From Devosia sp. 66-14 (GTDB lineage: Bacteria; Pseudomonadota; Alphaproteobacteria; Rhizobiales; Devosiaceae), in NCBI GenBank assembly GCA_001899085.1, contig MKVB01000005.1:220916-284915 (forward strand): a DNA stretch of 64,000 bases. The letters run 5' to 3'. Positions within the stretch are counted from its first letter, which is position 1, and every line of letters starts with the position of its first letter. The position numbers and the translations under genes were made by a program. Below the pieces are notes generated by a model that ran no database searches, was not told the DNA's origin, and was given only the letters and a program-made list of their open reading frames with translations. Below, one piece after another: positions 1 to 64,000 of the stretch.

Positions 1-2
1 GG

Positions 3-401
3 GCGGTGCGGCTCACCTGGGGCGCGGTGCGTGCTGACCAGGGCCTCGTCACGCTGATGACGCTGCTGCGCGCGGTGTTCATGTGGGTGGCGATCATCGC
101 CATGCTGGGGCTGGCGCAGCGTTACCTCAACCGCGACGGGCCGGTGCTGCGCTTTCTCACCGAAGCGGTGTTCCCTTACTACATCCTGCATCAGACCCTC
201 ATCGTGGCCGTGGGGTTCTGGGTCGGCGGCCTGCTGCTGCCGGTGTGGCAGGAAGCCGGGATCATCACCGTCGCGACGGTCGTCGGCTGCGTGGTGCTGA
301 CCGAAGCGATCAAGCGCCTGCCGCCGCTGCGCCCGCTGTTCGGGCTGCCATGGCGGGCCGAAGCGATCCGGCCCGCGCGACAGGTGGCGATGGCGCGTTA
401 G
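3..401 (+). CDS. Acyltransferase family 3 protein, C-terminal part (5' end outside window)
   Basis: The reading frame is open from the window edge and ends with TAG at 399-401. The visible part has two or three hydrophobic membrane segments and the motif FPYYILHQTLIV, which is typical of the last membrane segments of acyltransferase-3 / OpgC-like membrane enzymes that O-acylate glycans or lipids. The C-terminal tail is short and basic. The gene is convergent with the CobW gene and their stop codons overlap by four bases (398-401). The substrate cannot be told from this fragment. The true start lies upstream of the window; the internal GTG at 6 is probably not the start. Confidence 0.7.
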   Translation, partial: AVRLTWGAVRADQGLVTLMTLLRAVFMWVAIIAMLGLAQRYLNRDGPVLRFLTEAVFPYYILHQTLIVAVGFWVGGLLLPVWQEAGIITVATVVGCVVLTEAIKRLPPLRPLFGLPWRAEAIRPARQVAMAR

Positions 402-1459
402 GCCGCAGCGGCGATGGCGCCCTCGAGGCTCCGGGTGATCGCCGCGTGGTCGAGCGGCGATTCCCCGATCACCACCAAAGCGGTCTGCCGCGCTTCGCCC
501 GGCTTCCACGGCCGGTCGAAATAGGCGCTGACGCGTGGGCCGACGGCCTGGATGGCAAGCCGGGCCGGAGCGCCGGGCAGCGCCGCAAAGCCCTTCAGGC
601 GCAGCACGTCGTGGGCGCGGATGGTCGCCTCGATCGTCGCCAGCAACTGATCCTTGCTGGTGACGCCGTCGAGGGTGACCGAGAACGAGTCGAAGTCGTC
701 GTGCTCGTGGCCTTCGCCGCCATGCTCCAGCTCATGGTGGCTTTCGCGACCGGCGAGATTGTCCTCGGTGGAGAGACCCATGCCCAGCAGCGCCGCGACA
801 TCGACATGGCCGTTGCGGGCGCGAACGACACCGGTGCCAGGACGCATCTCGGCCTTGAGGTGGGTCTCGATGGTGTCGAGCTCGGCATCGGTGACGAGGT
901 CGGCCTTGTTGAGGATGACCATGTCGGCAGCGATCAGCTGATCCTCGAACAGTTCGCCGAGCGGCGTTTCGTGGTCGAGCATGGCATCGGCGGAGCGCAG
1001 CGCATCCACCGCCTGTTCGTCATTGGCAAAACGGCCTTCGCTGAGGGCTGCCGCATCGGCGACGGTGACGACGCCGTCAATGGTGACCTCGGACTTGATC
1101 TCGGGCCAGTTGAAGGCGCGGATCAACGGCTGCGGCAGGGCGAGGCCGGAGGTCTCGATGACGATGTGATCGGGCCGATCCTCGCGTTCGAGCAGCGCCT
1201 GCATGGTGGGGATGAACTCGTCGGCGACGGTGCAGCAGATGCAGCCGTTCGACAGCTCGATCATATCCTCTTCGCGGCAGGTCTCGTCGCCGCAGCCGGC
1301 GAGGATTTCCTTGTCGACGCCGAGCTCGCCGAACTCGTTGATGATCAGGGCGATGCGCTTGCCCTTGGCGTGGGCGAGCAGGTGCCGGACCAACGTGGTC
1401 TTGCCGGCCCCGAGGAAGCCGGTGATGACGGTGACGGGGATCTTTTCGGTCGTGCTCAT
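398..1459 (-). CDS. cobW: CobW-type GTPase linked to cobalt/cobalamin metabolism (COG0523)
   Basis: This 353-residue G3E-family GTPase is thought to deliver a metal, here probably cobalt, for cobalamin synthesis. Seen: Walker [10 protein letters not shown] at residues 14-22, the metal-binding CxCC motif (SNGCICCTV, Cys73/75/76), NKAD about residue 180, and a His/Asp/Glu-rich stretch (HHELEHGGEGHEHDD) before the C-terminal CobW_C domain. The start at 1459 places Walker A at the usual distance and makes a 4-base overlap with cbtA; the frame stays open further upstream only because it runs antisense-like through cbtA. Its place last in cbtB-cbtA-cobW behind a B12 riboswitch favours cobalt over zinc, although COG0523 metal specificity is hard to read from sequence alone. 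Confidence 0.88.
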   Translation of the reverse strand: MSTTEKIPVTVITGFLGAGKTTLVRHLLAHAKGKRIALIINEFGELGVDKEILAGCGDETCREEDMIELSNGCICCTVADEFIPTMQALLEREDRPDHIVIETSGLALPQPLIRAFNWPEIKSEVTIDGVVTVADAAALSEGRFANDEQAVDALRSADAMLDHETPLGELFEDQLIAADMVILNKADLVTDAELDTIETHLKAEMRPGTGVVRARNGHVDVAALLGMGLSTEDNLAGRESHHELEHGGEGHEHDDFDSFSVTLDGVTSKDQLLATIEATIRAHDVLRLKGFAALPGAPARLAIQAVGPRVSAYFDRPWKPGEARQTALVVIGESPLDHAAITRSLEGAIAAAA

Positions 1460-2223
1460 GCGTGGGCACCTTTCAGGGCGAAGGCGGAAGACCTGGCGAA
1501 GCGCTCGTTGAGCCAGCCGAACAGCGGGCCGACGATCAGCCAGAACAGCGCGCCGGTGGCGAGGGTCGCCGCAGCGAAGCTGGTGGCGAGGTTGGCGGGC
1601 ACGGCGCTGGCGTGCTCGCCGGCGAGCTGCGGTGCGCCGATCACGTGCGGCGCAAGGATCAGCACGGCGGCGATGACGATGCCGGTCCAGTTGCGCAGCC
1701 TGGCGATGGCGAGCATGCCGGCGCCGGTGGCGACGGCCGTGCTGACCCACCAGACCTGGCGGGCGACGAGATCGGCGGCGGGCATGCCGGGAAGCTCCGG
1801 CGGCAGGCCGAAGGCAGGAGCGAGTTGCAGCGCCACGAAGCCGCCAATGCCCCAGATCACGCCGTTGCGGGCGGTGACCTCGATACCTGACAACACCGAG
1901 ACGGCAGCCAGCACGAAGGCGAAGCCGATGCAGCCGAGGAGGTTGGCGAGCACGGTGTAGAAGATGCGCTCGGCGCCGTCCTGCGGCGCCCAGGCGTCCT
2001 CGTCGTGCTCATGGGCAGGCGCCGCTGCCGCGTCGGAATGCGCCGGAGTGCCGGCGTCGTGGCTGTGCTCGGCGACGGCCGGCGCCTCAGGGGCGGCGTT
2101 CTCATAGACTTCGGCGGCAAGGATCAGCGGCGCGACGCGCCATTGCTGCACGGCGCTCATGGCCAAGCCGGCTGCGAGTCCGGCAAGGACCGCAGCGAAA
2201 AAGATCCGCTGGAAGAGTTTCAT
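1456..2223 (-). CDS. cbtA: Cobalt transporter subunit CbtA
   Basis: A 255-residue membrane protein of the CbtA family, which with CbtB is predicted to take up cobalt in B12-synthesising proteobacteria. Seen: an N-terminal membrane anchor (MKLFQRIFFAAVLAGLAAG), a periplasmic-type His/Asp-rich loop about residues 53-75 (HSHDAGTPAHSD, PAHEHDED) likely to bind metal, and four further hydrophobic segments, ending in FGWLNERFARSSAFALKGAHA. It lies 31 bases after cbtB and overlaps cobW by four bases, so the three genes should be co-transcribed and under the riboswitch upstream of cbtB. Function comes from family knowledge; transport has not been shown by the sequence. Confidence 0.9.
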   Translation of the reverse strand: MKLFQRIFFAAVLAGLAAGLAMSAVQQWRVAPLILAAEVYENAAPEAPAVAEHSHDAGTPAHSDAAAAPAHEHDEDAWAPQDGAERIFYTVLANLLGCIGFAFVLAAVSVLSGIEVTARNGVIWGIGGFVALQLAPAFGLPPELPGMPAADLVARQVWWVSTAVATGAGMLAIARLRNWTGIVIAAVLILAPHVIGAPQLAGEHASAVPANLATSFAAATLATGALFWLIVGPLFGWLNERFARSSAFALKGAHA

Positions 2224-2254
2224 CGATGTCTCGTTTGCTTAGAGCTGAGCTGGC

Positions 2255-2437
2255 TCAGTGGCAGGGGAAGCCGAGCGCATGGCGCGTATCGTGCGCGCCA
2301 TTGTGGATGGCCATGTCGCTGGCAAAGCCGACGCCGCCGACAAGGACGAAGCCGATAAACAATGCCAGCACACCTGCGATGAGCCGCTGCGAGACAGAAA
2401 GACGGGCGACCGACGCCGTCTGGACCTGAGTGTTCAT
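2255..2437 (-). CDS. cbtB: Cobalt transporter subunit CbtB
   Basis: A 60-residue protein with one membrane segment (about residues 20-42) and the conserved C-terminal CbtB motif HDTRHALGFPCH, whose His and Cys residues are likely metal ligands. It is first in the cbtB-cbtA-cobW operon. The ATG at 2437 has a good Shine-Dalgarno GGAGGG at 2452-2447, eight to nine bases upstream. That site lies in a hairpin arm below the cobalamin riboswitch, so translation is likely controlled by the ligand. The length matches the family. Confidence 0.92.
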   Translation of the reverse strand: MNTQVQTASVARLSVSQRLIAGVLALFIGFVLVGGVGFASDMAIHNGAHDTRHALGFPCH

Positions 2438-2445
2438 ATGCCTGC

Positions 2446-2470
2446 ACCCTCCGTGCGGATGAAAGAGGGC
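2446..2470 (-). promoter_or_regulatory. Ribosome-site-sequestering hairpin (expression platform of the B12 riboswitch)
   Basis: Minus-strand GCCCTC (2470-2465) can pair with GAGGGT (2451-2446), one G-U pair included, across a 13-base loop. The second arm contains the Shine-Dalgarno sequence of cbtB. No U-tract follows, so control is probably at translation rather than termination. The folding is inferred by eye. Confidence 0.6.
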
Positions 2471-2489
2471 TCTTCGCCCGGTTGCACGC

Positions 2490-2677
2490 TGGCAGGTCTC
2501 CTGACTCGCGGGTCACCGTGTTCTCCGGCCTTCCCAACATCCCGAGGGATGTCAGTGGCATAGTCGGAGGCACTCGCCGCTTACAGTTGCGGGGGCAGCC
2601 ACGGATTTGGTCCCTGATGGGTACGCCGCACCGTGTTCCCTTTTGATCCCCTCGCCCGAACGGGTTTGAGGAACCAA
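2490..2677 (-). ncRNA. Cobalamin (B12) riboswitch aptamer
   Basis: On the minus strand, reading toward cbtB, the conserved elements appear in order: GGTTCCTC start, an AAAGGGAA-type segment followed by ACGGTG, then CTGCCCCCGCAACTGTAAG, the segment GAGTGCCTCCGACTATGCC followed by CACTG, and the B12 box GTCAGGAGACCTGCC (2505-2491). This is the classic cobalamin aptamer. It sits directly upstream of cobalt uptake genes, which it should switch off when adenosylcobalamin is plentiful. Identification rests on the primary motifs; a covariance search was not possible here. Confidence 0.95.
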
Positions 2678-2713
2678 CGTAAGGCTATCGTTACGCCGCG
2701 AGAGGGGGCGCGG

Positions 2714-3313
2714 TCAATCTTCCGCCGCGTTGGAATCGGGGTAGCCGACGGTGATGGTATCGACGCGGGCATCGACCTTTTCGAGCAGCGGCTCGCTCGA
2801 GGAGATCTGCATGTCGCCGGAGATGGCATCGACATTGAGATCGGCCGGGTAATCGCCGACGGCGAAGCGGACGCTGACCGAACAGCCGTCGGTCGCCGCT
2901 TCGAGCTTGCCGCCGTCGAAGATAGCGGCGCCGCCATAATCCCAGAAGAAGCCATAGAGCTGGAACGGCCCGCCATTGAGCGCCTCAACCTCCTTGACCG
3001 TCAGGCCCTTCCTGAGGCCGCCCGGCGCCGTATCATCCGGCGGCACGGTGAAATAGGCGACGCGCTCGTGCTTTTCCTCGTCCCACCAGCCGAACTCGAT
3101 GGTCCTCGCGGGGTCGTTGGGAAAGATCGTGGTGGCAAGGACGGTCGAGCCCTCGGGGCCGGGCACATCGCCGGTCACCACATTGTCCTTGCCGAACGCT
3201 TCGATCAGCCGCGCCTCCGAACTGTCGGCGGCGAACGGGCCTTCGCAGGCGATATCGGCAGCCATGGCGGGGGCCGCCAGCAGCAACAAGGGGAACAGGA
3301 CCAGCGCGCGCAT
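2714..3313 (-). CDS. Secreted protein of unknown function
   Basis: A 199-residue protein with a clear Sec signal peptide (MRALVLFPLLLLAAPAMAAD, cleavage after AMA). The mature part is acidic, with two Cys residues (IACEGPF near the new N-terminus and DGCSVSV near residue 140) that could form a disulfide. It has alternating strand-like segments and no recognisable catalytic motif or lipobox. It stands alone between the B12 riboswitch region and a MarR-type gene; no operon partner is evident, as the MarR gene ends 80 bases upstream on the same strand. I do not recognise the family. Confidence 0.75.
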   Translation of the reverse strand: MRALVLFPLLLLAAPAMAADIACEGPFAADSSEARLIEAFGKDNVVTGDVPGPEGSTVLATTIFPNDPARTIEFGWWDEEKHERVAYFTVPPDDTAPGGLRKGLTVKEVEALNGGPFQLYGFFWDYGGAAIFDGGKLEAATDGCSVSVRFAVGDYPADLNVDAISGDMQISSSEPLLEKVDARVDTITVGYPDSNAAED

Positions 3314-3393
3314 GTCGACCTCCGTTGATCAGCCGATTCTAGCTGAGCCCCGTGAGTCTGGGCAGAGCTTGCGGCAGAAGCTGGGCGCCGGGA

Positions 3394-3873
3394 TCAGCCG
3401 CCCGACTGCAACTGCTCGGTCATCTGCTCCTGGATGGCGAGCACCTCTTCGATCACCTCGGTGAGCAGACGCAGTTCCTCGATGCTGCGCCGGCCCAGCG
3501 ACGCAGCGCCGGCGATGGCCATCGGGGCATAAGCCTTCTCGATGACCGCGGCGGTCGCCTCGGCGGCCTCCACCAGCACCTTGCGCCGGTCATGCGGATC
3601 GGCGCGGCGGCGAACGAAATTGCGGGCCTCCAGCCGGTCGATCAGCGAGGTGACGGCGGCCGGCGTCAGGCGGGTGGCGCGGGCGATGGCGCTGGCGGTC
3701 TGCGGGCCGCTGGTGAGAAAGCTGAGGCACAGCCGTTCGGCCGGACCGAGCTGGAACATCGCCCCCACCTCCTCGTCAAAGCGCTGCGTCGCCTCCTGCC
3801 AGCGCACGATCAACGTGCCGAGCCGCTGGACGAGTTCGGCCTTTCCGTCACTTGACGAAGTTATTTCGATCAT
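3394..3873 (-). CDS. MarR-family transcriptional regulator
   Basis: A 159-residue winged-helix regulator. The recognition helix and wing are visible in LTPAAVTSLIDRLEARNF followed by VRRRADPHDRRKVLVEA (about residues 69-103), the standard MarR signature with the basic DPxDRR wing. Flanking helices would form the dimer. It is divergent from the FAD monooxygenase gene, with 67 bases between the two starts, the usual arrangement for a MarR repressor of an oxidoreductase that handles aromatic or xenobiotic compounds. The short AT-rich shared spacer is the expected operator region. Confidence 0.88.
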   Translation of the reverse strand: MIEITSSSDGKAELVQRLGTLIVRWQEATQRFDEEVGAMFQLGPAERLCLSFLTSGPQTASAIARATRLTPAAVTSLIDRLEARNFVRRRADPHDRRKVLVEAAEATAAVIEKAYAPMAIAGAASLGRRSIEELRLLTEVIEEVLAIQEQMTEQLQSGG

Positions 3874-3904
3874 CTAATTATATGTCCATCAAATAATACG
3901 ACGT

Positions 3905-3919
3905 CCGCATGATATGCGG
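3905..3919. promoter_or_regulatory. Small perfect palindrome between marR-like and monooxygenase genes
   Basis: CCGCAT and ATGCGG face each other across GAT in the spacer between the divergent genes. It could be part of an operator for the MarR-type protein or a leader hairpin. The neighbouring AT-rich stretch (3865-3900) is the more typical MarR target, but no clean palindrome is seen there. Confidence 0.35.
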
Positions 3920-3940
3920 CGTAGCTCAGGCGAGGCAAGA

Positions 3941-5134
3941 ATGAAAGCACGCATCGGCATCGTTGGGGCAGGTTCCGCGGGGCTCGGCCTGGCCCTGGCG
4001 CTGGTCAGGCGCGGCTTCGCACCCGTGGTCTTCGAGAAGCGGACGGAACGGCAGGTGGTCGACGAGGGCATCTTCCTCACCCTCGCCCCCAACGGCCTCA
4101 ACGCACTGCGGGGGCTCGGCCTCGCGGCTGAAGCTCTGCGGCGCGGCGTCGAAACCCGCGCCATCGTACTGCACAACGAGCACGGCAAACCGCTCGGCAC
4201 GGTCGACTATGCCCGCCACGCCTCGCAGTTCGGCGCCCCCTCGGTGACGATCCGGCGCGGCGTACTGGGTGAGATCCTGCTGGCTGCAGCACGGTCGGCG
4301 GGCGTGCCGATTCATTTCGAGGCCGCGGTGAGCGCGGTGACCAATCTCGACAGCGGCGTGGCGGTGACCACGGGTGACGGCGTGACGCACAGCTTCGATG
4401 TGCTGGTGGGGGCGGATGGCCTTCGCTCCACCGTTCGCGCCCTGGTGATGCCCGGGCTGCCGGCGCCCAGTTACAACGGATTGCTGGGCAGCGGCGGTAT
4501 CGTCGACGCACCGGATGTGCCGCCGACCGACGGGCGGATGCTGATGACGTTCGGCCGACGGGCGTTCTTCGGCTACATCAAGGATGCCGGCGGGCCGGTC
4601 TACTGGTTCAACAGCTTTCCCGCCGACGAGAAGCAGGCGCAACTGATCGATCGTCAGGCGGCGCCCGGCTATTTTGCGGCGCTGCACCGGACCGACCCGG
4701 CGATCAACCGGCGGATCATCGCCGCGGCCGCAGCCGAGGTCAGCCGCATCTATCCCGACTTCGACGTGCCGAGCCTGCCTTACTGGTCCAGGGGCCGCGT
4801 CATCCTGATTGGCGATGCGGCGCATGCCGTCACCCCGCATTCGGGCCAGGGTGCCTCCATCGCGCTGGAAGACGCGCTGGTGCTGGCGGCCTGCATCGAT
4901 GCCGAGGCAACGCCCGAGGGGGCTTTCCGCCGCTTCGAGGGGCTGCGGCGCGACCGGGTGGAAGCGGCGGTGCGGCTCGGTCGGCAGGGTGGCGCGCCCA
5001 AGAAAGCACAGGGCTGGCTGGCGCGGCGGGTGCGCGACCTGATGCTGCCGCTGTTCGTGCCGCTCGGGCAGCGGGGGCAGGAACAGCTGTTCGCCTTCCG
5101 CGCCGACGATCTGCCGCTGGTCAAGCCGCGCTGA
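3941..5134 (+). CDS. FAD-dependent monooxygenase (UbiH / salicylate hydroxylase-like)
   Basis: A 397-residue class A flavoprotein monooxygenase. Seen: the dinucleotide-binding GxGxxG (GIVGAGSAGLGLALAL) at the N-terminus, the DG motif (VLVGADGLRSTVRAL) about residue 160, and the GD motif RVILIGDAAHAVTPHSGQGA about residue 285, which contacts the FAD ribose. Such enzymes hydroxylate aromatic rings with NAD(P)H and O2. The start at 3941 is preferred to 3914 because it puts the beta-alpha-beta fold at the very N-terminus and has a GAGG-type ribosome site; 3914 would fall in the palindrome. The substrate is unknown. The adjacent MarR-type gene is its likely regulator. Confidence 0.88.
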   Translation: MKARIGIVGAGSAGLGLALALVRRGFAPVVFEKRTERQVVDEGIFLTLAPNGLNALRGLGLAAEALRRGVETRAIVLHNEHGKPLGTVDYARHASQFGAPSVTIRRGVLGEILLAAARSAGVPIHFEAAVSAVTNLDSGVAVTTGDGVTHSFDVLVGADGLRSTVRALVMPGLPAPSYNGLLGSGGIVDAPDVPPTDGRMLMTFGRRAFFGYIKDAGGPVYWFNSFPADEKQAQLIDRQAAPGYFAALHRTDPAINRRIIAAAAAEVSRIYPDFDVPSLPYWSRGRVILIGDAAHAVTPHSGQGASIALEDALVLAACIDAEATPEGAFRRFEGLRRDRVEAAVRLGRQGGAPKKAQGWLARRVRDLMLPLFVPLGQRGQEQLFAFRADDLPLVKPR

Positions 5135-5199
5135 GCCTTGCCGCGGACACGGGGCCCGGCGATCAATGGCGGAAGCCAACTGATTCGCCCGGTGCCCAG

Positions 5200-5556
5200 A
5201 TGCCCTTCACCTTCCAGACGGTGATGCCGATCCTCCTGCTGATCGGCTCCAACGTGTTCATGACCATCGCCTGGTATGGACACCTGAAGTTCCCGAGCAT
5301 GGCCATGTGGGTGGCGGTGATGGCCAGCTGGGGCATCGCGCTGGTGGAATACTGGCTGGCGGTGCCGGCCAACCGCATCGGCTACGGCGCCTATACGGCG
5401 GCGGAACTCAAGACCATCCAGGAGGTGATCAGCCTCACGGTATTCGCCGGCTTTGCCGTGTTCGTCCTGGGAGAGAAGCTGACCTGGAACCATGCGGTCG
5501 GCTTCGGGCTGATCTTTGTCGGGGCCTTCTTCATCTTCCGCGGGCCACTGAAGTAG
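5200..5556 (+). CDS. DUF486 (DMT-superfamily-like) small membrane protein
   Basis: A 118-residue protein with four membrane segments. Family features are the N-terminal segment ILLLIGSNVFMTIAWYGHLK, the middle ALVEYWLAVPANRIGYG, and the final segment FGLIFVGAFFIFRGPLK. The family is widespread and its function unknown; it resembles half of a drug/metabolite transporter. It follows the monooxygenase by 65 bases on the same strand and may be co-transcribed with it, and it is convergent with the downstream GTPase gene. Confidence 0.85.
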   Translation: MPFTFQTVMPILLLIGSNVFMTIAWYGHLKFPSMAMWVAVMASWGIALVEYWLAVPANRIGYGAYTAAELKTIQEVISLTVFAGFAVFVLGEKLTWNHAVGFGLIFVGAFFIFRGPLK

Positions 5557-5575
5557 CAGCAGCGGACTTGCTCGG

Positions 5576-6772
5576 TCAGGCCTGCGGCCAGGCGGGGAAC
5601 GGATCGGGCAGATGTTCCCACTCGGACGGCGTAAAGGCCCGAGCAGGCACCAGGCAGGCGTCGAGTTCACGGCGCATGGCGGCTTCATCCATCGGGTCGC
5701 TGCCGATGAAGACCAGTTCCTGGCGACGATCGCCCCAGACGGGATCGAGATAGGCCCCCATGGCCGCCTCCCATTGCGGGTCGTCGGGCCAGCGGCGCGT
5801 CGGCACAGCCGCCCACCAGAGCCCGCGGCGGCCGGTCTGCAACAGGCGCCCCGCCTGGCTCAGTTCGCCCACATAGTGTGGTGGGGTAGCCAACCAGAAG
5901 AAGCCCTTGGCCCGGATGACCCCGGGATGCAGCCGCTCGGCGAACCGGTGGAACAGCAACGGGTTGAACGGGCGGCGCGCCCGATAGACGAAGGAGCGGA
6001 TGCCGTATTCGAGCGTCTCGGGGACATGATCGGCGAAGCCGTTCAGTTCCCTGAACCACAGCGGGTGCTGCTCGGCCCGCTCGAAGTCGAAGCGGCCAGT
6101 GCCCAGCACCGCGTCGATACCGACCCTGCTGAAGTCGGCTTCGATGATGCGCGCGCCGGCATTGAGCGACCGGATGATCCGGCGGGCCGCCGCCAACGCT
6201 GACGCCGTGGCGATCGACACCTTGTTGAGCACGATGACGTCGGCGAACTCGATCTGGTCGGTGAGCAGGTGCACCAGCCGACGCTCATCGTCCGGCCCGA
6301 GGGTTTCGCCATGCGCGGCGAGAGCATCGATGGAACCGAACTGCGCGGCGAGATTGGCGGCGTCGACCACGGTGACCATGGTGTCGAGGTCGGTGATATC
6401 GCTGAGGCTATCGCCCGCCGCGTCGCGGAACTCGAAGGTGGCGGCAACCGGCAGTGGCTCTGATATGCCGGTCGACTCGATGAGCAGATAGTCGAAGCGC
6501 CCGGCCTCGGCGAGCTTGCGCACCTCAGCAAGCAGATCGCCGCGCAGCGTGCAGCAGATGCAGCCGTTCGACATCTCGACCAGTTGCTCGTCGGCGCGCG
6601 ACAACTTCGCGCCGCCCTCGCGCACCAGCGCGGCGTCGATGTTCACCTCGCTCATGTCGTTGACGATGACGGCGACGCGGCGGCCGTCGCGATTGTTGAG
6701 GATGTGGTTGAGCAGCGTGGTCTTGCCGGCGCCGAGGAACCCGGAGAGCACGGTGACGGGGAGGCGTTTCAT
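5576..6772 (-). CDS. Zinc-associated COG0523 GTPase (ZagA/ZigA/YciC-like metallochaperone)
   Basis: A 398-residue G3E GTPase with Walker [10 protein letters not shown] (residues 11-19), the CxCC metal motif (SNGCICCTL, Cys71/73/74), NKVS in place of the usual NKxD (about residue 183), and a C-terminal CobW_C domain ending in a Trp-rich segment. Unlike the CobW at 398-1459 it has no His-rich insert. It lies downstream of znuA on the same strand, 109 bases away and beside znuCB-zur, so it is probably a zinc-starvation GTPase that passes zinc to client enzymes. The metal assignment rests on gene context. Confidence 0.85.
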
Positions 6773-6852
6773 GACGTTGCTCCGTGGCTGATCCGGGCGA
6801 GCGCCGGCGCGCGCTGGTCGGGAGCGCGTTGTCGGCTGGTGCAGAAGGTGGC

Positions 6853-6874
6853 GGGGCCGCTGCAGAGCGGCCCC
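6853..6874 (-). terminator. Intercistronic hairpin between znuA and the zinc GTPase gene
   Basis: A perfect 9-bp stem, GGGGCCGCT and AGCGGCCCC around a GCAG loop, begins eight bases beyond the znuA stop codon. No U-tract follows, so it looks more like an mRNA-stabilising or attenuating hairpin than a full terminator. It could make znuA expression exceed that of the GTPase gene. Confidence 0.5.
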
Positions 6875-6881
6875 GGCGGGG

Positions 6882-7820
6882 TCACTGCGCGAGGCAGGCC
6901 TTGAGGCTCGCGGCGAGGTTTTCGATCAGCTGGCGATAAAGGCCGGGACCTTCGTCGAGGTTGGCACCTTCGGGGTCGAGGACGCCCTGCCTGGCCGTGG
7001 TGCCCTCGGTGAGCACGTTGACGATGCGCGGTTCGAACACCGGCTCGGCGAAGACGCAGGCGGCGTCGAGGGTCTTCAGCTTGGCGCGGATCTCGTTGAT
7101 GCGATCGGCGCCGGGCGCGATCTCGGGGCTGAGAGTGACAGAGCCCGCGACGTTGAGCCCGAAGCGCTTCTCGAAATACTGGTAGGCGTCGTGGAAGACG
7201 ACAAACGGTCGGTCCTTGATCGGGGCGAGGCTGGCTTCGGTTTCGGCGATCAGGGCGTCGAGGTCGGCGGTCTCCCTTGCGGCATTGGCGCGGTAAATGT
7301 CGGCGTGCTCGGGATCGGCAGCGACCAGGCTGTCGGCGATGGTGGCGACCATCACCTTGGCGTTGGCGGGGTCGAGGAAGAAATGCAGGTCCTGCTCCTC
7401 GCCATGTGCGTGCCCGTGGGCATCATCGGCCGGCGCCTCGTCGCCGTCGTTGTGGTGCTCGAAGGTGCCGGTTTCGCGCGGCGGCAGCAGTTCGATGCCG
7501 GGGGACTTGCTCAGTTCGACGATGGTGGCGCCGGGGGCAAGGGTGTTGATGGAATCCTGCAGGAACAGCTCGAGGCCATGCCCGGTCCAAAACACCAGCT
7601 TGGCCGATTGCAGGGCCTGCGCATCGGAGGGCTTCAGGCTGTAACTGTGGGGCGAGGCAGCGCCCTTGACGATGAGGGCGGGGGTTCCGAGATCTCCCAT
7701 CACCGCGGCCACCAGCGAATGCAGCGGCTTGATGGTGGCGACCACGCTCGGCACCTCGGCAAGCGCCACGCTGGACCAGCTGAGCGCTGCCGCGAGCGCC
7801 AGGAAGAACGGTTTCTGCAT
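6882..7820 (-). CDS. znuA: Zinc ABC transporter substrate-binding protein ZnuA
   Basis: A 312-residue periplasmic metal-binding protein (cluster A-I). It has a signal peptide ([21 protein letters not shown]). Metal-ligand regions are [16 protein letters not shown], the His/Asp-rich loop about residues 120-145 ([20 protein letters not shown]), [11 protein letters not shown], and [17 protein letters not shown]. The His-rich loop distinguishes zinc-type ZnuA from manganese relatives. It is divergent from znuC-znuB-zur across a 110-base spacer with two Zur-box-like palindromes and would bring zinc to ZnuB under starvation. Confidence 0.94.
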
Positions 7821-7856
7821 CGGAAGACCCCTGTTTGAAACACAGCTCGATTGCGC

Positions 7857-7874
7857 GATATGTTATGACATTAC
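7857..7874. promoter_or_regulatory. Zur-box-like palindrome 1 (znuA/znuC divergent promoter)
   Basis: GATATGTTATGACATTAC matches its own reverse complement at 14 of 18 positions and resembles Fur/Zur-type boxes of alphaproteobacteria (ATGTnATnACAT core). It lies 37 bases from the znuA start. Binding by the Zur protein encoded downstream is an inference. Confidence 0.7.
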
Positions 7875-7885
7875 GCTATCGATGT

Positions 7886-7903
7886 GTTACGCTATAACGT
7901 AAT
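7886..7903. promoter_or_regulatory. Zur-box-like palindrome 2 (znuA/znuC divergent promoter)
   Basis: GTTACGCTATAACGTAAT matches its reverse complement at 14 of 18 positions and is spaced 29 bases centre to centre from the first box. It is nearer znuC (start 7931). Two boxes in one divergent spacer could repress each direction separately. Confidence 0.65.
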
Positions 7904-7930
7904 GGTAGAACGTCAGCAAGAGACGGAATC

Positions 7931-8761
7931 GTGAATTTCATGGATGCGCAGAGCGGGCACGAGGTGCTGGTGGACGTGGTCGGCGCCGGCGTGCGGCGTG
8001 ATGGCCGCTGGCTGGTCGAGGGCGTCGACGTAACGATCCGCAAGCGCGAGATCGTCACGCTTATCGGGCCGAACGGCTCGGGCAAATCGACCACGGCGAA
8101 GCTGGTCACCGGCGTGCTGAAGCCCGATGCCGGCGCGGTGTCGCGCAAGTCGGGGCTGCGCATCGGCTATGTGCCGCAAAAGCTTTCGATCGACTGGACC
8201 ATGCCGCTGACGGTGCGACGGCTGATGTCGCTGACCGGCAGCTATCCGGCGTCGGAGATCGATGCGGCGCTCGCCGCGACCGGCGTGGCCCACCTCGCCA
8301 ATGCCGAAGTGCAGCATTTGTCGGGAGGCGAGTTCCAGCGGGCCCTGCTGGCGCGGGCGATGATCCGGAAGCCCGACCTGCTGGTGCTGGACGAGCCGGT
8401 GCAGGGGGTGGATTTCTCCGGCGAAGTCGCGCTTTACGACCTGATCGGCCGGATCCGCGACGAGACCGGCTGCGGCATCCTGCTGATCAGCCACGACCTG
8501 CATGTGGTGATGGCGGCGACCGATACGGTGATCTGCCTCAACGGCCATGTGTGCTGCCGCGGCACCCCGGAATCGGTGGCGCGGAGCCCGGAATATCTCA
8601 GCCTGTTCGGAGCGCGCGCCGCCAACGCGCTGGCGGTGTATCAGCACCACCACGACCATACCCACCTGCCCGACGGTCGGGTCGAGGAAGCGGATGGGCG
8701 GATCGTCGAAGCGCACGAGCATGTGCATGAGCACGAGCATGAGGGACACAGCCATGCTTGA
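7931..8761 (+). CDS. znuC: Zinc ABC transporter ATP-binding protein ZnuC
   Basis: A 276-residue ABC ATPase with Walker A GPNGSGKSTTAK, signature LSGGEFQRALLARAM, Walker B DLLVLDEPVQGVD and the H-loop LLISHDLHVVM. The last 45 residues are an extra His/Glu-rich tail (HHHDHTHLPDG and EHVHEHEHEGHSHA), as in several alphaproteobacterial ZnuC proteins, which may sense or buffer zinc. The start is a GTG at 7931 with AGAGACGG just upstream; ATG 7940 is an alternative. It overlaps znuB by eight bases and so is translationally coupled to it. Confidence 0.93.
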   Translation: MNFMDAQSGHEVLVDVVGAGVRRDGRWLVEGVDVTIRKREIVTLIGPNGSGKSTTAKLVTGVLKPDAGAVSRKSGLRIGYVPQKLSIDWTMPLTVRRLMSLTGSYPASEIDAALAATGVAHLANAEVQHLSGGEFQRALLARAMIRKPDLLVLDEPVQGVDFSGEVALYDLIGRIRDETGCGILLISHDLHVVMAATDTVICLNGHVCCRGTPESVARSPEYLSLFGARAANALAVYQHHHDHTHLPDGRVEEADGRIVEAHEHVHEHEHEGHSHA

Positions 8762-9560
8762 AGACTTCTTCACCCGCTCGATCATTGCCGGGATCGGGCT
8801 GGCGCTGGTGACCGGGCCGCTCGGCTGCTTCATCGTGTGGCGGCGGATGGCCTATTTCGGCGACACCATGGCGCATTCGGCGCTGCTCGGAGTGGCGCTC
8901 AGCCTGGTGCTGCAGGTGGACATGACGCTGGGGGTGTTCATCATCGCCGCCGCGGTCGCCGGAGCCTTGCTTCTGCTGCAGCGGCGACAGACGCTGTCGA
9001 CCGATGCGCTGCTCGGCATCCTCAGCCATTCGGCGCTGGCAATCGGCCTCGTGGTGGCGTTCCTCAGCGGCATCCGTGTCGACCTGATGGGGTTCCTGTT
9101 CGGCGACATCCTCGCCGTGTCGGTCACCGATATCGTGGTGATCTATCTCGGCGGCCTCGTGATCCTTGCGGTGCTCGCCGCGATGTGGCGGCCATTGCTG
9201 GCGGCGACGGTCAATGCCGAGGTCGCGGAAGCCGAGGGCATGCGGCCCGAGGTGACGCGGATCGTGTTCATGCTGCTGCTCGCCTCGGTGATCGCCATCG
9301 CCATGAAGATCGTCGGCGTGCTGCTGATCACGGCGCTGCTGATCATTCCGGCGGCGACGGCGCGGCGGCTGAGCGCCACGCCCGAGCAGATGGCGCTGAT
9401 CTCGGCCGGCGTCGGGGCGCTGGCAGTGGCGGGCGGGCTGTTCGGCTCGCTGCGGTTCGATACGCCGAGCGGCCCGTCGATCGTCGTCGCGGCACTCGTG
9501 CTGTTCCTCATTTCCATCGCGCTGCCGGTGCAGCTGTGGCGCGCCAGACGGGAGGCCTGA
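8754..9560 (+). CDS. znuB: Zinc ABC transporter permease ZnuB
   Basis: A 268-residue ABC-3 family permease with about eight membrane segments. The N-terminus MLEDFFTRSIIAGIG and the motif FIVWRRMAYFGDTMAHSALL are diagnostic of ZnuB/MntB permeases, and LLITALLIIPAATARRLS is the conserved coupling region near the C-terminus. The start at 8754 is chosen over an upstream in-frame ATG because the extra residues are only the shadow of the znuC His-rich tail. It lies between znuC (overlap) and zur (3-base gap) in one operon. Confidence 0.94.
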   Translation: MLEDFFTRSIIAGIGLALVTGPLGCFIVWRRMAYFGDTMAHSALLGVALSLVLQVDMTLGVFIIAAAVAGALLLLQRRQTLSTDALLGILSHSALAIGLVVAFLSGIRVDLMGFLFGDILAVSVTDIVVIYLGGLVILAVLAAMWRPLLAATVNAEVAEAEGMRPEVTRIVFMLLLASVIAIAMKIVGVLLITALLIIPAATARRLSATPEQMALISAGVGALAVAGGLFGSLRFDTPSGPSIVVAALVLFLISIALPVQLWRARREA

Positions 9561-9563
9561 GCC

Positions 9564-9998
9564 ATGGCCCATAGCCACGAAGCCCACCACCACGAGCGGC
9601 CGCGTGACCTGACGCGGAACCAGGAACTGGTGCTGACGACGCTCAACAATGCCGATGCGCCGCTCTCGGCCTACGACATCCTGGATCGGTTGCGCGATGA
9701 GGGGCTGCGGGCGCCGCTGCAGGTGTACCGGGCGCTGGAAAAGCTGATCGAGCATGGGCTGGCGCACCGGCTGGAATCGCTCAACGCCTTTGTCTGCTGC
9801 GCCGATGCCAATTGCCACGGTCGCGCCAGCGGCACGGCGGCCTTCGCCATCTGCTCGGGCTGCGGACGGGTGGACGAGTTCGCTGATCCGGAGGTGACGG
9901 CGCGCCTCGCGGCCTGGGCCGCAGAGACGGGGTTCGGGCTGGAGCGCACGACGATCGAACTGCGCGGCCGCTGCTCGGAGTGCCGCAAGGCGGCTTGA
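9564..9998 (+). CDS. zur: Fur-family zinc uptake regulator Zur
   Basis: A 144-residue Fur-family protein. It has an N-terminal His-rich start (MAHSHEAHHHE), a winged helix (APLSAYDILDRLRDEGLRAP followed by LQVYRALEKLIEHGLAHRLES), and two CxxC zinc sites: CADANC/CSGC in the middle (FAICSGCGRVDEF) and CSEC near the C-terminus. It is last in the znuC-znuB-zur operon, giving autoregulation through the boxes at 7857-7903. The zinc rather than iron assignment comes from context. Confidence 0.93.
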   Translation: MAHSHEAHHHERPRDLTRNQELVLTTLNNADAPLSAYDILDRLRDEGLRAPLQVYRALEKLIEHGLAHRLESLNAFVCCADANCHGRASGTAAFAICSGCGRVDEFADPEVTARLAAWAAETGFGLERTTIELRGRCSECRKAA

Positions 9999-10029
9999 GC
10001 CGTAGTGTCAGTCGGCCTCGGCGTGTTTG

Positions 10030-12258
10030 CTAACTCGCCTGGCGCAGAGCCTGCTCGCCCTGCAACAGCCGTTCCAGCTGCGCCAGCCGCAGCGGGCGGG
10101 CGAACAGGTAGCCCTGGAATTCGCGGCAGCCGAGGCGCGACAGCAGCGCCGCCTCCTCGCGCCGCTCGACGCCTTCGGCGGTGACGGCGAGCCCCATGGC
10201 GAACGCATAGATCATGGTGGATTCGACCAGCGCCGCCTGGACCGGGTCGCTGTCGATCTCGGCGACGAGCGAGCGGTCGAGCTTCACCCGGTCGAACTGG
10301 AACTGCTTGAGGTAGCCGATCGAGGAATAGCCGGTGCCGAAATCGTCGAGCGCGATGATGATGCCCGACTGGCGCAACTGCTCGATCAGCCGGATGGCAC
10401 GATCGGGGTGCGAAACGAGGAACGACTCGGTCACCTCGAGCTGCAGCCGGCTGGCAGCGACACCCCATTCCTCGAGCGTCGAAAACACCGTCTGCGGCAG
10501 GGTCGGATTGCGCAGTTGCGCCGGCGAGACGTTGACCGAAATCTTGAGCTCGCCGAGCGGCCCGATCTCCTCGATGGCGCGGCGCAGGGCGAACATGCCG
10601 AGGTCGTCGATCAGGCCCGAGGCCTCGGCCGCCGGAATGAACTCGCCAGGACCCATCGGGCCGGCGGCCCGGCGGTTCCAGCGCATCAGCGCCTCGACCC
10701 CGAGGATCGCCTGGGTACGGAAGTCGATGATCGGCTGGTACTCGAGATCGAACTCGCCGGCTTCGAGGCCGCGGCGAATGTCGGCCTGCAGCTCGATGCG
10801 GCGCCGGCGTTCGTCCTCGATGGCGGGATCGTATTCGACGGTGTGGTTGCCGCCCGTCTCGCGGGCCCGCGCCACGGCGGTCTCGGCCATGCGAATGACG
10901 TTGCCAACGTTATCACGGCGTGCCGGGGCGTCGGCGACGCCGATGCTCAGCCCCACCTTCAGTTTCAGGTTGCCGACTGGCAGCGCATCACCGGCTCCGG
11001 CGAGGATGCGCTCGGCAAAGCCACGCACCGTCGCGCCGGCATCCTCGCCGACGCGCGCCAGCGACAGCTCGGTCGGGCCGGTGCGCGCCAGCACGGCGCC
11101 GCCATCGATAATGGCCTCGAAGCGTTGCGCCAGGGCGATCAGCAGCTCGTTTGCCGCCTCACGGCCATAGAGGCCGACAATGTCCTGCAGGCCGTCGACA
11201 TTGATCTGGCTGATGGCAAGCGGCAGCTCGGCGCGCTTGCGCGGGATCGACTGGGCCAGTTGTTCCTCGAGCCCAAAGCGGCTCAGCAGGCCGGTCGTCC
11301 CGTCGTAGCGGGCGTTGTACCAGTCGCGCTCCTCGGAAACGGTGCGCAGCTTGATCGAGTGGCGGAACGCCGCCAGCACCACGAAGATCAGCACGCCGAT
11401 GACCAGCATCACCAGCACGGCCACCAGCGCGGTATGGGCGAAGGCCGGATCGCCCGGTCGGCGCGGCGGCCAGTCGATGGTGGCGATGGCCGCTCCCGCC
11501 GCGTCGGTGAGCGCCATCGAGTCATGGTCCGGTTTGGGCACCTCGACGAGCCGCGGCAGCGGCAGCTGAAAGCGCGCGGCGACGCCACGCAGCATGACAT
11601 CATCGAGCTGGCGGGCGAGCCAGAGCACGCGGCGCTGCTCCCTGGGAATGCTGGCCTGGCCGGTATTGCCATGCACCACCGCACCGGCCAGGGCGGCGGC
11701 GCCGCGGGCATTGCGCGAGAGATTGGAAACGGTGGCGTCGTCGCCGACCCTGGCGATGCCGCTCTCCAGCCGTTCGAACAGTTGCGGCACGCCGCTGAAC
11801 AGGTCGCCGAGCGTGCCGGTCACCGGTCCGCGGCTGGTCTCGCCGAAGACGATGTTGCCGTTCATGTCGGTGAGGATGGCGGTGTCGTAGGTGTCGGAAA
11901 TGCGGGCCGTGGCGCCCCAGGCGGAATCGAGCCAGGCCGGATTGGGCTCGACATAGGTGTTGATATAGGCCTCGGTCCAGGTCGCCTCGTCGGCGGCGCT
12001 CTCGGCGAGGCCGACCACCAGCGACTCGACGGCGGCGGCGATGGCGCTCTTGCCGCGATCGGAATCGATGGTGTTCATCTCGGCGCTCATCAGGTGCATG
12101 GCGACGAAGACCAGCGCGCAGACGCCGACATAGACGGCGACCGCCGGCAGGGCGATCCAGAAGGTGAAGTTGAGCAAGGCCGAACGATGGCGCCTCGGCC
12201 GGCGCACGCCGCGGGCGCTAGCGGCCAGAGCCGACGTCCTTTGAGCAGCTTTCGGCAA
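10030..12258 (-). CDS. Membrane-bound EAL phosphodiesterase with degenerate GGDEF and periplasmic CHASE4-like domain
   Basis: A 742-residue c-di-GMP protein. Order: cytoplasmic basic N-terminus, membrane segment about residues 29-55, a periplasmic sensor domain (about 56-260, CHASE4-like, with DEATWTEAYINTY), a second membrane segment about 270-292, GGDEF, then EAL. The cyclase motif is GPTEL (ARTGPTELSLA) instead of GGDEF, so this domain is probably regulatory. The EAL domain keeps EALMRW, VNVSPAQL, LEVTESFL, DDFGTGYSSIGYLKQ and AEGVE, so it should hydrolyse c-di-GMP. The start is TTG at 12258; a GTG at 12207 is an alternative, as no ATG precedes the first membrane segment. It is convergent with zur. 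Confidence 0.85.
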   Translation of the reverse strand: MPKAAQRTSALAASARGVRRPRRHRSALLNFTFWIALPAVAVYVGVCALVFVAMHLMSAEMNTIDSDRGKSAIAAAVESLVVGLAESAADEATWTEAYINTYVEPNPAWLDSAWGATARISDTYDTAILTDMNGNIVFGETSRGPVTGTLGDLFSGVPQLFERLESGIARVGDDATVSNLSRNARGAAALAGAVVHGNTGQASIPREQRRVLWLARQLDDVMLRGVAARFQLPLPRLVEVPKPDHDSMALTDAAGAAIATIDWPPRRPGDPAFAHTALVAVLVMLVIGVLIFVVLAAFRHSIKLRTVSEERDWYNARYDGTTGLLSRFGLEEQLAQSIPRKRAELPLAISQINVDGLQDIVGLYGREAANELLIALAQRFEAIIDGGAVLARTGPTELSLARVGEDAGATVRGFAERILAGAGDALPVGNLKLKVGLSIGVADAPARRDNVGNVIRMAETAVARARETGGNHTVEYDPAIEDERRRRIELQADIRRGLEAGEFDLEYQPIIDFRTQAILGVEALMRWNRRAAGPMGPGEFIPAAEASGLIDDLGMFALRRAIEEIGPLGELKISVNVSPAQLRNPTLPQTVFSTLEEWGVAASRLQLEVTESFLVSHPDRAIRLIEQLRQSGIIIALDDFGTGYSSIGYLKQFQFDRVKLDRSLVAEIDSDPVQAALVESTMIYAFAMGLAVTAEGVERREEAALLSRLGCREFQGYLFARPLRLAQLERLLQGEQALRQAS

Positions 12259-12334
12259 GTACAGACACCGGCGTGGGAAGCATCGCCGAACGCTAAGGGC
12301 CGCCGCTTAACAGCGGCTTAAAGTGTGAGACAGA

Positions 12335-13171
12335 TCAGGCCGAGGCCAGAGCTGCCTTCTTTGCCAGGCGTGTCTTGATGCTCTCGACGTCGGCGCGCGG
12401 CGTCGCGGCGAACAGCGAGCGGGTATAGGGGTGCTCGGGATTGGAGAACACCTTGTCGCGCGTCCCCTGCTCCACCGCCTCGCCCAGATACATCACCATC
12501 ACCTCATCGGCGATGTATTTCACCACGCTGAGATCGTGGCTGATGAACACGTAGGTGAGCCCGAACTCGTCCTGCAGGTCGGCCAGGAGGTTGAGGATCT
12601 GCGCCTGCACCGACAGGTCGAGCGCCGACACCGGCTCGTCGAGCACCAGCAGCGATGGCTTGAGGATGATGGCGCGGGCAATGGCGATGCGCTGGCGCTG
12701 GCCGCCCGAGAACATGTGCGGATAGCGGTTGAAGTGCTCGGGCTGCAGCCCGACCTTGACCAGCATGTCGAGAGCCCGCTCGCGGCGCTCGGCGGCCGAC
12801 ATCTTGGTGTTGAGCAGCAGCGGCTCCATCAGCACATTGCCGATCTTCTGGCGCGGGTTCAGCGAGCCATAGGGGTTCTGGAAGACGATCTGCACCTTGC
12901 GGCGCATGGCGGCGGTAACGCCGGTCTTCTTGATGTCGATGGTTTCGCCGTCGATCAGCAACTGCCCGTCGGTCTGGCGGTCGATCAGCGTGAGGATGCG
13001 CGCCAGGGTGGATTTGCCCGAACCGGACTCCCCGACAATGGCGAGAGTCTTGCCCTGCTCGAGCTTGAAGCTGACGCCCTTGACCGCGTGCACGGTGCGG
13101 CCGCCGCCGAACAGCGAACCGCCGATATGATAGTCGCGCACCAGGTTCCTGGCCTCGAGGACAGTGGCCAT
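12335..13171 (-). CDS. dppF: Dipeptide ABC transporter ATP-binding protein DppF
   Basis: A 278-residue ABC ATPase of the Dpp/Opp type. Walker [14 protein letters not shown]-loop VQIVFQNPYGSLNPRQ, signature FSGGQRQRIAIARAI, Walker B LLVLDEPVSALD and H-loop FISHDLSVVKYIAD are all present, followed by the C-terminal oligopeptide-transporter extension (HPYTRSLFAATP). The start at 13171 overlaps the DppD stop (TGATG), making DppF the last gene of the operon. The frame is open for another 175 codons upstream only as a shadow of dppD. Confidence 0.93.
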   Translation of the reverse strand: MATVLEARNLVRDYHIGGSLFGGGRTVHAVKGVSFKLEQGKTLAIVGESGSGKSTLARILTLIDRQTDGQLLIDGETIDIKKTGVTAAMRRKVQIVFQNPYGSLNPRQKIGNVLMEPLLLNTKMSAAERRERALDMLVKVGLQPEHFNRYPHMFSGGQRQRIAIARAIILKPSLLVLDEPVSALDLSVQAQILNLLADLQDEFGLTYVFISHDLSVVKYIADEVMVMYLGEAVEQGTRDKVFSNPEHPYTRSLFAATPRADVESIKTRLAKKAALASA

Positions 13172-14007
13172 CACACCGCCTCCTCGAAATTGGCGCCGGT
13201 AATGGTGGGCAGCCGGTCGCCGGTGGCATTGTCGGGCAAAGCCGCCAGCAGCGCGCGGGTGTAGTTGCTCTTCGGCGCGGTGAAGAGTTCGAGCACGCCC
13301 GCCTCCTCCATCTTGCGGCCCTTGTACTGCACCACGACGCGGTCGGCGGTTTCGGCGACGACGCCGATATTGTGGGTGATCATGATCAGCCCCATGCCGT
13401 GCTCGGACTGCAGCCGCACCAGGAGGTCGAGGATCTGCTTCTGGATGGTCACGTCGAGCGCGGTGGTCGGCTCGTCCGCGATCAGCAGCTTGGGATTGCA
13501 GGCGATCGCCATGGCGATCATGACGCGCTGGTTCTGGCCGCCCGACATCTGGTGCGGATAGGATTTCAGCCGTTCGGCCGGGTTGGGAATGCCGACCTGA
13601 TCGAGCAGTTCGACGGCGCGGGCCCGGCGCCGCTGCCTGTCCATGCCGAGATGGAAGCGCAGCACCTCCTCGATCTGGAAGCCCACGGTGAAGCACGGGT
13701 TGAGGCTGGTCATCGGCTCCTGGAAGATCATGGCGACATCCTTGCCGATGATCTTGCGCCTGTCGGCTGCCGACATGGCCAGGAGGTTCTTGCCATCGAA
13801 CTCCATCTTGTCGGCGGTGACCGTGGCGGTCGGCGGCAACAGGCCCATGACGGCCAGCATGGCGACCGACTTGCCCGAACCGGACTCGCCGACAATGGCC
13901 AGCACTTCGCGGGCGTCGACGTAAAGGTCGATGCCTTTGACGGCGTTGAACACGCCGACAGATGTATCGAAGCTGACGGTGAGGTTTTTGACTTCGAGCA
14001 GATGCAT
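13171..14007 (-). CDS. dppD: Dipeptide ABC transporter ATP-binding protein DppD
   Basis: A 278-residue ABC ATPase paired with DppF. Walker [14 protein letters not shown]-loop [17 protein letters not shown], signature [15 protein letters not shown], Walker [15 protein letters not shown] and H-loop [10 protein letters not shown] are visible, with a C-terminal TRALLAALP peptide-transporter segment. The start at ATG 14007 ([13 protein letters not shown]) is chosen because it begins directly with the first strand of the ATPase fold and lies four bases after the dppC stop. The gene would energise dipeptide import with DppF. Confidence 0.93.
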
Positions 14008-14011
14008 CGCC

Positions 14012-14917
14012 TCAGCTCCGCTTGAGCTTGGGATCGAGCGCATCGCGCAGCCCGTCGCCGACGAGGTTGATGGCCAGGACGGTGATCAGGATGGCGAGGC
14101 CAGGCATGGTGACGATCCACCAGGCGCTGGTGATGAACTCACGGGCGCGCGCCAGCATGGTGCCCCATTCCGGGGTCGGGGGCTGCGCCCCCATGCCGAG
14201 AAAGCCGAGCGCCGCCGCTTCGAGAATGGCGTTGGAGAAGCTCAGCGTCGCCTGGACGATCAGCGGCCCGAGGCAGTTGGGCAGGATGGTGACGAACATC
14301 AGCCGGATGTGGCTGGCGCCTGCCACCTTGGCCGAGGTGACATATTCGCGGCTCTTTTCGCTGAGCACCGCGGCGCGGGTCAGGCGGGCGAAATGCGGCT
14401 GCAGGACCAGCGCAATGGCCAGCATGGCGTTGAACAGGCCGGGGCCGAGGATCGCCACCAGCACCAACGCCAGCAAGAGCGAGGGGAAAGCGAGGATGAT
14501 ATCCATGACGCGCATGATCAGCGCATCGACCCAGCCACGGAAATAGCCGGCGAGAAGGCCCAGCGTGACGCCGACGATGAGCGCGCCGGTGACGACGATG
14601 AAGCCGATCATCAGCGAATAGCGCGAGCCGTGGATCAGTCGCGAGAGGATGTCGCGGCCGACCTCGTCGGTGCCGAGGAAGAATTGCGGCTGCGTGCCGC
14701 CGGCCCATGGCGGCGCCATGCGGATGAACTCGCGGAACTGCTGGTCGGGCGAGAACGGCGCCAGCACCGGCGCGAAGAGCGCAACCAGGATCAGCAGCAC
14801 GAACACGGCGAGGCCGAGCACAGCGCCGTGGTTCATCGAGAAATAGTACCAGAACTCGCGCAGCCCGCTGAAGCGGCCGGGAGCGACGGACGTGGTGGTG
14901 GTGGTTTCGGTGGCCAT
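14012..14917 (-). CDS. dppC: Dipeptide ABC transporter permease DppC
   Basis: A 301-residue permease. A Thr-rich cytoplasmic N-terminus precedes the first membrane segment (LGLAVFVLLILVALFAPVLA). The characteristic periplasmic loop follows (LGTDEVGRDILSRLIHGSRY), and the EAA-type coupling motif is EYVTSAKVAGASHIRLMFVTI. Six membrane segments match DppC/OppC. The start at 14917 overlaps the dppB stop by one base. Together with DppB it forms the membrane channel. Confidence 0.93.
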   Translation of the reverse strand: MATETTTTTSVAPGRFSGLREFWYYFSMNHGAVLGLAVFVLLILVALFAPVLAPFSPDQQFREFIRMAPPWAGGTQPQFFLGTDEVGRDILSRLIHGSRYSLMIGFIVVTGALIVGVTLGLLAGYFRGWVDALIMRVMDIILAFPSLLLALVLVAILGPGLFNAMLAIALVLQPHFARLTRAAVLSEKSREYVTSAKVAGASHIRLMFVTILPNCLGPLIVQATLSFSNAILEAAALGFLGMGAQPPTPEWGTMLARAREFITSAWWIVTMPGLAILITVLAINLVGDGLRDALDPKLKRS

Positions 14918-15924
14918 CACTGCACCCTGATGCGCGGATTGATGACGGCGTAGAGGATGTCGACGATGAGGTTCACCGCCATGACGATCAACGCGATGAG
15001 CAGCAGGCCCGACTGCACCGAGACGTAGTCGCGCTTGGAAATCGAGTCGATCATCCATTTGCCGATGCCCGGCCAGGAAAAGATCGTCTCGGTCAGGATG
15101 GCGCCGGCCATCAGCAGCCCGACCTGGAGGCCGATCGTGGTGACCACCGGGATCAGGGCGTTGCGGAACGCATGGATGCCGACGACGCGCCTGGGTTCCA
15201 GCCCCTTGGCGCGGGCGGTGCGGACATAGTCCTCGCCCAGCACTTCCAGCATGGCGGAGCGGGTCTGGCGGGCGATGACGGCGAGCGGAATGGTGCCCAG
15301 CACGATCGCCGGCAGGATCAGGTGCCGCAGCGCCGAAACGAACCCGTCGGGCTTGCCGGCCAGCAGGCTGTCGATCAGCATGAAGCCGGTGACGCGCGGG
15401 AAGAAGAAGTTGAGGGCGATACGGCCGGAAACCGGGGTCCAGCCGAGATAGCCGGAAAAGAAGATGATGAGCAGCAGCCCCCACCAGAAGATCGGCATCG
15501 AGTAGCCGGTGAGCGCCACGCCCATGGTGATCTGGTCGAACCACGAGCCGCGCTTGATGGCGGCGAAGATGCCGGCGGGAATGCCCAGCGCCACGGCGAT
15601 CAGCATGGCGAACAGCGCCAGTTCGACGGTTGCCGGAAACAGCGTCAGGAACTCATCGATCACCGGCCGCTTGGTGGCCAGCGAGACGCCGAAATTGCCC
15701 TGCAGGATGCCGGCGACGTAGTTGAAGTACTGCTGCCAGATCGGCAGGTTGTAGCCGAACTGTTCCTTCAGGATCTCGTAGCGTTCGGGGGTGACGCCGT
15801 GCTGGCCGGCCATCGCGAGGATGGGGTCGCCGGGAAGCAGGCGGATGAAGGCAAACGACGCGATCGTGATGCCGATGATGGTCGGCACGATCAGGGCGAG
15901 CTTCTGAAGGACAAATCGCAGCAT
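14917..15924 (-). CDS. dppB: Dipeptide ABC transporter permease DppB
   Basis: A 335-residue permease beginning MLRFVLQKLALIVPTIIG, the typical DppB N-terminal membrane segment. The motifs FIRLLPGDPI, GNFGVSLATKRPV and the EAA-type loop DYVRTARAKGLEPRRVVGIH are visible, with six membrane segments in all. ATG 15924 is preferred to the TTG at 15936, which lies against the hairpin; no strong Shine-Dalgarno is visible for either. A large hairpin (15937-15964) separates it from dppA and may lower its translation relative to dppA. Confidence 0.92.
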   Translation of the reverse strand: MLRFVLQKLALIVPTIIGITIASFAFIRLLPGDPILAMAGQHGVTPERYEILKEQFGYNLPIWQQYFNYVAGILQGNFGVSLATKRPVIDEFLTLFPATVELALFAMLIAVALGIPAGIFAAIKRGSWFDQITMGVALTGYSMPIFWWGLLLIIFFSGYLGWTPVSGRIALNFFFPRVTGFMLIDSLLAGKPDGFVSALRHLILPAIVLGTIPLAVIARQTRSAMLEVLGEDYVRTARAKGLEPRRVVGIHAFRNALIPVVTTIGLQVGLLMAGAILTETIFSWPGIGKWMIDSISKRDYVSVQSGLLLIALIVMAVNLIVDILYAVINPRIRVQ

Positions 15925-15936
15925 TGGGTACGCCAA

Positions 15937-15964
15937 GGGGCGGCGCCGGTGCTGGCGCCGCCCC
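15937..15964 (-). terminator. Strong intercistronic hairpin between dppA and dppB
   Basis: A perfect 11-bp GC stem (GGGGCGGCGCC / GGCGCCGCCCC) closes a six-base loop, 17 bases after the dppA stop and 12 bases before the dppB start. There is no U-tract. This is the usual form of a 3'-stabilising or partly terminating hairpin that lets a binding-protein gene be expressed above its permeases. Confidence 0.7.
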
Positions 15965-15981
15965 TCGAACTCTATCTCTTA

Positions 15982-17577
15982 TTATTCGGTCACGTCGACA
16001 TTGTCGAAGCGGTGAATGCCGAGCGGGTCCATGGTGTAGCCCTGAACGCGCTTGTTCATCGGCATGAAGACCTTGGAGTGCGCCATGGTCAGGGCCGGCT
16101 CTTCGGCTTTGAAGATTTCCTGGGCCTTGGTGTAGAGCGCAGTGCGCTCAGCCTGGTCGGAAACCTTCTTGGCGTCCTGGATGGCCTTCTCGAAGTCGTC
16201 GTTGCACCAGCTCGAGTAGTTGGACACGCCAATGGCCGAGCAGGAGAACAGCGTCGCAAAGAAGTTGTCCGGATCACCGTTGTCGCCGGTCCAGCCGATC
16301 TGGAACGCACCCGGGCGGTCCTTCTGCTTGCCGCGCTCGCGGTACTCGGTCCACTCGTAGGTGACGATGTTGGCAGTGACGCCGACCGCGGCCCAGTCGG
16401 CCTGGATCATCTCGGCGGCGCGCTGCGCGTTCGGGTTGTACGGACGGCTGACCGGCATGGCCCACAGGTCGAGCGTCAGGCCCGAGACGCCGGCATCGGC
16501 CAGCAGCTTCTTGGCGCCTTCCGGATCGTACGGCGTATCGACGATCTTGTCGTCATAGGACCACATGGTCGGCGGGATCAGGTTCTTGGCTGCCTGGCCG
16601 GCGCCCTGGTAGACCGCATCGACCAGCGCCTGCTTGTTGATGGCCATCGAGAGCGCCTTGCGGACGTTCACGTTATCCATCGGAGCGACGGTGGTGTTGT
16701 AGGACATGTAGCCGATGTTCAGGCCTTCCTGCTCCATCACCTGCAGGTTGGCGTCAGCCTTGAGCCCTTCGATATCGGCCGGGGCCGGATAGCTCATGAT
16801 GTCGCATTCGCCGGCCTTGAGCTTCTGCGCGCGCACCGCCGGATCGGTGGTGATGGCGAAGATCAGGTCGTCGATCGCCACCTTGCCGCGCCAGTAGTCG
16901 GCGAAGGCAGCGTAGCGGATGACGGCATCGGTCTGGTAGTCGACGAAGGTGAAGGCGCCGGTGCCGATCGGCTTGTTGGCGAAGTCGGCCAGGTTGCCCG
17001 AAGCGGCGAGCTGGTCGGCATATTCCTTGGAGACGATCGACGCGAAGTCCATGCCCAGGTTGGCCAGCATCGGCGCGTTGGGCTCGTTCAGCGTGATCTT
17101 GACGGTCAGGTCATCGACCTTCTCGATCGACTTGAGGAACTTGGGCATGTCCATGCCCTGGAAGTAGTCCCAGCTCAGGCCCTCGAGGTAGGCGAACCAC
17201 GGGTTGTCCTGCTTCCACTGGCGCTCGAACGAGAAGATCACGTCGTCGGCGTTCAGGTCGCGGGTCGGGGTGAAATACGAAGTGGTGTGGAACTTCACGC
17301 CCGGACGGAGGTGGAAGGTATATTCCAGGCCGTCAGCGGAAATTTCCCACTTCTCGGCGAGGCCCGGCTGCACGGCGGTGCCGCCATGCTCGAACTCGAC
17401 GAGGCGATCATAGATGGTGCGCGAGCTGGCGTCGAAGTCGTTACCGCCGGTGGTCGGACCGGGGTCGAAGTGCGCCGGCGAGGCTTCCGAGCAGAACACG
17501 AGCTGCTTGGCATAGACGCTGCCGCCCATCACCGCGACAAGCGCAGTGGCGGCGAGCAGGGTTTTCATCAAATGCAT
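15982..17577 (-). CDS. dppA: Periplasmic dipeptide-binding protein DppA
   Basis: A 531-residue SBP family 5 protein that closely follows the enterobacterial DppA pattern from memory. Seen: signal peptide (MKTLLAATALVAVMGGSVYA), LVFCSEASPAHFDP, FHLRPGVKFHTTSYF, NLIPPTMWSYDD, MIQADWAAVGV, GWTGDNGDPDNFFATLFSC and the C-terminal YTMDPLGIHRFDNV. The Cys pair of the DppA type (FSCSAIG, SSWCNDDF) is present. The start is ATG 17577, with GGGAGA eight to nine bases upstream; MKTLL at 17568 is the alternative. It heads dppABCDF. A RutR-like palindrome lies about 120 bases upstream. Confidence 0.93.
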   Translation of the reverse strand: MHLMKTLLAATALVAVMGGSVYAKQLVFCSEASPAHFDPGPTTGGNDFDASSRTIYDRLVEFEHGGTAVQPGLAEKWEISADGLEYTFHLRPGVKFHTTSYFTPTRDLNADDVIFSFERQWKQDNPWFAYLEGLSWDYFQGMDMPKFLKSIEKVDDLTVKITLNEPNAPMLANLGMDFASIVSKEYADQLAASGNLADFANKPIGTGAFTFVDYQTDAVIRYAAFADYWRGKVAIDDLIFAITTDPAVRAQKLKAGECDIMSYPAPADIEGLKADANLQVMEQEGLNIGYMSYNTTVAPMDNVNVRKALSMAINKQALVDAVYQGAGQAAKNLIPPTMWSYDDKIVDTPYDPEGAKKLLADAGVSGLTLDLWAMPVSRPYNPNAQRAAEMIQADWAAVGVTANIVTYEWTEYRERGKQKDRPGAFQIGWTGDNGDPDNFFATLFSCSAIGVSNYSSWCNDDFEKAIQDAKKVSDQAERTALYTKAQEIFKAEEPALTMAHSKVFMPMNKRVQGYTMDPLGIHRFDNVDVTE

Positions 17578-17692
17578 GATGGTTGTCTCCCGAAAAGCAT
17601 TGCGCCCCGGCATTCAATGGCGGAGTCCCTTCCACCGGCCGGAGCTTGGCGCGCAACAAAGCGCTTTTTCTTCCGCCACGCAATGGCCCAGT

Positions 17693-17708
17693 TTGACCGA
17701 TTGGTCAA
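17693..17708. promoter_or_regulatory. RutR-like operator upstream of dppA
   Basis: TTGACCGATTGGTCAA matches the Escherichia coli RutR consensus TTGACCAnnTGGTCAA at 13 of 14 defined positions and is flanked by one more T and A on each side. Two other RutR-like sites in this window lie before pyrimidine catabolic genes, and a RutR-like gene is at 40.4 kb. Other TetR-family proteins bind similar sites, so the assignment is an inference. Confidence 0.6.
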
Positions 17709-17854
17709 AGCAGCGTCATGCGCAATGCCGTTTCAACAACCGCGCCAACGCCGCAAAGCCGCGTTTCTCAGGCGGTAAAGCGGTTGCGCAGGTGGGATCG
17801 ATTTCACACGCCGGCGATTGACGCTCGCGACGCCGTGCCGCAAATGATCCGTGC

Positions 17855-18244
17855 ATGAGCCAGTCCATTGCCACAATCGCCCTCGTCGTCGCCGACTACG
17901 ACGACGCCATCTCGTTCTATGTCGACAAACTGGGATTCGCTTTGCTGAGCGATCTCGATATGGGCGGCGGCAAGCGCTGGGTCACGGTGGCGCCAGCCGG
18001 CGGCGGCGCGAGGCTGCTGCTGGCCAAGGCCGACGGGGCCGAACAGTCGGCACATATCGGCAACCAGACCGGCGGGCGGGTCGGCTTTTTTCTCGAAACC
18101 GACGACTTCGCGCGGGACCATGCCAACTACCTGCAGCGCGGGGTGAAGTTCCTCGAGCCGCCGCGGCACGAGGCCTATGGTTCGGTGGCGGTGTTCGAGG
18201 ACCTTTACGGCAATAAATGGGATCTGCTGGAGCCCAGGGGCTGA
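17855..18244 (+). CDS. VOC (glyoxalase/bleomycin resistance superfamily) protein
   Basis: A 129-residue protein with the beta-alpha-beta-beta-beta repeat of the vicinal-oxygen-chelate fold: IALVVADYDDAISFYVDKLG at the start, GGRVGFFLETDDFARDHANY in the middle, and GSVAVFEDLYGNKWDLLEP at the end, which carries the conserved glutamate-containing FxDxxGNxWDL motif. The substrate is unknown; members include small dioxygenases, isomerases and resistance proteins. It is a single gene upstream of the aldo/keto reductase, 84 bases away. No clear ribosome site is seen before ATG 17855. Confidence 0.85.
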   Translation: MSQSIATIALVVADYDDAISFYVDKLGFALLSDLDMGGGKRWVTVAPAGGGARLLLAKADGAEQSAHIGNQTGGRVGFFLETDDFARDHANYLQRGVKFLEPPRHEAYGSVAVFEDLYGNKWDLLEPRG

Positions 18245-18327
18245 AGCATCCATCGCTTGTCGCCGATGGATGACGCGACTAGGCTCGCCCGACCTTTCTC
18301 GTTTCCCAAGCCATACTGGAGATCATC

Positions 18328-19254
18328 ATGAGCAAGCGCCGCCTTGGCCGCACAGAGCTTTTCATCGACCCCCTGGTCTTCGGTTGCAACGTGCTGGGCT
18401 GGACGCTCGAGGAAGCGGCCGCCTACCCGGTGCTCGACGCCTTCCTCGACGGCGGCTTTGCCGCGCTCGACACCGCCGACAGCTACGGCAAGGGCAAGTC
18501 CGAGACGATCATCGGCAACTGGATGAAGGCACGCGGCAATCGCGACAAGGTGCTGGTGTTCACCAAGGTCGGCTCGGATATGGGCCAGGGGCACCGCGAC
18601 CTCAGCGCCAAGTGGATCGCCGAGGAAGTGGAGGCCTCGCTGAGGCGGCTGCAGACCGACTATATCGACCTCTACCAGACGCACTGGCCGGACCCCGAGA
18701 CGCCGCAGGAGGAGACGCTCGAAGCGCTCGACAAGCTCGTGAAGGCCGGCAAGGTGCGTTACATCGGCTCCTCCAATCAGGACACCGGCCTGCTGACCGA
18801 GGCGCTCGGCATCTCGAAAGCCAAGGGCACCGCGCGCTACGAGACCATCCAGAACGAGTTCAACCTCTACGACCGCGCCAAGTTCGAGGAGGTGCAGGCG
18901 ACCTGCGTCGCCGAGGGGGTTTCCGGGATCGGCTATTTCAGCCTGGCGCGCGGCTTCCTTGCCGGCAAGTATCGCAGCGCCGCCGACGCGCAGAAGAGCC
19001 CGCGGGGCCAGGCGGTGGTGGAGAAGTATCTCAACCCCAAGGGATACCGGATTCTCGAGGCGCTTGACGCGGTCAGCCGGCGGACCGGCGCATTGCCGGC
19101 GGAGATCACCCTCAGCTGGATCGCAGCGCAGCCCGGAGTGGGCGCGCCGATCGCCTCGGCGACCTCGGTCGAGCAGGTGCAAAGCCTGATGCGCGGGGCC
19201 AACCTGGCGCTGAGCGCCGAAGACCTGACGCTGCTGACGGATGCCGGGAAGTGA
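18328..19254 (+). CDS. Aldo/keto reductase
   Basis: A 308-residue NADPH-dependent oxidoreductase with a TIM barrel. The catalytic tetrad is visible: Asp and Tyr in FAALDTADSYGKGKSE, Lys in VLVFTKVGSDM, and His in YIDLYQTHWPDPETP. Late motifs include VRYIGSSNQDTGLL and GAPIASATSVEQVQSL, which bind the cofactor. The start at 18328 has GGAG eight bases upstream. It overlaps the following small secreted-protein gene by four bases. The substrate is not predictable; it resembles the YajO/AKR11-13 group. Confidence 0.9.
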   Translation: MSKRRLGRTELFIDPLVFGCNVLGWTLEEAAAYPVLDAFLDGGFAALDTADSYGKGKSETIIGNWMKARGNRDKVLVFTKVGSDMGQGHRDLSAKWIAEEVEASLRRLQTDYIDLYQTHWPDPETPQEETLEALDKLVKAGKVRYIGSSNQDTGLLTEALGISKAKGTARYETIQNEFNLYDRAKFEEVQATCVAEGVSGIGYFSLARGFLAGKYRSAADAQKSPRGQAVVEKYLNPKGYRILEALDAVSRRTGALPAEITLSWIAAQPGVGAPIASATSVEQVQSLMRGANLALSAEDLTLLTDAGK

Positions 19255-19763
19255 AGCTGACGACGGCATCGATGATGCGGTTGGCGGGGGTGGCGGTGAG
19301 CGCCCTGACCTCCCCCGCCCTGGCGCAGCAGGCCGGCTGGCACTATTCGCCGCTCGCGGGTGAGGGCGACCGGGCGGCGCTCGGCTGCGCCATCGGATCG
19401 ACGCCACAGGAATTCGTCTGCCTCGCGGTGCGCTGCGAGGACGATTTCTCGGTGGGCGTACACTTCTACACCAGCCGGCCCGGCGGCGATGCCGGGCGGT
19501 GGCGGATCGATATCGACAAGGAAGACGGGCACGAGGTGGAGGCCAAGCCGGACGGATCGCCCTACAATGCCCGGATCGAGGGCGATGTGGCGCCGCTGCT
19601 CGAAGCGCTGAAGAATGGCGGCCTCGCCTATCTCGACCCCAAGGCCGGACCTGACCTGCCCAGGAACGGCATCACGCTCGACGGATCGCTCTACGTGATC
19701 AACCAGGCGCTGTATTTCTGCGCCCCGCGGGTGCCGCCGGCGGCGGCCTCACTCGGCCAGTAG
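19251..19763 (+). CDS. Secreted protein of unknown function
   Basis: A 170-residue protein starting at GTG 19251, four bases inside the aldo/keto reductase gene, so probably translationally coupled to it. It has a signal peptide (ending ALTSPALAQQ) and a mature part with four Cys residues (ALGCAIG, FVCLAVRCEDD, YFCAPR), which suggests disulfides in the periplasm. No known family is recognised. It is convergent with, and overlaps by 15 bases, the TetR gene that follows on the other strand. Confidence 0.75.
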   Translation: MKLTTASMMRLAGVAVSALTSPALAQQAGWHYSPLAGEGDRAALGCAIGSTPQEFVCLAVRCEDDFSVGVHFYTSRPGGDAGRWRIDIDKEDGHEVEAKPDGSPYNARIEGDVAPLLEALKNGGLAYLDPKAGPDLPRNGITLDGSLYVINQALYFCAPRVPPAAASLGQ

Positions 19764-20372
19764 CTCGGCCAGCGCCATGCGCTTGTAGTTGGCGACGTAG
19801 GCATCGCCTTCGGCGCGATCGACCGAGATGGCGAGGCGCATAGTGGCGGTGCCCAGATACATGACCAACGTGGCGCGGCTGAGCAACTCGGCCCGATCGG
19901 CGCCGGGATGTAAGCGCTCAAGCACGGCGCCAACCAACGCCCCATTTTCGTGGCTGTCAGCGAGGTCGATGCCGCGCAGCGACTTGTCGGCCTGGGTGCC
20001 TGACCAGATGTCGCGCATCACCGGCTCCGCGAGAAACAGGCCGTAATAAATGTCGATGAGCTCGCCAAAGGCCCGGCGGAAGCCGGAGGCATCGTCGACG
20101 CCGACGAGGCCATCGCGAATACAGGCGCGCCCCTCTTCATTATAGCGCTCGGCCAGCGCGCCGATCACCGCCGCCTTGTCCGGGAAGTACTGATAGAGCG
20201 AGCCGATGGAGATCTCCGCCTCTACGGCCAGTTCGCCCATCTTCATGGCATCGCTGCCCGACCGCTCGATCAAGCCCTTGGCCGCATTGAGGATCCGCTC
20301 CACCCGTTCGCGGCTGCGCTGCTGCTGCGGGGTCCGTCGGGCGGGGACGACGAGTTCGGGGGTCTCAGCCAT
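19749..20372 (-). CDS. TetR-family transcriptional regulator
   Basis: A 207-residue regulator with an N-terminal helix-turn-helix: RVERILNAAKGLIERSG, MGELAVEAEISIGSLYQYF, PDKAAVIGALAERYNEE, the usual TetR pattern. The rest is an all-helical ligand domain. ATG 20372 is preferred to the longer frame because the TetR fold starts shortly after it and AGGA lies upstream. It is divergent from an NmrA-like oxidoreductase gene, and the spacer holds two perfect inverted repeats that are probable operator sites. Confidence 0.88.
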   Translation of the reverse strand: MAETPELVVPARRTPQQQRSRERVERILNAAKGLIERSGSDAMKMGELAVEAEISIGSLYQYFPDKAAVIGALAERYNEEGRACIRDGLVGVDDASGFRRAFGELIDIYYGLFLAEPVMRDIWSGTQADKSLRGIDLADSHENGALVGAVLERLHPGADRAELLSRATLVMYLGTATMRLAISVDRAEGDAYVANYKRMALAELLAE

Positions 20373-20380
20373 AAGTGAAT

Positions 20381-20420
20381 AATCCTCACATTTCTGCTTG
20401 ACGGAGATAATATGAGGATT
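20381..20420. promoter_or_regulatory. Candidate TetR operator, long-spaced inverted repeat
   Basis: AATCCTCA (20381-20388) and TGAGGATT (20413-20420) are perfect 8-base inverted copies. Both lie between the divergent tetR-type and NmrA-like genes and share the CCTCA core with the neighbouring palindrome. Confidence 0.5.
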
Positions 20421-20433
20421 TATCACCTTCCGC

Positions 20434-20454
20434 AACATGAGCTTTCCTCATGTT
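20434..20454. promoter_or_regulatory. Candidate TetR operator, compact palindrome
   Basis: AACATGAG and CTCATGTT are perfect 8-base arms around a 5-base spacer, 19 bases before the NmrA-like gene start. The shared CTCAT/ATGAG half-site with the repeat at 20381-20420 suggests cooperative binding by the adjacent TetR protein. Confidence 0.55.
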
Positions 20455-20472
20455 TTGCGAAAGGACACTGAA

Positions 20473-21294
20473 ATGACCAAACCGATCCTGATCATCGGCG
20501 GCCGCGGCAAGACCGGCTCGCGCGTCGCGGACCGCCTCGAGGCACGAGGGCTGCCGGTACGGCTGGGCTCACGCGCCACCGGGTTCGACTGGACGGACCG
20601 CGGCACCTGGGCGGCGGCGCTCGAGGGAGCAGCCAGCGCCTACATCACCTACTATCCCGATATCGCGATCAAGGGCGCGGCCGAGACGGTCGGTGCGCTG
20701 GCCGAACTGGCCGTATCGCTGGGGGTGAAACGCCTGGTGCTGCTGTCGGGCCGCGGGGAGCCGGAGGCGCAGCGGGCCGAGCAGCAATTGATCGCCTCCG
20801 GCGCCGAGTGGACCATCGCGCGCGCCAGCTGGTTCAACCAGAATTTCGATGAGGGCCAGTTCCTCGACATGGTGCTGAGCGGCGAGGTCGCGCTGCCGGT
20901 GGATAAGGTGCGCGAGCCCTTCGTCGACGTCGACGACGTTGCCGATGTGGTGGTGGCGGCGCTGACCGACACGCGGCATGTCGGCGAGATTTATGAGCTC
21001 ACCGGTCCGCGGCTGCTGACCTTTGCCGACGCCGTCGCCGAGATCAACCGGGCTGCCGGCACCACCGTTGGCTTCCGCACCATGCCGGCGCACGAGTTCC
21101 TCGACTGGCTGGCGCATAGCGAGGTGCCGGACGAAATCGCCGGGCTGCTCGAGGAACTGTTCAGCGTGGTGCTGGACGGGCGCAACGAATCCCTCGCCGA
21201 TGGTGTCGAGCGCGCGCTCGGGCGGCAGCCGAAGGATTTTGCCGACTTCGCACACGACGCAGCGGCCAAGGGGGCCTGGAGGCAAGCAGCATGA
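20473..21294 (+). CDS. NmrA-like NAD(P)H-binding oxidoreductase
   Basis: A 273-residue atypical short-chain dehydrogenase. The nucleotide-binding motif GGRGKTGSRVADRLEARG (GxxGxxG) is at residues 8-25, followed by LVLLSGRGEPEAQ and ARASWFNQNFDEGQFLDM, typical of the NmrA/TMR group, which lacks the YxxxK pair of classical SDRs. Such proteins act as NAD(P)H-dependent reductases or redox sensors. The start at ATG 20473 lies after AAAGGA. It is divergent from the TetR gene and overlaps the DUF1772 gene by four bases, so it is a two-gene operon probably controlled by that TetR. Confidence 0.85.
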   Translation: MTKPILIIGGRGKTGSRVADRLEARGLPVRLGSRATGFDWTDRGTWAAALEGAASAYITYYPDIAIKGAAETVGALAELAVSLGVKRLVLLSGRGEPEAQRAEQQLIASGAEWTIARASWFNQNFDEGQFLDMVLSGEVALPVDKVREPFVDVDDVADVVVAALTDTRHVGEIYELTGPRLLTFADAVAEINRAAGTTVGFRTMPAHEFLDWLAHSEVPDEIAGLLEELFSVVLDGRNESLADGVERALGRQPKDFADFAHDAAAKGAWRQAA

Positions 21295-21758
21295 GCTGGA
21301 TCGATATGCTCAGCATCGTGGTGGCGCTCGGCGCCGCGCTGATCGGCGGGACGTTCTTCGGCTTTTCCAACTTCGTGATGCCGGCCATCGGCCGGCAGCC
21401 ACCGGCCCATGGCATCGCGGTGATGAATGCCATCAACGTCACGGTGCTCAATGCCGGCTTTCTCGGCGCCTTCATGGGCACGGCGATCCTAGGGCTGGTG
21501 CTGGTGCTGGCGGCCTTCGTCGCGGGCGGCAGTCCGTGGGCGGCGGCCGGTGCGCTGATCTATGTGATCGGCACGTTCGGCGTGACCATGGCGATCAATG
21601 TGCCGATGAACGACCGGCTGGCGAAGTTCGAAGCCCCCAGCCCCGAGGGCGCCGTCTACTGGGCGACCTATCTCAGGGATTGGACTCGGTGGAACGCGAT
21701 CAGGTCGGGCGCCGCGATGCTCGCGACGCTCCTGCTGATGATCTCGCTCATGCGATGA
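21291..21758 (+). CDS. DUF1772 membrane protein
   Basis: A 155-residue protein with four membrane segments, of the DUF1772 (anthrone oxygenase-like) family: GTFFGFSNFVMPAIG, VMNAINVTVLNAGFLG and INVPMNDRLAKFEAP are the recognisable conserved stretches. It overlaps the NmrA-like gene by four bases. Linkage of DUF1772 proteins with NmrA-like reductases and a TetR repressor is common in proteobacteria from memory, but the reaction is not established. It overlaps the convergent SDR gene by 11 bases. Confidence 0.85.
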   Translation: MSWIDMLSIVVALGAALIGGTFFGFSNFVMPAIGRQPPAHGIAVMNAINVTVLNAGFLGAFMGTAILGLVLVLAAFVAGGSPWAAAGALIYVIGTFGVTMAINVPMNDRLAKFEAPSPEGAVYWATYLRDWTRWNAIRSGAAMLATLLLMISLMR

Positions 21759-22476
21759 GGTAGCCGCCGTCGACCGGCAGGATCGCTCCGGTGATGAAGC
21801 CGGCGAGCGGCGAGCACAAAAACAGCGCGGCGGGCGCCAGGTCCGCCGGAGTGCCCCAGCGGCCGAGCGGGGTGCGGCCCATCAGTTCGGCGTTGCGCGC
21901 CTCATTGGCGCGCGGCACCGCAGTCATCGCGGTCTCGATCCAGCCGGGGGCCAGCGCGTTGACCCGGATCTCCTGTTTGGCGAAGGCGACGGCGAGCGAC
22001 TTGGTGAGGCCGGCGACGGCGTGCTTGGACGCCGCATAGGCCGGCGCGTGCGGCGCGCCGAAGAACGAAAACATCGAGCCGATATTGAGGATGGCACCGC
22101 CGCCCAGCTTGTCCTTGAAGGCATAGGCGGTGCGCATCGAACCATTGAGGTTGATGTCGATGACGGTCTCGAACCCATCGACCGTGTGCTCGGCGGCACG
22201 CAGGTTGACGCCGGCGCAGTTGATCAGCGCCGATACGGTGCCGAAGGTGGCGGCGTATTCGGCGACCTGTTCGGCGTTGCGGACGTCGAGTTCGGTATAG
22301 CGGAAGCGTGGCTCGGCAACAGCGCCGGCCTCGACCTCGGCCTGGGTGGCGCCGGTGACGTGCACCACCGCCCCGGCATCGGCGAAAGCCCTACCGATGC
22401 CCTGGCCGATGCCCGAGGTGCCGCCGCTGATGACGACGGTTTTGCCGGCGTAGAATTCGGATGCCCAGTGGCTCAT
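21748..22476 (-). CDS. SDR-family oxidoreductase
   Basis: A 242-residue classical short-chain dehydrogenase. Cofactor motif GGTSGIGQGIG (residues 18-28), NCAG (ALINCAGVN), the catalytic Ser in ILNIGSMFSFFG, YAASKHA (YxxxK), and the C-terminal PVDGGYL are all seen. The start at 22476 follows from the usual spacing of the first strand. It lies 10 bases after the cupin gene on the same strand and probably shares its transcript with the Gfo/Idh/MocA gene upstream, which would fit a small sugar or aromatic catabolic operon. The substrate is unknown. Confidence 0.88.
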   Translation of the reverse strand: MSHWASEFYAGKTVVISGGTSGIGQGIGRAFADAGAVVHVTGATQAEVEAGAVAEPRFRYTELDVRNAEQVAEYAATFGTVSALINCAGVNLRAAEHTVDGFETVIDINLNGSMRTAYAFKDKLGGGAILNIGSMFSFFGAPHAPAYAASKHAVAGLTKSLAVAFAKQEIRVNALAPGWIETAMTAVPRANEARNAELMGRTPLGRWGTPADLAPAALFLCSPLAGFITGAILPVDGGYLIA

Positions 22477-22486
22477 GCAAAGGCAC

Positions 22487-22984
22487 TCATCTGACGAACT
22501 GATCCACGTAATCCGCCCCCAGCCCCACCTTGTCATAGTGCTTTTTGCACATGTCGATCTTGGTGAAGACGTCCTCGAAGCCGATCTGCCTGTTGTCCTT
22601 GTCGAGATAGACCATGCAGCCGGAAATGTTGAAGAAGGTGATCATCTCCGGGGTGTCGTCGGGAACGGTCAGCGTATGGATCTCGCCAGGCGGCTCGAAC
22701 ACATAGGAGCCGGTTTCGGCCACCCAATCGTGCTCGAGATAGTGCCAGCGCCCCTTGATGACATAGCCATGCACCGGCTGCGGATGGAGATGGCGGCTCA
22801 GGATGCCGGCGCGGCGGACGCGCAGAAGGTTGCACCACTGGCCCTGCAGAGTGTTGAGGAATAACGGGCGAAACCAAACGCCCTCGGCCTGCGGAACCCA
22901 GACCCGTTCATCCTCGGGAACCGCCGTGATGGCGATCTCCCTGGGCGCCATCGGGTGGGCCGAGCCGTTGAAGGTCTCGTACAT
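22487..22984 (-). CDS. Cupin protein of the 2,4'-dihydroxyacetophenone dioxygenase family
   Basis: A 165-residue single-domain cupin. Metal-binding residues are in SRHLHPQPVHGYVIKG (His-x-His and a third His) and in YVFEPPGEIHTL (Glu/His). Near the C-terminus is the Cys-containing segment ITFFNISGCMVYLD. The nearest family known to me cleaves the C-C bond of 2,4'-dihydroxyacetophenone with a non-haem iron. However, the gene neighbours (SDR and sugar-type dehydrogenase) suggest another role is possible. The start at 22984 follows GGAG. Confidence 0.75.
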   Translation of the reverse strand: MYETFNGSAHPMAPREIAITAVPEDERVWVPQAEGVWFRPLFLNTLQGQWCNLLRVRRAGILSRHLHPQPVHGYVIKGRWHYLEHDWVAETGSYVFEPPGEIHTLTVPDDTPEMITFFNISGCMVYLDKDNRQIGFEDVFTKIDMCKKHYDKVGLGADYVDQFVR

Positions 22985-23085
22985 GGCAGGTCTCCTCCGA
23001 ACTGGTATGGTAGCTTTAGCGAGCTGAAACCCAACGCGCCAGTGCGCCAAATGTCTAGCTCGCCATGGCGAGGCAGCCCAAGCCC

Positions 23086-24024
23086 TTACCAGTGGAACTC
23101 GTCGACGTTTTCGCGAGCCCCCAAGAGGAATGCGTCGCCGATCAGCCGCAGCGGCGAGCCGTCCATTTCGGATTTGCCCTTTTTCAGCAGCTTGGCGAAG
23201 CGTTCGTAGATCGCCTCGTATTCCTCTGAGGGGTTGGCGACCGATTGTTTGCCGTTAACGCTCAGCACGGTGCCGCCGCGTTCGAGCTTCAGCTGGGTGC
23301 CCTTCCTGGTCTCGATGGCGATGGCCCAGATCTCGCCCGACTCCTCGAGCCAGTTGAAGCCGGCGCTGAGCTTGGGCTGGTGCTTTTCGGCGGACTTGAA
23401 GACGATCTCGACATCGACCGGGGTCTGCCGGTTCGCCGGGAACTTGAGCCGGGCGCTATCGACGAATACCGGGAACGGCATGATCCTGGTGAAGATCGAC
23501 ATGGCGTTGATGCCAGGATCGCAGACGCCGAAGCCGCCGGGCTCCCACACCCATTCCTGGCCGGGGTGCCACTTGCGGACGCTCTCGCGCCAGTCGATGC
23601 GGACCGCGGCGACGCCCTCGTCCTTGAGGATGAGCTTGGCGGCATCGACGGCGGCGTTGTAACGCGAGTGCCAGGTCTGGAACAGCACCCGGCCCTTCTT
23701 CTCGCCATAGGCGACCAGATCCTCGAATTCGGTAATGGTGGGGGTGGGCGGCTTTTCCAGCAGCACATCCTTGCCGGCGTCGATGGCCTGGCGCACATAG
23801 GCGTGGCGTACGCCCGGCGGGGTGCAGATGGCGACCAGCTTGACCTCGGGCATGGCCTTGTAGAGTTCGGCCGGGGTCTTGAACACCGGCACGTCGCGAT
23901 GGCCGAGACCGCGGGTCGAGACGCAGGCCGCGAGCTCGAAATCCGGGCTCTTGTCGATCACCGGCAGGTGCTGGTCCTGCGCGATCTTGCCGATACCGAT
24001 GACGGCGATCTTCTTTTTGGCCAT
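23086..24024 (-). CDS. Gfo/Idh/MocA-family sugar dehydrogenase (L-arabinose/D-galactose 1-dehydrogenase-like)
   Basis: A 312-residue NAD(P)-dependent oxidoreductase. The Rossmann motif IAVIGIGKIAQDQHLPVI is at residues 6-23. Typical family segments follow: ICTPPGVRHAYVRQAIDAG, LLEKPPTPT (EKP active-site Lys), and GGFGVCDPGINAMSIF, which carries the catalytic DxGIH-like stretch as D-P-G-I-N. The pattern resembles bacterial aldose 1-dehydrogenases that oxidise L-arabinose or D-galactose to lactones. The start at 24024 is the ATG of MAKKKIAVIG. It lies 101 bases upstream of the cupin gene on the same strand. Confidence 0.82.
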   Translation of the reverse strand: MAKKKIAVIGIGKIAQDQHLPVIDKSPDFELAACVSTRGLGHRDVPVFKTPAELYKAMPEVKLVAICTPPGVRHAYVRQAIDAGKDVLLEKPPTPTITEFEDLVAYGEKKGRVLFQTWHSRYNAAVDAAKLILKDEGVAAVRIDWRESVRKWHPGQEWVWEPGGFGVCDPGINAMSIFTRIMPFPVFVDSARLKFPANRQTPVDVEIVFKSAEKHQPKLSAGFNWLEESGEIWAIAIETRKGTQLKLERGGTVLSVNGKQSVANPSEEYEAIYERFAKLLKKGKSEMDGSPLRLIGDAFLLGARENVDEFHW

Positions 24025-24165
24025 TGCCGAAACACTCCCTGAAGCGGGCGGCACTTAAAGGCATGGGCAATGGAAAGGGAAGTTCCCCGACAAGGAAAAT
24101 CGTCCGGCTGCCTAAGGTGAGCTATACTGCGATCAGCTCCAGGTCGCCGGCAGCAGGAGGATGCG

Positions 24166-24366
24166 ATGTCGCGGGCATTCGTCAGTGAAGGCAACAGCAT
24201 GCCGCAGGTGTTCGCCTCGGCGGAAAGCGCCGAGAGCGCCGCCAACCTGCAGCGGGCAATGGACGGCAGGGATTACGACTACGAGGTGCGGCCGCGCGAA
24301 CGCGGCGGCTACATGGTGGCGCGCCTGAGAAAGGACGGCACGTTCGACTCGTGGGTCGAGGAATAA
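24166..24366 (+). CDS. Small hypothetical protein
   Basis: A 66-residue protein with no recognised family. It is hydrophilic, with no signal or membrane segment, and ends YMVARLRKDGTFDSWVEE. A perfect AGGAGG lies five bases before ATG 24166, so translation is credible. Its last codons (the coding of VEE and the stop) form the first unit of a 24-bp tandem repeat that continues downstream. Confidence 0.6.
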   Translation: MSRAFVSEGNSMPQVFASAESAESAANLQRAMDGRDYDYEVRPRERGGYMVARLRKDGTFDSWVEE

Positions 24367-24422
24367 CCTCTCCCCGAGGTCGAGGAATAGCCTCTCCCCG
24401 AGGTCGAGGAATAACCTCGCCC
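24354..24422. repeat. Tandem repeat, about three 24-bp units, at the end of a small gene
   Basis: GTCGAGGAATA recurs at 24355, 24379 and 24403, with the linking CCTCTCCCCGAG also kept. The first copy encodes the last residues and stop codon of the 66-residue protein, so the stop is carried in each unit (TAA, TAG, TAA). The repeat ends before the glycerate kinase gene. Confidence 0.85.
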
Positions 24423-24441
24423 CTCGGCAGTCGGCAGCATC

Positions 24442-25698
24442 TCAGCGCACGATGATGGCGCGGAAGTCGTTGACATTGGTGCCGGTGGGGCCGGTGAGCA
24501 GCAGCCCGCCGACGGCGCGGAAGGCATTGTAGGCGTCGTTGTCGGCGAGTGCGCGACGCGGGTCGATGCCGGCGGCCCGCATCCGTGCCGCCGTATGGCC
24601 GTCGCAGATGGCGCCGGCATTGTCCCCTGCCCCATCGATGCCGTCAGTGTCGGCAGCAAGCGCGGTGATGCCTTCGATGCCGTCGATGGCGAGGGCGAAA
24701 GCGAGCAGGAACTCGGCATTGCGGCCACCCCGACCGCCGCCGCGGATGGTGACGGTGGTCTCGCCGCCGGACAGCAGCAGGGCCGGCTTGCCGAACGGGC
24801 GGTTGCGCGTGCTGATTTCGCGAGCGAGGGCGGCGTGGACCGACGCGACATCCCGGGCCTCGCCCTCGATGGCGTCGGAGAGGATATGGGCCTCGAGGCC
24901 CGCCTGCCGCGCCTCGGCGGCTGCAGCCTCGAGCGACAGGGCGGCCGAGGCGATGATGCGCACGCTGTTATGCGCGAAACGAGGGTCGCCGGCCTTGGGC
25001 GCCGGGTTCTGCTCGGAGGCCAGCAGGTCCTCGGCGGCAGCCGGCAGCTTCAGCCGGTAGAGCGCGGCCAGATGGCGCGCTTCGGCGCGGCCCGGGGCGA
25101 GCGGCACGGTGGGCCCGGAGGCCACCAGCGAGGGGTCGTCGCCCGGAATGTCGGAGACGATGAGCGTAGCGACGCGCGCCGGCGCGGCGAGGGCGGCGAG
25201 GCGTCCGCCCTTGATGGCGCTGAGCTCGTTACGGATGACGTTCATCACCGAGATCGGCGCGCCGGAGGCAAGCAGGATTTCGTTGACCGCCTGCTCGTCC
25301 TCGAATGCCAGCCCGGCGGCCGGCTGCGGCAGCAGCGCCGAACCGCCGCCGGAGATCAGCGCCACCACCAGATCATCGTGACCAAGGCCGGAGACTTTTT
25401 CCATCAGCCGGCGGGCGGCGAGATAGCCCGCCATATCGGGCACCGGATGAGCAGCCTCGACGATCTCGATGCGCTCGCACGGCACGCCGTAGCCATAGCG
25501 CGTCACCACCAATCCGCTGTCGATGGCGCCGGGCCACGCCGCCTCGAAGGCCCGCGCCATCTGCGCCGAGGCCTTGCCGGCGCCGATGACGATGGTGCGT
25601 CCCTTGGGCGGCCCGGGCAGATTGGCCGCAATGGCGTGCTGAGGTTGAGCCGCGTCCACGGCGCGACGAAAGAGCCGTTCGAGAAGTTCGCGATCCAT
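24442..25698 (-). CDS. ttuD: Glycerate 2-kinase (DUF4147/MOFRL family)
   Basis: A 418-residue class II glycerate kinase, which phosphorylates D-glycerate to 2-phosphoglycerate. Seen: TIVIGAGKASAQMARAFEAA near residue 35, LVVALISGGGSALLPQPAAG about residue 110, and the C-terminal MOFRL domain with LLLSGGETTVTIRG, GRGGRNAEFLLAFAL and ALAADTDGIDGAGDNAGAI. The start at 25698 (MDRELLERLFRRAV) gives the usual length. Homologues were once called hydroxypyruvate reductase TtuD. No operon partner adjoins it, so the source of glycerate is not shown here. Confidence 0.88.
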   Translation of the reverse strand: MDRELLERLFRRAVDAAQPQHAIAANLPGPPKGRTIVIGAGKASAQMARAFEAAWPGAIDSGLVVTRYGYGVPCERIEIVEAAHPVPDMAGYLAARRLMEKVSGLGHDDLVVALISGGGSALLPQPAAGLAFEDEQAVNEILLASGAPISVMNVIRNELSAIKGGRLAALAAPARVATLIVSDIPGDDPSLVASGPTVPLAPGRAEARHLAALYRLKLPAAAEDLLASEQNPAPKAGDPRFAHNSVRIIASAALSLEAAAAEARQAGLEAHILSDAIEGEARDVASVHAALAREISTRNRPFGKPALLLSGGETTVTIRGGGRGGRNAEFLLAFALAIDGIEGITALAADTDGIDGAGDNAGAICDGHTAARMRAAGIDPRRALADNDAYNAFRAVGGLLLTGPTGTNVNDFRAIIVR

Positions 25699-26000
25699 GC
25701 GGCCGAGGTCCCTGATTTGTCCACGATACTGGCGGTGGCCGGGGCGGGAGGCAAGCAGCGACGGAGCCGCTGCGGCGATGCGTTCATACCCGGTACAGCT
25801 GGGCCGTGCTACAAGGGAGAAAATGGGATTGGGCACGGCTGTGTCCGATCCTGAACGTCATCAACCGGCCTTGCCGAAACGTGGCCAGCGGACGCCTCAC
25901 GCAAAGTTCAGGCGTCTGGCCCAGTTGCACCGGCAGGCAAGCAACGACATAGTCAGGTATCGGCCGTGGACGCGGCCGGGAGCCTGCGCAGGAAACACCG
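25699..26000. other. Intergenic region without recognised gene
   Basis: This 302-base spacer lies between the divergent glycerate kinase and secreted-protein genes. It must hold both promoters, but I see no convincing palindrome, terminator or small gene in it. Confidence 0.5.
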
Positions 26001-26501
26001 ATGAACCGTATTCGTCCTCTCGTGGGCGCCTTGCTCACGACACTGATGCTGTCGCCTTTGTCGGCACCGCTGCTGCCGGCGGTGGCTGCGGAAGTCGAGC
26101 TCTTGCCGCCGGGTGGCGGCCTCGAAGGGACCGGCCCCGCAGTAGACACCGGTCCGGCCGACGGACTGGCGCCCCCCACTACTCCGGTCAGTTCGAACGG
26201 CGGGCGTGGCGACTCATCCTCCGATTATGTCCCCGAGCCGATGCTGCAGACCCGGCATTTCGGGCTCAGCGTGTCGCTGAGCTGCGCCGTGGCCGGAAAG
26301 GCCAACGCCATCGAAGTGGTCAACCAGAGCGCTGAAGACCTGCCCCCGGGCACCCGGATCAAATGGCAGCTGAGAAGTGAAGGCAAGCGGGGCTTCTTCG
26401 CGTTGCTGCGTCCTTTGCCGAGCGGCGAGACGCTGGTCGCCGACAACGTGCTCGATGCCGCTGCCGACAAGTCCGCCGCCTGCGTGGCGCGGGTGATCTG
26501 A
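26001..26501 (+). CDS. Secreted protein of unknown function
   Basis: A 166-residue protein with a signal peptide (about residues 1-30, ending LLPAVAAE), then a Gly/Pro/Ser-rich linker (to about residue 78) and a C-terminal domain with two Cys (SLSCAVAG, SAACVARVI) likely joined by a disulfide. GKANAIEVVNQSAEDLPPGT looks like a beta-sandwich strand region. No family is recognised. AGGAAA lies before ATG 26001. It is a single gene. Confidence 0.7.
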   Translation: MNRIRPLVGALLTTLMLSPLSAPLLPAVAAEVELLPPGGGLEGTGPAVDTGPADGLAPPTTPVSSNGGRGDSSSDYVPEPMLQTRHFGLSVSLSCAVAGKANAIEVVNQSAEDLPPGTRIKWQLRSEGKRGFFALLRPLPSGETLVADNVLDAAADKSAACVARVI

Positions 26502-26637
26502 GGCGCTGAGCCGCATCGCGGTTCCGAGCTGCGCGCTCGCGCGCAGCACCCTGTTTTCAGGCCTGCGGTCGCCGCGAAACCGGTGCATATCCGTGCGCGA
26601 CACGCTGTCGTCGGCGAGCTGTGCACAGCTTGCCGGA

Positions 26638-26654
26638 CTGACAAAAAACTGACA
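26638..26654 (+). promoter_or_regulatory. Pho box upstream of the phosphonate genes
   Basis: CTGACA is directly repeated with an 11-base period (CTGACAAAAAACTGACA), 47 bases before the DUF1045 gene. This matches the PhoB half-site pattern CTGTCA-N5-CTGTCA apart from one base in each half. The phosphonate genes downstream are classic PhoB targets. Confidence 0.75.
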
Positions 26655-26700
26655 TCGAACGGGGCTAGTCAGCCCCGTCCTTTGCCGAGCCGCACTCTCC

Positions 26701-27423
26701 ATGCCCGAACGCTTTGCCATCTATTACGCCCCCAGCCCGGCCGCGCCGCTCTGGGCCAAGGCCGTCGAATGGCTGGGCCGCGACCCGTTGACCGGACAGA
26801 CCATCGATGGTCCGCTCGCCGGCACGACGCGTGACGCGCTGTTCGATCGCAGCGTCTCGGCGCGGCGCTACGGCTTTCACGCCACCATCAAGGCGCCGAT
26901 GACGCTGGCCGAGGGCACGACGCGCGACGACCTCGAGGACGCGCTGGCGGCATTCGCCGCCGCAGCCGAGCCGGTGGCGATCGGCCCGCTGAAGCTCAGC
27001 CTGATCGACGGCTTCCTGGCGCTGGTCCCGGCGCAGCAGACCAGCGAGCTCACCGATTTCGCCAGTGACGTCGTAGAGGCATTCGAGCCGTTTCGCGCCC
27101 AGCCGTCGGCAGCCGAGCGCGAACGTCGCCTCAAGGGCGGGCACCTGAGCGCCCGGCAGATCGAGCTGATGGACCGTTTCGGCTACCCTTATGTCTTCGA
27201 ACAGTTCCGCCTGCACATGACGCTGACGGATCGGCTGCCCGAGCACGAGCGCGAGGCCTTTATGCGCGCGGCAGCCGCGCATTTCGGCGCGCTCGCCGAG
27301 GCAGAAACCACGCTGGACAGGCTGGTGCTGTTCCACGAACCTGAGCCGGGGGCGCCGTTCGTGCGCCGCGGCGATTTCATTCTTACCGGGGAGGCCGCCA
27401 ATGCGCGAATTCGCGCTCGCTAA
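26701..27423 (+). CDS. DUF1045 phosphonate-metabolism protein (2H phosphoesterase-like)
   Basis: A 240-residue protein of the family usually found with C-P lyase genes. Two HxT-type motifs, GFHATIKAPM (about residue 60) and RLHMTLTDRL (about residue 170), give the paired His/Thr active site of 2H phosphoesterases. That fits hydrolysis of a cyclic phosphate such as an intermediate of the C-P lyase route, but the reaction is inferred. It overlaps phnM by 23 bases and is preceded by a Pho box. phnG-L, which encode the core C-P lyase, are not in this window. Confidence 0.85.
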   Translation: MPERFAIYYAPSPAAPLWAKAVEWLGRDPLTGQTIDGPLAGTTRDALFDRSVSARRYGFHATIKAPMTLAEGTTRDDLEDALAAFAAAAEPVAIGPLKLSLIDGFLALVPAQQTSELTDFASDVVEAFEPFRAQPSAAERERRLKGGHLSARQIELMDRFGYPYVFEQFRLHMTLTDRLPEHEREAFMRAAAAHFGALAEAETTLDRLVLFHEPEPGAPFVRRGDFILTGEAANARIRAR

Positions 27424-28537
27424 CGCTCGTATCGTGCTCAGCGACGAGGTGGTGACCGGCTCGGTGCTGGTGCGCGACGGGGTCATCGCCGCGATCGATA
27501 CCGGCAATGTCCGCGCCGGCGAGGACGTGGAAGGCGACTATGTCATCCCGGGCCTGGTCGAGCTTCACACCGACCATTTCGAGAACCATTACCGGCCGCG
27601 TCCGGGTGTCACCTGGAATGCCATTGCGGCACTGCAGAGCCACGATGCGCAGGTGGCCGGCGCCGGGATCACCACGGTGTTCGATGCCGTGCGCATCGGC
27701 TCGGATCCGGAAACGGGCGACATCACCGCCGATGTGCGGGCCATGGTCGATGCGGTCGCCGAAGCCGATGCGGGCGACCGACTGAGGGCCGACCACCACA
27801 TTCACCTGCGGTGCGAGCTGGCGACGCCTGATGTGGCGCAGCAGTTCGAGGACAATTGCAGCAACCCGATCGTCGGGCTGGCATCGCTGATGGACCACAC
27901 GCCGGGCGCGCGGCAGTACACCACGCTCGAACACTACATCGCCTACTACCAGAAGAAGCTGCGTCTGTCGGACGCCGAGATGGCCAAGTTCATCGCCGAC
28001 CGACAGGCCGAACGCGACAAGTATGCCGACAAGAACCGCGCCGCGATCCTGAAGCGCGGCCGCGAGATCGGGCTGGCTTTCGCCAGCCATGACGACGCCA
28101 CGGTCGAGCATGTCGACGAGGCGGTGCGCGACGGTATGGCGATCGCCGAGTTTCCCACCACCATGGCGGCGGCCCAGGCCTGCCATGCAGCGGGCCTGGC
28201 GGTGCTGATGGGGGCGCCCAATGTGGTGCGTGGGCAATCGCATAACGGCAATATCTCGGCGGCCGAACTGGCCAAGGCCGGGGTGCTCGACGTGCTGAGC
28301 TCGGACTATGTGCCGTTCGCACTGATGTATGCGGCGTTCCTGCTGCCCGAACGCGCCGACAACATCACCCTGCCGCAGGCAATCGGCATGGTGACGTCGC
28401 GACCGGCGGCAGCGGCGCATCTCAGTGATCGCGGCGAAGTCGCAGTCGGCAAGCGCGCCGACCTGGTGCGGGTGCGGCGCACCGATCCGGTGCCGGTGGT
28501 GCGTTCGGTGTGGCGGCAGGGCAAGCGGGTCAGCTGA
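27401..28537 (+). CDS. phnM: Alpha-D-ribose 1-methylphosphonate 5-triphosphate diphosphatase PhnM
   Basis: A 378-residue amidohydrolase-superfamily enzyme of the C-P lyase pathway that releases pyrophosphate from the ribose 5-triphosphate intermediate. Seen: VELHTDHFENHYRPRPG (metal His residues) near residue 54, LRADHHIHLRCE, FASHDDATVEHVDEA, and VLDVLSSDYVPFALMY near the C-terminus, all typical of PhnM. GGGGAGG precedes ATG 27401. The gene overlaps both neighbours, indicating a coupled operon under the Pho box at 26638. Confidence 0.93.
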   Translation: MREFALANARIVLSDEVVTGSVLVRDGVIAAIDTGNVRAGEDVEGDYVIPGLVELHTDHFENHYRPRPGVTWNAIAALQSHDAQVAGAGITTVFDAVRIGSDPETGDITADVRAMVDAVAEADAGDRLRADHHIHLRCELATPDVAQQFEDNCSNPIVGLASLMDHTPGARQYTTLEHYIAYYQKKLRLSDAEMAKFIADRQAERDKYADKNRAAILKRGREIGLAFASHDDATVEHVDEAVRDGMAIAEFPTTMAAAQACHAAGLAVLMGAPNVVRGQSHNGNISAAELAKAGVLDVLSSDYVPFALMYAAFLLPERADNITLPQAIGMVTSRPAAAAHLSDRGEVAVGKRADLVRVRRTDPVPVVRSVWRQGKRVS

Positions 28538-29091
28538 TGCGTCAGGGCGCCCTCGTGCTGGTGGTCGGCCCCTCGGGCGCCGGCAAGGATACCCTGCTCG
28601 GCGCCGCCAGAACGGCGCTAGCGGGCGACGGCCGGTTCAGCTTCCCGCGCCGCGTGGTCACCCGGACGGCGGTCGTAGAACTCGAGGATCACGACAGCGT
28701 CGACGTCAACGAGTTCGCCAGGCAGAAGCTGCGCGGCGCCTATGCGCTCGACTGGGAAGCGCACGGGCTCTGTTACGGGATCCCCGCGGCGATCGACGCG
28801 GCCATGGTGGCCGGACGGATCGTGGTGGTGAATACCTCGCGCAAGGTGATCGAGCGGGCGATCGAGAAATACCCCAACTGCCACGTGCTGCTGGTGACGG
28901 CCCGCCCCGAGGTGAGAGCCAGGCGGCTCGCCGGGCGGGGACGGGAAAGCGCCGAGGATATCGGGGCCCGGCTGCAACGCGAGGGCGCACCGGTGCCGGA
29001 GGGGATCGTGCCTGAGATCATCGACAATTCCGCCGGACTTGACGAGGGCATCGCCGCGTTCGTTTCGGCGCTGCGCCGCATCGCCGATTGA
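28537..29091 (+). CDS. phnN: Ribose 1,5-bisphosphate phosphokinase PhnN
   Basis: A 184-residue kinase related to guanylate kinase that makes PRPP from ribose 1,5-bisphosphate, the last step of C-P lyase salvage. Walker A GPSGAGKDTLL is at residues 10-20, and FPRRVVTRTA, YALDWEAHGLCYGIP and VRARRLAGRGRES match the family. The start at 28537 forms TGATG with the phnM stop. It is the last gene of DUF1045-phnM-phnN. Confidence 0.92.
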   Translation: MRQGALVLVVGPSGAGKDTLLGAARTALAGDGRFSFPRRVVTRTAVVELEDHDSVDVNEFARQKLRGAYALDWEAHGLCYGIPAAIDAAMVAGRIVVVNTSRKVIERAIEKYPNCHVLLVTARPEVRARRLAGRGRESAEDIGARLQREGAPVPEGIVPEIIDNSAGLDEGIAAFVSALRRIAD

Positions 29092-29222
29092 ACCAGCTGC
29101 CGGGTTGATGCGTTGCCCTGAAGCAGGACTGCGTTTCGTCGAAGCGCACTCCCGCGCACAAGTGTTGTTCTGTCGCGAGATCCTGATCCCGCTCTGACAA
29201 CAGCGTCGAAAAGGGACCCGGC

Positions 29223-29375
29223 ATGACCAGAAGCTCGCTCTACACCATTATCGCCGTGCTGGCGGCGCTCGCCGTCGGCTTCGGCATCTACATCGCCTAC
29301 CAGGAATCGCAGAAACCGGCGCTGGAGATCCGCGTCGACGAAGGGGGGATCAAGATCGATGGCAATGGCGGTTGA
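29223..29375 (+). CDS. Small single-span membrane protein
   Basis: A 50-residue frame beginning MTRSSLYTIIAVLAALA, with one membrane segment (about residues 6-26) and a short charged tail ending EGGIKIDGNGG. It is below the usual size cutoff for gene finders. It overlaps the following 72-residue gene by 17 bases, and both share codon style with their neighbours. Weak AAAGGG lies upstream. Function unknown; it is supported mainly by its hydrophobic pattern and coupling. Confidence 0.55.
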   Translation: MTRSSLYTIIAVLAALAVGFGIYIAYQESQKPALEIRVDEGGIKIDGNGG

Positions 29376-29577
29376 CGAGTCCGAACGGACCCAGCTGATC
29401 GAGGACGCACTGAAGCACGCGCTGCTGCGGCAGCCGGTAGAGAAGGTGGCCGAACTCGACCTCACCAAGCTCGCAGTCGATATCGAGGCGGTACTCGGCG
29501 CCGACGGTCCACATCCGCTCGATCCCGAGGGGGATGGTCTGACCACCGGCGAACTCAACGCCACGAACGACCTCTGA
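29359..29577 (+). CDS. Small hypothetical protein
   Basis: A 72-residue acidic protein with no signal or membrane segment, containing LIEDALKHALLRQPVEKVAE and ending DGLTTGELNATNDL. GGGGGGA precedes ATG 29359 inside the end of the upstream small membrane protein gene. No family is recognised. The pair may act together, but nothing in the sequence says how. Confidence 0.55.
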   Translation: MAMAVDESERTQLIEDALKHALLRQPVEKVAELDLTKLAVDIEAVLGADGPHPLDPEGDGLTTGELNATNDL

Positions 29578-29746
29578 ACGCCGCGGGTCGGAGACATCCG
29601 GCCGGCAACAATTGCCTCATAATCTGCGGCTCGCGCCCTGCTACCACTCACCGCCATACCGAGGCGAAAGACCTCGATTGCGGTGAGTGGCGTCGGCGCG
29701 CCTCGTTCGTATCCCCTCGCGACCACACTCCGGGGAGGACGGGAGA

Positions 29747-30427
29747 ATGGCAGGATCGCCTGCTGGCCTGTTGCGTCGCGCCAACGAGCCGGGCGTGCTG
29801 TACAATATCGGCAATGTGCTGGGATTTTCGGCGGGCATCGTCTCGGCGGCGTGGCTCGGCCAACCACAGGCCGGCATCGGCACCCTCGACGGGATCATCC
29901 GGCACCTGGTCGGCAGCCATGCCGCACTGGCGCTCACCCTCGCCTCGGTGATCTTCTTCTGGGGCGGCATCGTCTACAGCCGCGCCTGGGCAAATGGAGC
30001 ACCGCCCGATCCGGAGCTGAACCGGCAGGGCGACCTGTGGTCGACGGCCGGCGCTGTGTGCCTGGCGTTCGGGCTGTTCGTGCTCGGCGACCCGGTGCTG
30101 GCGATGAGCGCCGGGGTGCTGCATGCCCTGGGGAAGCTCGGCAGCGCCTGGGGTGGCGGTACCAGGCTCCGGCTTCTCGGCTTGTCGCCGAGCATCAGCG
30201 ACCTCTCCAAGGACCTGGTGCTCGTCAGCCGGGTGCCGGCAATCCTGTCGGCCGCGGTCGGCTTTGCCGGCGACTGGCTTTCAGCCAGCGTCATCGTGTG
30301 TTGCCTCGTGTGGGCGCGCGCCGATTGGTTGCTGCTGTCGCCGGAGGGCGCCATCCGACGCTGCGTGCGCGGCCTGTTCGCCGAGGAAAAGCAAAGGGGC
30401 CGCCCGTCTCACCCGGGCGACCCCTGA
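29747..30427 (+). CDS. Membrane protein of unknown function
   Basis: A 226-residue protein with about five hydrophobic segments, such as VLYNIGNVLGFSAGIVSAAW, LTLASVIFFWGGIVYS and WSTAGAVCLAFGLFVLG. ATG 29747 follows GGGAG and is preferred over an upstream in-frame start. No family is recognised. Its last dozen residues are encoded by the stem-loop that serves as terminator for the convergent rlpA-like gene, so the C-terminal tail (GRPSHPGDP) may not be functional. Confidence 0.7.
   Translation: MAGSPAGLLRRANEPGVLYNIGNVLGFSAGIVSAAWLGQPQAGIGTLDGIIRHLVGSHAALALTLASVIFFWGGIVYSRAWANGAPPDPELNRQGDLWSTAGAVCLAFGLFVLGDPVLAMSAGVLHALGKLGSAWGGGTRLRLLGLSPSISDLSKDLVLVSRVPAILSAAVGFAGDWLSASVIVCCLVWARADWLLLSPEGAIRRCVRGLFAEEKQRGRPSHPGDP
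30386..30425 (-). terminator. Rho-independent terminator of the rlpA-like gene
   Basis: On the minus strand an 11-base GC arm (GGGGTCGCCCG) pairs, with one mismatch, with CGGGCGGCCCC across a seven-base or shorter loop. TTTGCTTTTC follows. It lies about 90 bases beyond the rlpA stop and inside the end of the convergent membrane protein gene. Confidence 0.7.
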
Positions 30428-30513
30428 TCTTGTACCCAGCCGGCCGGCAGGGCCGCGCGCTCGAAGCGGACCGGTCTCAACCCTGTCCTGAGCGCCTCCT
30501 GGTCTCTGTCGCT

Positions 30514-30888
30514 TTACAGCTTGGCGACGCACACCTTGCCGACACCCGAACTCTTGGTGCCGAGCTTGGCCGCAGCGGCCTTGCTGAGGTCGATGATGCG
30601 GCCCTTTGCGAACGGACCGCGGTCGTTGATCGTGACCTTGATCGACTTGCCCGTGCGCTGATCCGTGACTTTCACGACCGAGCCCAGGGGGAGAGTCTTG
30701 TGGGCCGCGGTCATGGCATTCTCATTGAACCGCTCGCCCGAGGCCGTCTTCTTGCCGTGGAAACCTGGTCCATACCAGGACGCCCCACCGCACTGATCTG
30801 CCATGGCACCTGTGACTGAGGTCATAAGGCCCGTCACGAGGGCTGCGGCGACCAGAACGATTTTCCTATTCAACCTTGGACTACTCAC
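30514..30888 (-). CDS. RlpA-like septal ring lytic transglycosylase domain protein
   Basis: A 124-residue secreted protein. After the signal peptide (about residues 1-30, ending VTGAMA) comes a single double-psi beta-barrel domain. The RlpA signatures are [20 protein letters not shown] and [20 protein letters not shown]. Family members cleave or bind peptidoglycan strands lacking stem peptides. This one is much shorter than RlpA of Pseudomonas and lacks both a SPOR domain and a lipobox, so whether it cleaves or only binds is open. Confidence 0.87.
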
Positions 30889-31326
30889 GCTTGTTTACGA
30901 TGGGCGGGAGAAGGCTTGGGCGGTGTGGCGACAATATGAACCGAAAATGAACGCGACCCTTCCAAGTGCAACCGTTGCCGAAATGCATCAGTAGCACTAC
31001 GTGGCTCCATACGGATTCTGTGCGAGATTCCAAAAACTTGCGCGGAGTTTGCCGATGACTCCGTGGCCGGGACCAAAGACGAAGTTTTTCGCGCCGAAGT
31101 GGAAATCCATCTCCCGAGCCCCCGGCCGATCGACTGAATGAGGCATGATTTCGGTTGCTGAAGCCGGCATAACGACTGTCTGACGCCGCCCGCCCCGGCC
31201 TGCCCCCTGCCGGCCACGAGGCCCGTCGCCGCGCTCGCAAATTCCATTTTTGACCAATTGATAAAATTTCTGAGCTGCGCTAGCGTTCTCAGTCTGGAAT
31301 GGCTCTAAGGAGAGAGGGAGCTGCCG
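30889..31326. other. Intergenic region with rlpA and preT promoters
   Basis: A 438-base spacer between divergent genes. It carries the RutR-like box at 31250-31265 before preT. The rest contains only weak frames; the best is 37 codons at 31110-30997 on the minus strand, without a usable ribosome site, and it is not called. Confidence 0.5.
31250..31265. promoter_or_regulatory. RutR-like operator upstream of preT
   Basis: TTGACCAATTGATAAA keeps the complete left half TTGACCA of the RutR consensus; the right half TGATAAA matches TGGTCAA at four of seven positions. It lies 62 bases before the preT start, in an AT-rich promoter-like region. Confidence 0.6.
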
Positions 31327-32676
31327 ATGAGCGGGGGAATGCTCAAGCAAGGCATCGCATCCGGGCGACTCGAGCCCGGCCAGTACGCGCGTAATTTTTC
31401 CGATCTGCATCCGGCGCTCGACCGGCACGAGGCCTTTGTCGAGGCCGACCGCTGCTACTTCTGTTTCGACGCGCCCTGCATGAACGCCTGCCCCACCGAG
31501 ATCGACATCCCGATGTTCATCCGGGAGATCTCGACGGATAACCCGCTGGGGGCAGCCGAGACGATCTTCGAGCAGAACATCCTGGGCGGCATGTGCGCCC
31601 GAGTCTGCCCCACCGAGCAGCTATGCGAGGATGCTTGCGTGCGCATGGAGGCCGAGGGCAAGCCGGTCAAGATCGGCCAGCTGCAGCGCTACGCCACCGA
31701 CATCGCCATGGAGGAGAACGCGCAGTTCTTCACCCGTGCCCCCGCCACCGGCAAGACGGTTGCGGTGGTCGGCGCCGGCCCGTCGGGTCTCGCGGCCGCG
31801 CATCGGCTGGCGGTGCACGGGCACGACGTGGTGATCTACGATGCACGCCCCAAGGCGGGCGGCCTCAACGAATATGGCATCGCCTCGTACAAGACGCCCG
31901 ATGGCTTCGCGCAGGCGGAGGTCGACTACGTCACCTCGATCGGCGGCATCGAGATCGAACTGGGCCAGGCGCTCGGGCGCGAGCTGTCGCTCGACGGGCT
32001 GCTGGACCGCCATGACGCGGTGTTTCTCGGGGTCGGGCTGGGCGGCGTCAACGCGCTCCGGGCCGAAGGCGAAACGGACGGCTCGCACGGGCTTGCCGAT
32101 GCCGTCGATTTCATCGCCGAACTGCGCCAGAGCGACGATCTGTCCAAGCTGCCGGTCGGTCGACGGGTGGTGGTGATCGGCGGCGGCATGACGGCGATCG
32201 ATGCGGCGGTGCAGTCAAAGCTGCTCGGCGCCGAAGAGGTGACGATCTGCTACCGCCGCGGGCAGGAGCATATGAACGCCTCGAGCTTCGAGCAGGATCT
32301 CGCGGCGTCGAAAGGCGTCACCATCCGGCACTGGCTGCAGCCCAGGCGCGTGCTGAGCGAGAACGGCAAGGTGAGCGGCATCGAGCTCGAATATACCGAG
32401 CTCAAGGATGGTCGCCTCACCGGCATGGGCCACACCCTGACCCTGCCGGCCGACCAGGTGTTCAAGGCCATCGGGCAGACGCTCGAGGACGAGACGGCAG
32501 CCGGGCTGGCCCTGACCGCCGGCCGCATCGAAACCGATGTCGAGGGCCGCACCTCGCGGCCTGGCGTCTGGGCCGGCGGCGACTGCATCGCTGCTGGCGA
32601 CGACCTGACGGTGACCGCGGTGGCGCAGGGGCGCGACGCGGCCGAGAGCATCAACCGCCATCTCGCTGGAAACTGA
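31327..32676 (+). CDS. preT: NAD-dependent dihydropyrimidine dehydrogenase subunit PreT
   Basis: A 449-residue flavoprotein that passes electrons from NAD(P)H to PreA in reductive pyrimidine breakdown. The N-terminal Cys-rich domain (CYFCFDAPCMNACP at about residues 44-57, CARVCPTEQLCEDAC about 91-105) binds [4Fe-4S] clusters. It is followed by GAGPSGLAAAHRLA (FAD site, about residue 147) and VVVIGGGMTAIDAAV (NAD(P) site, about 281), then GVWAGGDCIAAGDDLTVTAV near the end. This is the order found in the GltD-like half of dihydropyrimidine dehydrogenase. It is 11 bases from preA. Confidence 0.93.
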   Translation: MSGGMLKQGIASGRLEPGQYARNFSDLHPALDRHEAFVEADRCYFCFDAPCMNACPTEIDIPMFIREISTDNPLGAAETIFEQNILGGMCARVCPTEQLCEDACVRMEAEGKPVKIGQLQRYATDIAMEENAQFFTRAPATGKTVAVVGAGPSGLAAAHRLAVHGHDVVIYDARPKAGGLNEYGIASYKTPDGFAQAEVDYVTSIGGIEIELGQALGRELSLDGLLDRHDAVFLGVGLGGVNALRAEGETDGSHGLADAVDFIAELRQSDDLSKLPVGRRVVVIGGGMTAIDAAVQSKLLGAEEVTICYRRGQEHMNASSFEQDLAASKGVTIRHWLQPRRVLSENGKVSGIELEYTELKDGRLTGMGHTLTLPADQVFKAIGQTLEDETAAGLALTAGRIETDVEGRTSRPGVWAGGDCIAAGDDLTVTAVAQGRDAAESINRHLAGN

Positions 32677-32687
32677 GGAGGGACGCC

Positions 32688-34007
32688 ATGGCTGACATCC
32701 GCAACAATTTCGTCGGGATCAAATCGCCCAATCCGTTCTGGCTGGCTTCGGCGCCGCCGACCGACAAGGCGTATAATGTCGAGCGCGCCTTCAAGGCGGG
32801 CTGGGGCGGCGTGGTGTGGAAGACGCTGGGCGAGGAAGGCCCGCCGGTGGTGAACGTCAACGGGCCGCGCTACGGCGCGATCTGGGGCGCCGACCGGCGG
32901 CTGCTCGGCTTCAACAATATCGAGCTGATCACCGACCGCGACCTGCGGAAGAACCTGCAGGAGATCAAGCAGGTCAAGAAGAACTGGCCCGATCGCGCCG
33001 TGGTCGTATCGATCATGGTGCCGTGTGAAGAAGACGCCTGGAAAGCGATCCTGCCGCTGGTGGAAGAAACCGAGGCGGACGGGATCGAGCTCAATTTCGG
33101 CTGCCCGCACGGCATGAGCGAGCGCGGCATGGGCGCCGCGGTCGGCCAGGTGCCGGAATATGTCGAGATGGTGGTGCGCTGGTGCAAGCAGTACTCGCGC
33201 ATGCCTGTCATCACCAAGCTGACGCCGAACGTCACCGATGTGCGCCGCCCGGCCCGGGCCGCCAAGAATGGCGGCACCGATGCGGTATCGCTGATCAACA
33301 CCATCAACTCGATTACCGGCGTCGACCTCGACAATTTCGCACCGATGCCGACGATCGACGGCAAGGGTACGCATGGCGGCTATTGCGGCCCGGCGGCCAA
33401 GCCCATCGCGCTGCACATGGTGGCCGATATCGCCCGCGATCCCGAGACCTATGGCCTGCCGATCTCGGGTATTGGCGGGGTCACCACCTGGCGCGACGCG
33501 GCGGAGTTCATGGCGCTGGGCGCCGGGAACGTCCAGGTCTGTACCGCCGCCATGGTCTATGGCTTCAAGATCGTCGAGGAGATGATCTCGGGGCTGCAGA
33601 ACTGGATGGACGAAAAGGGCCACGCGACGCTCGACGACTTCACCGGCCGGGCCACCCGCAACGTCACCGACTGGCAGTTCCTCAACCTCAACTACATCAC
33701 CAAGGCGCATATCGACCAGGACAAGTGCATCAGCTGCGGCCGGTGCCACATTGCCTGCGAAGACACCTCGCACCAGGCCATTACCAAACAGAAGGACGGC
33801 AAACGCCACTTCGAGGTGATGGACGACGAGTGCGTCGGCTGTAACCTGTGCGTCAATGTCTGCCCGGTGGAAGACTGCATCACCATGATCCAGCTCGAGC
33901 CCGGCATGCTCGATCAGCGGACCAAGAAGGTGGTGGAGCCGACCTACGCCAACTGGACGACGCATCCGAACAACCCGATGCGCAAGTCGGTCGAGCCGGC
34001 GGAGTAA
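32688..34007 (+). CDS. preA: NAD-dependent dihydropyrimidine dehydrogenase subunit PreA
   Basis: A 439-residue FMN enzyme that reduces uracil and thymine to the dihydropyrimidines. It has a TIM barrel like dihydroorotate dehydrogenase, with GIELNFGCPHGMSERGMGAA (catalytic Cys loop) and ISGIGGVTTWRDAAEFMALG (FMN phosphate site). The C-terminal ferredoxin domain carries CISCGRCHIACED and CVGCNLCVNVCPVEDC, two [4Fe-4S] clusters. GAGGAGGGA precedes ATG 32688. Forms a heterodimer with PreT. It is convergent with the DUF1232 gene. Confidence 0.95.
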   Translation: MADIRNNFVGIKSPNPFWLASAPPTDKAYNVERAFKAGWGGVVWKTLGEEGPPVVNVNGPRYGAIWGADRRLLGFNNIELITDRDLRKNLQEIKQVKKNWPDRAVVVSIMVPCEEDAWKAILPLVEETEADGIELNFGCPHGMSERGMGAAVGQVPEYVEMVVRWCKQYSRMPVITKLTPNVTDVRRPARAAKNGGTDAVSLINTINSITGVDLDNFAPMPTIDGKGTHGGYCGPAAKPIALHMVADIARDPETYGLPISGIGGVTTWRDAAEFMALGAGNVQVCTAAMVYGFKIVEEMISGLQNWMDEKGHATLDDFTGRATRNVTDWQFLNLNYITKAHIDQDKCISCGRCHIACEDTSHQAITKQKDGKRHFEVMDDECVGCNLCVNVCPVEDCITMIQLEPGMLDQRTKKVVEPTYANWTTHPNNPMRKSVEPAE

Positions 34008-34037
34008 GCCGCTGGCCCACGAGGCGCGGAGCGAACG

Positions 34038-34421
34038 CTAGAGCAGGACGCGCTGGTAGATCCACCATCCCAGCAGGCCGAGGCCGGCCAGCCAGACGAG
34101 GATCATGAAGACCAGCCCGGCCCTGCTGACCGGCTTCTCACGCCCTGCCGCCTCGCGCCGGAACTCCGCCATCAGGGCCGGCGGGATGAGCTTGACCGCC
34201 ATGAGGATGCCGAGCGGCACGATGAGCAGGTCGTCGAGATAGCCCAGCACGGGGACGAAGTCGGGGATCAGGTCGATCGGCGACAGGGCATAGGTGGCGA
34301 CCATCGCCGCCACCAGCTTCGCCGCCAACGGCGTCCGCTTGTCCCGGGCGGCGATCCACAGCGCGATCACGTCGCGCTTGAGGTTCCTCGCCCATTGCTT
34401 CACACGCTCGAGCAACGACAT
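34038..34421 (-). CDS. DUF1232 (YkvA-like) membrane protein
   Basis: A 127-residue protein with the DUF1232 core ATYALSPIDLIPDFVPVLGY followed by LDDLLIVPLGI, two hydrophobic helices, and a separate C-terminal membrane segment (LVFMILVWLAGLGLLGWWI). Function of the family is unknown. It follows the Mop-type gene by 17 bases on the same strand. Confidence 0.88.
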   Translation of the reverse strand: MSLLERVKQWARNLKRDVIALWIAARDKRTPLAAKLVAAMVATYALSPIDLIPDFVPVLGYLDDLLIVPLGILMAVKLIPPALMAEFRREAAGREKPVSRAGLVFMILVWLAGLGLLGWWIYQRVLL

Positions 34422-34438
34422 CGGCCCCGACCGACGGA

Positions 34439-34648
34439 CTAGGCCTCGACCGCGACCATCACGTCGGAAGCCTTGATCACCGCGATGGCGGGTTTGCCTT
34501 TGGCGAGCTGCAGCTCGTCCACGGCTTCGTTGGTGATGGAGGCAGTGACGATGGCGTTGCCGATGTCGATGCGCACATGCGAGGTGGTGGCTCCCTTGAC
34601 CACCTCGACAACGGTGCCGGCGAGCTGGTTCCTGGCGCTGATCTTCAT
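34439..34648 (-). CDS. TOBE-domain molybdate-binding protein (Mop family)
   Basis: A 69-residue single TOBE domain: MKISARNQLAGTVVEVVKGA, then SHVRIDIGNAIVTASITNEA and KGKPAIAVIKASDVMVAVE, which is nearly the whole Mop fold. Hexamers of such molbindins store or buffer molybdate in the cytoplasm. ATG 34648 is chosen because GAGGAC lies five bases upstream; ATG 34651 is the alternative. Confidence 0.88.
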   Translation of the reverse strand: MKISARNQLAGTVVEVVKGATTSHVRIDIGNAIVTASITNEAVDELQLAKGKPAIAVIKASDVMVAVEA

Positions 34649-34791
34649 CATGTCCTCGGTGTTTGATGCTGAAGGCGCGATCCTACTCCATCCCGTGTAA
34701 CAATTGCTCAACCATCCGCCGACGAGCGGCGGGGGCGCTAAGGGATTGGCAAACTCCGCCGGCCTAGCCTCCGCACGCGAGGAGGGGATGA

Positions 34792-35817
34792 ATGGCGCAG
34801 CGCGTTACAGGCAAGGTGCGAGCGGCACATGGTGCCGACGATCCCGCCATGGCGGCCGAGCTGGAGCTTCCCAACCCACGGCGCCTGCTGATCATCAGTA
34901 TCGTCGCCATCGTCCTGCTCGGGCTCAGCGTGGTGATCGCCGCAGCCTACTCGATCCTTTCGATCAACGAGACGGCCATCAGCGTGGAAACCGAGCGCGC
35001 CGAGGTGGCGCTCGAGGTCGTGCTGCGCGACGGGGCGCCCGACGCCGCGACCGCCACTCGCCTCGCGGACGATTTCGTGCTCAACGGCGCCCGGTTCGGC
35101 GACGCAGCGAGCGCGCTGCCTGGCGAAGTGTCGCTGGCGGTGCCGGGATCCCAGACACGCCTGCTGTGGACGCCGAGGCGGATCGGCACCGAACTGGCGC
35201 AGCACCTGGCACCGATCCGACTGCTGGCCAGCGCGCTGTTCCTTGCCGGGATCGGCATCGTGCTGAACCGGCTGTACCGACTGACGCGGCTGCTCGAGGC
35301 GCGACGCCGCGCCGCGCAGGACCTGGCGGCGCGCGATACCTTGACCGGGCTCGCCAATCGGCTCGGGTTCGAGCAGCAACTGGCGAAATCGGCAAGCGGA
35401 CCGGCGCTGCTTTATCTCGATCTCGACGGCTTCAAGCACGTCAATGACAGCTTCGGACACGGCGCGGGCGACGAGCTGCTGCGCATCGTGGCGGCGCGCC
35501 TCGCCGCCCTGGCGCGGGAGGGCGACTGCGTGGCGCGGATCGGCGGCGACGAGTTCGCCTTCCTGCGCTCGCCTCCGACATCGCGGGCCGAACTGGCGGA
35601 GCTGGCGGCCGATATCGCGCTGGCGCTGAGCGAGCCGGTGCGGCTGGGAGCGACGCAGATCCAGATCGGCGCCAGTATCGGCATCGCCATGGGCAACGAA
35701 CACGAAGACCGGGCCCGGCTGGTGGCCGCCGCCGACGCGGCGCTGTATCGCGCCAAGGCCCTGCCCGGCCACGCCTTCGTCTTCGCCGACTCCCCCAGGA
35801 TCGCCAGCGCCGCGTGA
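34792..35817 (+). CDS. Membrane-bound diguanylate cyclase (GGDEF)
   Basis: A 341-residue protein that would make c-di-GMP. A membrane segment (about residues 33-55), a short periplasmic part, a second membrane segment (about 141-160), and a cytoplasmic GGDEF domain (about 180-330) are seen. The catalytic motif is intact (ARIGGDEFAFL), and RxxD (REGD) five residues before it gives an inhibitory product-binding site. LARDTLTGLANRLGF-like start of the domain (ARDTLTGLANRLGF) is normal. There is no EAL domain. It is a single gene divergent from the Mop-type gene. Confidence 0.88.
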   Translation: MAQRVTGKVRAAHGADDPAMAAELELPNPRRLLIISIVAIVLLGLSVVIAAAYSILSINETAISVETERAEVALEVVLRDGAPDAATATRLADDFVLNGARFGDAASALPGEVSLAVPGSQTRLLWTPRRIGTELAQHLAPIRLLASALFLAGIGIVLNRLYRLTRLLEARRRAAQDLAARDTLTGLANRLGFEQQLAKSASGPALLYLDLDGFKHVNDSFGHGAGDELLRIVAARLAALAREGDCVARIGGDEFAFLRSPPTSRAELAELAADIALALSEPVRLGATQIQIGASIGIAMGNEHEDRARLVAAADAALYRAKALPGHAFVFADSPRIASAA

Positions 35818-35853
35818 CGAGGCAGCCTTCGCTCGCGGGACTGGACAGCGGCA

Positions 35854-35884
35854 CCAATCATGGATAATAAATATCCATGATTGG
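35854..35884. promoter_or_regulatory. Perfect 31-bp palindrome at the Rrf2 gene promoter (likely operator)
   Basis: Two perfect 13-base arms (CCAATCATGGATA and its reverse complement) surround ATAAA. The right arm overlaps the GGAG ribosome site of the Rrf2 gene at 35894, so protein bound here would block the gene. The ATGGATA/TATCCAT half-sites are AT-rich, as in Rrf2-family operators. Confidence 0.75.
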
Positions 35885-35893
35885 AGTCGGACG

Positions 35894-36397
35894 ATGAAAC
35901 TGGGCGATGGCGTGGAGCAGGCAATCCACTGCATGCTGATGCTGAGCGGGCTGAGTGCCGACGGTGCCATGCCGGCGACCGCGCTGGCCGAGTATCACGG
36001 CGTGTCGCCGAGCTACCTGCTCAAGCACCTGCAGGTGCTGGCCGGAGCGGGATTGCTGGCCTCGGTGCCAGGCCCGCGGGGCGGCTACCGGCTGGGGCGA
36101 GCCGCTGAAAAGATCAGCCTGCTGGATGTGGTGGTGGCGCTGGAAGGCGCCGCGCCGGCATTCCGTTGCAGCGAGATCCGGCAGCGCGGCCCCGATCCGC
36201 TGGCCGCGAAATTCTTCGCCAAGCCCTGCGGCGTGACGGCGGCGATGCTGAAGGCCGAACGGGCCTACCGCGACGAGCTGCGCAAGGTCAGCATCGCCGA
36301 GCTCGCCGGCAATCCCGGCACCGAACTGGGCAATGCCATCGAGGGGCGCAGTTGCGCCTTCCGCGAACGCCACGAGCGGCGCCCGGCCGCCCGCTGA
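35894..36397 (+). CDS. Rrf2-family transcriptional regulator
   Basis: A 167-residue winged-helix regulator: ATALAEYHGVSPSYLLKHLQ (recognition helix) and the wing SVPGPRGGYRLGRAAEKISL, the RGGYxL signature of Rrf2 proteins. Three Cys residues lie in the C-terminal half (FRCSEIRQRG, KPCGVTAAM, GRSCAFRE). Their spacing is wider than the CX7CX7C-like cluster of IscR/NsrR, so an Fe-S cluster is uncertain. It is followed 31 bases later by an AhpD-like gene, and the palindrome upstream suggests autoregulation of both. Confidence 0.88.
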   Translation: MKLGDGVEQAIHCMLMLSGLSADGAMPATALAEYHGVSPSYLLKHLQVLAGAGLLASVPGPRGGYRLGRAAEKISLLDVVVALEGAAPAFRCSEIRQRGPDPLAAKFFAKPCGVTAAMLKAERAYRDELRKVSIAELAGNPGTELGNAIEGRSCAFRERHERRPAAR

Positions 36398-36428
36398 TCT
36401 CTCCCACCAAGCCAGAAGGACCATTGCC

Positions 36429-36893
36429 ATGCGAGCTCGCCTCGACATCATCAAGGCCGCGCCCGATGCCTACCGCGCCGTTGCCGCGCTCGACCGCTTC
36501 GTGGTCAAGGAGAGCGGGCTCGAGGCGCGCTACATCCACCTGATCAAGCTGTTGGCATCGCATCTCAATGGCTGCGCCTACTGCGTCGACATGCACATCC
36601 GGGAGGCCCGGCACACCGGGCTTTCGGACCAGTGGATCAACCTGGTCAACGTGTGGCGCGAGTCGCCGGTCTACAGCGATGCCGAGCGCGCCGTGCTGGG
36701 CTGGACCGACGCCCTGACCCGGCTCGCCGATACCCGAGCGCCGGACGAAGCGTTCGAGCCGCTCAAGGCGCATTTCACCGACGAGCAGATCGCCAACATC
36801 ACCGTGGCGATCAGCACGATCAACGTCTGGAACCGGGTGACGGTCGGGCTGCGCACGCTGCACGCCGTGGCGGCGGAAACCGCCGCGGCCTGA
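36429..36893 (+). CDS. Carboxymuconolactone decarboxylase-family (AhpD-like) protein
   Basis: A 154-residue alkylhydroperoxidase-like protein. The motif HLNGCAYCVDMHIREARHTG contains the CxxC and His that give AhpD-type peroxide reduction. IANITVAISTINVWNRVTVG is the conserved end helix. It is probably under the Rrf2 regulator directly upstream and may handle peroxide or nitrosative damage. AAGGA precedes ATG 36429; the frame is open upstream only in the Rrf2 gene. Confidence 0.87.
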   Translation: MRARLDIIKAAPDAYRAVAALDRFVVKESGLEARYIHLIKLLASHLNGCAYCVDMHIREARHTGLSDQWINLVNVWRESPVYSDAERAVLGWTDALTRLADTRAPDEAFEPLKAHFTDEQIANITVAISTINVWNRVTVGLRTLHAVAAETAAA

Positions 36894-36958
36894 GGCACGA
36901 TAAATCGGTGGGCCGGTGTCGATTCCGGCCTGCCTCGTGCGTCGTTGTCCTGTAACTA

Positions 36959-36994
36959 GGCACTCGCCGTGCACCAACGGCGAGTGCCCGATTT
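36959..36994 (+). terminator. Rho-independent terminator after the Rrf2/AhpD-like genes
   Basis: GGCACTCGCCGT (36959-36970) and ACGGCGAGTGCC (36977-36988) form a perfect 12-bp stem with a GCACCA loop, followed by CGATTTT. It lies 65 bases after the AhpD-like stop codon. Confidence 0.85.
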
Positions 36995-37069
36995 TGATGG
37001 TCGCGCTTTCGAAGCGGAGATGTCTCGAAGCTTTCCGAAAGCGCTCTGGCACACCGAGGAGCTTCACGC

Positions 37070-37447
37070 ATGTTCTCGACTCTGTTTTTTCTCGCCCATC
37101 TGCTGCTGGGCGGCGCCTTCGTGGTTTTCGGCATCCGCAACATCAAGAGCATTCCGGGGCTCGCGAGCTTTCTTGCCAGCAAGAAAGTGACCCAGCCCGA
37201 AACAGCCGCAAAGATCGGCGTGGCGCTGCAGATCGGCGGCGGTGCGCTGGTCGTGCTGGCGCCGTTCGTGCCACTTGCCGGCGTGCTGGGCGGGCTGGCG
37301 CTGATCGTCTTCCTGGTCCTCGCCACGGTGCTGTTCCATCCGTTCTGGGCGTTCTCAGGCGAGGAACAGAAGCCGCATGTGCAGTCGTTCATCATGAACA
37401 GCGGCCTCACCGGCGCCTTCCTCCTGGTCATCGCCTATGGGCTCTGA
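37070..37447 (+). CDS. DoxX-family membrane protein
   Basis: A 125-residue protein with four membrane segments. The segments LFFLAHLLLGGAFVVFGIRN and VFLVLATVLFHPFWAFSGEE, with the H-P-F-W motif, place it in the DoxX/DoxD-like group of small quinone-linked or unknown redox membrane proteins. It is six bases from the following EamA-type gene, on the same strand, so the two are probably co-transcribed. ACCGAGGAG-type ribosome site upstream. Confidence 0.85.
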   Translation: MFSTLFFLAHLLLGGAFVVFGIRNIKSIPGLASFLASKKVTQPETAAKIGVALQIGGGALVVLAPFVPLAGVLGGLALIVFLVLATVLFHPFWAFSGEEQKPHVQSFIMNSGLTGAFLLVIAYGL

Positions 37448-37453
37448 TCGGCC

Positions 37454-38377
37454 GTGAGCGGCGCCGACACCAGCATCGAGAACAGTGACGCCAGGCGACA
37501 GCGGGTGCTGTCGCATCTGGCGATGCTGCTGTTTGCGGCGCTGATCGCCGGCTCGTTCACCTTCGGGGCGCTGACCGTGCCCTATATCCACGCGGTGCCG
37601 CTCAACGCGCTGCGCTTCGTTCTCGCGGCGGTGCTGATGGGAGCATTCGCCTTCGGGCTGGCGCGGCAGAAATTCGCCTTCCCGCCGGCGCCCTGGCGCT
37701 TTGCGATCAACGGGTTCCTCACGGCGATCTACTTCGTCACCATGTTCATCGCGCTGACCATGACGCAGCCGGTGGCGACCAGCGCCGTCTATACGCTGGT
37801 GCCGCTGATGACGGCGGTGACCGCCTATTTCATCGTCGGGCAACGCTCTGGGTTGGCAGTGTTGATCAGCCTGCTGCTGGCGGGGATGGGCGCGATCTGG
37901 GTGATCTTCCGGGGTGATCTCGATGCGCTGCTGCGCTTCGATATCGGCCAGGGCGAACTCATCTACTTCGTCGGCTGCGTCGCCTACGCGATCTACACGC
38001 CGCTGCTGCGCCGCTTCAACCGCGGCGAGTCGGCGCTGGTGCTGAGCTTCTGGACGATGCTGGCGACGGCGATCTGGCTGGTCCTCTACGGGGCGCCCGA
38101 GATCCTCGCGACCGACTGGATGCACCTGCCGGCGCTGGTCTGGTGGGTGGTGCTCTACCTCGCCATCGGGCCGACGGCGGTGTGCTTCTTCCTGATCCAG
38201 TACGCGTCGGCGCGGCTGCCGGCCGCCAAGGTGATTGCCTATGGCTACCTGGTGCCGGCCTTCGTCATCGTGTTCGAGGGGGCCGCCGGACACGGCTGGA
38301 CCAGCCTCAGCGTCGTCGCGGGAGCGGCGGTTACGGTGCTGGGCCTGGTGGTGCTGGCGCTGCTGCGGGAGCGCTAG
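37454..38377 (+). CDS. EamA/DMT-family transporter
   Basis: A 307-residue protein with ten predicted membrane segments in two EamA repeats. The first repeat includes LFAALIAGSFTFGALTVPYI and the second YFVGCVAYAIYTPLLRRFN. The family exports amino acids, nucleotides or drugs; substrate unknown. The start is GTG 37454. The last 47 bases overlap the end of the first ATP-grasp gene on the opposite strand. Confidence 0.87.
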   Translation: MSGADTSIENSDARRQRVLSHLAMLLFAALIAGSFTFGALTVPYIHAVPLNALRFVLAAVLMGAFAFGLARQKFAFPPAPWRFAINGFLTAIYFVTMFIALTMTQPVATSAVYTLVPLMTAVTAYFIVGQRSGLAVLISLLLAGMGAIWVIFRGDLDALLRFDIGQGELIYFVGCVAYAIYTPLLRRFNRGESALVLSFWTMLATAIWLVLYGAPEILATDWMHLPALVWWVVLYLAIGPTAVCFFLIQYASARLPAAKVIAYGYLVPAFVIVFEGAAGHGWTSLSVVAGAAVTVLGLVVLALLRER

Positions 38378-39323
38378 CCAGTTCTCCCCGACGCTCGGTT
38401 ACCCAGCGGCGGAACGCCCCCTGGTAGAGCGACATCGGCCAGGGCTGCGGCGTCGAGAGGAACCAGGATTTTTCGATGGCGGCGAGCCAGGAGCGCTCGA
38501 TCAGCGGCCCGACGCCGACCTCCTCCTCTTCACCCAGCCCCGACGAGGAATAGGCGGTCAGCTCGCCGAAATAGATGTCGTCGCCATTGAGATAGAAATC
38601 GACCCGGACGTGATCGAGGCCGCGGCCGAGCTCCCTCGCGATGCTCGCGGCCCGCTCGAACAGCTCGCGCCGCAACAGCTGCCGCGCCACCGGGGCCTCC
38701 TCGGCGCGGAACGCGGCGCCGTCGGCGGTGAGATAGCAACCATAGGCCGCCGCGGTCTTCCAGCTGACGCCGATGAAGGCGGAGGCGATCTCGCCATCCT
38801 GGCAGCGAAACGTCAGGTCGGTGAGATCTGCGGGGGAGGCGATCAGGCGCTCCACCATCAGGCGTCGCGACACCTGGTCATAGGCCCACTCGCCGGGGCC
38901 GCGCTGCGGCCAGCGCAGCCAGTGCCGGAAGCGTCGGCGCAGGGTGGCGTCGTCCCAATGGCCGCGACCGGGAAAATAGTTGCTGCCGGTGCCGCTATTG
39001 ACCTTCAGCACCTGGTCGTCGGTGGGGAGCCCTGCCGGCAGCAGATCGAGCGAGGGGCCGCTCCAGACCAGCTCGGACATGCCAAGATCAGGCACGCGCG
39101 CCCTGGCCCATTCGCGGGCGGCGAGCTTGTCGCAGAAGGTGACGAAAAGCGGGTTGTGGTCGAAGGCCTTGCGCCACTGCATCAGCGCGTCATGGCCGCG
39201 CGGGCGCGCGAAATCGGGCACGTAGCCGAAATGCCGACGGCAGGCGCGCACGAGGCGGCGATTGCTGAGGCGGACCCACGCGTCTGCGGCGCGAAGGATC
39301 CATTGGTCGGCACGGCTGGTCAC
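38331..39323 (-). CDS. TupA-like ATP-grasp protein (paralogue 1)
   Basis: A 330-residue protein of the TupA-like ATP-grasp family, known near polysaccharide or teichuronopeptide synthesis genes. Conserved segments are MQWRKAFDHNPLFVTFCDKL, LKVNSGTGSNYFPGRG (ATP loop), GLDHVRVDFYLNGDDIYFGE (metal/ATP site), and the tail LSTPQPWPMSLYQGAFRRWV. It is followed upstream by a paralogue with the same layout (39414-40424). No glycosyltransferase adjoins the pair. The Pro/Ala-rich last 20 residues overlap the EamA gene. Confidence 0.8.
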   Translation of the reverse strand: MTSRADQWILRAADAWVRLSNRRLVRACRRHFGYVPDFARPRGHDALMQWRKAFDHNPLFVTFCDKLAAREWARARVPDLGMSELVWSGPSLDLLPAGLPTDDQVLKVNSGTGSNYFPGRGHWDDATLRRRFRHWLRWPQRGPGEWAYDQVSRRLMVERLIASPADLTDLTFRCQDGEIASAFIGVSWKTAAAYGCYLTADGAAFRAEEAPVARQLLRRELFERAASIARELGRGLDHVRVDFYLNGDDIYFGELTAYSSSGLGEEEEVGVGPLIERSWLAAIEKSWFLSTPQPWPMSLYQGAFRRWVTERRGELASAPAAAPAPPGPAP

Positions 39324-39413
39324 GGCACTACCCCCGCCCGCGGGTCAACGGGCTCAGGGGCGTGATCGTAGAGTCTCGGTTGAGGGTCAAGCCCTACTTG
39401 CCGGGCACGATGC

Positions 39414-40424
39414 TCACGGCGGCGGCGGGCTGCCTGCCGCAGCGCGGTCCGCCAGTTGCCGCCTGTGCACCGCGACCCAGCGCCGGAAAGCCGACTGATA
39501 GAGCGACAGCGGCCAGGGCTGGGGGTGGCTGAGGAACCAGCTGTTGTGAAACGCCTCGAACCAGGCCCGCTCGATCAGCGGCGCGTTGGAGGCCTCGCGT
39601 TCGCGGCCATAGCCGGCCCCCGGATAGACGGTCATCTCGCCCAGATAAATGTCGTCGCCATCGATGAGGAAATCCACCCGAACATGATCGATGCCGCGGC
39701 TCAGCCGCCGGGCCAGAGCCATGGCTTCGAAGTAACTTGGTGGCAGCACATAATCGGCCGGCAGATGCGTGCTGTCGGGGACACCGATCTTGTTGGGCAG
39801 GCGTCGCCCCGCCCCATCGAAATGCGCCTGCTGCTCGGTGTCGGCATGCTGGTTGTGCGAAACGAAGCCGGCCGACACCACGCCGTCATGGCCACGGAAG
39901 GTGTATTCGACCAGGGCGTTGCCGTTGCCGATGCGCGGCTCGACGAACAGCCGGCGCGGCACGTCGCGATAGGCCCACTGGTCCTGGATATAGTGCGAGC
40001 GCTGCAGCCAGCCGGCCAGCAGCGCGTTGAGCTCGGCCCGCGGCAGCGGCGTGCGCTCGGGGAAGTGGTTCATCCGAAAGCCGTGACTGGCCTTGATGAC
40101 GTTGCCGGGAACGACGAGTTCCTCGGGCAGATCCTCGGGCCTGGTGCCGACCCAGATCGGCATCGCGAGGTGGATATCGGGGAAGTGCTCGGCGGCCCAG
40201 GCCTTGGTCGCCAGCTTGTCGGTGAACATGACGAAGCGCGGATCGTGATCGAAGAGCTTGCGCCACTGCACCAGGTCGGTGTGCTCGGTGGGTTGAGCGA
40301 GGTTGGGCAGCCGCCCGCGATGGCGCTTGAACTCGCGCCTCAGCCCACGGTGGCGCACGAGGCAGAATGCCTGCACCACGGCAAAGATCACGCGGTCGAT
40401 TGCGCTGATCCCGGTGTCGCTCAC
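39414..40424 (-). CDS. TupA-like ATP-grasp protein (paralogue 2)
   Basis: A 336-residue paralogue of the preceding gene, showing the same order: VQWRKLFDHDPRFVMFTDKL, VIKASHGFRMNHFPE (ATP loop), GIDHVRVDFLIDGDDIYLGE, and LSHPQPWPLSLYQSAFRRWV. The close similarity of the ends, and the divergence in the middle, suggest an old tandem duplication. It lies 90 bases upstream of paralogue 1 and overlaps the RutR-like gene by four bases, so all three may be on one leftward transcript. Confidence 0.8.
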   Translation of the reverse strand: MSDTGISAIDRVIFAVVQAFCLVRHRGLRREFKRHRGRLPNLAQPTEHTDLVQWRKLFDHDPRFVMFTDKLATKAWAAEHFPDIHLAMPIWVGTRPEDLPEELVVPGNVIKASHGFRMNHFPERTPLPRAELNALLAGWLQRSHYIQDQWAYRDVPRRLFVEPRIGNGNALVEYTFRGHDGVVSAGFVSHNQHADTEQQAHFDGAGRRLPNKIGVPDSTHLPADYVLPPSYFEAMALARRLSRGIDHVRVDFLIDGDDIYLGEMTVYPGAGYGREREASNAPLIERAWFEAFHNSWFLSHPQPWPLSLYQSAFRRWVAVHRRQLADRAAAGSPPPP

Positions 40425-41113
40425 GTCTTCGGCAGCAACCCATGCAGGAACAGGTTCTCGAGGAAGCGGGCGGCGTCCTCGAAGCGGCCTTCGCCGCCGC
40501 GATCCTTGCCGAGCACGGCGCGGACCTGCACGTCGAAATCGGCATAGTGCTGGGTGGTGGCCCAGATCGAGAAGATCAGGTGGTAGGGGTCGGTGCGGAC
40601 GATCTTGCCGGCATCCATCCAGCCCTCGATCACCTTGGCCTTGTCGTCGACCAGCGCCTTGAGGTCGCTCTCCAGCATTTCGAGCACGCGCGGCGCGCCC
40701 TGCAGCATCTCGTTGGCGAAGAGCCGGCTCTGGCGCGGGTAGTCGCGACTCATCTCGAGCTTGCGACGCAGATAGGAGCGCAGTTCCGGCACCGGGTCGC
40801 CGACCGAATCGATCTCGCGCAGCGGGGCCAGCCAGATGTCGAGCATCTCGGCCAGCAGGCGCTGGTAGATCTCTTCCTTGCGCGGAAAATAGTAAAGCAG
40901 GTTGGGCTTACTCATCCCTGCTGCTTCGGCGATCTGATCGATGGTGGCGCCGCGGAATCCCTCGCGGCTGAACACGTCGAGCGCCGCCTCGAGGATGACT
41001 TCCTGCTTCTCGCGCTGGATGCGCGTCTGCGCCCGCGGGCGCTTCGATGGCGCTGCCTTTGCGCCCCCTTTGCCGCCTTCGGTCTCCAGCATTTTCACCT
41101 TGATCGGCGGCAT
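40421..41113 (-). CDS. rutR: TetR-family regulator, RutR-like
   Basis: A 230-residue regulator with helix-turn-helix QIAEAAGMSKPNLLYYFPRK at about residues 60-79 and a ligand domain containing SRDYPRQSRLFANEMLQGAP, which resembles the RutR/YcdC C-terminal domain. RutR senses uracil/thymine and controls pyrimidine use. It lies between the two ATP-grasp genes and, divergently, the aminotransferase gene. An RutR-like site lies between its start and that gene, supporting the name. Start could be 41113 or 41092. Confidence 0.82.
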   Translation of the reverse strand: MPPIKVKMLETEGGKGGAKAAPSKRPRAQTRIQREKQEVILEAALDVFSREGFRGATIDQIAEAAGMSKPNLLYYFPRKEEIYQRLLAEMLDIWLAPLREIDSVGDPVPELRSYLRRKLEMSRDYPRQSRLFANEMLQGAPRVLEMLESDLKALVDDKAKVIEGWMDAGKIVRTDPYHLIFSIWATTQHYADFDVQVRAVLGKDRGGEGRFEDAARFLENLFLHGLLPKT

Positions 41114-41128
41114 GGGAGTGATAACGTT

Positions 41129-41144
41129 TTTTCCAACTGGTCAA
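41129..41144. promoter_or_regulatory. RutR-like operator between rutR and the aminotransferase gene
   Basis: TTTTCCAACTGGTCAA matches the RutR consensus TTGACCAnnTGGTCAA at 12 of 14 defined positions, with the right half perfect. It lies 15 bases before the rutR start and 83 bases before the aminotransferase start. Confidence 0.7.
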
Positions 41145-41227
41145 ATTTCTGGATAACACATCCAAAGGTCAAGCGCCAAATATACTTGACCTTGAAACTC
41201 AACAAATAGCCTCCGGGGGAGTCCAAG

Positions 41228-42559
41228 GTGTCCGACCGTCGCAATGTCACGCCGAACGATCTGAGCGCGTTCTGGATGCCGTTCACGGCGAACCGACAGT
41301 TCAAGAAGGCGCCGCGCATGTTCGTCGGCGCCAAGGACATGCACTATACGACTTCCGACGGACGCAAGGTGCTCGACGGCACGGCGGGCCTGTGGTGCGT
41401 CAATGCCGGCCATTGCCGCCCCAAGATCGTCGAGGCGATCCAGGAGCAGGCGGCCGAGCTCGACTACGCGCCGGCCTTCCAGATGGGCCATCCCAAGGCG
41501 TTCGAGCTGGCCAATGCGCTGGTATCGATCGCGCCCCAGGGGCTCGACCACGTGCTCTACACCAATTCCGGATCGGAATCGGTCGAGACGGCGCTGAAGG
41601 TGGCGCTGGCCTATCACAAGGTGAAGGGTGACGCCGGCCGCTTCCGGCTGATCGGCCGCGAGCGCGGCTATCACGGGGTGAATTTCGGCGGCATCTCGGT
41701 GGGCGGCATCGTCACCAACAGGAAGATGTTCGGCACGCTCCTGACCGGCGTCGACCACATGCCGCACACCCACACGCCGGGCAAGAACCAGTTCACCCGC
41801 GGCGAACGCGAAGCCGGCGGCGAGGACCTGGCGTCCGAGCTCGAGCGCATCGTGACGCTGCATGACGCCTCGACCATCGCAGCGGTGATCGTCGAGCCGG
41901 TGGCCGGCTCGACCGGCGTGCTGATCCCGCCCAAGGGCTACCTGCAGAAGCTGCGCGAGATCACCAAAAAGCACGGCATCCTGTTGATTTTTGACGAAGT
42001 GATCACCGGTTTCGGCCGCCTCGGCACGCCGTTCGCGGCGGACTATTTCGGCGTGACGCCGGATATCATGGTGACGGCCAAGGGGCTCACCAACGGGGTG
42101 ATCCCGATGGGCGCGGTCTTGGTCAGCTCCGAGATTCACGATGCCTTCATGCAGGGGCCCGAGCACGTCATCGAGTTCATGCACGGCTACACCTATTCGG
42201 GTAACCCGATCGCCTCGGCGGCGGGCCTCGCGACGCTCGAGACCTACAAGGACGAGGGCCTCTTGACCCGCGGCGCAGAGCTGGCGCCGTACTGGGCGGA
42301 TGCGCTCCATTCGCTGAAGGGCCTGCCGCATGTCATCGACATCCGCAACCTGGGGCTGATCGGCGCGATCGAACTCGAGCCGATTGCCGGGCAGCCGACC
42401 AAGCGGGCCTTCTCGGCTTTCGTCAAAGCCTTCGAGACCGGCATCCTGATCCGCACCACCGGCGATATCATCGCGATGAGCCCGCCGCTGATCATCTCCA
42501 AGGCGCAGATCGACGAACTGATCGGTACCTTGGGGAGCATCCTGAAGACGCTTGAGTAG
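41228..42559 (+). CDS. Class III omega-aminotransferase, probable beta-alanine:pyruvate transaminase
   Basis: A 443-residue PLP enzyme. Seen: the N-terminal FWMPFTANRQFKKAPRMFVG, TGLW-type loop (GTAGLWCVNAGHCRP), YTNSGSESVETALKVA (PLP phosphate), RERGYHGVNFGG, LLIFDEVITGFGRLG (Asp of PLP), and MVTAKGLTNGVIPMGAV (PLP Lys). This is the beta-alanine:pyruvate/omega-amino acid group. It would convert beta-alanine or 3-aminoisobutyrate to semialdehyde. It is divergent from rutR and followed by mmsA. Confidence 0.88.
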   Translation: MSDRRNVTPNDLSAFWMPFTANRQFKKAPRMFVGAKDMHYTTSDGRKVLDGTAGLWCVNAGHCRPKIVEAIQEQAAELDYAPAFQMGHPKAFELANALVSIAPQGLDHVLYTNSGSESVETALKVALAYHKVKGDAGRFRLIGRERGYHGVNFGGISVGGIVTNRKMFGTLLTGVDHMPHTHTPGKNQFTRGEREAGGEDLASELERIVTLHDASTIAAVIVEPVAGSTGVLIPPKGYLQKLREITKKHGILLIFDEVITGFGRLGTPFAADYFGVTPDIMVTAKGLTNGVIPMGAVLVSSEIHDAFMQGPEHVIEFMHGYTYSGNPIASAAGLATLETYKDEGLLTRGAELAPYWADALHSLKGLPHVIDIRNLGLIGAIELEPIAGQPTKRAFSAFVKAFETGILIRTTGDIIAMSPPLIISKAQIDELIGTLGSILKTLE

Positions 42560-42605
42560 AATGGAACGATTGTTCTATATCGGCACCGATAGAACGAACG
42601 TTCTA
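42557..42605. promoter_or_regulatory. Three stacked palindromes upstream of mmsA
   Basis: Within 49 bases lie an imperfect 21-base TAGAA...TTCTA repeat (42557-42577), a perfect TATCGG-CA-CCGATA (42578-42591) and a perfect TAGAACG-AA-CGTTCTA (42590-42605). The first begins at the aminotransferase stop codon. They look like a set of operators, and they differ from the RutR motif, so a second regulator may act here. Confidence 0.6.
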
Positions 42606-42628
42606 CACTTAATGAGCGGAGGTCTGTG

Positions 42629-44125
42629 ATGCAGACGATACAGAATGCGATCGGCGGCAAGCTGGTCACCTCGACGAGCACGCGCACGCAGCCGGTGTTC
42701 AACCCGGCTACCGGCGAGGCCACCGCAACGCTGGCGCTGTCGAGCGTCGACGAGGTCAACGCCGCGGTCGCAGCGGCCAGGCAGGCCCTCCCCGCCTGGG
42801 CGGCCACCACGCCGATGAAGCGGGCGCGGGTGATGTTCAAGTTCAAGGAACTGCTCGAAAAGCATTCCGACGAGCTGGCCCGGCTGATCAGCCAGGAGCA
42901 CGGCAAGGTACATGACGATGCGCTGGGCGAGCTGGCCCGCGGCATCGACTGCGTCGACTTCGCCTGCGGCGCGCCGCAGCTGCTGAAGGGCGAGTTCAGC
43001 CGCAATGTCGGCCCCAACATCGACAGCTATTCCGATCGCCAGCCGCTCGGTGTGGTCGCCGGCATCACGCCGTTCAACTTCCCCGCCATGGTGCCGATGT
43101 GGATGTATCCGCTGGCCATCGCCTGCGGCAACACCTTCGTGTTGAAGCCGTCGGAGCGCGATCCGAGTGCGCCGATGTTCGCCTGGCAGCTCCTCATGGA
43201 TGCCGGCCTGCCCGATGGCGTGCTGAACGTCGTCCATGGCGACAAGGAAGCGGTCGATACCATTCTCGACCATCCCGACATCAAGGCGGTGAGCTTTGTC
43301 GGTTCGACGCCGATTGCCGAGTATGTCTATCGGCGCGGCACCCAGGCCGGTAAGCGCGTGCAGGCGCTTGGCGGCGCCAAGAACCACATGATCGTGTTGC
43401 CCGATGCCGACATGGACCAGGCCGCCGACGCGCTGATGGGCGCCGGGTATGGCTCGGCCGGCGAGCGCTGCATGGCGATTTCGGTGGCGGTGCCGGTGGG
43501 CGACAAGACGGCGGACGCGCTGATCGCGCGGCTGAAGCCGCGGGTCGAAGCGCTGAAGATCGGCCCGGCGACCGACAAGGACGCGCAGATGGGCCCGATC
43601 GTTTCGAAGGCACAGCGCGACAAGATCGTCGGCTATATCGATGCCGGCGTCGAAGCCGGGGCGGAGCTGGTGGTCGATGGCCGCGGCTTCAAGCTGCAGG
43701 GCTATGAGAACGGCTTCTTCGTCGGCGGCACGCTGTTCGACCATGTGAAGCCGGACATGAAGATCTACCGCGAGGAAATCTTCGGACCGGTGCTCTCGGT
43801 GGTGCGGGCGCAGAGCTACCAGGACGCGGTCGACCTGATCCACGGGCACGAATATGCCAACGGCACGGCGATCTTCACCCGCGACGGCGATGCGGCGCGC
43901 GACTTCGCCGACAAGATCGAAGTGGGCATGGTCGGCATCAACGTGCCGATCCCGGTGCCGGTGGCCTACCACTCGTTCGGCGGCTGGAAGCGGAGCATTT
44001 TCGGCGACCACGGCATTTACGGGCCGGAAGGCGTGCACTTCTACACCCGGCTGAAAACGGTCACCACGCGCTGGCCGGCCGGGATCAAGAGCGGCGCCGA
44101 GTTCAGCTTCCCGAGCCAGAAGTAG
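42629..44125 (+). CDS. mmsA: CoA-acylating methylmalonate/malonate-semialdehyde dehydrogenase
   Basis: A 498-residue aldehyde dehydrogenase. Seen: [20 protein letters not shown] (N-terminal domain), [20 protein letters not shown], and the catalytic Cys in [19 protein letters not shown], which is the MmsA/IolA form. The product from malonate semialdehyde is acetyl-CoA, and from methylmalonate semialdehyde propionyl-CoA. ATG 42629 is preferred to the GTG at 42626 because GGAGG (42618-42622) is then six bases away. It follows the aminotransferase in the pyrimidine block. Confidence 0.93.
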
Positions 44126-44154
44126 CGGATGCAGGCAAGCACCGGCATTGCTGG

Positions 44155-44330
44155 ACTGCCCCTCACCCCATCCCTCTCCCCAGAGGGGAGCCGGACGAGG
44201 GCAGAGCCCTCGCCGGGAGGGGGCGATGGGGCACCGGCAGTGCAAGGTGTGCCCCCCCGCACCGATGCCGAGGTCACCTCTCCCCTGAGGGGAGAGGTCG
44301 ACGCGCAGCGTCGGGTGAGGGGTTCAGGCT
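44155..44330. repeat. Palindromic intergenic repeat, left flank of the DUF559 gene
   Basis: Contains CCCCTCACCCC, CCTCTCCCCAGAGGGGAG, then ACCTCTCCCCTGAGGGGAG and GGGTGAGGGG: a pair of short hairpins of the widespread CCTCTCCCC/GGGGAGAGG type. The same family occurs at 44640-44715, 52100-52235 and 62255-62395. Confidence 0.8.
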
Positions 44331-44782
44331 CTCGTGCACGCTCGTTGCGCCGCAACGAAACAGATGCAGAGCACAAATTCTGGCAGATGGTTCGCGGCCG
44401 ACAGATCGGTGGCTGGAAGTTCGTGCGACAGGTGGCGATCGGCCCGTACTTCGCAGACTTCGCATGCAGAGAGGCAGCTCTTGTCGTTGAGCTCGACGGC
44501 AGCCAGCACCTCGAGTCTCCAACCGACCAAGCCCGTACCGAATATCTGACCGCTCAGGGCTATGCGGTCCTGCGCTTTTGGAACAATGACGTGCTGGGCA
44601 ACCCCCACGGCGTTGCTGACAGCCTTCTCGCGGCGATAGCTGGGCACCCCTCACCCGGCGAGCGCTACGCGCCCGCCACCCTCTCCCCTGAGGGGAGAGG
44701 GGAAAGAGGGAGCATAGCCGCGACGACGAAACAGCGGAGCTACCGGCTCACCGCAGACATCCCTCGACTCTTGAAAGACTGA
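44315..44782 (+). CDS. DUF559-family endonuclease-like protein
   Basis: A protein of about 155 residues with the DUF559 core: SLRRNETDAEHKFWQMVRGR, KFVRQVAIGPYFADFACRE and LVVELDGSQHLESPTDQAR, then YLTAQGYAVLRFWNNDVLGN. These carry the D-ExD/K elements of the PD-(D/E)XK nuclease fold, as in very-short-patch-repair-like proteins. No clear start exists; GTG 44315 gives a usual N-terminus, and the frame is open back to 44129 through the repeat. The C-terminal part after about residue 105 is encoded by palindromic repeat and is atypical. Role in the cell is unknown. Confidence 0.65.
   Translation: MRGSGSRARSLRRNETDAEHKFWQMVRGRQIGGWKFVRQVAIGPYFADFACREAALVVELDGSQHLESPTDQARTEYLTAQGYAVLRFWNNDVLGNPHGVADSLLAAIAGHPSPGERYAPATLSPEGRGERGSIAATTKQRSYRLTADIPRLLKD
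44640..44715. repeat. Palindromic repeat copy inside the 3' part of the DUF559 gene
   Basis: CACCCCTCACCCGGCGAG, followed by CCACCCTCTCCCCTGAGGGGAGAGG in two parts (CACCCTCTCCCCT and GAGGGGAGAGG), matches the left flank repeat and the copies near 52.1 kb and 62.3 kb. It lies within the reading frame, extending the protein by about 40 residues. Confidence 0.8.
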
Positions 44783-44784
44783 CT

Positions 44785-46035
44785 ATGGCAGCCCCCGGCG
44801 AAAACCTTCGTATCGACCCCGAACGCCTGTGGAGCTCCATTCATGAGTTGGCCGAGATCGGGCCGGGCGTCGCTGGCGGCTCCAATCGGCAGACGGTGAC
44901 CGATGACGACGCCAAGGGTCGGGCGCTGTTCAAGCGCTGGTGCGAGGCGGCCGGCATGGAAATGGGGCTCGACCAGATGGGCACCATGTTCGCGCGGCGC
45001 GAAGGCAGAGAGCCGGAGCTCGATCCGGTCTATGTCGGCAGCCATCTCGACACCCAGCCGACCGGCGGGCGCTATGACGGGGTGCTCGGGGTGCTGGGCG
45101 GGCTCGAGGTGATCCGCACGCTCAACGACCTCGACATCCGCACCCGGCGCCCGATCGTGGTGGTCAACTGGACCAACGAGGAGGGGGCGCGGTTCGCTCC
45201 GGCGATGATGGCCTCGGGCGTGTTCGCCGGGGTGCTCGACCAGGCCGATGTCTATGCGCACAAGGACAAGGACGGCAAAAGCTTCGGCGAGGAGCTGGAG
45301 CGGATCGGCTGGCGCGGCGACGAGGTGGTCGGAGCGCGGAAGATCCATGCCTATTATGAGCTGCACATCGAGCAGGGCCCGATCCTCGAGGACGAGAAGG
45401 TCGATATCGGCGTCGTCACGCACGGCCAGGGGCTGAAGTGGCTGCAGGTGACGCTGACCGGCAAGGAAGCCCATACCGGCTCCACCCCGATGCCGAAGCG
45501 GCGCAATGCCAGCCTCGGCATGGCGCGGGTGATCGAGCTGGTGCACGAAGTGGCAATGGACTACCAGCCTGACGCCGTGGGCGCGGTGGGACACATCCAG
45601 GTCTGGCCGAACTCGCGCAACATCATTGCCGGCAAGGCGGTGTTCACCATCGACATCCGTTCACCGAACAAACAGGTGCTCGACGAGATGGACGAGCGCA
45701 TCCGCTACGGCATCCAGAACACCGCCGAGGCGCTCGATATCGGTTTCGAGGTCGAGCAGGTCGGGCATTTCGACCCGGTGACGTTCGACAAGACGCTGGT
45801 CGGCAATATCCGCGAGGCGGCCAAGGAACTCGGCTATTCCTACCGCGACATCGTCTCGGGTGCCGGGCACGATGCCTGCTGGATCAACCGGGTGGCGCCC
45901 TCGGCAATGATCATGTGCCCATGCGTCGACGGGCTCAGCCACAACGAAGCGGAAGAGATTTCGAAGGAATGGGCGGCGGCCGGGACGGACGTGCTGCTGC
46001 GGGCGGTGCTGGAAACGGCGGAGATCGTGGGGTGA
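44785..46035 (+). CDS. Beta-ureidopropionase / N-carbamoyl amino acid hydrolase (M20 family)
   Basis: A 416-residue metal-dependent amidase that would release beta-alanine, CO2 and ammonia from N-carbamoyl-beta-alanine. Metal ligands are visible: VYVGSHLDTQPTGGRYDG, VVNWTNEEGARFAPAMMAS, ELHIEQGPILE, and SGAGHDACWINRVAP. The order matches the HyuC/AmaB/PydC group. It is immediately upstream of the unknown 46032 gene (four-base overlap) and hydA. RutR-regulated status is not shown here. Confidence 0.88.
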   Translation: MAAPGENLRIDPERLWSSIHELAEIGPGVAGGSNRQTVTDDDAKGRALFKRWCEAAGMEMGLDQMGTMFARREGREPELDPVYVGSHLDTQPTGGRYDGVLGVLGGLEVIRTLNDLDIRTRRPIVVVNWTNEEGARFAPAMMASGVFAGVLDQADVYAHKDKDGKSFGEELERIGWRGDEVVGARKIHAYYELHIEQGPILEDEKVDIGVVTHGQGLKWLQVTLTGKEAHTGSTPMPKRRNASLGMARVIELVHEVAMDYQPDAVGAVGHIQVWPNSRNIIAGKAVFTIDIRSPNKQVLDEMDERIRYGIQNTAEALDIGFEVEQVGHFDPVTFDKTLVGNIREAAKELGYSYRDIVSGAGHDACWINRVAPSAMIMCPCVDGLSHNEAEEISKEWAAAGTDVLLRAVLETAEIVG

Positions 46036-46706
46036 ACACGGGCGACGAGGTCGATCCGCACTCCCTGATGCCTCGGCGATATGCCGATGCAACACCGGAG
46101 GATTTTGCCGCACTCGCAAGGGCCACGGCAAGCCAGCAGGCAGACGATGAGGCCTTCGCACTCGCCAACAACGCCGTGGTGACTGAGGGTCCCTGGGAGG
46201 GCGCACCGCCTCAGATGGTGGCCTACATCGGTATAGATGAGTTCGGCCAGCGCATGCGGCTCGTGGCGGTTGCCGAGGCCTGGCGCTATTCGCCCTTCAT
46301 GGGCACGTATCGACCAGGCGGGGCGGATGGAGAACTAACCATCAGGCCGGCACAACAGCCAGACATGTTGGTGGTGAAACGCATCCTGCTCGGCCCGCAG
46401 ATCGCGGGGATGGTCGTCGGACGGGCCCAGGGGGCCGCGCCGGTACAATCTCGTGGGGTGATCGACGGCGAGGACTATTATTTTAGGGCACGCGGCGATG
46501 CCTGGTCCTTCAGCGTGGGCGGCGGCGACCTGATCCAGTCGCCGACTTGGTACTACGAAGAGGCTTACGGGACTTGGCCAGATGCCGGCCGCATGCCTCG
46601 CGAAGAGGCATATCAGTTCATCGAGAAGGCCGCGGCGCTGTACCGCGCGGGAACACCGACGATGGTGAGACCGTCGCTCACGCTGCCCAAGGTCGACAGG
46701 AGATAG
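46032..46706 (+). CDS. Protein of unknown function within the pyrimidine operon
   Basis: A 224-residue protein starting at GTG 46032, overlapping the ureidopropionase gene by four bases. It is soluble with no signal. Segments include WEGAPPQMVAYIGIDEFGQR, DMLVVKRILLGPQIAGMVVG and SPTWYYEEAYGTWPDAGRMP. I recognise no family. The overlap and same codon style as neighbours suggest translational coupling with pyrimidine degradation enzymes, but its role is not evident. Confidence 0.7.
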   Translation: MNTGDEVDPHSLMPRRYADATPEDFAALARATASQQADDEAFALANNAVVTEGPWEGAPPQMVAYIGIDEFGQRMRLVAVAEAWRYSPFMGTYRPGGADGELTIRPAQQPDMLVVKRILLGPQIAGMVVGRAQGAAPVQSRGVIDGEDYYFRARGDAWSFSVGGGDLIQSPTWYYEEAYGTWPDAGRMPREEAYQFIEKAAALYRAGTPTMVRPSLTLPKVDRR

Positions 46707-46715
46707 GGGTACAGC

Positions 46716-48170
46716 ATGACTTCCAAAATCATCAAGAACGGCACCGTCGTCACCGCCGACCTCACCTACACGGCCGATATCCGCGTCGAAGGCGGCAGGA
46801 TCACCGAGATCGGGCAGAACCTCAGTGGCGGGGAAATCCTCGATGCCAGCGGCTGCTACGTCATGCCTGGCGGCATCGATCCGCATACGCATCTCGAGAT
46901 GCCGTTCATGGGCACCTATTCGAGCGATGATTTCGAGAGCGGCACGCGGGCGGCGCTGAGTGGGGGGACCACCATGGTGGTGGATTTCTGCCTGCCCAAC
47001 CCGCAGCAATCGCTGCTCGAAGCCTTGCAGATGTGGGACAACAAGACTTCGAAGGCGAGCTGCGATTACTCGTTCCATATGGCGATCACCTGGTGGGGCG
47101 AGCAGGTGTTCAACGAGATGGCCGACGTGGTCGATCGCGGCATCACCTCGTTCAAGCACTTCATGGCCTATAAGGGCGCGCTGATGGTCGATGACGACGA
47201 GATGTTCTCGTCGTTCCAGCGCTGCGCCGACCTCGGCGCGCTGCCGCTCGTCCATGCCGAGAACGGCGACGTGGTGGCGCAGATGACGGCCAAGCTCCTT
47301 GCCCAAGGCAATAACGGGCCGGAGGCGCATGCCTATTCGCGGCCGCCTGAGGTCGAAGGCGAGGCGACCAACCGGGCGATCATGATCGCCGACATGGCGG
47401 GGGTGCCGGTCTATATCGTCCACACCTCGTGCGAACAGGCGCATGAGGCGATCCGCCGGGCGCGACAGGCAGGCAAGCGCGTCTATGGCGAGCCGCTGAT
47501 CCAGCACCTGGTGCTCGACGAGAGCGAGTATTTCAACCGCGACTGGGATTATGCGGCGCGCCGGGTGATGAGCCCGCCATTCCGCAACAAGCAGCACCAG
47601 GATTCGCTGTGGGCCGGGCTCGCCTCGGGCTCGCTGCAGGTGGTGGCGACCGACCACTGCGCCTTCACCACGGCGCAGAAACGCAATGGCATCGGTAACT
47701 TCGCCAAGATCCCCAACGGCACCGGAGGGCTCGAGGACCGGATGCCGGTACTGTGGACGAAGGGAGTCAATACCGGCCGGCTGACGATGAACGAGTTCGT
47801 CGCGGTGACCTCGACCAATATCGCCAAGATCCTCAACATGTATCCCAAAAAGGGCGCCATCCTGGTCGGGGCCGACGCCGACCTCGTGGTGTGGGATCCC
47901 AAGCGCAAGAAGACCATCAGCGCCGCCAAACAGCAGTCGGCGATCGACTACAACGTGTTCGAGGGCATCGAAGTCGAAGGGCTGCCGCGCTTCACCCTGA
48001 CGCGTGGACAGGTGGCGGTGACCGAAGACACGGTCAACGCCGAACAGGGGCACGGCCAATTCGTGGCGCGTGAAGCCAAGAACCCGGTGAACCGGGCGCT
48101 TTCGACGTGGAAAGAGATCACGGCACCGCGCAAGGTGGAACGCACCGGCATTCCGGCGACGGGGGTTTGA
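46716..48170 (+). CDS. hydA: Dihydropyrimidinase
   Basis: A 484-residue amidohydrolase that opens dihydrouracil/dihydrothymine rings. Seen: GGIDPHTHLEMPFMGTYSSD (His-x-His), TSFKHFMAYKGALMVDDDEM (carboxylated Lys), VPVYIVHTSCEQAHEAIRRA and VVATDHCAFTTAQKRNGIG (catalytic Asp). RPGVWAGG-like tail is absent; the C-terminus KVERTGIPATGV is normal. ATG 46716 follows CAGGAG. It follows the unknown 224-residue gene by nine bases. Confidence 0.94.
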   Translation: MTSKIIKNGTVVTADLTYTADIRVEGGRITEIGQNLSGGEILDASGCYVMPGGIDPHTHLEMPFMGTYSSDDFESGTRAALSGGTTMVVDFCLPNPQQSLLEALQMWDNKTSKASCDYSFHMAITWWGEQVFNEMADVVDRGITSFKHFMAYKGALMVDDDEMFSSFQRCADLGALPLVHAENGDVVAQMTAKLLAQGNNGPEAHAYSRPPEVEGEATNRAIMIADMAGVPVYIVHTSCEQAHEAIRRARQAGKRVYGEPLIQHLVLDESEYFNRDWDYAARRVMSPPFRNKQHQDSLWAGLASGSLQVVATDHCAFTTAQKRNGIGNFAKIPNGTGGLEDRMPVLWTKGVNTGRLTMNEFVAVTSTNIAKILNMYPKKGAILVGADADLVVWDPKRKKTISAAKQQSAIDYNVFEGIEVEGLPRFTLTRGQVAVTEDTVNAEQGHGQFVAREAKNPVNRALSTWKEITAPRKVERTGIPATGV

Positions 48171-48174
48171 AGGT

Positions 48175-48978
48175 TTGACGACTGACGGGGGCAAATCGCA
48201 GAGCGTGGTCGAGGCCAAGGGTCTCGGCCTGACTTTCAAGACTGGTGATGGCGACGTGGTGGCGCTGTCGGATGTGAACCTCGAGATCAAGCGGGGCGAA
48301 TTCGTCTCGTTCATCGGCCCATCGGGCTGTGGCAAGACGACGTTCCTGCGTGTCATCGCCGACCTGGAACAGCCGACATCGGGCAGCATCACGGTCAACG
48401 GCACCTCGGCGACCGAGGCGCGGGTCAACCGCTCCTACGGCTACGTGTTTCAGGCGCCGGCGCTGTTTCCTTGGCGCACCATCGAGAACAACGTGGCGCT
48501 GCCGCTGGAGATCATGGGCTATGCCGATGCCGACCGGAAGGCGCGGGTCAGCAAGTCGCTGGAGCTGGTGAACCTCGAAGGCTTCGAGAAAAAGTTCCCC
48601 TGGCAGCTCAGTGGCGGCATGCAGCAGCGGGCCTCGATTGCCCGTGCGCTGGCGTTCGACGCGGACCTGCTGCTGATGGACGAGCCGTTCGGAGCGCTCG
48701 ACGAGATCGTGCGCGACCACCTCAATTCGGAGCTGCTGAAGCTCTGGGCGGCGACGCAGAAGACCATCGCCTTCGTCACCCACTCGATCCCCGAGGCGGT
48801 GTATCTCAGTACCAAGATCGTGGTGATGAGCCCGCGACCGGGGCGGGTGACCGACGTGATCGAGAGCCCGCTGCCGCGCGGCGAACGACCGCTCGAAATC
48901 CGCGAGACGCCGGAGTTCCTGCAGCTCGCCGCCCGCGTCCGCGACGGCCTGCGCGCCGGCCATTCGTACGAGGAATAG
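48175..48978 (+). CDS. ABC transporter ATP-binding protein (NitT/TauT-like), likely pyrimidine-linked
   Basis: A 267-residue ATPase: Walker A GPSGCGKTTFLR, Q-loop YGYVFQAPALFPWRTIENNV, signature LSGGMQQRASIARALAF, Walker B LLLMDEPFGALDEI and H-loop FVTHSIPEAVYLS. It belongs to the SsuB/TauB/ThiZ group. The start given is TTG 48175, four bases after hydA; a later GTG at 48205 is possible. With the two permeases and binding protein downstream it should import a small heterocycle, probably a pyrimidine or related compound. Confidence 0.87.
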   Translation: MTTDGGKSQSVVEAKGLGLTFKTGDGDVVALSDVNLEIKRGEFVSFIGPSGCGKTTFLRVIADLEQPTSGSITVNGTSATEARVNRSYGYVFQAPALFPWRTIENNVALPLEIMGYADADRKARVSKSLELVNLEGFEKKFPWQLSGGMQQRASIARALAFDADLLLMDEPFGALDEIVRDHLNSELLKLWAATQKTIAFVTHSIPEAVYLSTKIVVMSPRPGRVTDVIESPLPRGERPLEIRETPEFLQLAARVRDGLRAGHSYEE

Positions 48979-48982
48979 GCCG

Positions 48983-49864
48983 ATGCGGGGGCTGATGGGA
49001 GGCAAGACGGTTCCGGTGCTGATCGTGCTGCTGGCGATCGTGCTCTTCTGGTACGTGATGGCGGTGGTGATGAACGCGCCGTGGCAGAACACCCTGAACG
49101 GGCGCGCCAACCTCACCGATGTGCCCCTCACCGAGTTCGCGCTCCAGACCTTCACGCAGGACAAGCCGGTATTGCCGGCGCCGCATCAGGTGATCGGGGC
49201 GATCTGGACCGGGCTGTTCGGTTCGGCCATCACGGCGCCGCGCTCGCTCGCCTTCCATGCCGGCATCACGCTGGGCGCCACACTGCTCGGTTTCGGGCTC
49301 GGCACGCTGCTCGGGGTGCTGCTGGCGGTGGTGATCGTCCACAACAACGCCTCGGACCGCTCGCTGATGCCGTGGATCATTGCGAGCCAGACCGTGCCGA
49401 TCCTCGCGATTGCGCCGATGGTGGTGGTCGGCCTGGGCGCCGTCGGGGTGACGGGCATGATCCCCAAGGCGCTGATCTCGATGTATCTCAGCTTCTTCCC
49501 GGTGGTGGTCGGCATGGTGAAGGGGCTGCGCACGCCCGAGCAGATCCAGCTCGACCTGATGCGCACCTATAATGCCTCGCCGCTGCAGATCTTCCTCAAG
49601 CTGCGCTGGCCGGCTTCGGTGCCGATCCTGTTCGCCTCGATGAAGGTGGGCATCGCCATCTCGCTGATCGGCGCCGTGGTGGGCGAGCTTTCGAACAATG
49701 CCGGCGGCGGGCTCGGGGTGCGGCTGCTCACCGGCTCGTATAACGGGCAGACGATCCAGATCTGGGCGGCGCTGTTTATCGCCGCGGCGCTCGCCGCCAT
49801 CCTCGTGATCCTCGTGGGCTGGGGCGAAAGGCTCGCCAACCGGCGGATGGGGGTGCGGGCATGA
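48983..49864 (+). CDS. ABC transporter permease 1 (BPD family, NitT/TauT-like)
   Basis: A 293-residue permease with about six membrane segments. The N-terminal segment VPVLIVLLAIVLFWYVMAVV, a middle segment ITLGATLLGFGLGTLLGVLL and the EAA-type coupling loop LRTPEQIQLDLMRTYNASPL are seen. ATG 48983 follows the ATPase by four bases and its stop overlaps permease 2 by four bases. Together they would form a heterodimeric channel, unlike many single-permease NitT/TauT systems. Confidence 0.87.
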   Translation: MRGLMGGKTVPVLIVLLAIVLFWYVMAVVMNAPWQNTLNGRANLTDVPLTEFALQTFTQDKPVLPAPHQVIGAIWTGLFGSAITAPRSLAFHAGITLGATLLGFGLGTLLGVLLAVVIVHNNASDRSLMPWIIASQTVPILAIAPMVVVGLGAVGVTGMIPKALISMYLSFFPVVVGMVKGLRTPEQIQLDLMRTYNASPLQIFLKLRWPASVPILFASMKVGIAISLIGAVVGELSNNAGGGLGVRLLTGSYNGQTIQIWAALFIAAALAAILVILVGWGERLANRRMGVRA

Positions 49865-50976
49865 GCCGGCTGCAATCCATCCTCGCCCTCGGCGCCCTGC
49901 TGTTCGCCGTGCTGACGCTGCTGCTGCCGATGGGCAATTTCGGCGGCGTGCCGGTCGCCACCTGGACCAGCATCCCGGCGCTTATCTTCCTCGCCGCGAC
50001 GCTGGCCGCGATCGGTGCATTCCGGTTGCGCGCGCCGACGCCGGCAACCGGCCTGCTCGCGGCAGCCGGCTGCGCGCTGCTGATCGGCTGGGTCGAGCCG
50101 ATGCAGGGAGCGCTTGCCGGGTTCTGGGCCCTGCTGGTTCTCACCTGGCTGTTATGCTGGCTGTTCGCCGAACAGCTCTCGGCCGATATCCGCCGGGGCC
50201 GGGTCAATGACGGCTTCGTCGGCTGGCTGGTGCCGGTGGCATTTGGCGTCGCCGTGCTGATCGCCTGGGAAGCCATCACTCGCGGCGCCAACGTACCGCA
50301 GGTGCTGTTGCCGGCGCCCAGCATGATCTGGGCGCGGCTCACGGCGTCGGTCCCGACCCTGGCGGCGGATTTCGTCCAGACCTTCAAGGCAGTGATCGTC
50401 GGCTTCACGCTCGGCTGCGGCGCGGGCTTCGTCGTCGCCATCCTGGTCGACCGTTCGCCGTTCCTCAAGCGCGGGCTGCTGCCGATCGGCAATTTCGTCT
50501 CGGCGCTGCCGATCATCGGCATCGCGCCGATCATGGTGATGTGGTTCGGTTTCGACTGGCCGTCAAAAGCTGCCGTGGTGGTGGCGATGACGTTCTTCCC
50601 GATGCTGGTGAACACGGTTGCCGGGCTCAATGCCTCGTCCTCGATCGAGCGCGACCTGATGCGCACCTATGCGGCGAACTACTGGGAAACGCTGCTGAAA
50701 CTGCGACTGCCGGCGGCAGGGCCGTTCATCTTCAACGCCTTGAAGATCAACTCGACTCTGGCGCTGATCGGCGCAATCGTAGCGGAATTCTTCGGCACCC
50801 CGATCGTGGGAATGGGGTTCCGGATATCGACCGAGGTCGGAAAGCTCAACATCGACCTGGTCTGGGCAGAAATCGCCGTGGCGGCGGTTGCAGGGTCTGC
50901 CTTCTATGGGGTCATCGCGCTCATCGAGCGCGCGGTGACCTTCTGGCATCCGTCGATCCGAGGTGGGCGGACATAA
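49861..50976 (+). CDS. ABC transporter permease 2 (BPD family, NitT/TauT-like)
   Basis: A 371-residue permease with an extra N-terminal half of about four membrane segments (to residue 105) before the usual core. The core includes VTRGANVPQVLLPAPSMIWA-like segment (ITRGANVPQVLLPAPSMIWA), FKAVIVGFTLGCGAGFVVAI and the coupling loop NASSSIERDLMRTYAANYWE. The stop TAA (50974-50976) lies inside the first unit of the tandem repeat at 50960-51040. The N-terminal extension is unusual for NitT/TauT permeases. Confidence 0.85.
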   Translation: MSRLQSILALGALLFAVLTLLLPMGNFGGVPVATWTSIPALIFLAATLAAIGAFRLRAPTPATGLLAAAGCALLIGWVEPMQGALAGFWALLVLTWLLCWLFAEQLSADIRRGRVNDGFVGWLVPVAFGVAVLIAWEAITRGANVPQVLLPAPSMIWARLTASVPTLAADFVQTFKAVIVGFTLGCGAGFVVAILVDRSPFLKRGLLPIGNFVSALPIIGIAPIMVMWFGFDWPSKAAVVVAMTFFPMLVNTVAGLNASSSIERDLMRTYAANYWETLLKLRLPAAGPFIFNALKINSTLALIGAIVAEFFGTPIVGMGFRISTEVGKLNIDLVWAEIAVAAVAGSAFYGVIALIERAVTFWHPSIRGGRT

Positions 50977-51040
50977 AGTCCGCTTGGCCGAGATGGGCGG
51001 ACGTAATGTCCGCCTGGCCGTGGTGGCCGGGCGTAACAGG
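50960..51040. repeat. Tandem 30-bp hairpin repeat between permease and binding-protein genes
   Basis: Two units at 50960-50989 and 50990-51019 and a degenerate third at 51020-51040. Each of the first two contains a hairpin, GCGGAC-ATAAA-GTCCGC and GCGGAC-GTAAT-GTCCGC. The first spans the stop codon of permease 2. They may stabilise the mRNA or affect binding-protein expression. Confidence 0.8.
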
Positions 51041-51056
51041 GGTAAGGGAAACGACA

Positions 51057-52031
51057 ATGAAGAAACTTCTTCTTGCATTGGCCGCGGGCGCGATGGCGCT
51101 TACCGCGTCCGCTGCGATGGCGCAGGACAAGCTGACGCTGCAGCTGAAGTGGGTGACGCAGGCGCAGTTCGCCGGCTACATCGTGGCCAAGGCGAAGGGC
51201 TTCTACAGCGACGAGAAGCTCGACGTGACGATCCTGCCGGGCGGCCCGAACGTGGCGCCGGAGCAGGTGATCGCCGGCGGCGGCGCCGACATCATCGTCG
51301 ACTGGATGGGCGGTGCGGCAGCGGCCCGCGACAAGGGCGTGCCGCTGGTCAACATCGCGCAACCGTTCAAGCGCTCCGGCCTCGAGCTGATCTGCCCGAA
51401 GGAAAACAACATCAACACCGTCGCCGACTTCAAGGGCAAGACGCTGGGCGTCTGGTTCTTCGGCAACGAGTATCCGTTCTTCGCCTGGATGAACAAGGAA
51501 GGCCTGTCGACGGCCGAAGGCGGCGACGTCAAGGTGCTGCAGCAGTCCTTCGACATCCAGCCGATGATCCAGAAGCAGGCCGACTGTATCTCGGTGATGA
51601 CCTATAACGAGTATGGCCAGGCGCTCGACGCCGGCTACGGCCCGGACAACCTGACCATCTTCAACTACACCGAGATGGGCAACGACCTGCTCGAGGACGG
51701 CCTCTACGTCATGGGCCCGACCCTCGACGATCCCGCCAAGGTCGATGCCTATACCCGCTTCGTGAAGGCCTCGATGAAGGGCTGGCAGTATGCGCTCGAC
51801 AATCCCGACGAGGCCGCGCAGATCGTGGTCGACTCCGATGATACCGGCGCTGCCGAGCTGAAGCACCAGCGCTACATGGTGGGCGAGGTGTCCAAGCTGG
51901 TCGACGCCACCAACCCGGCGCTCGACATGGCCGCCTACGACCGCACCATCAAGGCGCTGGTCGACCAGAAGATCATCAGCAAGGCCCCGGAAGGCGCCTA
52001 CACCACTGTGATCACCGACGCGCTGAAGTAA
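51057..52031 (+). CDS. ABC transporter substrate-binding protein, NMT1/THI5 family
   Basis: A 324-residue periplasmic binding protein. A signal peptide (about residues 1-22, ALTASAAMAQ) is followed by LTLQLKWVTQAQFAGYIVAK, VDWMGGAAAARDKGVPLVNI and PFKRSGLELICPKENN, typical of the thiamine-precursor/riboflavin/pyrimidine type NMT1/THI5 fold. AGGGGTAAGGG lies upstream of ATG 51057. Together with the pyrimidine enzymes, it would bind a pyrimidine-like ring, but the ligand is not known. Confidence 0.88.
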   Translation: MKKLLLALAAGAMALTASAAMAQDKLTLQLKWVTQAQFAGYIVAKAKGFYSDEKLDVTILPGGPNVAPEQVIAGGGADIIVDWMGGAAAARDKGVPLVNIAQPFKRSGLELICPKENNINTVADFKGKTLGVWFFGNEYPFFAWMNKEGLSTAEGGDVKVLQQSFDIQPMIQKQADCISVMTYNEYGQALDAGYGPDNLTIFNYTEMGNDLLEDGLYVMGPTLDDPAKVDAYTRFVKASMKGWQYALDNPDEAAQIVVDSDDTGAAELKHQRYMVGEVSKLVDATNPALDMAAYDRTIKALVDQKIISKAPEGAYTTVITDALK

Positions 52032-52053
52032 GCGGCGGGACGAGTGAATGACG

Positions 52054-52082
52054 AAGGCGGGGAGCGATCCCCGCCTTTTTTG
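52054..52082 (+). terminator. Rho-independent terminator of the pyrimidine/ABC operon
   Basis: A perfect 10-bp stem AAGGCGGGGA / TCCCCGCCTT with GCGA loop, then a run of five T residues, 23 bases beyond the binding-protein stop. It ends the operon beginning at the ureidopropionase or earlier. Confidence 0.92.
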
Positions 52083-52099
52083 TTTGCGGTGTCGTGCCA

Positions 52100-52235
52100 G
52101 CACCCCTCACCCGTCCCGGCTTCGCCGGTCCACCCTCTCCCCGACGGGGAGAGGAACCCCGACTGCGCAGTCGGCGCTCTGTTCTTCTCCCCGTCGGGGA
52201 GAAGGTGGCGCGCAGCGCCGGATGAGGGGTAAGCC
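52100..52235. repeat. Large palindromic intergenic repeat
   Basis: Outer arms CACCCCTCACCCG and GATGAGGGGT enclose CACCCTCTCCCCGACGGGGAG and TTCTCCCCGTCGGGGAGAAGG (each quoted in part), with GACTGCGCAGTCGG between. The element lies between convergent operons, the usual place, and shares its core with the repeats at 44.2, 44.65 and 62.3 kb. Confidence 0.85.
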
Positions 52236-52249
52236 ACTGGCCGTGGCGA

Positions 52250-54223
52250 TCAGCTGCCGATCACCCCGCCATCGTCCTTGCTGATCACCACCAGCGAGGG
52301 ACGCGGGCCGTGGCCGTCGATGAAGTCGGGCCAGTTGGTGCCGGCATCGGCGATCGAGGTGGAGTCCTCGCCATCCTCGAGACGCAGTTCGCCCGGGTGC
52401 TGGATGGAGAGGAACATGGTCTTGCCATCCGGAGTGAAGGCCGGCGAGCAGACCTCCGAGCCGACCGGCGGCAGGTAGAACAGCTTGGGCAGAGCCTTGC
52501 CGTTGCCTTCGGTGTCGGTGGCGTAGAGGGCGTCGTTGAAGCCGGCATCGGGCGGACCGTCAGTGGTGACCCAGAGGCGGCCGGCAGGGTCGACCGACAG
52601 GTTGTCGGGATCGGTGAACCAGCCATTGGCCGAGGTTTCGGGGTGGCAGAGCGCATGCGCGGCAGGGTCGGTCGGGTCACCGCAGAGGATGAAGGCGTCC
52701 CAGGTGTAGTCGGTCGCCGCGTGATCCGGCGCATCAGGGGCGCCCGGCGGGGTGATCTCGAGGATGTGCCCGTCGGGGTTGGGCGCACGGGTATTGGCGA
52801 CATTGACCTGTTCGCCCGCATCGCCCTCGCCGGCCGGCAGGCGATCCTCGTTCTCGGTCATGGCGATATAGACGCGACCGGTTTTCGGGTGCGGCACGAA
52901 GCCTTCGGGCGCATCCATCGGGGTGGCGCCGAGCAGGTCGGCGGCCATGCGGGTGCGCAGCACCACGTCGGCCTGGGTGTGGAAACCGTTCTCCGGCGTC
53001 AGCGGCCCCTGCCCCTGCACCAGCGGCAGCCAGGAGAGCTTCCCGTCGGCATCGAAGCGCGCGGTATAGAGCGTGCCCTCGTCGAGCAGGTCCTTGTTGG
53101 CGGCGCGGTCGGTGGGGTTCCACGGCTTGGAGGTGACGAACTTGTACAGATACTCGAAGTCGTCATCGTCACCCATGTAGAGGACGACGCGGCCATCGGG
53201 CGCCACCGCCACCTGCGCGCCCTCGTGGGTGAAGCGGCCGAGCGCGGTGCGCTTCACCGGCTTGGCCGTGGGATCGAACGGATCGACTTCCACCACCCAG
53301 TCGAATTTCAGCCATTCGTTCGGCTCGTTCTCGAACTTCAGGCGGGCATCGACCCGGCCCAGGGCATAGCCGTCATTCTCTTCCTCGTCCCAGCCCTGGC
53401 GTTCGACCAGTTCCTGGTCGGGGAGCGTGGTGTAGTCGCCGGCAAAGATGTCCATGCCGCCTTCCTCGCCCGAGAGCATGGTGCCCCACGGGGTGATGCC
53501 GCCCGAGCAGTTGGAGATCGAGCCGAAGACGATGGTGCCGGTGGGGTCGATGCTGGTCTTCAGGCGATCGTCGCCGGCGGCAGGGCCGCTGAGCCGCATC
53601 TCGGTGCCCATATGGACGCGGCGGTTGTACTGGCCATCGGTGACCACCTGCCACTCGGCGCCCGACTTTTTCACCTCGACGACGGAGATGCCGGTGGAGG
53701 CGGCAACGGCGCGGATCTGCTCGTCGGTCAGCTTGTCGCGATAGTCCTCGTCGGTCATGCCGGGGAACATCAGGTAGGGCGAGGCATATTCGTGGTTGAC
53801 CACGAGCAGGCCATGGTCGTTGGAGGCGCTGCCCTGCGGCAGCGGCAGAAAGGCGGTGAAGTCGTTATTGTAGCCGAACTGCTTTTCGGCTGCGGCGCCG
53901 TCGAGGGCGGCGGGATCGAAATCCGGGCTGTCGGCAAACAGCTTGTCGCCCCACTTGAGGAGAATCTGGCGCCCGTAGCCTTCGGGCCAGTGGTCGGTCT
54001 TGTCGGTGACGCGGCTGAGCTCGGGGAAGGTCAGGCTCGAGGGCGAGTTGGTCGCGGCGGCGGCCCGGCTGAAGCCGAGGCCGGAGGTGGCGAGCGCGGT
54101 GCCGGCGAGCAGCCCCTTCAGCACGGTGCGGCGTGAATAGCCCTCGGCCATCAGGTCGGAGTACTTGGTGGTGAAAGACTGGCGGCGCGTCGGGCGCGCG
54201 CGGCTCTTCAAACGATCGGTCAT
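52250..54223 (-). CDS. phoX: PhoX-family alkaline phosphatase
   Basis: A 657-residue calcium/iron-type phosphatase (DUF839). The Tat signal is visible as YSRRTVLKGLLAGTALATSG at about residues 28-47. Family segments are LLVVNHEYASPYLMFPG, GGITPWGTMLSGEEGG, RVVLYMGDDDDFEYLYKFV and GLWVTTDGPPD-type region (RLWVTTDGPPDAGFN). Exported folded, it would free phosphate from organic esters. ATG 54223 is preferred since it gives a normal Tat peptide. An array of PhoB half-sites lies 55 bases upstream. Confidence 0.92.
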   Translation of the reverse strand: MTDRLKSRARPTRRQSFTTKYSDLMAEGYSRRTVLKGLLAGTALATSGLGFSRAAAATNSPSSLTFPELSRVTDKTDHWPEGYGRQILLKWGDKLFADSPDFDPAALDGAAAEKQFGYNNDFTAFLPLPQGSASNDHGLLVVNHEYASPYLMFPGMTDEDYRDKLTDEQIRAVAASTGISVVEVKKSGAEWQVVTDGQYNRRVHMGTEMRLSGPAAGDDRLKTSIDPTGTIVFGSISNCSGGITPWGTMLSGEEGGMDIFAGDYTTLPDQELVERQGWDEEENDGYALGRVDARLKFENEPNEWLKFDWVVEVDPFDPTAKPVKRTALGRFTHEGAQVAVAPDGRVVLYMGDDDDFEYLYKFVTSKPWNPTDRAANKDLLDEGTLYTARFDADGKLSWLPLVQGQGPLTPENGFHTQADVVLRTRMAADLLGATPMDAPEGFVPHPKTGRVYIAMTENEDRLPAGEGDAGEQVNVANTRAPNPDGHILEITPPGAPDAPDHAATDYTWDAFILCGDPTDPAAHALCHPETSANGWFTDPDNLSVDPAGRLWVTTDGPPDAGFNDALYATDTEGNGKALPKLFYLPPVGSEVCSPAFTPDGKTMFLSIQHPGELRLEDGEDSTSIADAGTNWPDFIDGHGPRPSLVVISKDDGGVIGS

Positions 54224-54266
54224 TGTGACGCTCCCTGGAATTGCGGGGGAGCCGTGCACCCGGGAG

Positions 54267-54306
54267 GCGACGCTGCCATGACGGATGGATGACGGTGAGG
54301 TGACGG
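54267..54306 (-). promoter_or_regulatory. Pho-box array upstream of phoX
   Basis: On the minus strand CCGTCAC, CCGTCAT and CCGTCAT recur at exactly 11-base intervals (54306-54300, 54295-54289, 54284-54278), with a weaker GCGTCGC at 54273-54267. This is the arrangement of PhoB half-sites (CTGTCAT type), ending 44 bases before the phoX start codon. Confidence 0.8.
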
Positions 54307-54393
54307 GGTGCGGCACTGGCTCGACAGGAGTGCTCTTGCGTCCGCCAGAAGGGGCGAGGGGGCGCTCATTGCACAGCCGGTGATGAAGTTCAC

Positions 54394-56199
54394 CTACCCT
54401 GCGGCGCGCTGCTCCAGCGGGGCCTCGGGCATGGCGTCCTCGGCGCCCAGCACGAGGCGGCGGACCGCGTCGCGGGACATCGGCCGCGAGATCAGGTAGC
54501 CCTGCGCCTCGGTATAGCCGGCGGCGTGCACGCCGCGCAGCTGCTCTGGCGTCTCGATGCCTTCTGCGGTCGTCGCCATCATCAGGCGGGCGCCGATATC
54601 GGCCACCGCCGCGACGATGGTCTCGGCGCCCTCGGCGCTGTCGAGCGCCCGGATGAAGGTGCCGTCGATCTTGATCTTGTCGAAAGGAAAGGCCAGCAGG
54701 TAGCCAAGCGCCGAGAAGCCGGTGCCGAAATCGTCGAGGGCGATGCGCACCCCGAGCGCGCGCAACTGGCGCAGCGTGTCGAGGCTCTGCTCGGAGTTCT
54801 CGAGAAACACCGACTCGGTGATCTCGATCTCGACCCGCTCATGGCCGATGCCGGAGGCGGCGAGCGCCTGCACCAGGGTGGTGATCAGGCTGCCGCGGAC
54901 CAGCTGCACTGAGGAGACGTTGACGGCGATCTTCAGCTCGCCCGGCCAGCGGGCCGCCTCGGCCAGGGCCTCGCGGATCACCCAATTGCCGATCGGCACG
55001 ATCAGCCCGGTCTCTTCGGCCACCGGGATGAAGTCGGACGGCGGAACCAGGCCGCGCTCGGGGTGCTGCCAGCGCAACAGCGCCTCGAAGCCCGAGAACG
55101 CGTGGGTGCGCAGGTTGAGAATGGGCTGGAAGTGGAGCTCGAACTCGCCGAACTCGAGGGCCCGCCGCAGGTCGGCCTCGAGGCGACGGCGGTCGACGCC
55201 GATGCGATTGAGCTCGGGCTCGAAGCTCCTGATGCCGCCGCGCCCCTCGCGCTTGGCAGCGTAGAGCGCGATATCGGCATTGTGCAGCAGTTCGTCGGGT
55301 TCGCTGCCGTCGGAGGCGGCGACCGCGATGCCGATGCCGACCGCGATGCTGACCACCTGCCCATCGAGATCGTAGGGCGCGAGGGTGGCGGCGCAGATGC
55401 TGGTAGCGAGGGCGTGGGCAGTCTCACCGTCACCACCGCGATGCAGCACGGCGAACTCGTCGCCACCCATGCGCGCCGCGCTGTCCAGCGGCCCCAGGCA
55501 GGCCCCCATGCGCGCCGCGAACTGACGCAGCAGGGCGTCGCCCGCGGCGTGGCCGAGGGTGTCGTTGATGGCCTTGAAGCCATCGAGATCGAGACAGAGC
55601 ACGGCAAAGCCGCTGGTCCGGCCGATATCCTGGAAGGCATTGCCGACGCGACGATAGAACAGCGTGCGATTGGGCAGCCCGGTCAATGCATCGTGGTAGG
55701 CGAGGTGAGTGAGCTCGGCCTGCATGTTGTGCAGTTCGGTCACGTCCTTATGGGTCGAGATCCAGCCGCCATCGTCGATCGGCTGGTGGGTCATCGAAAT
55801 CACCTGGCCGGAGTTGAGCCGGTGAATGCCGCCCAGCGTGCGATGTTCGCGGACTGCGCTCAGCCGATCGGCCACGTAATCCTCGACGTCGTCGCCCACA
55901 TGGGTGTTGCCGGCGACGCGGGCCTCGAGGATCTGGCGGAAGGTGGTGCCGCGCCGCCCCAGCTCGGGCGGCAGCCGGTAAATGTCGAGGAACTGCTGGT
56001 TGCACAGCACCAGCCGCCCCTGCCGGTCATAGAGCGAAACGCCATGCGCCAGGTTGTCGAGAATGGCGTGCAGGCGCAGGTCCTGCGCGTGCAGCTTGCT
56101 GCGCGCCAGGCTCAGCGAGCGGGAGAGCTTCAGCAGCTCGGCGCCATGCGGCTCGGGGGCCGCCGTCGCCTCGGGATTGGTCTTTCCGGTCTTTGGCAA
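54394..56199 (-). CDS. PAS-GGDEF-EAL c-di-GMP protein
   Basis: A 601-residue cytoplasmic protein. An N-terminal coiled-coil-like helix (LKLSRSLSLARSKLHAQDLR), a PAS-like sensor domain (LDNLAHGVSLYDRQGRLVLC), a GGDEF domain with intact ARMGGDEFAVL and DALTGLPNR, and an EAL domain with FEALLRWQHPERGLVPPSDF, IEITESVFLENS, LDDFGTGFSALGYL and AEGIE. Both enzyme domains keep key residues, so either activity is possible. No membrane segment. It is a single gene, divergent by 79 bases from no other: next is the GNAT on the same strand. Confidence 0.88.
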   Translation of the reverse strand: MPKTGKTNPEATAAPEPHGAELLKLSRSLSLARSKLHAQDLRLHAILDNLAHGVSLYDRQGRLVLCNQQFLDIYRLPPELGRRGTTFRQILEARVAGNTHVGDDVEDYVADRLSAVREHRTLGGIHRLNSGQVISMTHQPIDDGGWISTHKDVTELHNMQAELTHLAYHDALTGLPNRTLFYRRVGNAFQDIGRTSGFAVLCLDLDGFKAINDTLGHAAGDALLRQFAARMGACLGPLDSAARMGGDEFAVLHRGGDGETAHALATSICAATLAPYDLDGQVVSIAVGIGIAVAASDGSEPDELLHNADIALYAAKREGRGGIRSFEPELNRIGVDRRRLEADLRRALEFGEFELHFQPILNLRTHAFSGFEALLRWQHPERGLVPPSDFIPVAEETGLIVPIGNWVIREALAEAARWPGELKIAVNVSSVQLVRGSLITTLVQALAASGIGHERVEIEITESVFLENSEQSLDTLRQLRALGVRIALDDFGTGFSALGYLLAFPFDKIKIDGTFIRALDSAEGAETIVAAVADIGARLMMATTAEGIETPEQLRGVHAAGYTEAQGYLISRPMSRDAVRRLVLGAEDAMPEAPLEQRAAG

Positions 56200-56286
56200 T
56201 GCGCAGGAGCCCCGGAAATCCCAAGGAAATCGAAGCTCATAACCTAGCGGCAGCGAGTAAATGCAAGGTTAGTCGGCATGCTGCAT

Positions 56287-56769
56287 TCAATCCGACTTGG
56301 GTGGGCGCAGCATTGCCTTGTAGATGCCGGGCTCGGACTTGGGGATCACCATGGCATCGAGCCGCTTCTGGTAGAACTCGACCGGGCCGGCACCGCCGAT
56401 GACGCCGTAACCGTAGCCCGCCTCGCGCATGCCGCGGAGGGTGGCGATCAGCAGGGCCTCGCCGATCCCCTGCCCGCGCGCCGCCTCGTCGACGCCGGTG
56501 GGGCCGAAAAAGCCCTTGGCGGTGGCGTCGTGGCAGGCGAAGCCGAGCAGCTGGTTGTCCCTGACGGCGATCCAGCAGGTGACCGGCAGGTGGCTCATCG
56601 CCGCTTCGACCTCGGACACCCAGAACGGGCTGAAATGCTTGCCCACCCAGGCGGTGACGACGTGCCGCTCGGGCGGCAGGGCGCGGCGGACGGTGACCCC
56701 GGCCGCCTTCACCTTTGCTTCAGAGGCAATGTCCGGCAGGTCATACAGCCGGACCAGCAGATCGCCCAT
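56287..56769 (-). CDS. GNAT-family N-acetyltransferase
   Basis: A 160-residue acetyltransferase. The acetyl-CoA binding motif is AARGQGIGEALLIATLRGMR (Q/RxxGxG/A form) at about residues 87-106, preceded by strand LGFACHDATAKGFFGPTGVD. AGYGYGVIGGAGPVEFYQKR continues the fold. The acceptor is unknown. It lies 101 bases after the GH20 gene on the same strand, beyond a hairpin. Confidence 0.87.
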   Translation of the reverse strand: MGDLLVRLYDLPDIASEAKVKAAGVTVRRALPPERHVVTAWVGKHFSPFWVSEVEAAMSHLPVTCWIAVRDNQLLGFACHDATAKGFFGPTGVDEAARGQGIGEALLIATLRGMREAGYGYGVIGGAGPVEFYQKRLDAMVIPKSEPGIYKAMLRPPKSD

Positions 56770-56790
56770 TGTCCTACGGTCCTTCCAAAG

Positions 56791-56831
56791 CGAGATCAGG
56801 AAAAGTTGCAGACTTTTCCGCTTCGATCTCG
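56791..56831. terminator. Nested hairpin after the GH20 gene
   Basis: Inner arms GGAAAAGT and ACTTTTCC (56799-56806, 56812-56819) lie within outer arms CGAGATC and GATCTCG (56791-56797, 56825-56831). The whole can fold on either strand. It lies 38 bases beyond the GH20 stop. The inner part resembles a recurrent Rhizobiales intergenic sequence from memory. Confidence 0.55.
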
Positions 56832-56869
56832 CGTCACAACACGGAGCAGGAGTGCGAATGCAATCCTGC

Positions 56870-58807
56870 TCAGAATCCTTCGTAGCGACCGTAAAGGTTC
56901 GGCATCAGGCCGACCAGCGCCTTGAAGCGGTTGAAATCGCGGTTGGAACTCCAGCCGGTTTCAGCAATGGCCGACAGGCGCGGGAAGACCAGCCGGTCGA
57001 ACACGGCGCGGTCGGTCATCGGCTCGGACCAGATACACGCCTGGACGCCGAGCAGCCTGCTGCGCTCGCCGTCGCCCCAGCCGGCGGTCGGCTCGAAGGC
57101 GTAGGCCTTCTCGGGCGACGACCAGCCGGCCCAGGCGGCCCCGCATTCGTGCCAATCCTCGGTATTGGCCATGTCGAGATAGTAGGCCTGCCCCGGCGCG
57201 ACGACGACGTCGTAGCCCTCGGCCGCCAGTTGCTGGCTGCCTTCCTGGGTCTTCCAGCCGACGAGGTAGCAATTGGCCTTGTCGATGCCGCCGCCATGCG
57301 AGGCCTCTTCCCAGGCGCCGGTCAATTTGCCCTTGGAGGTCAGATAGGTCTGCAGGCGCTGCAGGAAGCGGGCCTGCAGCGGCGCCGCGCCGGTGACGCC
57401 CAGTTCCTTGCGCAACTTGTTGGCCGCCGGCGAGGAATGCCAGGCATCCTCGGGCACCTCATCGGCGCCGACGTGGAAATAGCGCGAGGGGAAGAGTTCG
57501 ACCATCTCGTCGATGATCGCCTCTACCACGCCATAGGTGGCTTCCACCGCCGGGTTGAGGCAGTTGTTGGGGAAGCTCTGGATCGAATAATACGGGGCAT
57601 TCTCGCCCGGGTCGCGCAGCGCCGGAATGGCCTGCAGCATGGCATAGCAGTGGCCCGGCATGTCGATCTCGGGCACCACGTCGACGCCGACTTCGCCGGC
57701 GAAAGCGACGATGTCACGGATATCGGCCTTCGAATAATAGCCACCGGTGCGCTCGGGCCCGGAGCCGAGCAGCGGCGGCACCGGCATGCCGTAGCCGCGC
57801 CAGGCCCCCTTGCCGGTGAGCTGCGGGTAGGCATCGATCTCGACGCGCCAGGACTCGTCGTCGCTCAGGTGCCAGTGCAGCACGTTGAGCTTGTTCCAGG
57901 CGAGGATGGCGATGAAGCGCTCGACCTCGTCCCTGGCGTAGTAGCGGCGGGCGACATCGAGGTGGCTGCCGCGCCACGCCATCGCCGGTCTATCCTCGAT
58001 ACGGCCGGCGGTAGGGAAGTTGAACTGGCGCAAATGGAGGCGCGCGCCGCGCAGGATCTGGCCGAGCGTGATCAGGCCATAGAGCAGGCCGGTCTCGGTT
58101 TCGCCGACGATCCGGGCGCGCTCGGCGGAGAACTCGATGGCGTAGCCTTCCTTGCCACCGGCGCCGACGCTGAGCTCGACCGGGAAGCCGCCTTCATGCG
58201 CCGGACGGACGAGGCCTTCGCCGGGGAACAGTTTTTCGGTCAGCTTGCCGAAGGCCGCTGCGGCGGACTTGCCGACCGCCGAGGAGATCGGGGCAAGACC
58301 GGCAGGTGCGGTGCGGCGGCCGGAAACCGCGACGTCCTGTGGCCAGGGAACGATCGACACCGGCACCGGCGGGTGCTCGGGCACCTCGTAGATGGCGGTG
58401 CCCTTCTTGCGCACGGCGTCACTGCCCTCGCGCCGGGTCGGCACGGTACGCAGCGAGCGCGTCGTGCCGTCGGCGAGGATAAGGAAACCGGTGGTGGCGC
58501 CGTCGGTCCAGTGGCGGATCGGGTAATCGAGCTTCAGAACATCAATGGTCCAGCGGGCGCCGGGAGCCAGAACAAAGCCGCGCTCGGGCGCCAGCTCGCA
58601 GAAATTGGAGAGCTGGGTCACCACTTTGGCACCGACGAGCTCGGCATCATCGCTGATCCGCGCCGGGCCGGAAATGCCGAGCCGGAAATCGCGCAGCGCC
58701 TCACCGGTGTCGTTGGTGAGCATCAGCCGGTAGCGCGAGGCCACGCCTTCGGCGGCCGGACGCCACTCGGTTGCCAGCGTCACACCATCATACCAATCAG
58801 CGACCAT
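56870..58807 (-). CDS. Beta-N-acetylhexosaminidase, GH20
   Basis: A 645-residue glycosidase. An N-terminal beta domain (carbohydrate-binding-like), a GH20b domain, then the TIM barrel. Catalytic Asp-Glu is in YFHVGADEVPEDAW; HWHLSDDESWRVEIDAYPQL and EIDMPGHCYAMLQA give the substrate site. It removes terminal GlcNAc/GalNAc from chitin fragments or glycans. ATG 58807 follows GGAGTGG; no signal peptide, so it is likely cytoplasmic. It is 29 bases after the D-threonine-aldolase-like gene on the same strand. Confidence 0.92.
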   Translation of the reverse strand: MVADWYDGVTLATEWRPAAEGVASRYRLMLTNDTGEALRDFRLGISGPARISDDAELVGAKVVTQLSNFCELAPERGFVLAPGARWTIDVLKLDYPIRHWTDGATTGFLILADGTTRSLRTVPTRREGSDAVRKKGTAIYEVPEHPPVPVSIVPWPQDVAVSGRRTAPAGLAPISSAVGKSAAAAFGKLTEKLFPGEGLVRPAHEGGFPVELSVGAGGKEGYAIEFSAERARIVGETETGLLYGLITLGQILRGARLHLRQFNFPTAGRIEDRPAMAWRGSHLDVARRYYARDEVERFIAILAWNKLNVLHWHLSDDESWRVEIDAYPQLTGKGAWRGYGMPVPPLLGSGPERTGGYYSKADIRDIVAFAGEVGVDVVPEIDMPGHCYAMLQAIPALRDPGENAPYYSIQSFPNNCLNPAVEATYGVVEAIIDEMVELFPSRYFHVGADEVPEDAWHSSPAANKLRKELGVTGAAPLQARFLQRLQTYLTSKGKLTGAWEEASHGGGIDKANCYLVGWKTQEGSQQLAAEGYDVVVAPGQAYYLDMANTEDWHECGAAWAGWSSPEKAYAFEPTAGWGDGERSRLLGVQACIWSEPMTDRAVFDRLVFPRLSAIAETGWSSNRDFNRFKALVGLMPNLYGRYEGF

Positions 58808-58836
58808 TTGAATACCACTCCCTTGCGGGGGCAGTT

Positions 58837-59889
58837 TTAATCGACTCGACCACGCGCTGCAACGGGAACCACTTCGCGCACTTCGTCGCCCGAAATCAGC
58901 GTCACGCTGTCGAACAGATTGGAGATGACGCAGGCATGATTGGGGATGATGCGCAGCCGTTCCCCGATGCGCGGCCAATCCGACGCGACGGGCAGTTCGA
59001 TGACGCCGTGTTCCTCGGAGAGGCCCTTCACCGTCAGATCGGTGCCCATCACCAGGCCGTAGCCCTCCATGCCGAGGAGATCGGAGGTGAGCGACTTGGA
59101 GCCGGCATCGATCACGGCGCGCGTGGCGGTGGGACGGCTGACCACGGTGACCAGCAGCGTGAGCGCGCAATCGTCGAGGCTGGCGGCACGCTCCTTCACC
59201 TGGAAGCGATCGTAGTAGATGTAGGTGCCGGGGCGGCGCTCGGTCACGGGCGCCGCAGCGGGTGCCCACATGTCCGGGCTGTTGCCGGAGGAGACACGCG
59301 GCACGGCGATGCCGGCTTGCTCGAACAGCGCGACGGCCTCGCTGAGCCAGGCGTTGGACTTTTCGACGCCGTGCAGCGGCGGGTAGGTCATCAGGCCACC
59401 GAAGCGCAGGCCAGGGGCGAGAGCGATCTGGCGTGCCAGCGCCAATGCCTGGGCCGGGGTCTGCACGCCGCAGCGGCCGCCGCCGGAATCGCACTCGATC
59501 AGTACGGTGAGCGGCTTGCCAGAGCTGAATGTTGCGGCATAGCCGACAAGGGTATCGGGACTGTCAGCGGTGACCGAGAGGGTGACCCGCTCGTTCAGCG
59601 CCTTGAGCCGCGCCAGCTTCTTCGGCCCCAGGATGTTGTAGGGGAGAAAGATATCGGCGATGCCGGCATCGGCCATCACCTCGGCTTCACCCAGCTTCTG
59701 CGCGGTGATGCCGACGGCGCCGAGCTCGACCTGACGCCTGGCGAAGCGCGGCAGCTTGTGAGTCTTGATGTGCGGGCGCAGCGCATAGCCCCCTGCCGTG
59801 GCATGTGCCTGAGCCCGCTGCAGATTGGCCTCGACGCGATCGATGTCGATGAGGACGGCGGGGGTATCGAGGTCGGCAATGGTGGGCAT
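58837..59889 (-). CDS. DSD1/D-threonine aldolase-family PLP enzyme
   Basis: A 350-residue fold-type III PLP enzyme, alanine-racemase-like barrel. The PLP-Lys is in LRPHIKTHKLPRFARRQVEL (residue about 41-45), and the metal site is NHACVISNLFD near the C-terminus (His-x-Cys-type). Members are D-threonine aldolases, D-serine dehydratases or 3-hydroxy-D-aspartate aldolases. It starts at 59889 (MPTIADLDTPAVLIDIDRVE) and probably shares a transcript with the GH20 gene downstream. Confidence 0.88.
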   Translation of the reverse strand: MPTIADLDTPAVLIDIDRVEANLQRAQAHATAGGYALRPHIKTHKLPRFARRQVELGAVGITAQKLGEAEVMADAGIADIFLPYNILGPKKLARLKALNERVTLSVTADSPDTLVGYAATFSSGKPLTVLIECDSGGGRCGVQTPAQALALARQIALAPGLRFGGLMTYPPLHGVEKSNAWLSEAVALFEQAGIAVPRVSSGNSPDMWAPAAAPVTERRPGTYIYYDRFQVKERAASLDDCALTLLVTVVSRPTATRAVIDAGSKSLTSDLLGMEGYGLVMGTDLTVKGLSEEHGVIELPVASDWPRIGERLRIIPNHACVISNLFDSVTLISGDEVREVVPVAARGRVD

Positions 59890-59971
59890 GACGCGGCTCC
59901 AGACAATGGCGCGTCACTTCGCCCGGAGCCGGGCCGGAATGCAAGGTGGGACAGGTCCCCTCCCGGCGGGC

Positions 59972-60256
59972 TCAGGCCGACCAGTGGCGCTGCGTGCTGG
60001 CCCTAAGGATGAAGCCGATGATCTCGGCGACCGCCTCGTAGAGTTCGATGGGGATCTGCTCGTCGAGTTCGACGCCGGCGAGCGCCTCGGCGAGCGGGCC
60101 ATTGGCCTCGATGACGACGCCCGCCGTGCCGGCCACCTCGACGATCCGGCGCGCCAGTTCACCACGCCCCTTGGCGACGACACGGGGGGCGTCGCGGGTG
60201 CCGCGCTCATAGTCCAGCGCGACGGCAAGGCTGACGGGCTTTGGCGTATCACTCAT
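59972..60256 (-). CDS. FlhB C-terminal-domain-like small protein (EscU/YscU/HrcU family)
   Basis: A 94-residue protein homologous to the cytoplasmic C-terminal part of FlhB: VSLAVALDYERGTRDAPRVV, AKGRGELARRIVEVAG and ELDEQIPIELYEAVAEIIGF. It has no membrane part and no NPTH cleavage motif, starting just after where that motif would be. Such FlhB-C-like proteins can partly replace FlhB-C in flagellar export substrate switching in other bacteria. It overlaps the FliK-like gene by four bases. Confidence 0.85.
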   Translation of the reverse strand: MSDTPKPVSLAVALDYERGTRDAPRVVAKGRGELARRIVEVAGTAGVVIEANGPLAEALAGVELDEQIPIELYEAVAEIIGFILRASTQRHWSA

Positions 60257-62193
60257 CGGGCGCTGTCCAGCAGTTGACCCGGAGCCCGGGCGGTGGGGTG
60301 CGGCGCGCCGCGGCGAACCCGCAGAGCAGCGACATCGAGGCCATGGCGGGCCAGCGCCGGGCTGAGCTCGGGCAGCATGGCCTCGAGCGCATCGGCAGTA
60401 ACCGGATCGGCCGCCCACAGCGTGACGTTGGCGCTGCGGCCGAACAGGGCAACCTCGGCGCCGACCTCGCCGGTGGCGGTGAAATTCAGGGCGAAGCGCA
60501 GGCGCCAACCGCGCTCGGTCGGGCTGCGCTTGTGCTTGCCGTCGCGCTCGACCAGCAATTGCAGGATGCCGGTCTCGGCGCCCAGTTGCATCGGCACCTC
60601 GACGCGAAACTCGGCGGCCGGAGCCACCGAACCGGGGCGGGCGGAGTCGGCGGGGCTGGACGCCAGCTGCAGCAGCTTGGCGCGAGACAGCGCCGCATCG
60701 GCGTGACCAAGCAGCTGGCGCGCGGCTTCGGGCGGCTCGTCCGCCAGCGGCGGGCCGGGCTGGGTGGAAGGGGCGCGGACCGGCTCGCCCTTCAAAGGGG
60801 GCGGCGGACGGCGCGTGATCGGAGCGACGGCCTCGACCTCGCTGCCGAGAAAGCCGGCCAGGGCGGAACGGAGTTGCAGCAGCGCCGACTTGGCATCGGC
60901 GGGGGTGCGAACGCCCGGTTCGGCGATGATGCCGGCGCGCAATACAGCCTCGCGGATCGCCTTGCCGTCAGGCGGGGCCCGGTTGAGATCGAGCCGGGTG
61001 CCCAGCAGCACCGCGATGGCCTCGAGCGCCGGACGCGGCAAGGCCGCGGCAGTGGGTGCGGCAAGCGTCGCCAGCTGGGCGATGAGCGGCAGGATGCTGT
61101 CCTGCCGGGCGGCAGCCTGGACCGGATCGGCGAGAATCTGCGCCAGTGGCGGGGATGCGGGCTGTAGCGCCGGACGCGACATCGCGGCAGTCGGCGCGGC
61201 GAGCGGCACAGCAGGTATCGGGGGCGGCGCCTGGGTCGTGACAGGCGGGAGCGTCGGCGTAGCCACGAGCTGCGGCGTCGCGGTTGGCGACGGAGCACCC
61301 AAGACAATTGGGGGCGGCGGCGGCGCAGCGCCGGAGACTACAGGTTGCGACGCCGGCAACGGAATGGCCGTCGCCGGGGTGTTCGCCGCGGCAACGGGCG
61401 CCGCAGGCTGAGGCGCTGGCGCGCTGGGGGACGGCGTGGGCGCGGTGGCCGGCACTGCCAGCGCGGGACCCGCGGCAAGTGATGCCGGCTGGCCGGGCGG
61501 TATGGCAATCGCCGCCGGCATCGGCTGGGCTGGAGCTGGCTGGACCGCGGCAGCTGCGGTGGGCGTGGCGGCAGGCGGAGCCGGCTGCAGGCTGACCTCG
61601 ATGGGCAGAGGAGGTGGCGCAGCGGTCTGCGGGGCCGGCAGCGGCGCCTGAACGGTGGGAACGGGCGACGGAGGCTTGGATGGGGGCGACGGCGCGGCGA
61701 CGAGCGACGGCGTGGGCGACGTCGACGGCGCAGCGACCGGCAGCGTGGCGGCCGATGGCGGCGCGAGAGGTGCGGCCTGCCCGGCCGCCGGCGCAGGCGG
61801 CGCTGCGGTGGCAACCGGCGCCTGCGGCAGCGGCAGCTGGAGCGGCGACCGAGCTTGCGGCGCCGGGGGAGCCGGCTGGGCAAGCGCTGGTTGCGGCTGC
61901 ACCGAAACGGTGACGGCGGGCTGGCCCGTCGGCGTCGGGGTGATCTTCAGCGTCACCGCGGTGTTTGCCGGCAGCGGTGTTTCGAGCTTCAGCACGAAAC
62001 TCTCGCCGCCGGCGGTGAGCTGGGTCAGGCCGCCGGCCAGCTGCCCGGTGACCTTGGCGTCGATGCTCTGGCCGAGGCGGAGCAGCAATGCGTCAAGGCT
62101 GGCGCGCACCAGCTTCACCGCCGCCAGCGCCGGATCGGCGGCAGGCTCGGTACGGCCGGTCAGCTGGAGCAGCGCGGTGGCGACATCGGACAT
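60253..62193 (-). CDS. FliK-like flagellar hook-length control protein
   Basis: A 646-residue protein with an N-terminal part (about residues 1-95) and a very Pro/Ala/Thr-rich low-complexity middle (about 95-345), then a C-terminal domain with PMQLGAETGILQLLVERDGK and RLRFALNFTATGEVGAEVAL, and LWAADPVTADALEAMLPELS (FliK_C). It measures hook length and interacts with FlhB. No other flagellar genes are nearby. ATG 62193 is preferred because GGTGGCGG lies upstream. Confidence 0.8.
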   Translation of the reverse strand: MSDVATALLQLTGRTEPAADPALAAVKLVRASLDALLLRLGQSIDAKVTGQLAGGLTQLTAGGESFVLKLETPLPANTAVTLKITPTPTGQPAVTVSVQPQPALAQPAPPAPQARSPLQLPLPQAPVATAAPPAPAAGQAAPLAPPSAATLPVAAPSTSPTPSLVAAPSPPSKPPSPVPTVQAPLPAPQTAAPPPLPIEVSLQPAPPAATPTAAAAVQPAPAQPMPAAIAIPPGQPASLAAGPALAVPATAPTPSPSAPAPQPAAPVAAANTPATAIPLPASQPVVSGAAPPPPPIVLGAPSPTATPQLVATPTLPPVTTQAPPPIPAVPLAAPTAAMSRPALQPASPPLAQILADPVQAAARQDSILPLIAQLATLAAPTAAALPRPALEAIAVLLGTRLDLNRAPPDGKAIREAVLRAGIIAEPGVRTPADAKSALLQLRSALAGFLGSEVEAVAPITRRPPPPLKGEPVRAPSTQPGPPLADEPPEAARQLLGHADAALSRAKLLQLASSPADSARPGSVAPAAEFRVEVPMQLGAETGILQLLVERDGKHKRSPTERGWRLRFALNFTATGEVGAEVALFGRSANVTLWAADPVTADALEAMLPELSPALARHGLDVAALRVRRGAPHPTARAPGQLLDSAR

Positions 62194-62254
62194 GCCGCCA
62201 CCATGCACGGAGTCGGGTTAACGGGAGTTAACTTGTGGCGTCAGCGGGTGGGAA

Positions 62255-62395
62255 AGGCCCCCTCACCCGGCCCTACGGGCCGACCTCTCCCCCGAGGGAG
62301 AGGTGGTGGGGTGGCACGATCCCGCCACAGCGCACCTCTCCCTTGGGGGAGAGGTCGGCCGCAGGCCGGGTGAGGGGGCCTTCGCCCCACGCTCC
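62255..62395. repeat. Palindromic intergenic repeat
   Basis: Outer arms CCCCCTCACCCGGCC and GGCCGGGTGAGGGGGC enclose ACCTCTCCCCCGAGGGAGAGGT (quoted in part) and CACCTCTCCCTTGGGGGAGAGG (in part). It is the most symmetric copy of the family. It lies between the GH4 and FliK-like genes, both leftward. Confidence 0.85.
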
Positions 62396-62398
62396 GCC

Positions 62399-63853
62399 TC
62401 AGTGGTGCGCACCCTTCATCTCGCGCAGTTCCTCGACCGAGCGGACCACCTTGCGGGCGGCGCCGGCCCAGTCCCGGGTCTTCACCGTGGCCTTCGCCAG
62501 CCGCTGCTTGGCGGCGGGGACGGCGTCGGCGTATTGCGGCAGCCACTGCGCCTGGGCGACCACCATTTCGTCGACCATCTGCCAGACCTCGTCTGGGGTG
62601 CAGATGGCACCGACCAGCGGGTCGTGCAGCACGGCGAGCTTCAGCATATCGATGTTGCCGGTCATGGCGGCCTCGACGCTCATGCGCTGCACGGAGATCG
62701 ATACCGAGCAGGTGGCGGCGCAGGCGATCGGCAGCTCGATGCCTTCGACCATGTTGATACCGAAGCGATCGACGAAACCCGGGCTCTCGATGATGGCGTC
62801 GGCCGGCAGGTTCCTGATGATGCCATTGTTGCGGCGGTTGAAGTGGCCGCGATAGGTGCGGCCGGTCTCGCGCGCCTCGATGATATAGCTGGCGTGCTCG
62901 GTGGTACGCTTGTGCTCCGACAGCTGCTTGGTGGCTTCCGCCTTGAACTTCGGGAAGTCGGTCTCGAACCAGTTCCGCCGTTCGGTCGAGTGACGGAGAT
63001 AGCCGCCGGTCTCGCCGTGGATCCAGTCGCTCATGTCGATCCAGCGCGAGATTTCCTCGGGGCGCTTGCGGTACCAGGGCAGGTATTCGCTGAGATGGCC
63101 ATTCGACTCGGTCGAGTAGACGCCGAAGCGCTTCAGCACGTCGATGCGGACCTTTTCCTGCTTGGAGTAGACCGGGTGCTTTTCGAAGCCGGCGATCAGT
63201 TCGTCCGCCTCGATCTTGCGGCCCTTGGCGCGGATATCGATGTACCAGGTCTGGTGGTTGATGCCCGAGCAGACATAATCGAGGTCGCGGTCATCGACGC
63301 CGAGCACCTGGGCGATCTGGTGAGCGCCATGCTGCACGCCGTGGCAGAGGCCGACCACGTCCACGCCGCCATAGAGATCGGCGGCCCAGGTGTTCATCGC
63401 CATGGGGTTGGCATAGTTGAGGAACAGCGCGCCCGGCTCGGCGACCTCGCGGATGTCCTTGCAGAAATCGAGGATGACCGGGATGTTGCGCTGGCCATAG
63501 AGGATGCCGCCGGCGCAGATGGTATCGCCGACGCACTGGTCGACCCCATATTTCAGCGGGATGTTGACGTCGGTGGCGAACGCCTCGAGCCCGCCGACGC
63601 GCACACAGCTCATGATGTAGCGCGCTCCCGAGATCGCCTCGCGCCGATCGGTGGTGGCGGTGACCTTGGCCGGCAGCTTGTTGACCGCCACGATCGACGA
63701 AATGATCTGCTGGATCATGTCGAGGTTGTGGGCGTTGATATCGGTCAGCGCGAACTCGACATCGGCAAACTCCGGCACCTTGAGCAGATCCGAGATCAGG
63801 GTCTTGGTGAACCCGACCGACCCGGCGCCGATGATGGCGACTTTGAACGACAT
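62399..63853 (-). CDS. GH4 alpha-galactosidase/alpha-glucosidase-like glycosidase
   Basis: A 484-residue NAD+ and metal-dependent glycosidase. The NAD motif VAIIGAGSVGFTKTLISDLL starts the protein; metal ligands are in GLCHGVQHGAHQ (Cys/His) and FLNYANPMAMNTWAADLYGG. It cleaves glycosides by an oxidation-elimination route. The MelA-type sequence pattern suggests alpha-galactosides but glucosides are possible. ATG 63853 follows GGGAGG. It lies 30 bases after the partial upstream gene. Confidence 0.9.
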   Translation of the reverse strand: MSFKVAIIGAGSVGFTKTLISDLLKVPEFADVEFALTDINAHNLDMIQQIISSIVAVNKLPAKVTATTDRREAISGARYIMSCVRVGGLEAFATDVNIPLKYGVDQCVGDTICAGGILYGQRNIPVILDFCKDIREVAEPGALFLNYANPMAMNTWAADLYGGVDVVGLCHGVQHGAHQIAQVLGVDDRDLDYVCSGINHQTWYIDIRAKGRKIEADELIAGFEKHPVYSKQEKVRIDVLKRFGVYSTESNGHLSEYLPWYRKRPEEISRWIDMSDWIHGETGGYLRHSTERRNWFETDFPKFKAEATKQLSEHKRTTEHASYIIEARETGRTYRGHFNRRNNGIIRNLPADAIIESPGFVDRFGINMVEGIELPIACAATCSVSISVQRMSVEAAMTGNIDMLKLAVLHDPLVGAICTPDEVWQMVDEMVVAQAQWLPQYADAVPAAKQRLAKATVKTRDWAGAARKVVRSVEELREMKGAHH

Positions 63854-63883
63854 TGGCGTTCCTCCCTTTGAGCTGGGCCCCAT

Positions 63884-64000
63884 CTAGCGGGACGGGGGCT
63901 CGGCGGTGTAGAGGAAAGACATGCCATCGCGGGTAATTTCATGCTGTCTGACCTGATTGCGCACGGGCACAAGATCCAGACCATCGCACCGCCCAGGGGC
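63884..64000 (-). CDS. C-terminal end of an unidentified gene (5' part outside window)
   Basis: A 38-codon open frame, reading leftward, ends with TAG at 63886-63884, 30 bases before the GH4 start. It encodes DGLDLVPVRNQVRQHEITRD followed by GMSFLYTAEPPSR. Its place directly before a gene with a good ribosome site suggests an operon. It is too short to name. Confidence 0.4.
   Translation of the reverse strand, partial: APGRCDGLDLVPVRNQVRQHEITRDGMSFLYTAEPPSR

Follow-up and report, generated by a model that had tools for sequence, protein, structure and literature searches.

A dipeptide importer of Devosia as a very probable target of the uracil-sensing regulator RutR

Introduction

RutR, a member of the TetR family, is known as a pyrimidine regulator, and to our knowledge the dpp operon of Escherichia coli, encoding the dipeptide importer DppABCDF, is not among its targets. 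In the E. coli protein, residues K52 and K62 have been described as DNA contacts and residues W77, Y97, W167, Q171 and Q179 as uracil contacts, and the binding of uracil is expected to remove the regulator from DNA (PMC10891134). Predicted RutR regulons have been described for 68 proteobacterial genomes, with a mean of 10.9 target genes per genome and with taxon-specific motifs (RegPrecise; Leyn et al. 2016, PMC5343134). The term dpp is absent from the main text of that report, its target tables and the RegPrecise database lying outside this check, and a literature search returned a link between RutR and dpp in no title or abstract start. The link is apparently unreported, though a database may already list it.

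The locus described here lies in a stretch of 64,000 nucleotides from Devosia sp. 66-14, hereafter the window. It resembles the E. coli system in encoding a TetR-family RutR with the same uracil- and DNA-contact residues, in the palindrome of about 16 bp that serves as the motif, and in the presence of a site at the rutR promoter. It differs from the E. coli rut and carAB operators in that the associated catabolic genes are of the reductive preTA type, and from E. coli RutR in that the motif is also found before dipeptide, amino-acid-type and nucleoside-type importers. The dipeptide importer itself resembles E. coli DppABCDF (DppA, PDB 1dpp and 8z1y), with all five subunits recognised and with an Arg and an Asp of DppA kept, the difference being the predicted RutR-type operator before the Devosia genes. 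With an operator kept in front of a dipeptide importer, and others before amino-acid-type and nucleoside-type importers, uracil would become a signal for food that is not pyrimidine, and a link between RutR and dpp would help to account for the control of such importers.

The box upstream of dppA

The dppA gene (15982..17577, minus strand; 531 aa) begins at a start codon at 17577 preceded by the ribosome-binding site GGGAGAC, both of which are conserved, and the alternative in-frame ATG at 17613 is the less likely start. Upstream of this start codon lies the 16-mer TTGACCGATTGGTCAA (17693-17708), which the addition of one base per side extends to the 18-bp palindrome TTTGACCGATTGGTCAAA (17692..17709, without strand), a candidate RutR operator kept upstream of dppA in relatives. 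The palindrome consists of the arms TTTGACC and GGTCAAA around the uneven centre GATT. Its midpoint lies 123 bp upstream of the dppA start codon, from which the 18-mer is separated by 114 bases and the 16-mer by 115.

Sites were scored with a position weight matrix built from 10 distinct rutR-promoter sites, together with their reverse complements, of named loci with labels other than Devosia. The matrix contains no dppA site, and is mildly circular in that the pattern for picking the rutR-promoter sites was written after the sites of the window had been seen. The dppA box scored 31.3 bits (31.3-31.9 bits across matrix runs) and ranked first in the window, followed by the box before preT (TTTGACCAATTGATAAAA; 31249..31266, without strand; 29.3 bits) and the box between rutR and a class-III aminotransferase gene (TTTTTCCAACTGGTCAAA; 41128..41145, without strand; 27.8 bits). 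The fourth-best site reached 9.8 bits, and the best score among 40 first-order Markov simulations of the 64-kb window was 16.1 bits. When searched with up to three mismatches, the 16-mer gave four matches in the window, representing two places matched on both strands each, where 0.28 matches were expected.

Across the 5.72-Mb genome, the degenerate palindromic pattern WTTKWYCNNNNGRWMAAW occurred at seven places and its reversed control at none. Three of these places precede dppA, preT and rutR, and the others stand in front of a branched-chain-type ABC transporter (its ATPase and permease genes), a gene for a Peripla_BP_6 binding protein, an SBP_bac_3 transporter and an epimerase-family gene, so that six of the seven stand before dppA, preT, rutR or transporter genes. 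The pattern is not clean in every genome, since it has matches in all 136 family genomes and its control is equally high in some of them (in G158, 11 matches versus 15 for the control). The loose pattern TTGACCNNNTGGTCAA with two mismatches did not discriminate genome-wide (97 forward and 107 reverse matches versus 133 and 130 for the control), and a sample of 385 genomes of the class contained 9 with the perfect 18-mer pattern TTTGACCNNNTGGTCAAA, including the source genome.

The preliminary description of this DNA had placed a RutR-like box at 17693..17708, about 120 bases before dppA, had ranked it as the best such site in the window, and had reported two other sites, one upstream of preT and one in the interval that separates rutR from the aminotransferase gene. 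Present results agree with it in each of these respects. It had also proposed scanning the genome with a matrix, and the degenerate motif places the dppA box among its seven sites; likewise, loss of the site in close relatives was to count against its reading, and the site proved to be kept in them, as follows.

Conservation of the box

Of the 42 Devosiaceae loci examined, 41 have a box of at least 20 bits before dppA, while none of 3109 control stretches from the same loci (overlapping 250-bp stretches, with a largest score of 14.9 bits) reached 15 bits. Within the genus, 18 of 19 genomes had such a site at most 250 bp before dppA. The exception, G007, lacks the dppA box but has rutR and the boxes before both of the transporters discussed below (Bmp-type and SBP_bac_3). 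In the rest of the family, in which 68 genomes had a DppA match at E<=1e-130, all 23 loci examined carried the box. It is kept even where DppA is only 51-54% identical; the closest named DppA, from Devosia sp. RYN_484, is 95% identical.

Among 80 named loci, 24 had a site of at least 18 bits before dppA (three Devosia and 21 of the 77 others), versus 2 of 5189 control stretches, and 29 had a site of at least 15 bits, versus 5 of 5189. Distribution outside Devosia-labelled loci is therefore patchy at the 18-bit threshold. The 21 box-bearing loci there include Rhizobium, Shinella, Aurantimonas, Oricola and Pleomorphomonas, as well as Ensifer BR816, in which the site lies elsewhere, at -71, and may be due to chance. 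None of 12 Mesorhizobium-labelled loci reached 15 bits before dppA, despite the presence of RutR in all eight Mesorhizobium genomes tested for it. In Ensifer IC3342 and Sinorhizobium medicae the promoter region is retained, and the box in it looks, by eye, decayed. A chance palindrome as the origin of the dppA box is ruled out by its conservation together with the control stretches.

RutR and its assignment to the box

The rutR gene (40421..41113, minus strand) encodes a predicted uracil-sensing TetR-family regulator, for which the best curated family is TIGR03613 RutR (246 bits against a cut-off of 368; E 3e-73), followed by the RutR model NF011584 (223 against 230). As these scores are below the NCBIfam cut-offs, the gene is named on the strength of its homology to E. 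coli RutR (99 identities in 201 aligned residues; E 2e-61), of the contact residues, all seven of which (K52, K62, W77, Y97, W167, Q171 and Q179) are kept, and of gene context. The protein encoded at 40.4 kb is also the single one in the genome that matches RutR at E<=1e-30.

The motif is present in all 30 Devosiaceae rutR promoters examined, and in 26 of these the rutR box is identical. Among 30 named loci, 28 (two of them Devosia) carry a rutR-promoter site that departs from a set pattern at one position at most, the misses being Rhizobium NFR03 and Hoeflea. The rutR promoters of Mesorhizobium and Rhizobium share the off-centre G of the dppA box.

From 50 of the 80 named loci, 49 genomes were searched for RutR and 46 of them had a match, including all 14 of the tested named genomes with a box of at least 18 bits, and the three genomes that had no RutR match had no 15-bit site before dppA. 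Because 46 of the 49 genomes have RutR, the co-occurrence of box and regulator has little power as a test.

From these sequence comparisons we infer, with a probability of roughly 80%, that the dppA box is the operator of the RutR encoded at 40.4 kb and that dppABCDF belongs to a RutR regulon together with reductive pyrimidine breakdown and with nucleoside-type and amino-acid-type importers. RutR of Devosia would then, very probably, control a dipeptide importer as well. The preliminary description had read the box as tying dpp to the pyrimidine regulon, and this part of its reading is strongly supported by the conservation of the box, its match to rutR promoters and the contact residues of the regulator; its further suggestion that Dpp carries a ureido or beta-alanine compound found no support, as discussed below.

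Other genes carrying the motif

The box at 31249..31266 precedes preT (31327..32676, plus strand), taken from its position to be the small subunit of dihydropyrimidine dehydrogenase, a GltD-type reductase that scores below curated cut-offs and adjoins preA, and preA itself (32688..34007, plus strand), the dihydropyrimidine dehydrogenase (NF006183 PreA, 735 bits against a cut-off of 335). The same box also precedes the positionally equivalent genes of L129, L130 and L263, which are named by position and length. On the other side of the rutR box lie plus-strand genes recognised by Pfam, including the class-III aminotransferase (41228-42559), an aldehyde dehydrogenase (42629-44125), a DUF559 gene (44129-44782), an M20 hydrolase (44785-46035), an amidohydrolase-family gene that is a dihydropyrimidinase by context (46716-48170), and the genes of an ABC transporter whose binding protein is of the NMT1 type (48205-52031; all ORFs but 48995-49864 scanned). 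The DUF559 or endonuclease-like gene (PF04480) is situated inside this pyrimidine operon, and the gene calls of G002 (L128) contain no gene at that place.

Two further transporter operons share the motif. A box of at least 15 bits stands before a Bmp-type (nucleoside-type) ABC transporter in all 17 of the genus genomes with a match at E<=1e-80, and the operon of this transporter in the source genome includes a cytidine deaminase gene and, further on, a DeoC-family gene. A box at the same threshold stands before an SBP_bac_3 (amino-acid-type) transporter in 13 of the 16 genus genomes that have the gene, the misses being G006, G009 and G004; the loci compared are L265 (G000:C1:1294529) and L284-L299.

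With boxes before both nucleoside-type and amino-acid-type transporters, the regulon looks like one of organic-nitrogen scavenging. A possible, if tentative, extension is that RutR of Devosiaceae acts as a general switch for such scavenging, in which free uracil would be a proxy for the nucleic acid of dead cells and RutR would act as a sensor of debris, not as a pyrimidine regulator. Such a switch would open dipeptide, amino-acid and nucleoside import together with pyrimidine breakdown.

RutR-type sites were also observed at several other loci. L132 (G000:C9) carries two boxes about 8 kb apart (4580-4597 and 12871-12888), one preceding the genes for the ATPase and permease components of a branched-chain-type ABC transporter and the other lying between a Peripla_BP_6 binding protein gene and a divergent OpuAC-type binding protein gene. 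The Peripla_BP_6 protein may belong to this transporter, and a chemoreceptor gene is present upstream in the same locus, at 327-3335. A 23.6-bit box precedes an N-formylglutamate-amidohydrolase-like gene and an amino-acid permease gene in L258 (G014; 3722) and L261 (G003; 3933), the latter also having a glutamine-synthetase-like gene behind the box. A strong site (24.9 bits) at G000:C3:440813-440830 (L135, L266) precedes an epimerase-family gene that shows no apparent connection with the use of nitrogen.

Proposed sense of control and the divergent VOC gene

The likeliest sense of dpp control is repression relieved by uracil. A RutR dimer would occupy the dppA box when uracil is scarce and, by extension from E. 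coli RutR, would leave the DNA once uracil is bound. Uracil would thereby relieve the repression of dpp together with that of pyrimidine breakdown and other uptake, and the products of nucleic-acid breakdown would turn on scavenging of organic nitrogen, dipeptides included.

The main competing proposal on sense, which we consider unlikely, is that RutR activates dpp at low uracil, so that uracil turns dipeptide import down. Most TetR-family regulators repress, and the box of rutR itself begins 31-33 bp before the rutR start codon in 16 of the 30 Devosiaceae loci, a position that fits repression. The arrangement at dppA is what favours activation: when 30 upstream regions from the 42 Devosiaceae loci were aligned (G007 and five regions with the box farther from dppA were among those left out), a kept CATTGC appeared downstream of the box and, about 17 bases further on, GCTTTGTTG, forming a promoter-like pair. 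The box lies just upstream of this candidate promoter and not over it, which makes activation or weak repression possible, and E. coli RutR is described as indirectly activating carAB by displacing PepA (PMC10891134).

Repression relieved by uracil is taken here to act on dppA, although the box could instead serve the divergent VOC (and AKR) genes with dppA as a bystander, a very improbable reading. The VOC/glyoxalase-superfamily gene (17855..18244, plus strand; PF00903) is a possible second target. Of the 42 Devosiaceae loci, 38 have a VOC match in divergent orientation to dppA, and the box lies only 20-24 bp from the VOC start codon in G018, G005, G009, G006 and G004, five genomes in which double control of dppA and VOC is possible. 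However, the spacing between dppA and the start of the 18-mer is 108-134 bp at 36 of the 41 box-bearing Devosiaceae loci, and 29 of the 30 boxes of the two other transporter operons likewise lie 107-137 bp before the start codon. The box is also kept in the absence of a VOC match at L107, L116 and L124 (L126 ends too close to tell), and neither VOC nor AKR was matched (tblastn, E<=1e-8) at the 21 non-Devosia loci with a box of at least 18 bits. Retention of the box where these genes are unmatched indicates that dppA is its common partner.

The Dpp system and its substrate

On the minus strand, dppA (NF043070 DppA, 698 bits; 8z1y at E 6e-191 and 1dpp at E 8e-188) is followed by the permease genes dppB (14917..15936; NF008161 DppB) and dppC (14012..14932; NF008160 DppC) and the ATPase genes dppD (13171..14043; NF008246) and dppF (12335..13171; NF008453/NF043071). 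Coordinates of dppB, dppC and dppD are those of the ORFs as scanned, whereas the start of dppF, whose matches were obtained on the ORF 12335-13696, was placed by codon score. The best NCBIfam matches are Dpp models in the order A-B-C-D-F; all five scores are below equivalog cut-offs, and the subfamily model NF008453 was passed, by DppF only. In DppA, R378 and D432, which we take to be the anchors of a dipeptide ligand, are invariant in nine aligned DppA, and these positions differ between the sequences of PDB 8z1y and 8z1z. The retention of both residues is most simply read as pointing to dipeptides as the substrate.

The preliminary description had proposed that this Dpp system carries a beta-alanine- or ureido-containing compound. 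A role under RutR in importing a pyrimidine-derived compound, such as N-carbamoyl-beta-alanine or a beta-alanyl dipeptide, would agree with N-carbamoyl-beta-alanine being an isomer of Gly-Gly and with the position of dpp near rutR, about 8-24 kb from start to start, in six genus genomes (G002, G016, G001, G014, G011 and G000); the distance in a seventh, G015, is 62 kb. Against it are the invariant Arg and Asp of DppA and the occurrence of the motif before the general SBP_bac_3 transporter as well, which means that no special Dpp substrate is needed to explain the box. The proposal is accordingly unsupported, and we regard such a role as highly doubtful. No peptidase or pyrimidine gene was found beside dpp among the seven flanking genes scanned at four loci of box-bearing species outside Devosiaceae.

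E. coli senses dipeptides as well as pyrimidine deoxynucleosides through Tap, and the pyrimidine response is described as independent of DppA (PMC12584664), leaving DppA unsupported as a pyrimidine receptor. The sensing of both kinds of compound through Tap fits foods that occur together and not one shared carrier. As loose context, accumulation of Dpp proteins, and also of a binding protein for uracil uptake, has been reported for an hfq mutant of Sinorhizobium meliloti (PMC3484140).

Binding of the palindrome by another TetR- or GntR-type regulator is scarcely probable, for while boxes without RutR are hard to look for when 46 of the 49 genomes tested have a RutR match, the motif also precedes rutR, preT and the Bmp-type importer with cytidine deaminase in its operon, and the genome encodes one RutR-like protein at E<=1e-30.

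Directly downstream of dppF lies a CHASE4-GGDEF-EAL gene (10030-12258 of the window, minus strand), and a GGDEF gene occupies the same place in G002.
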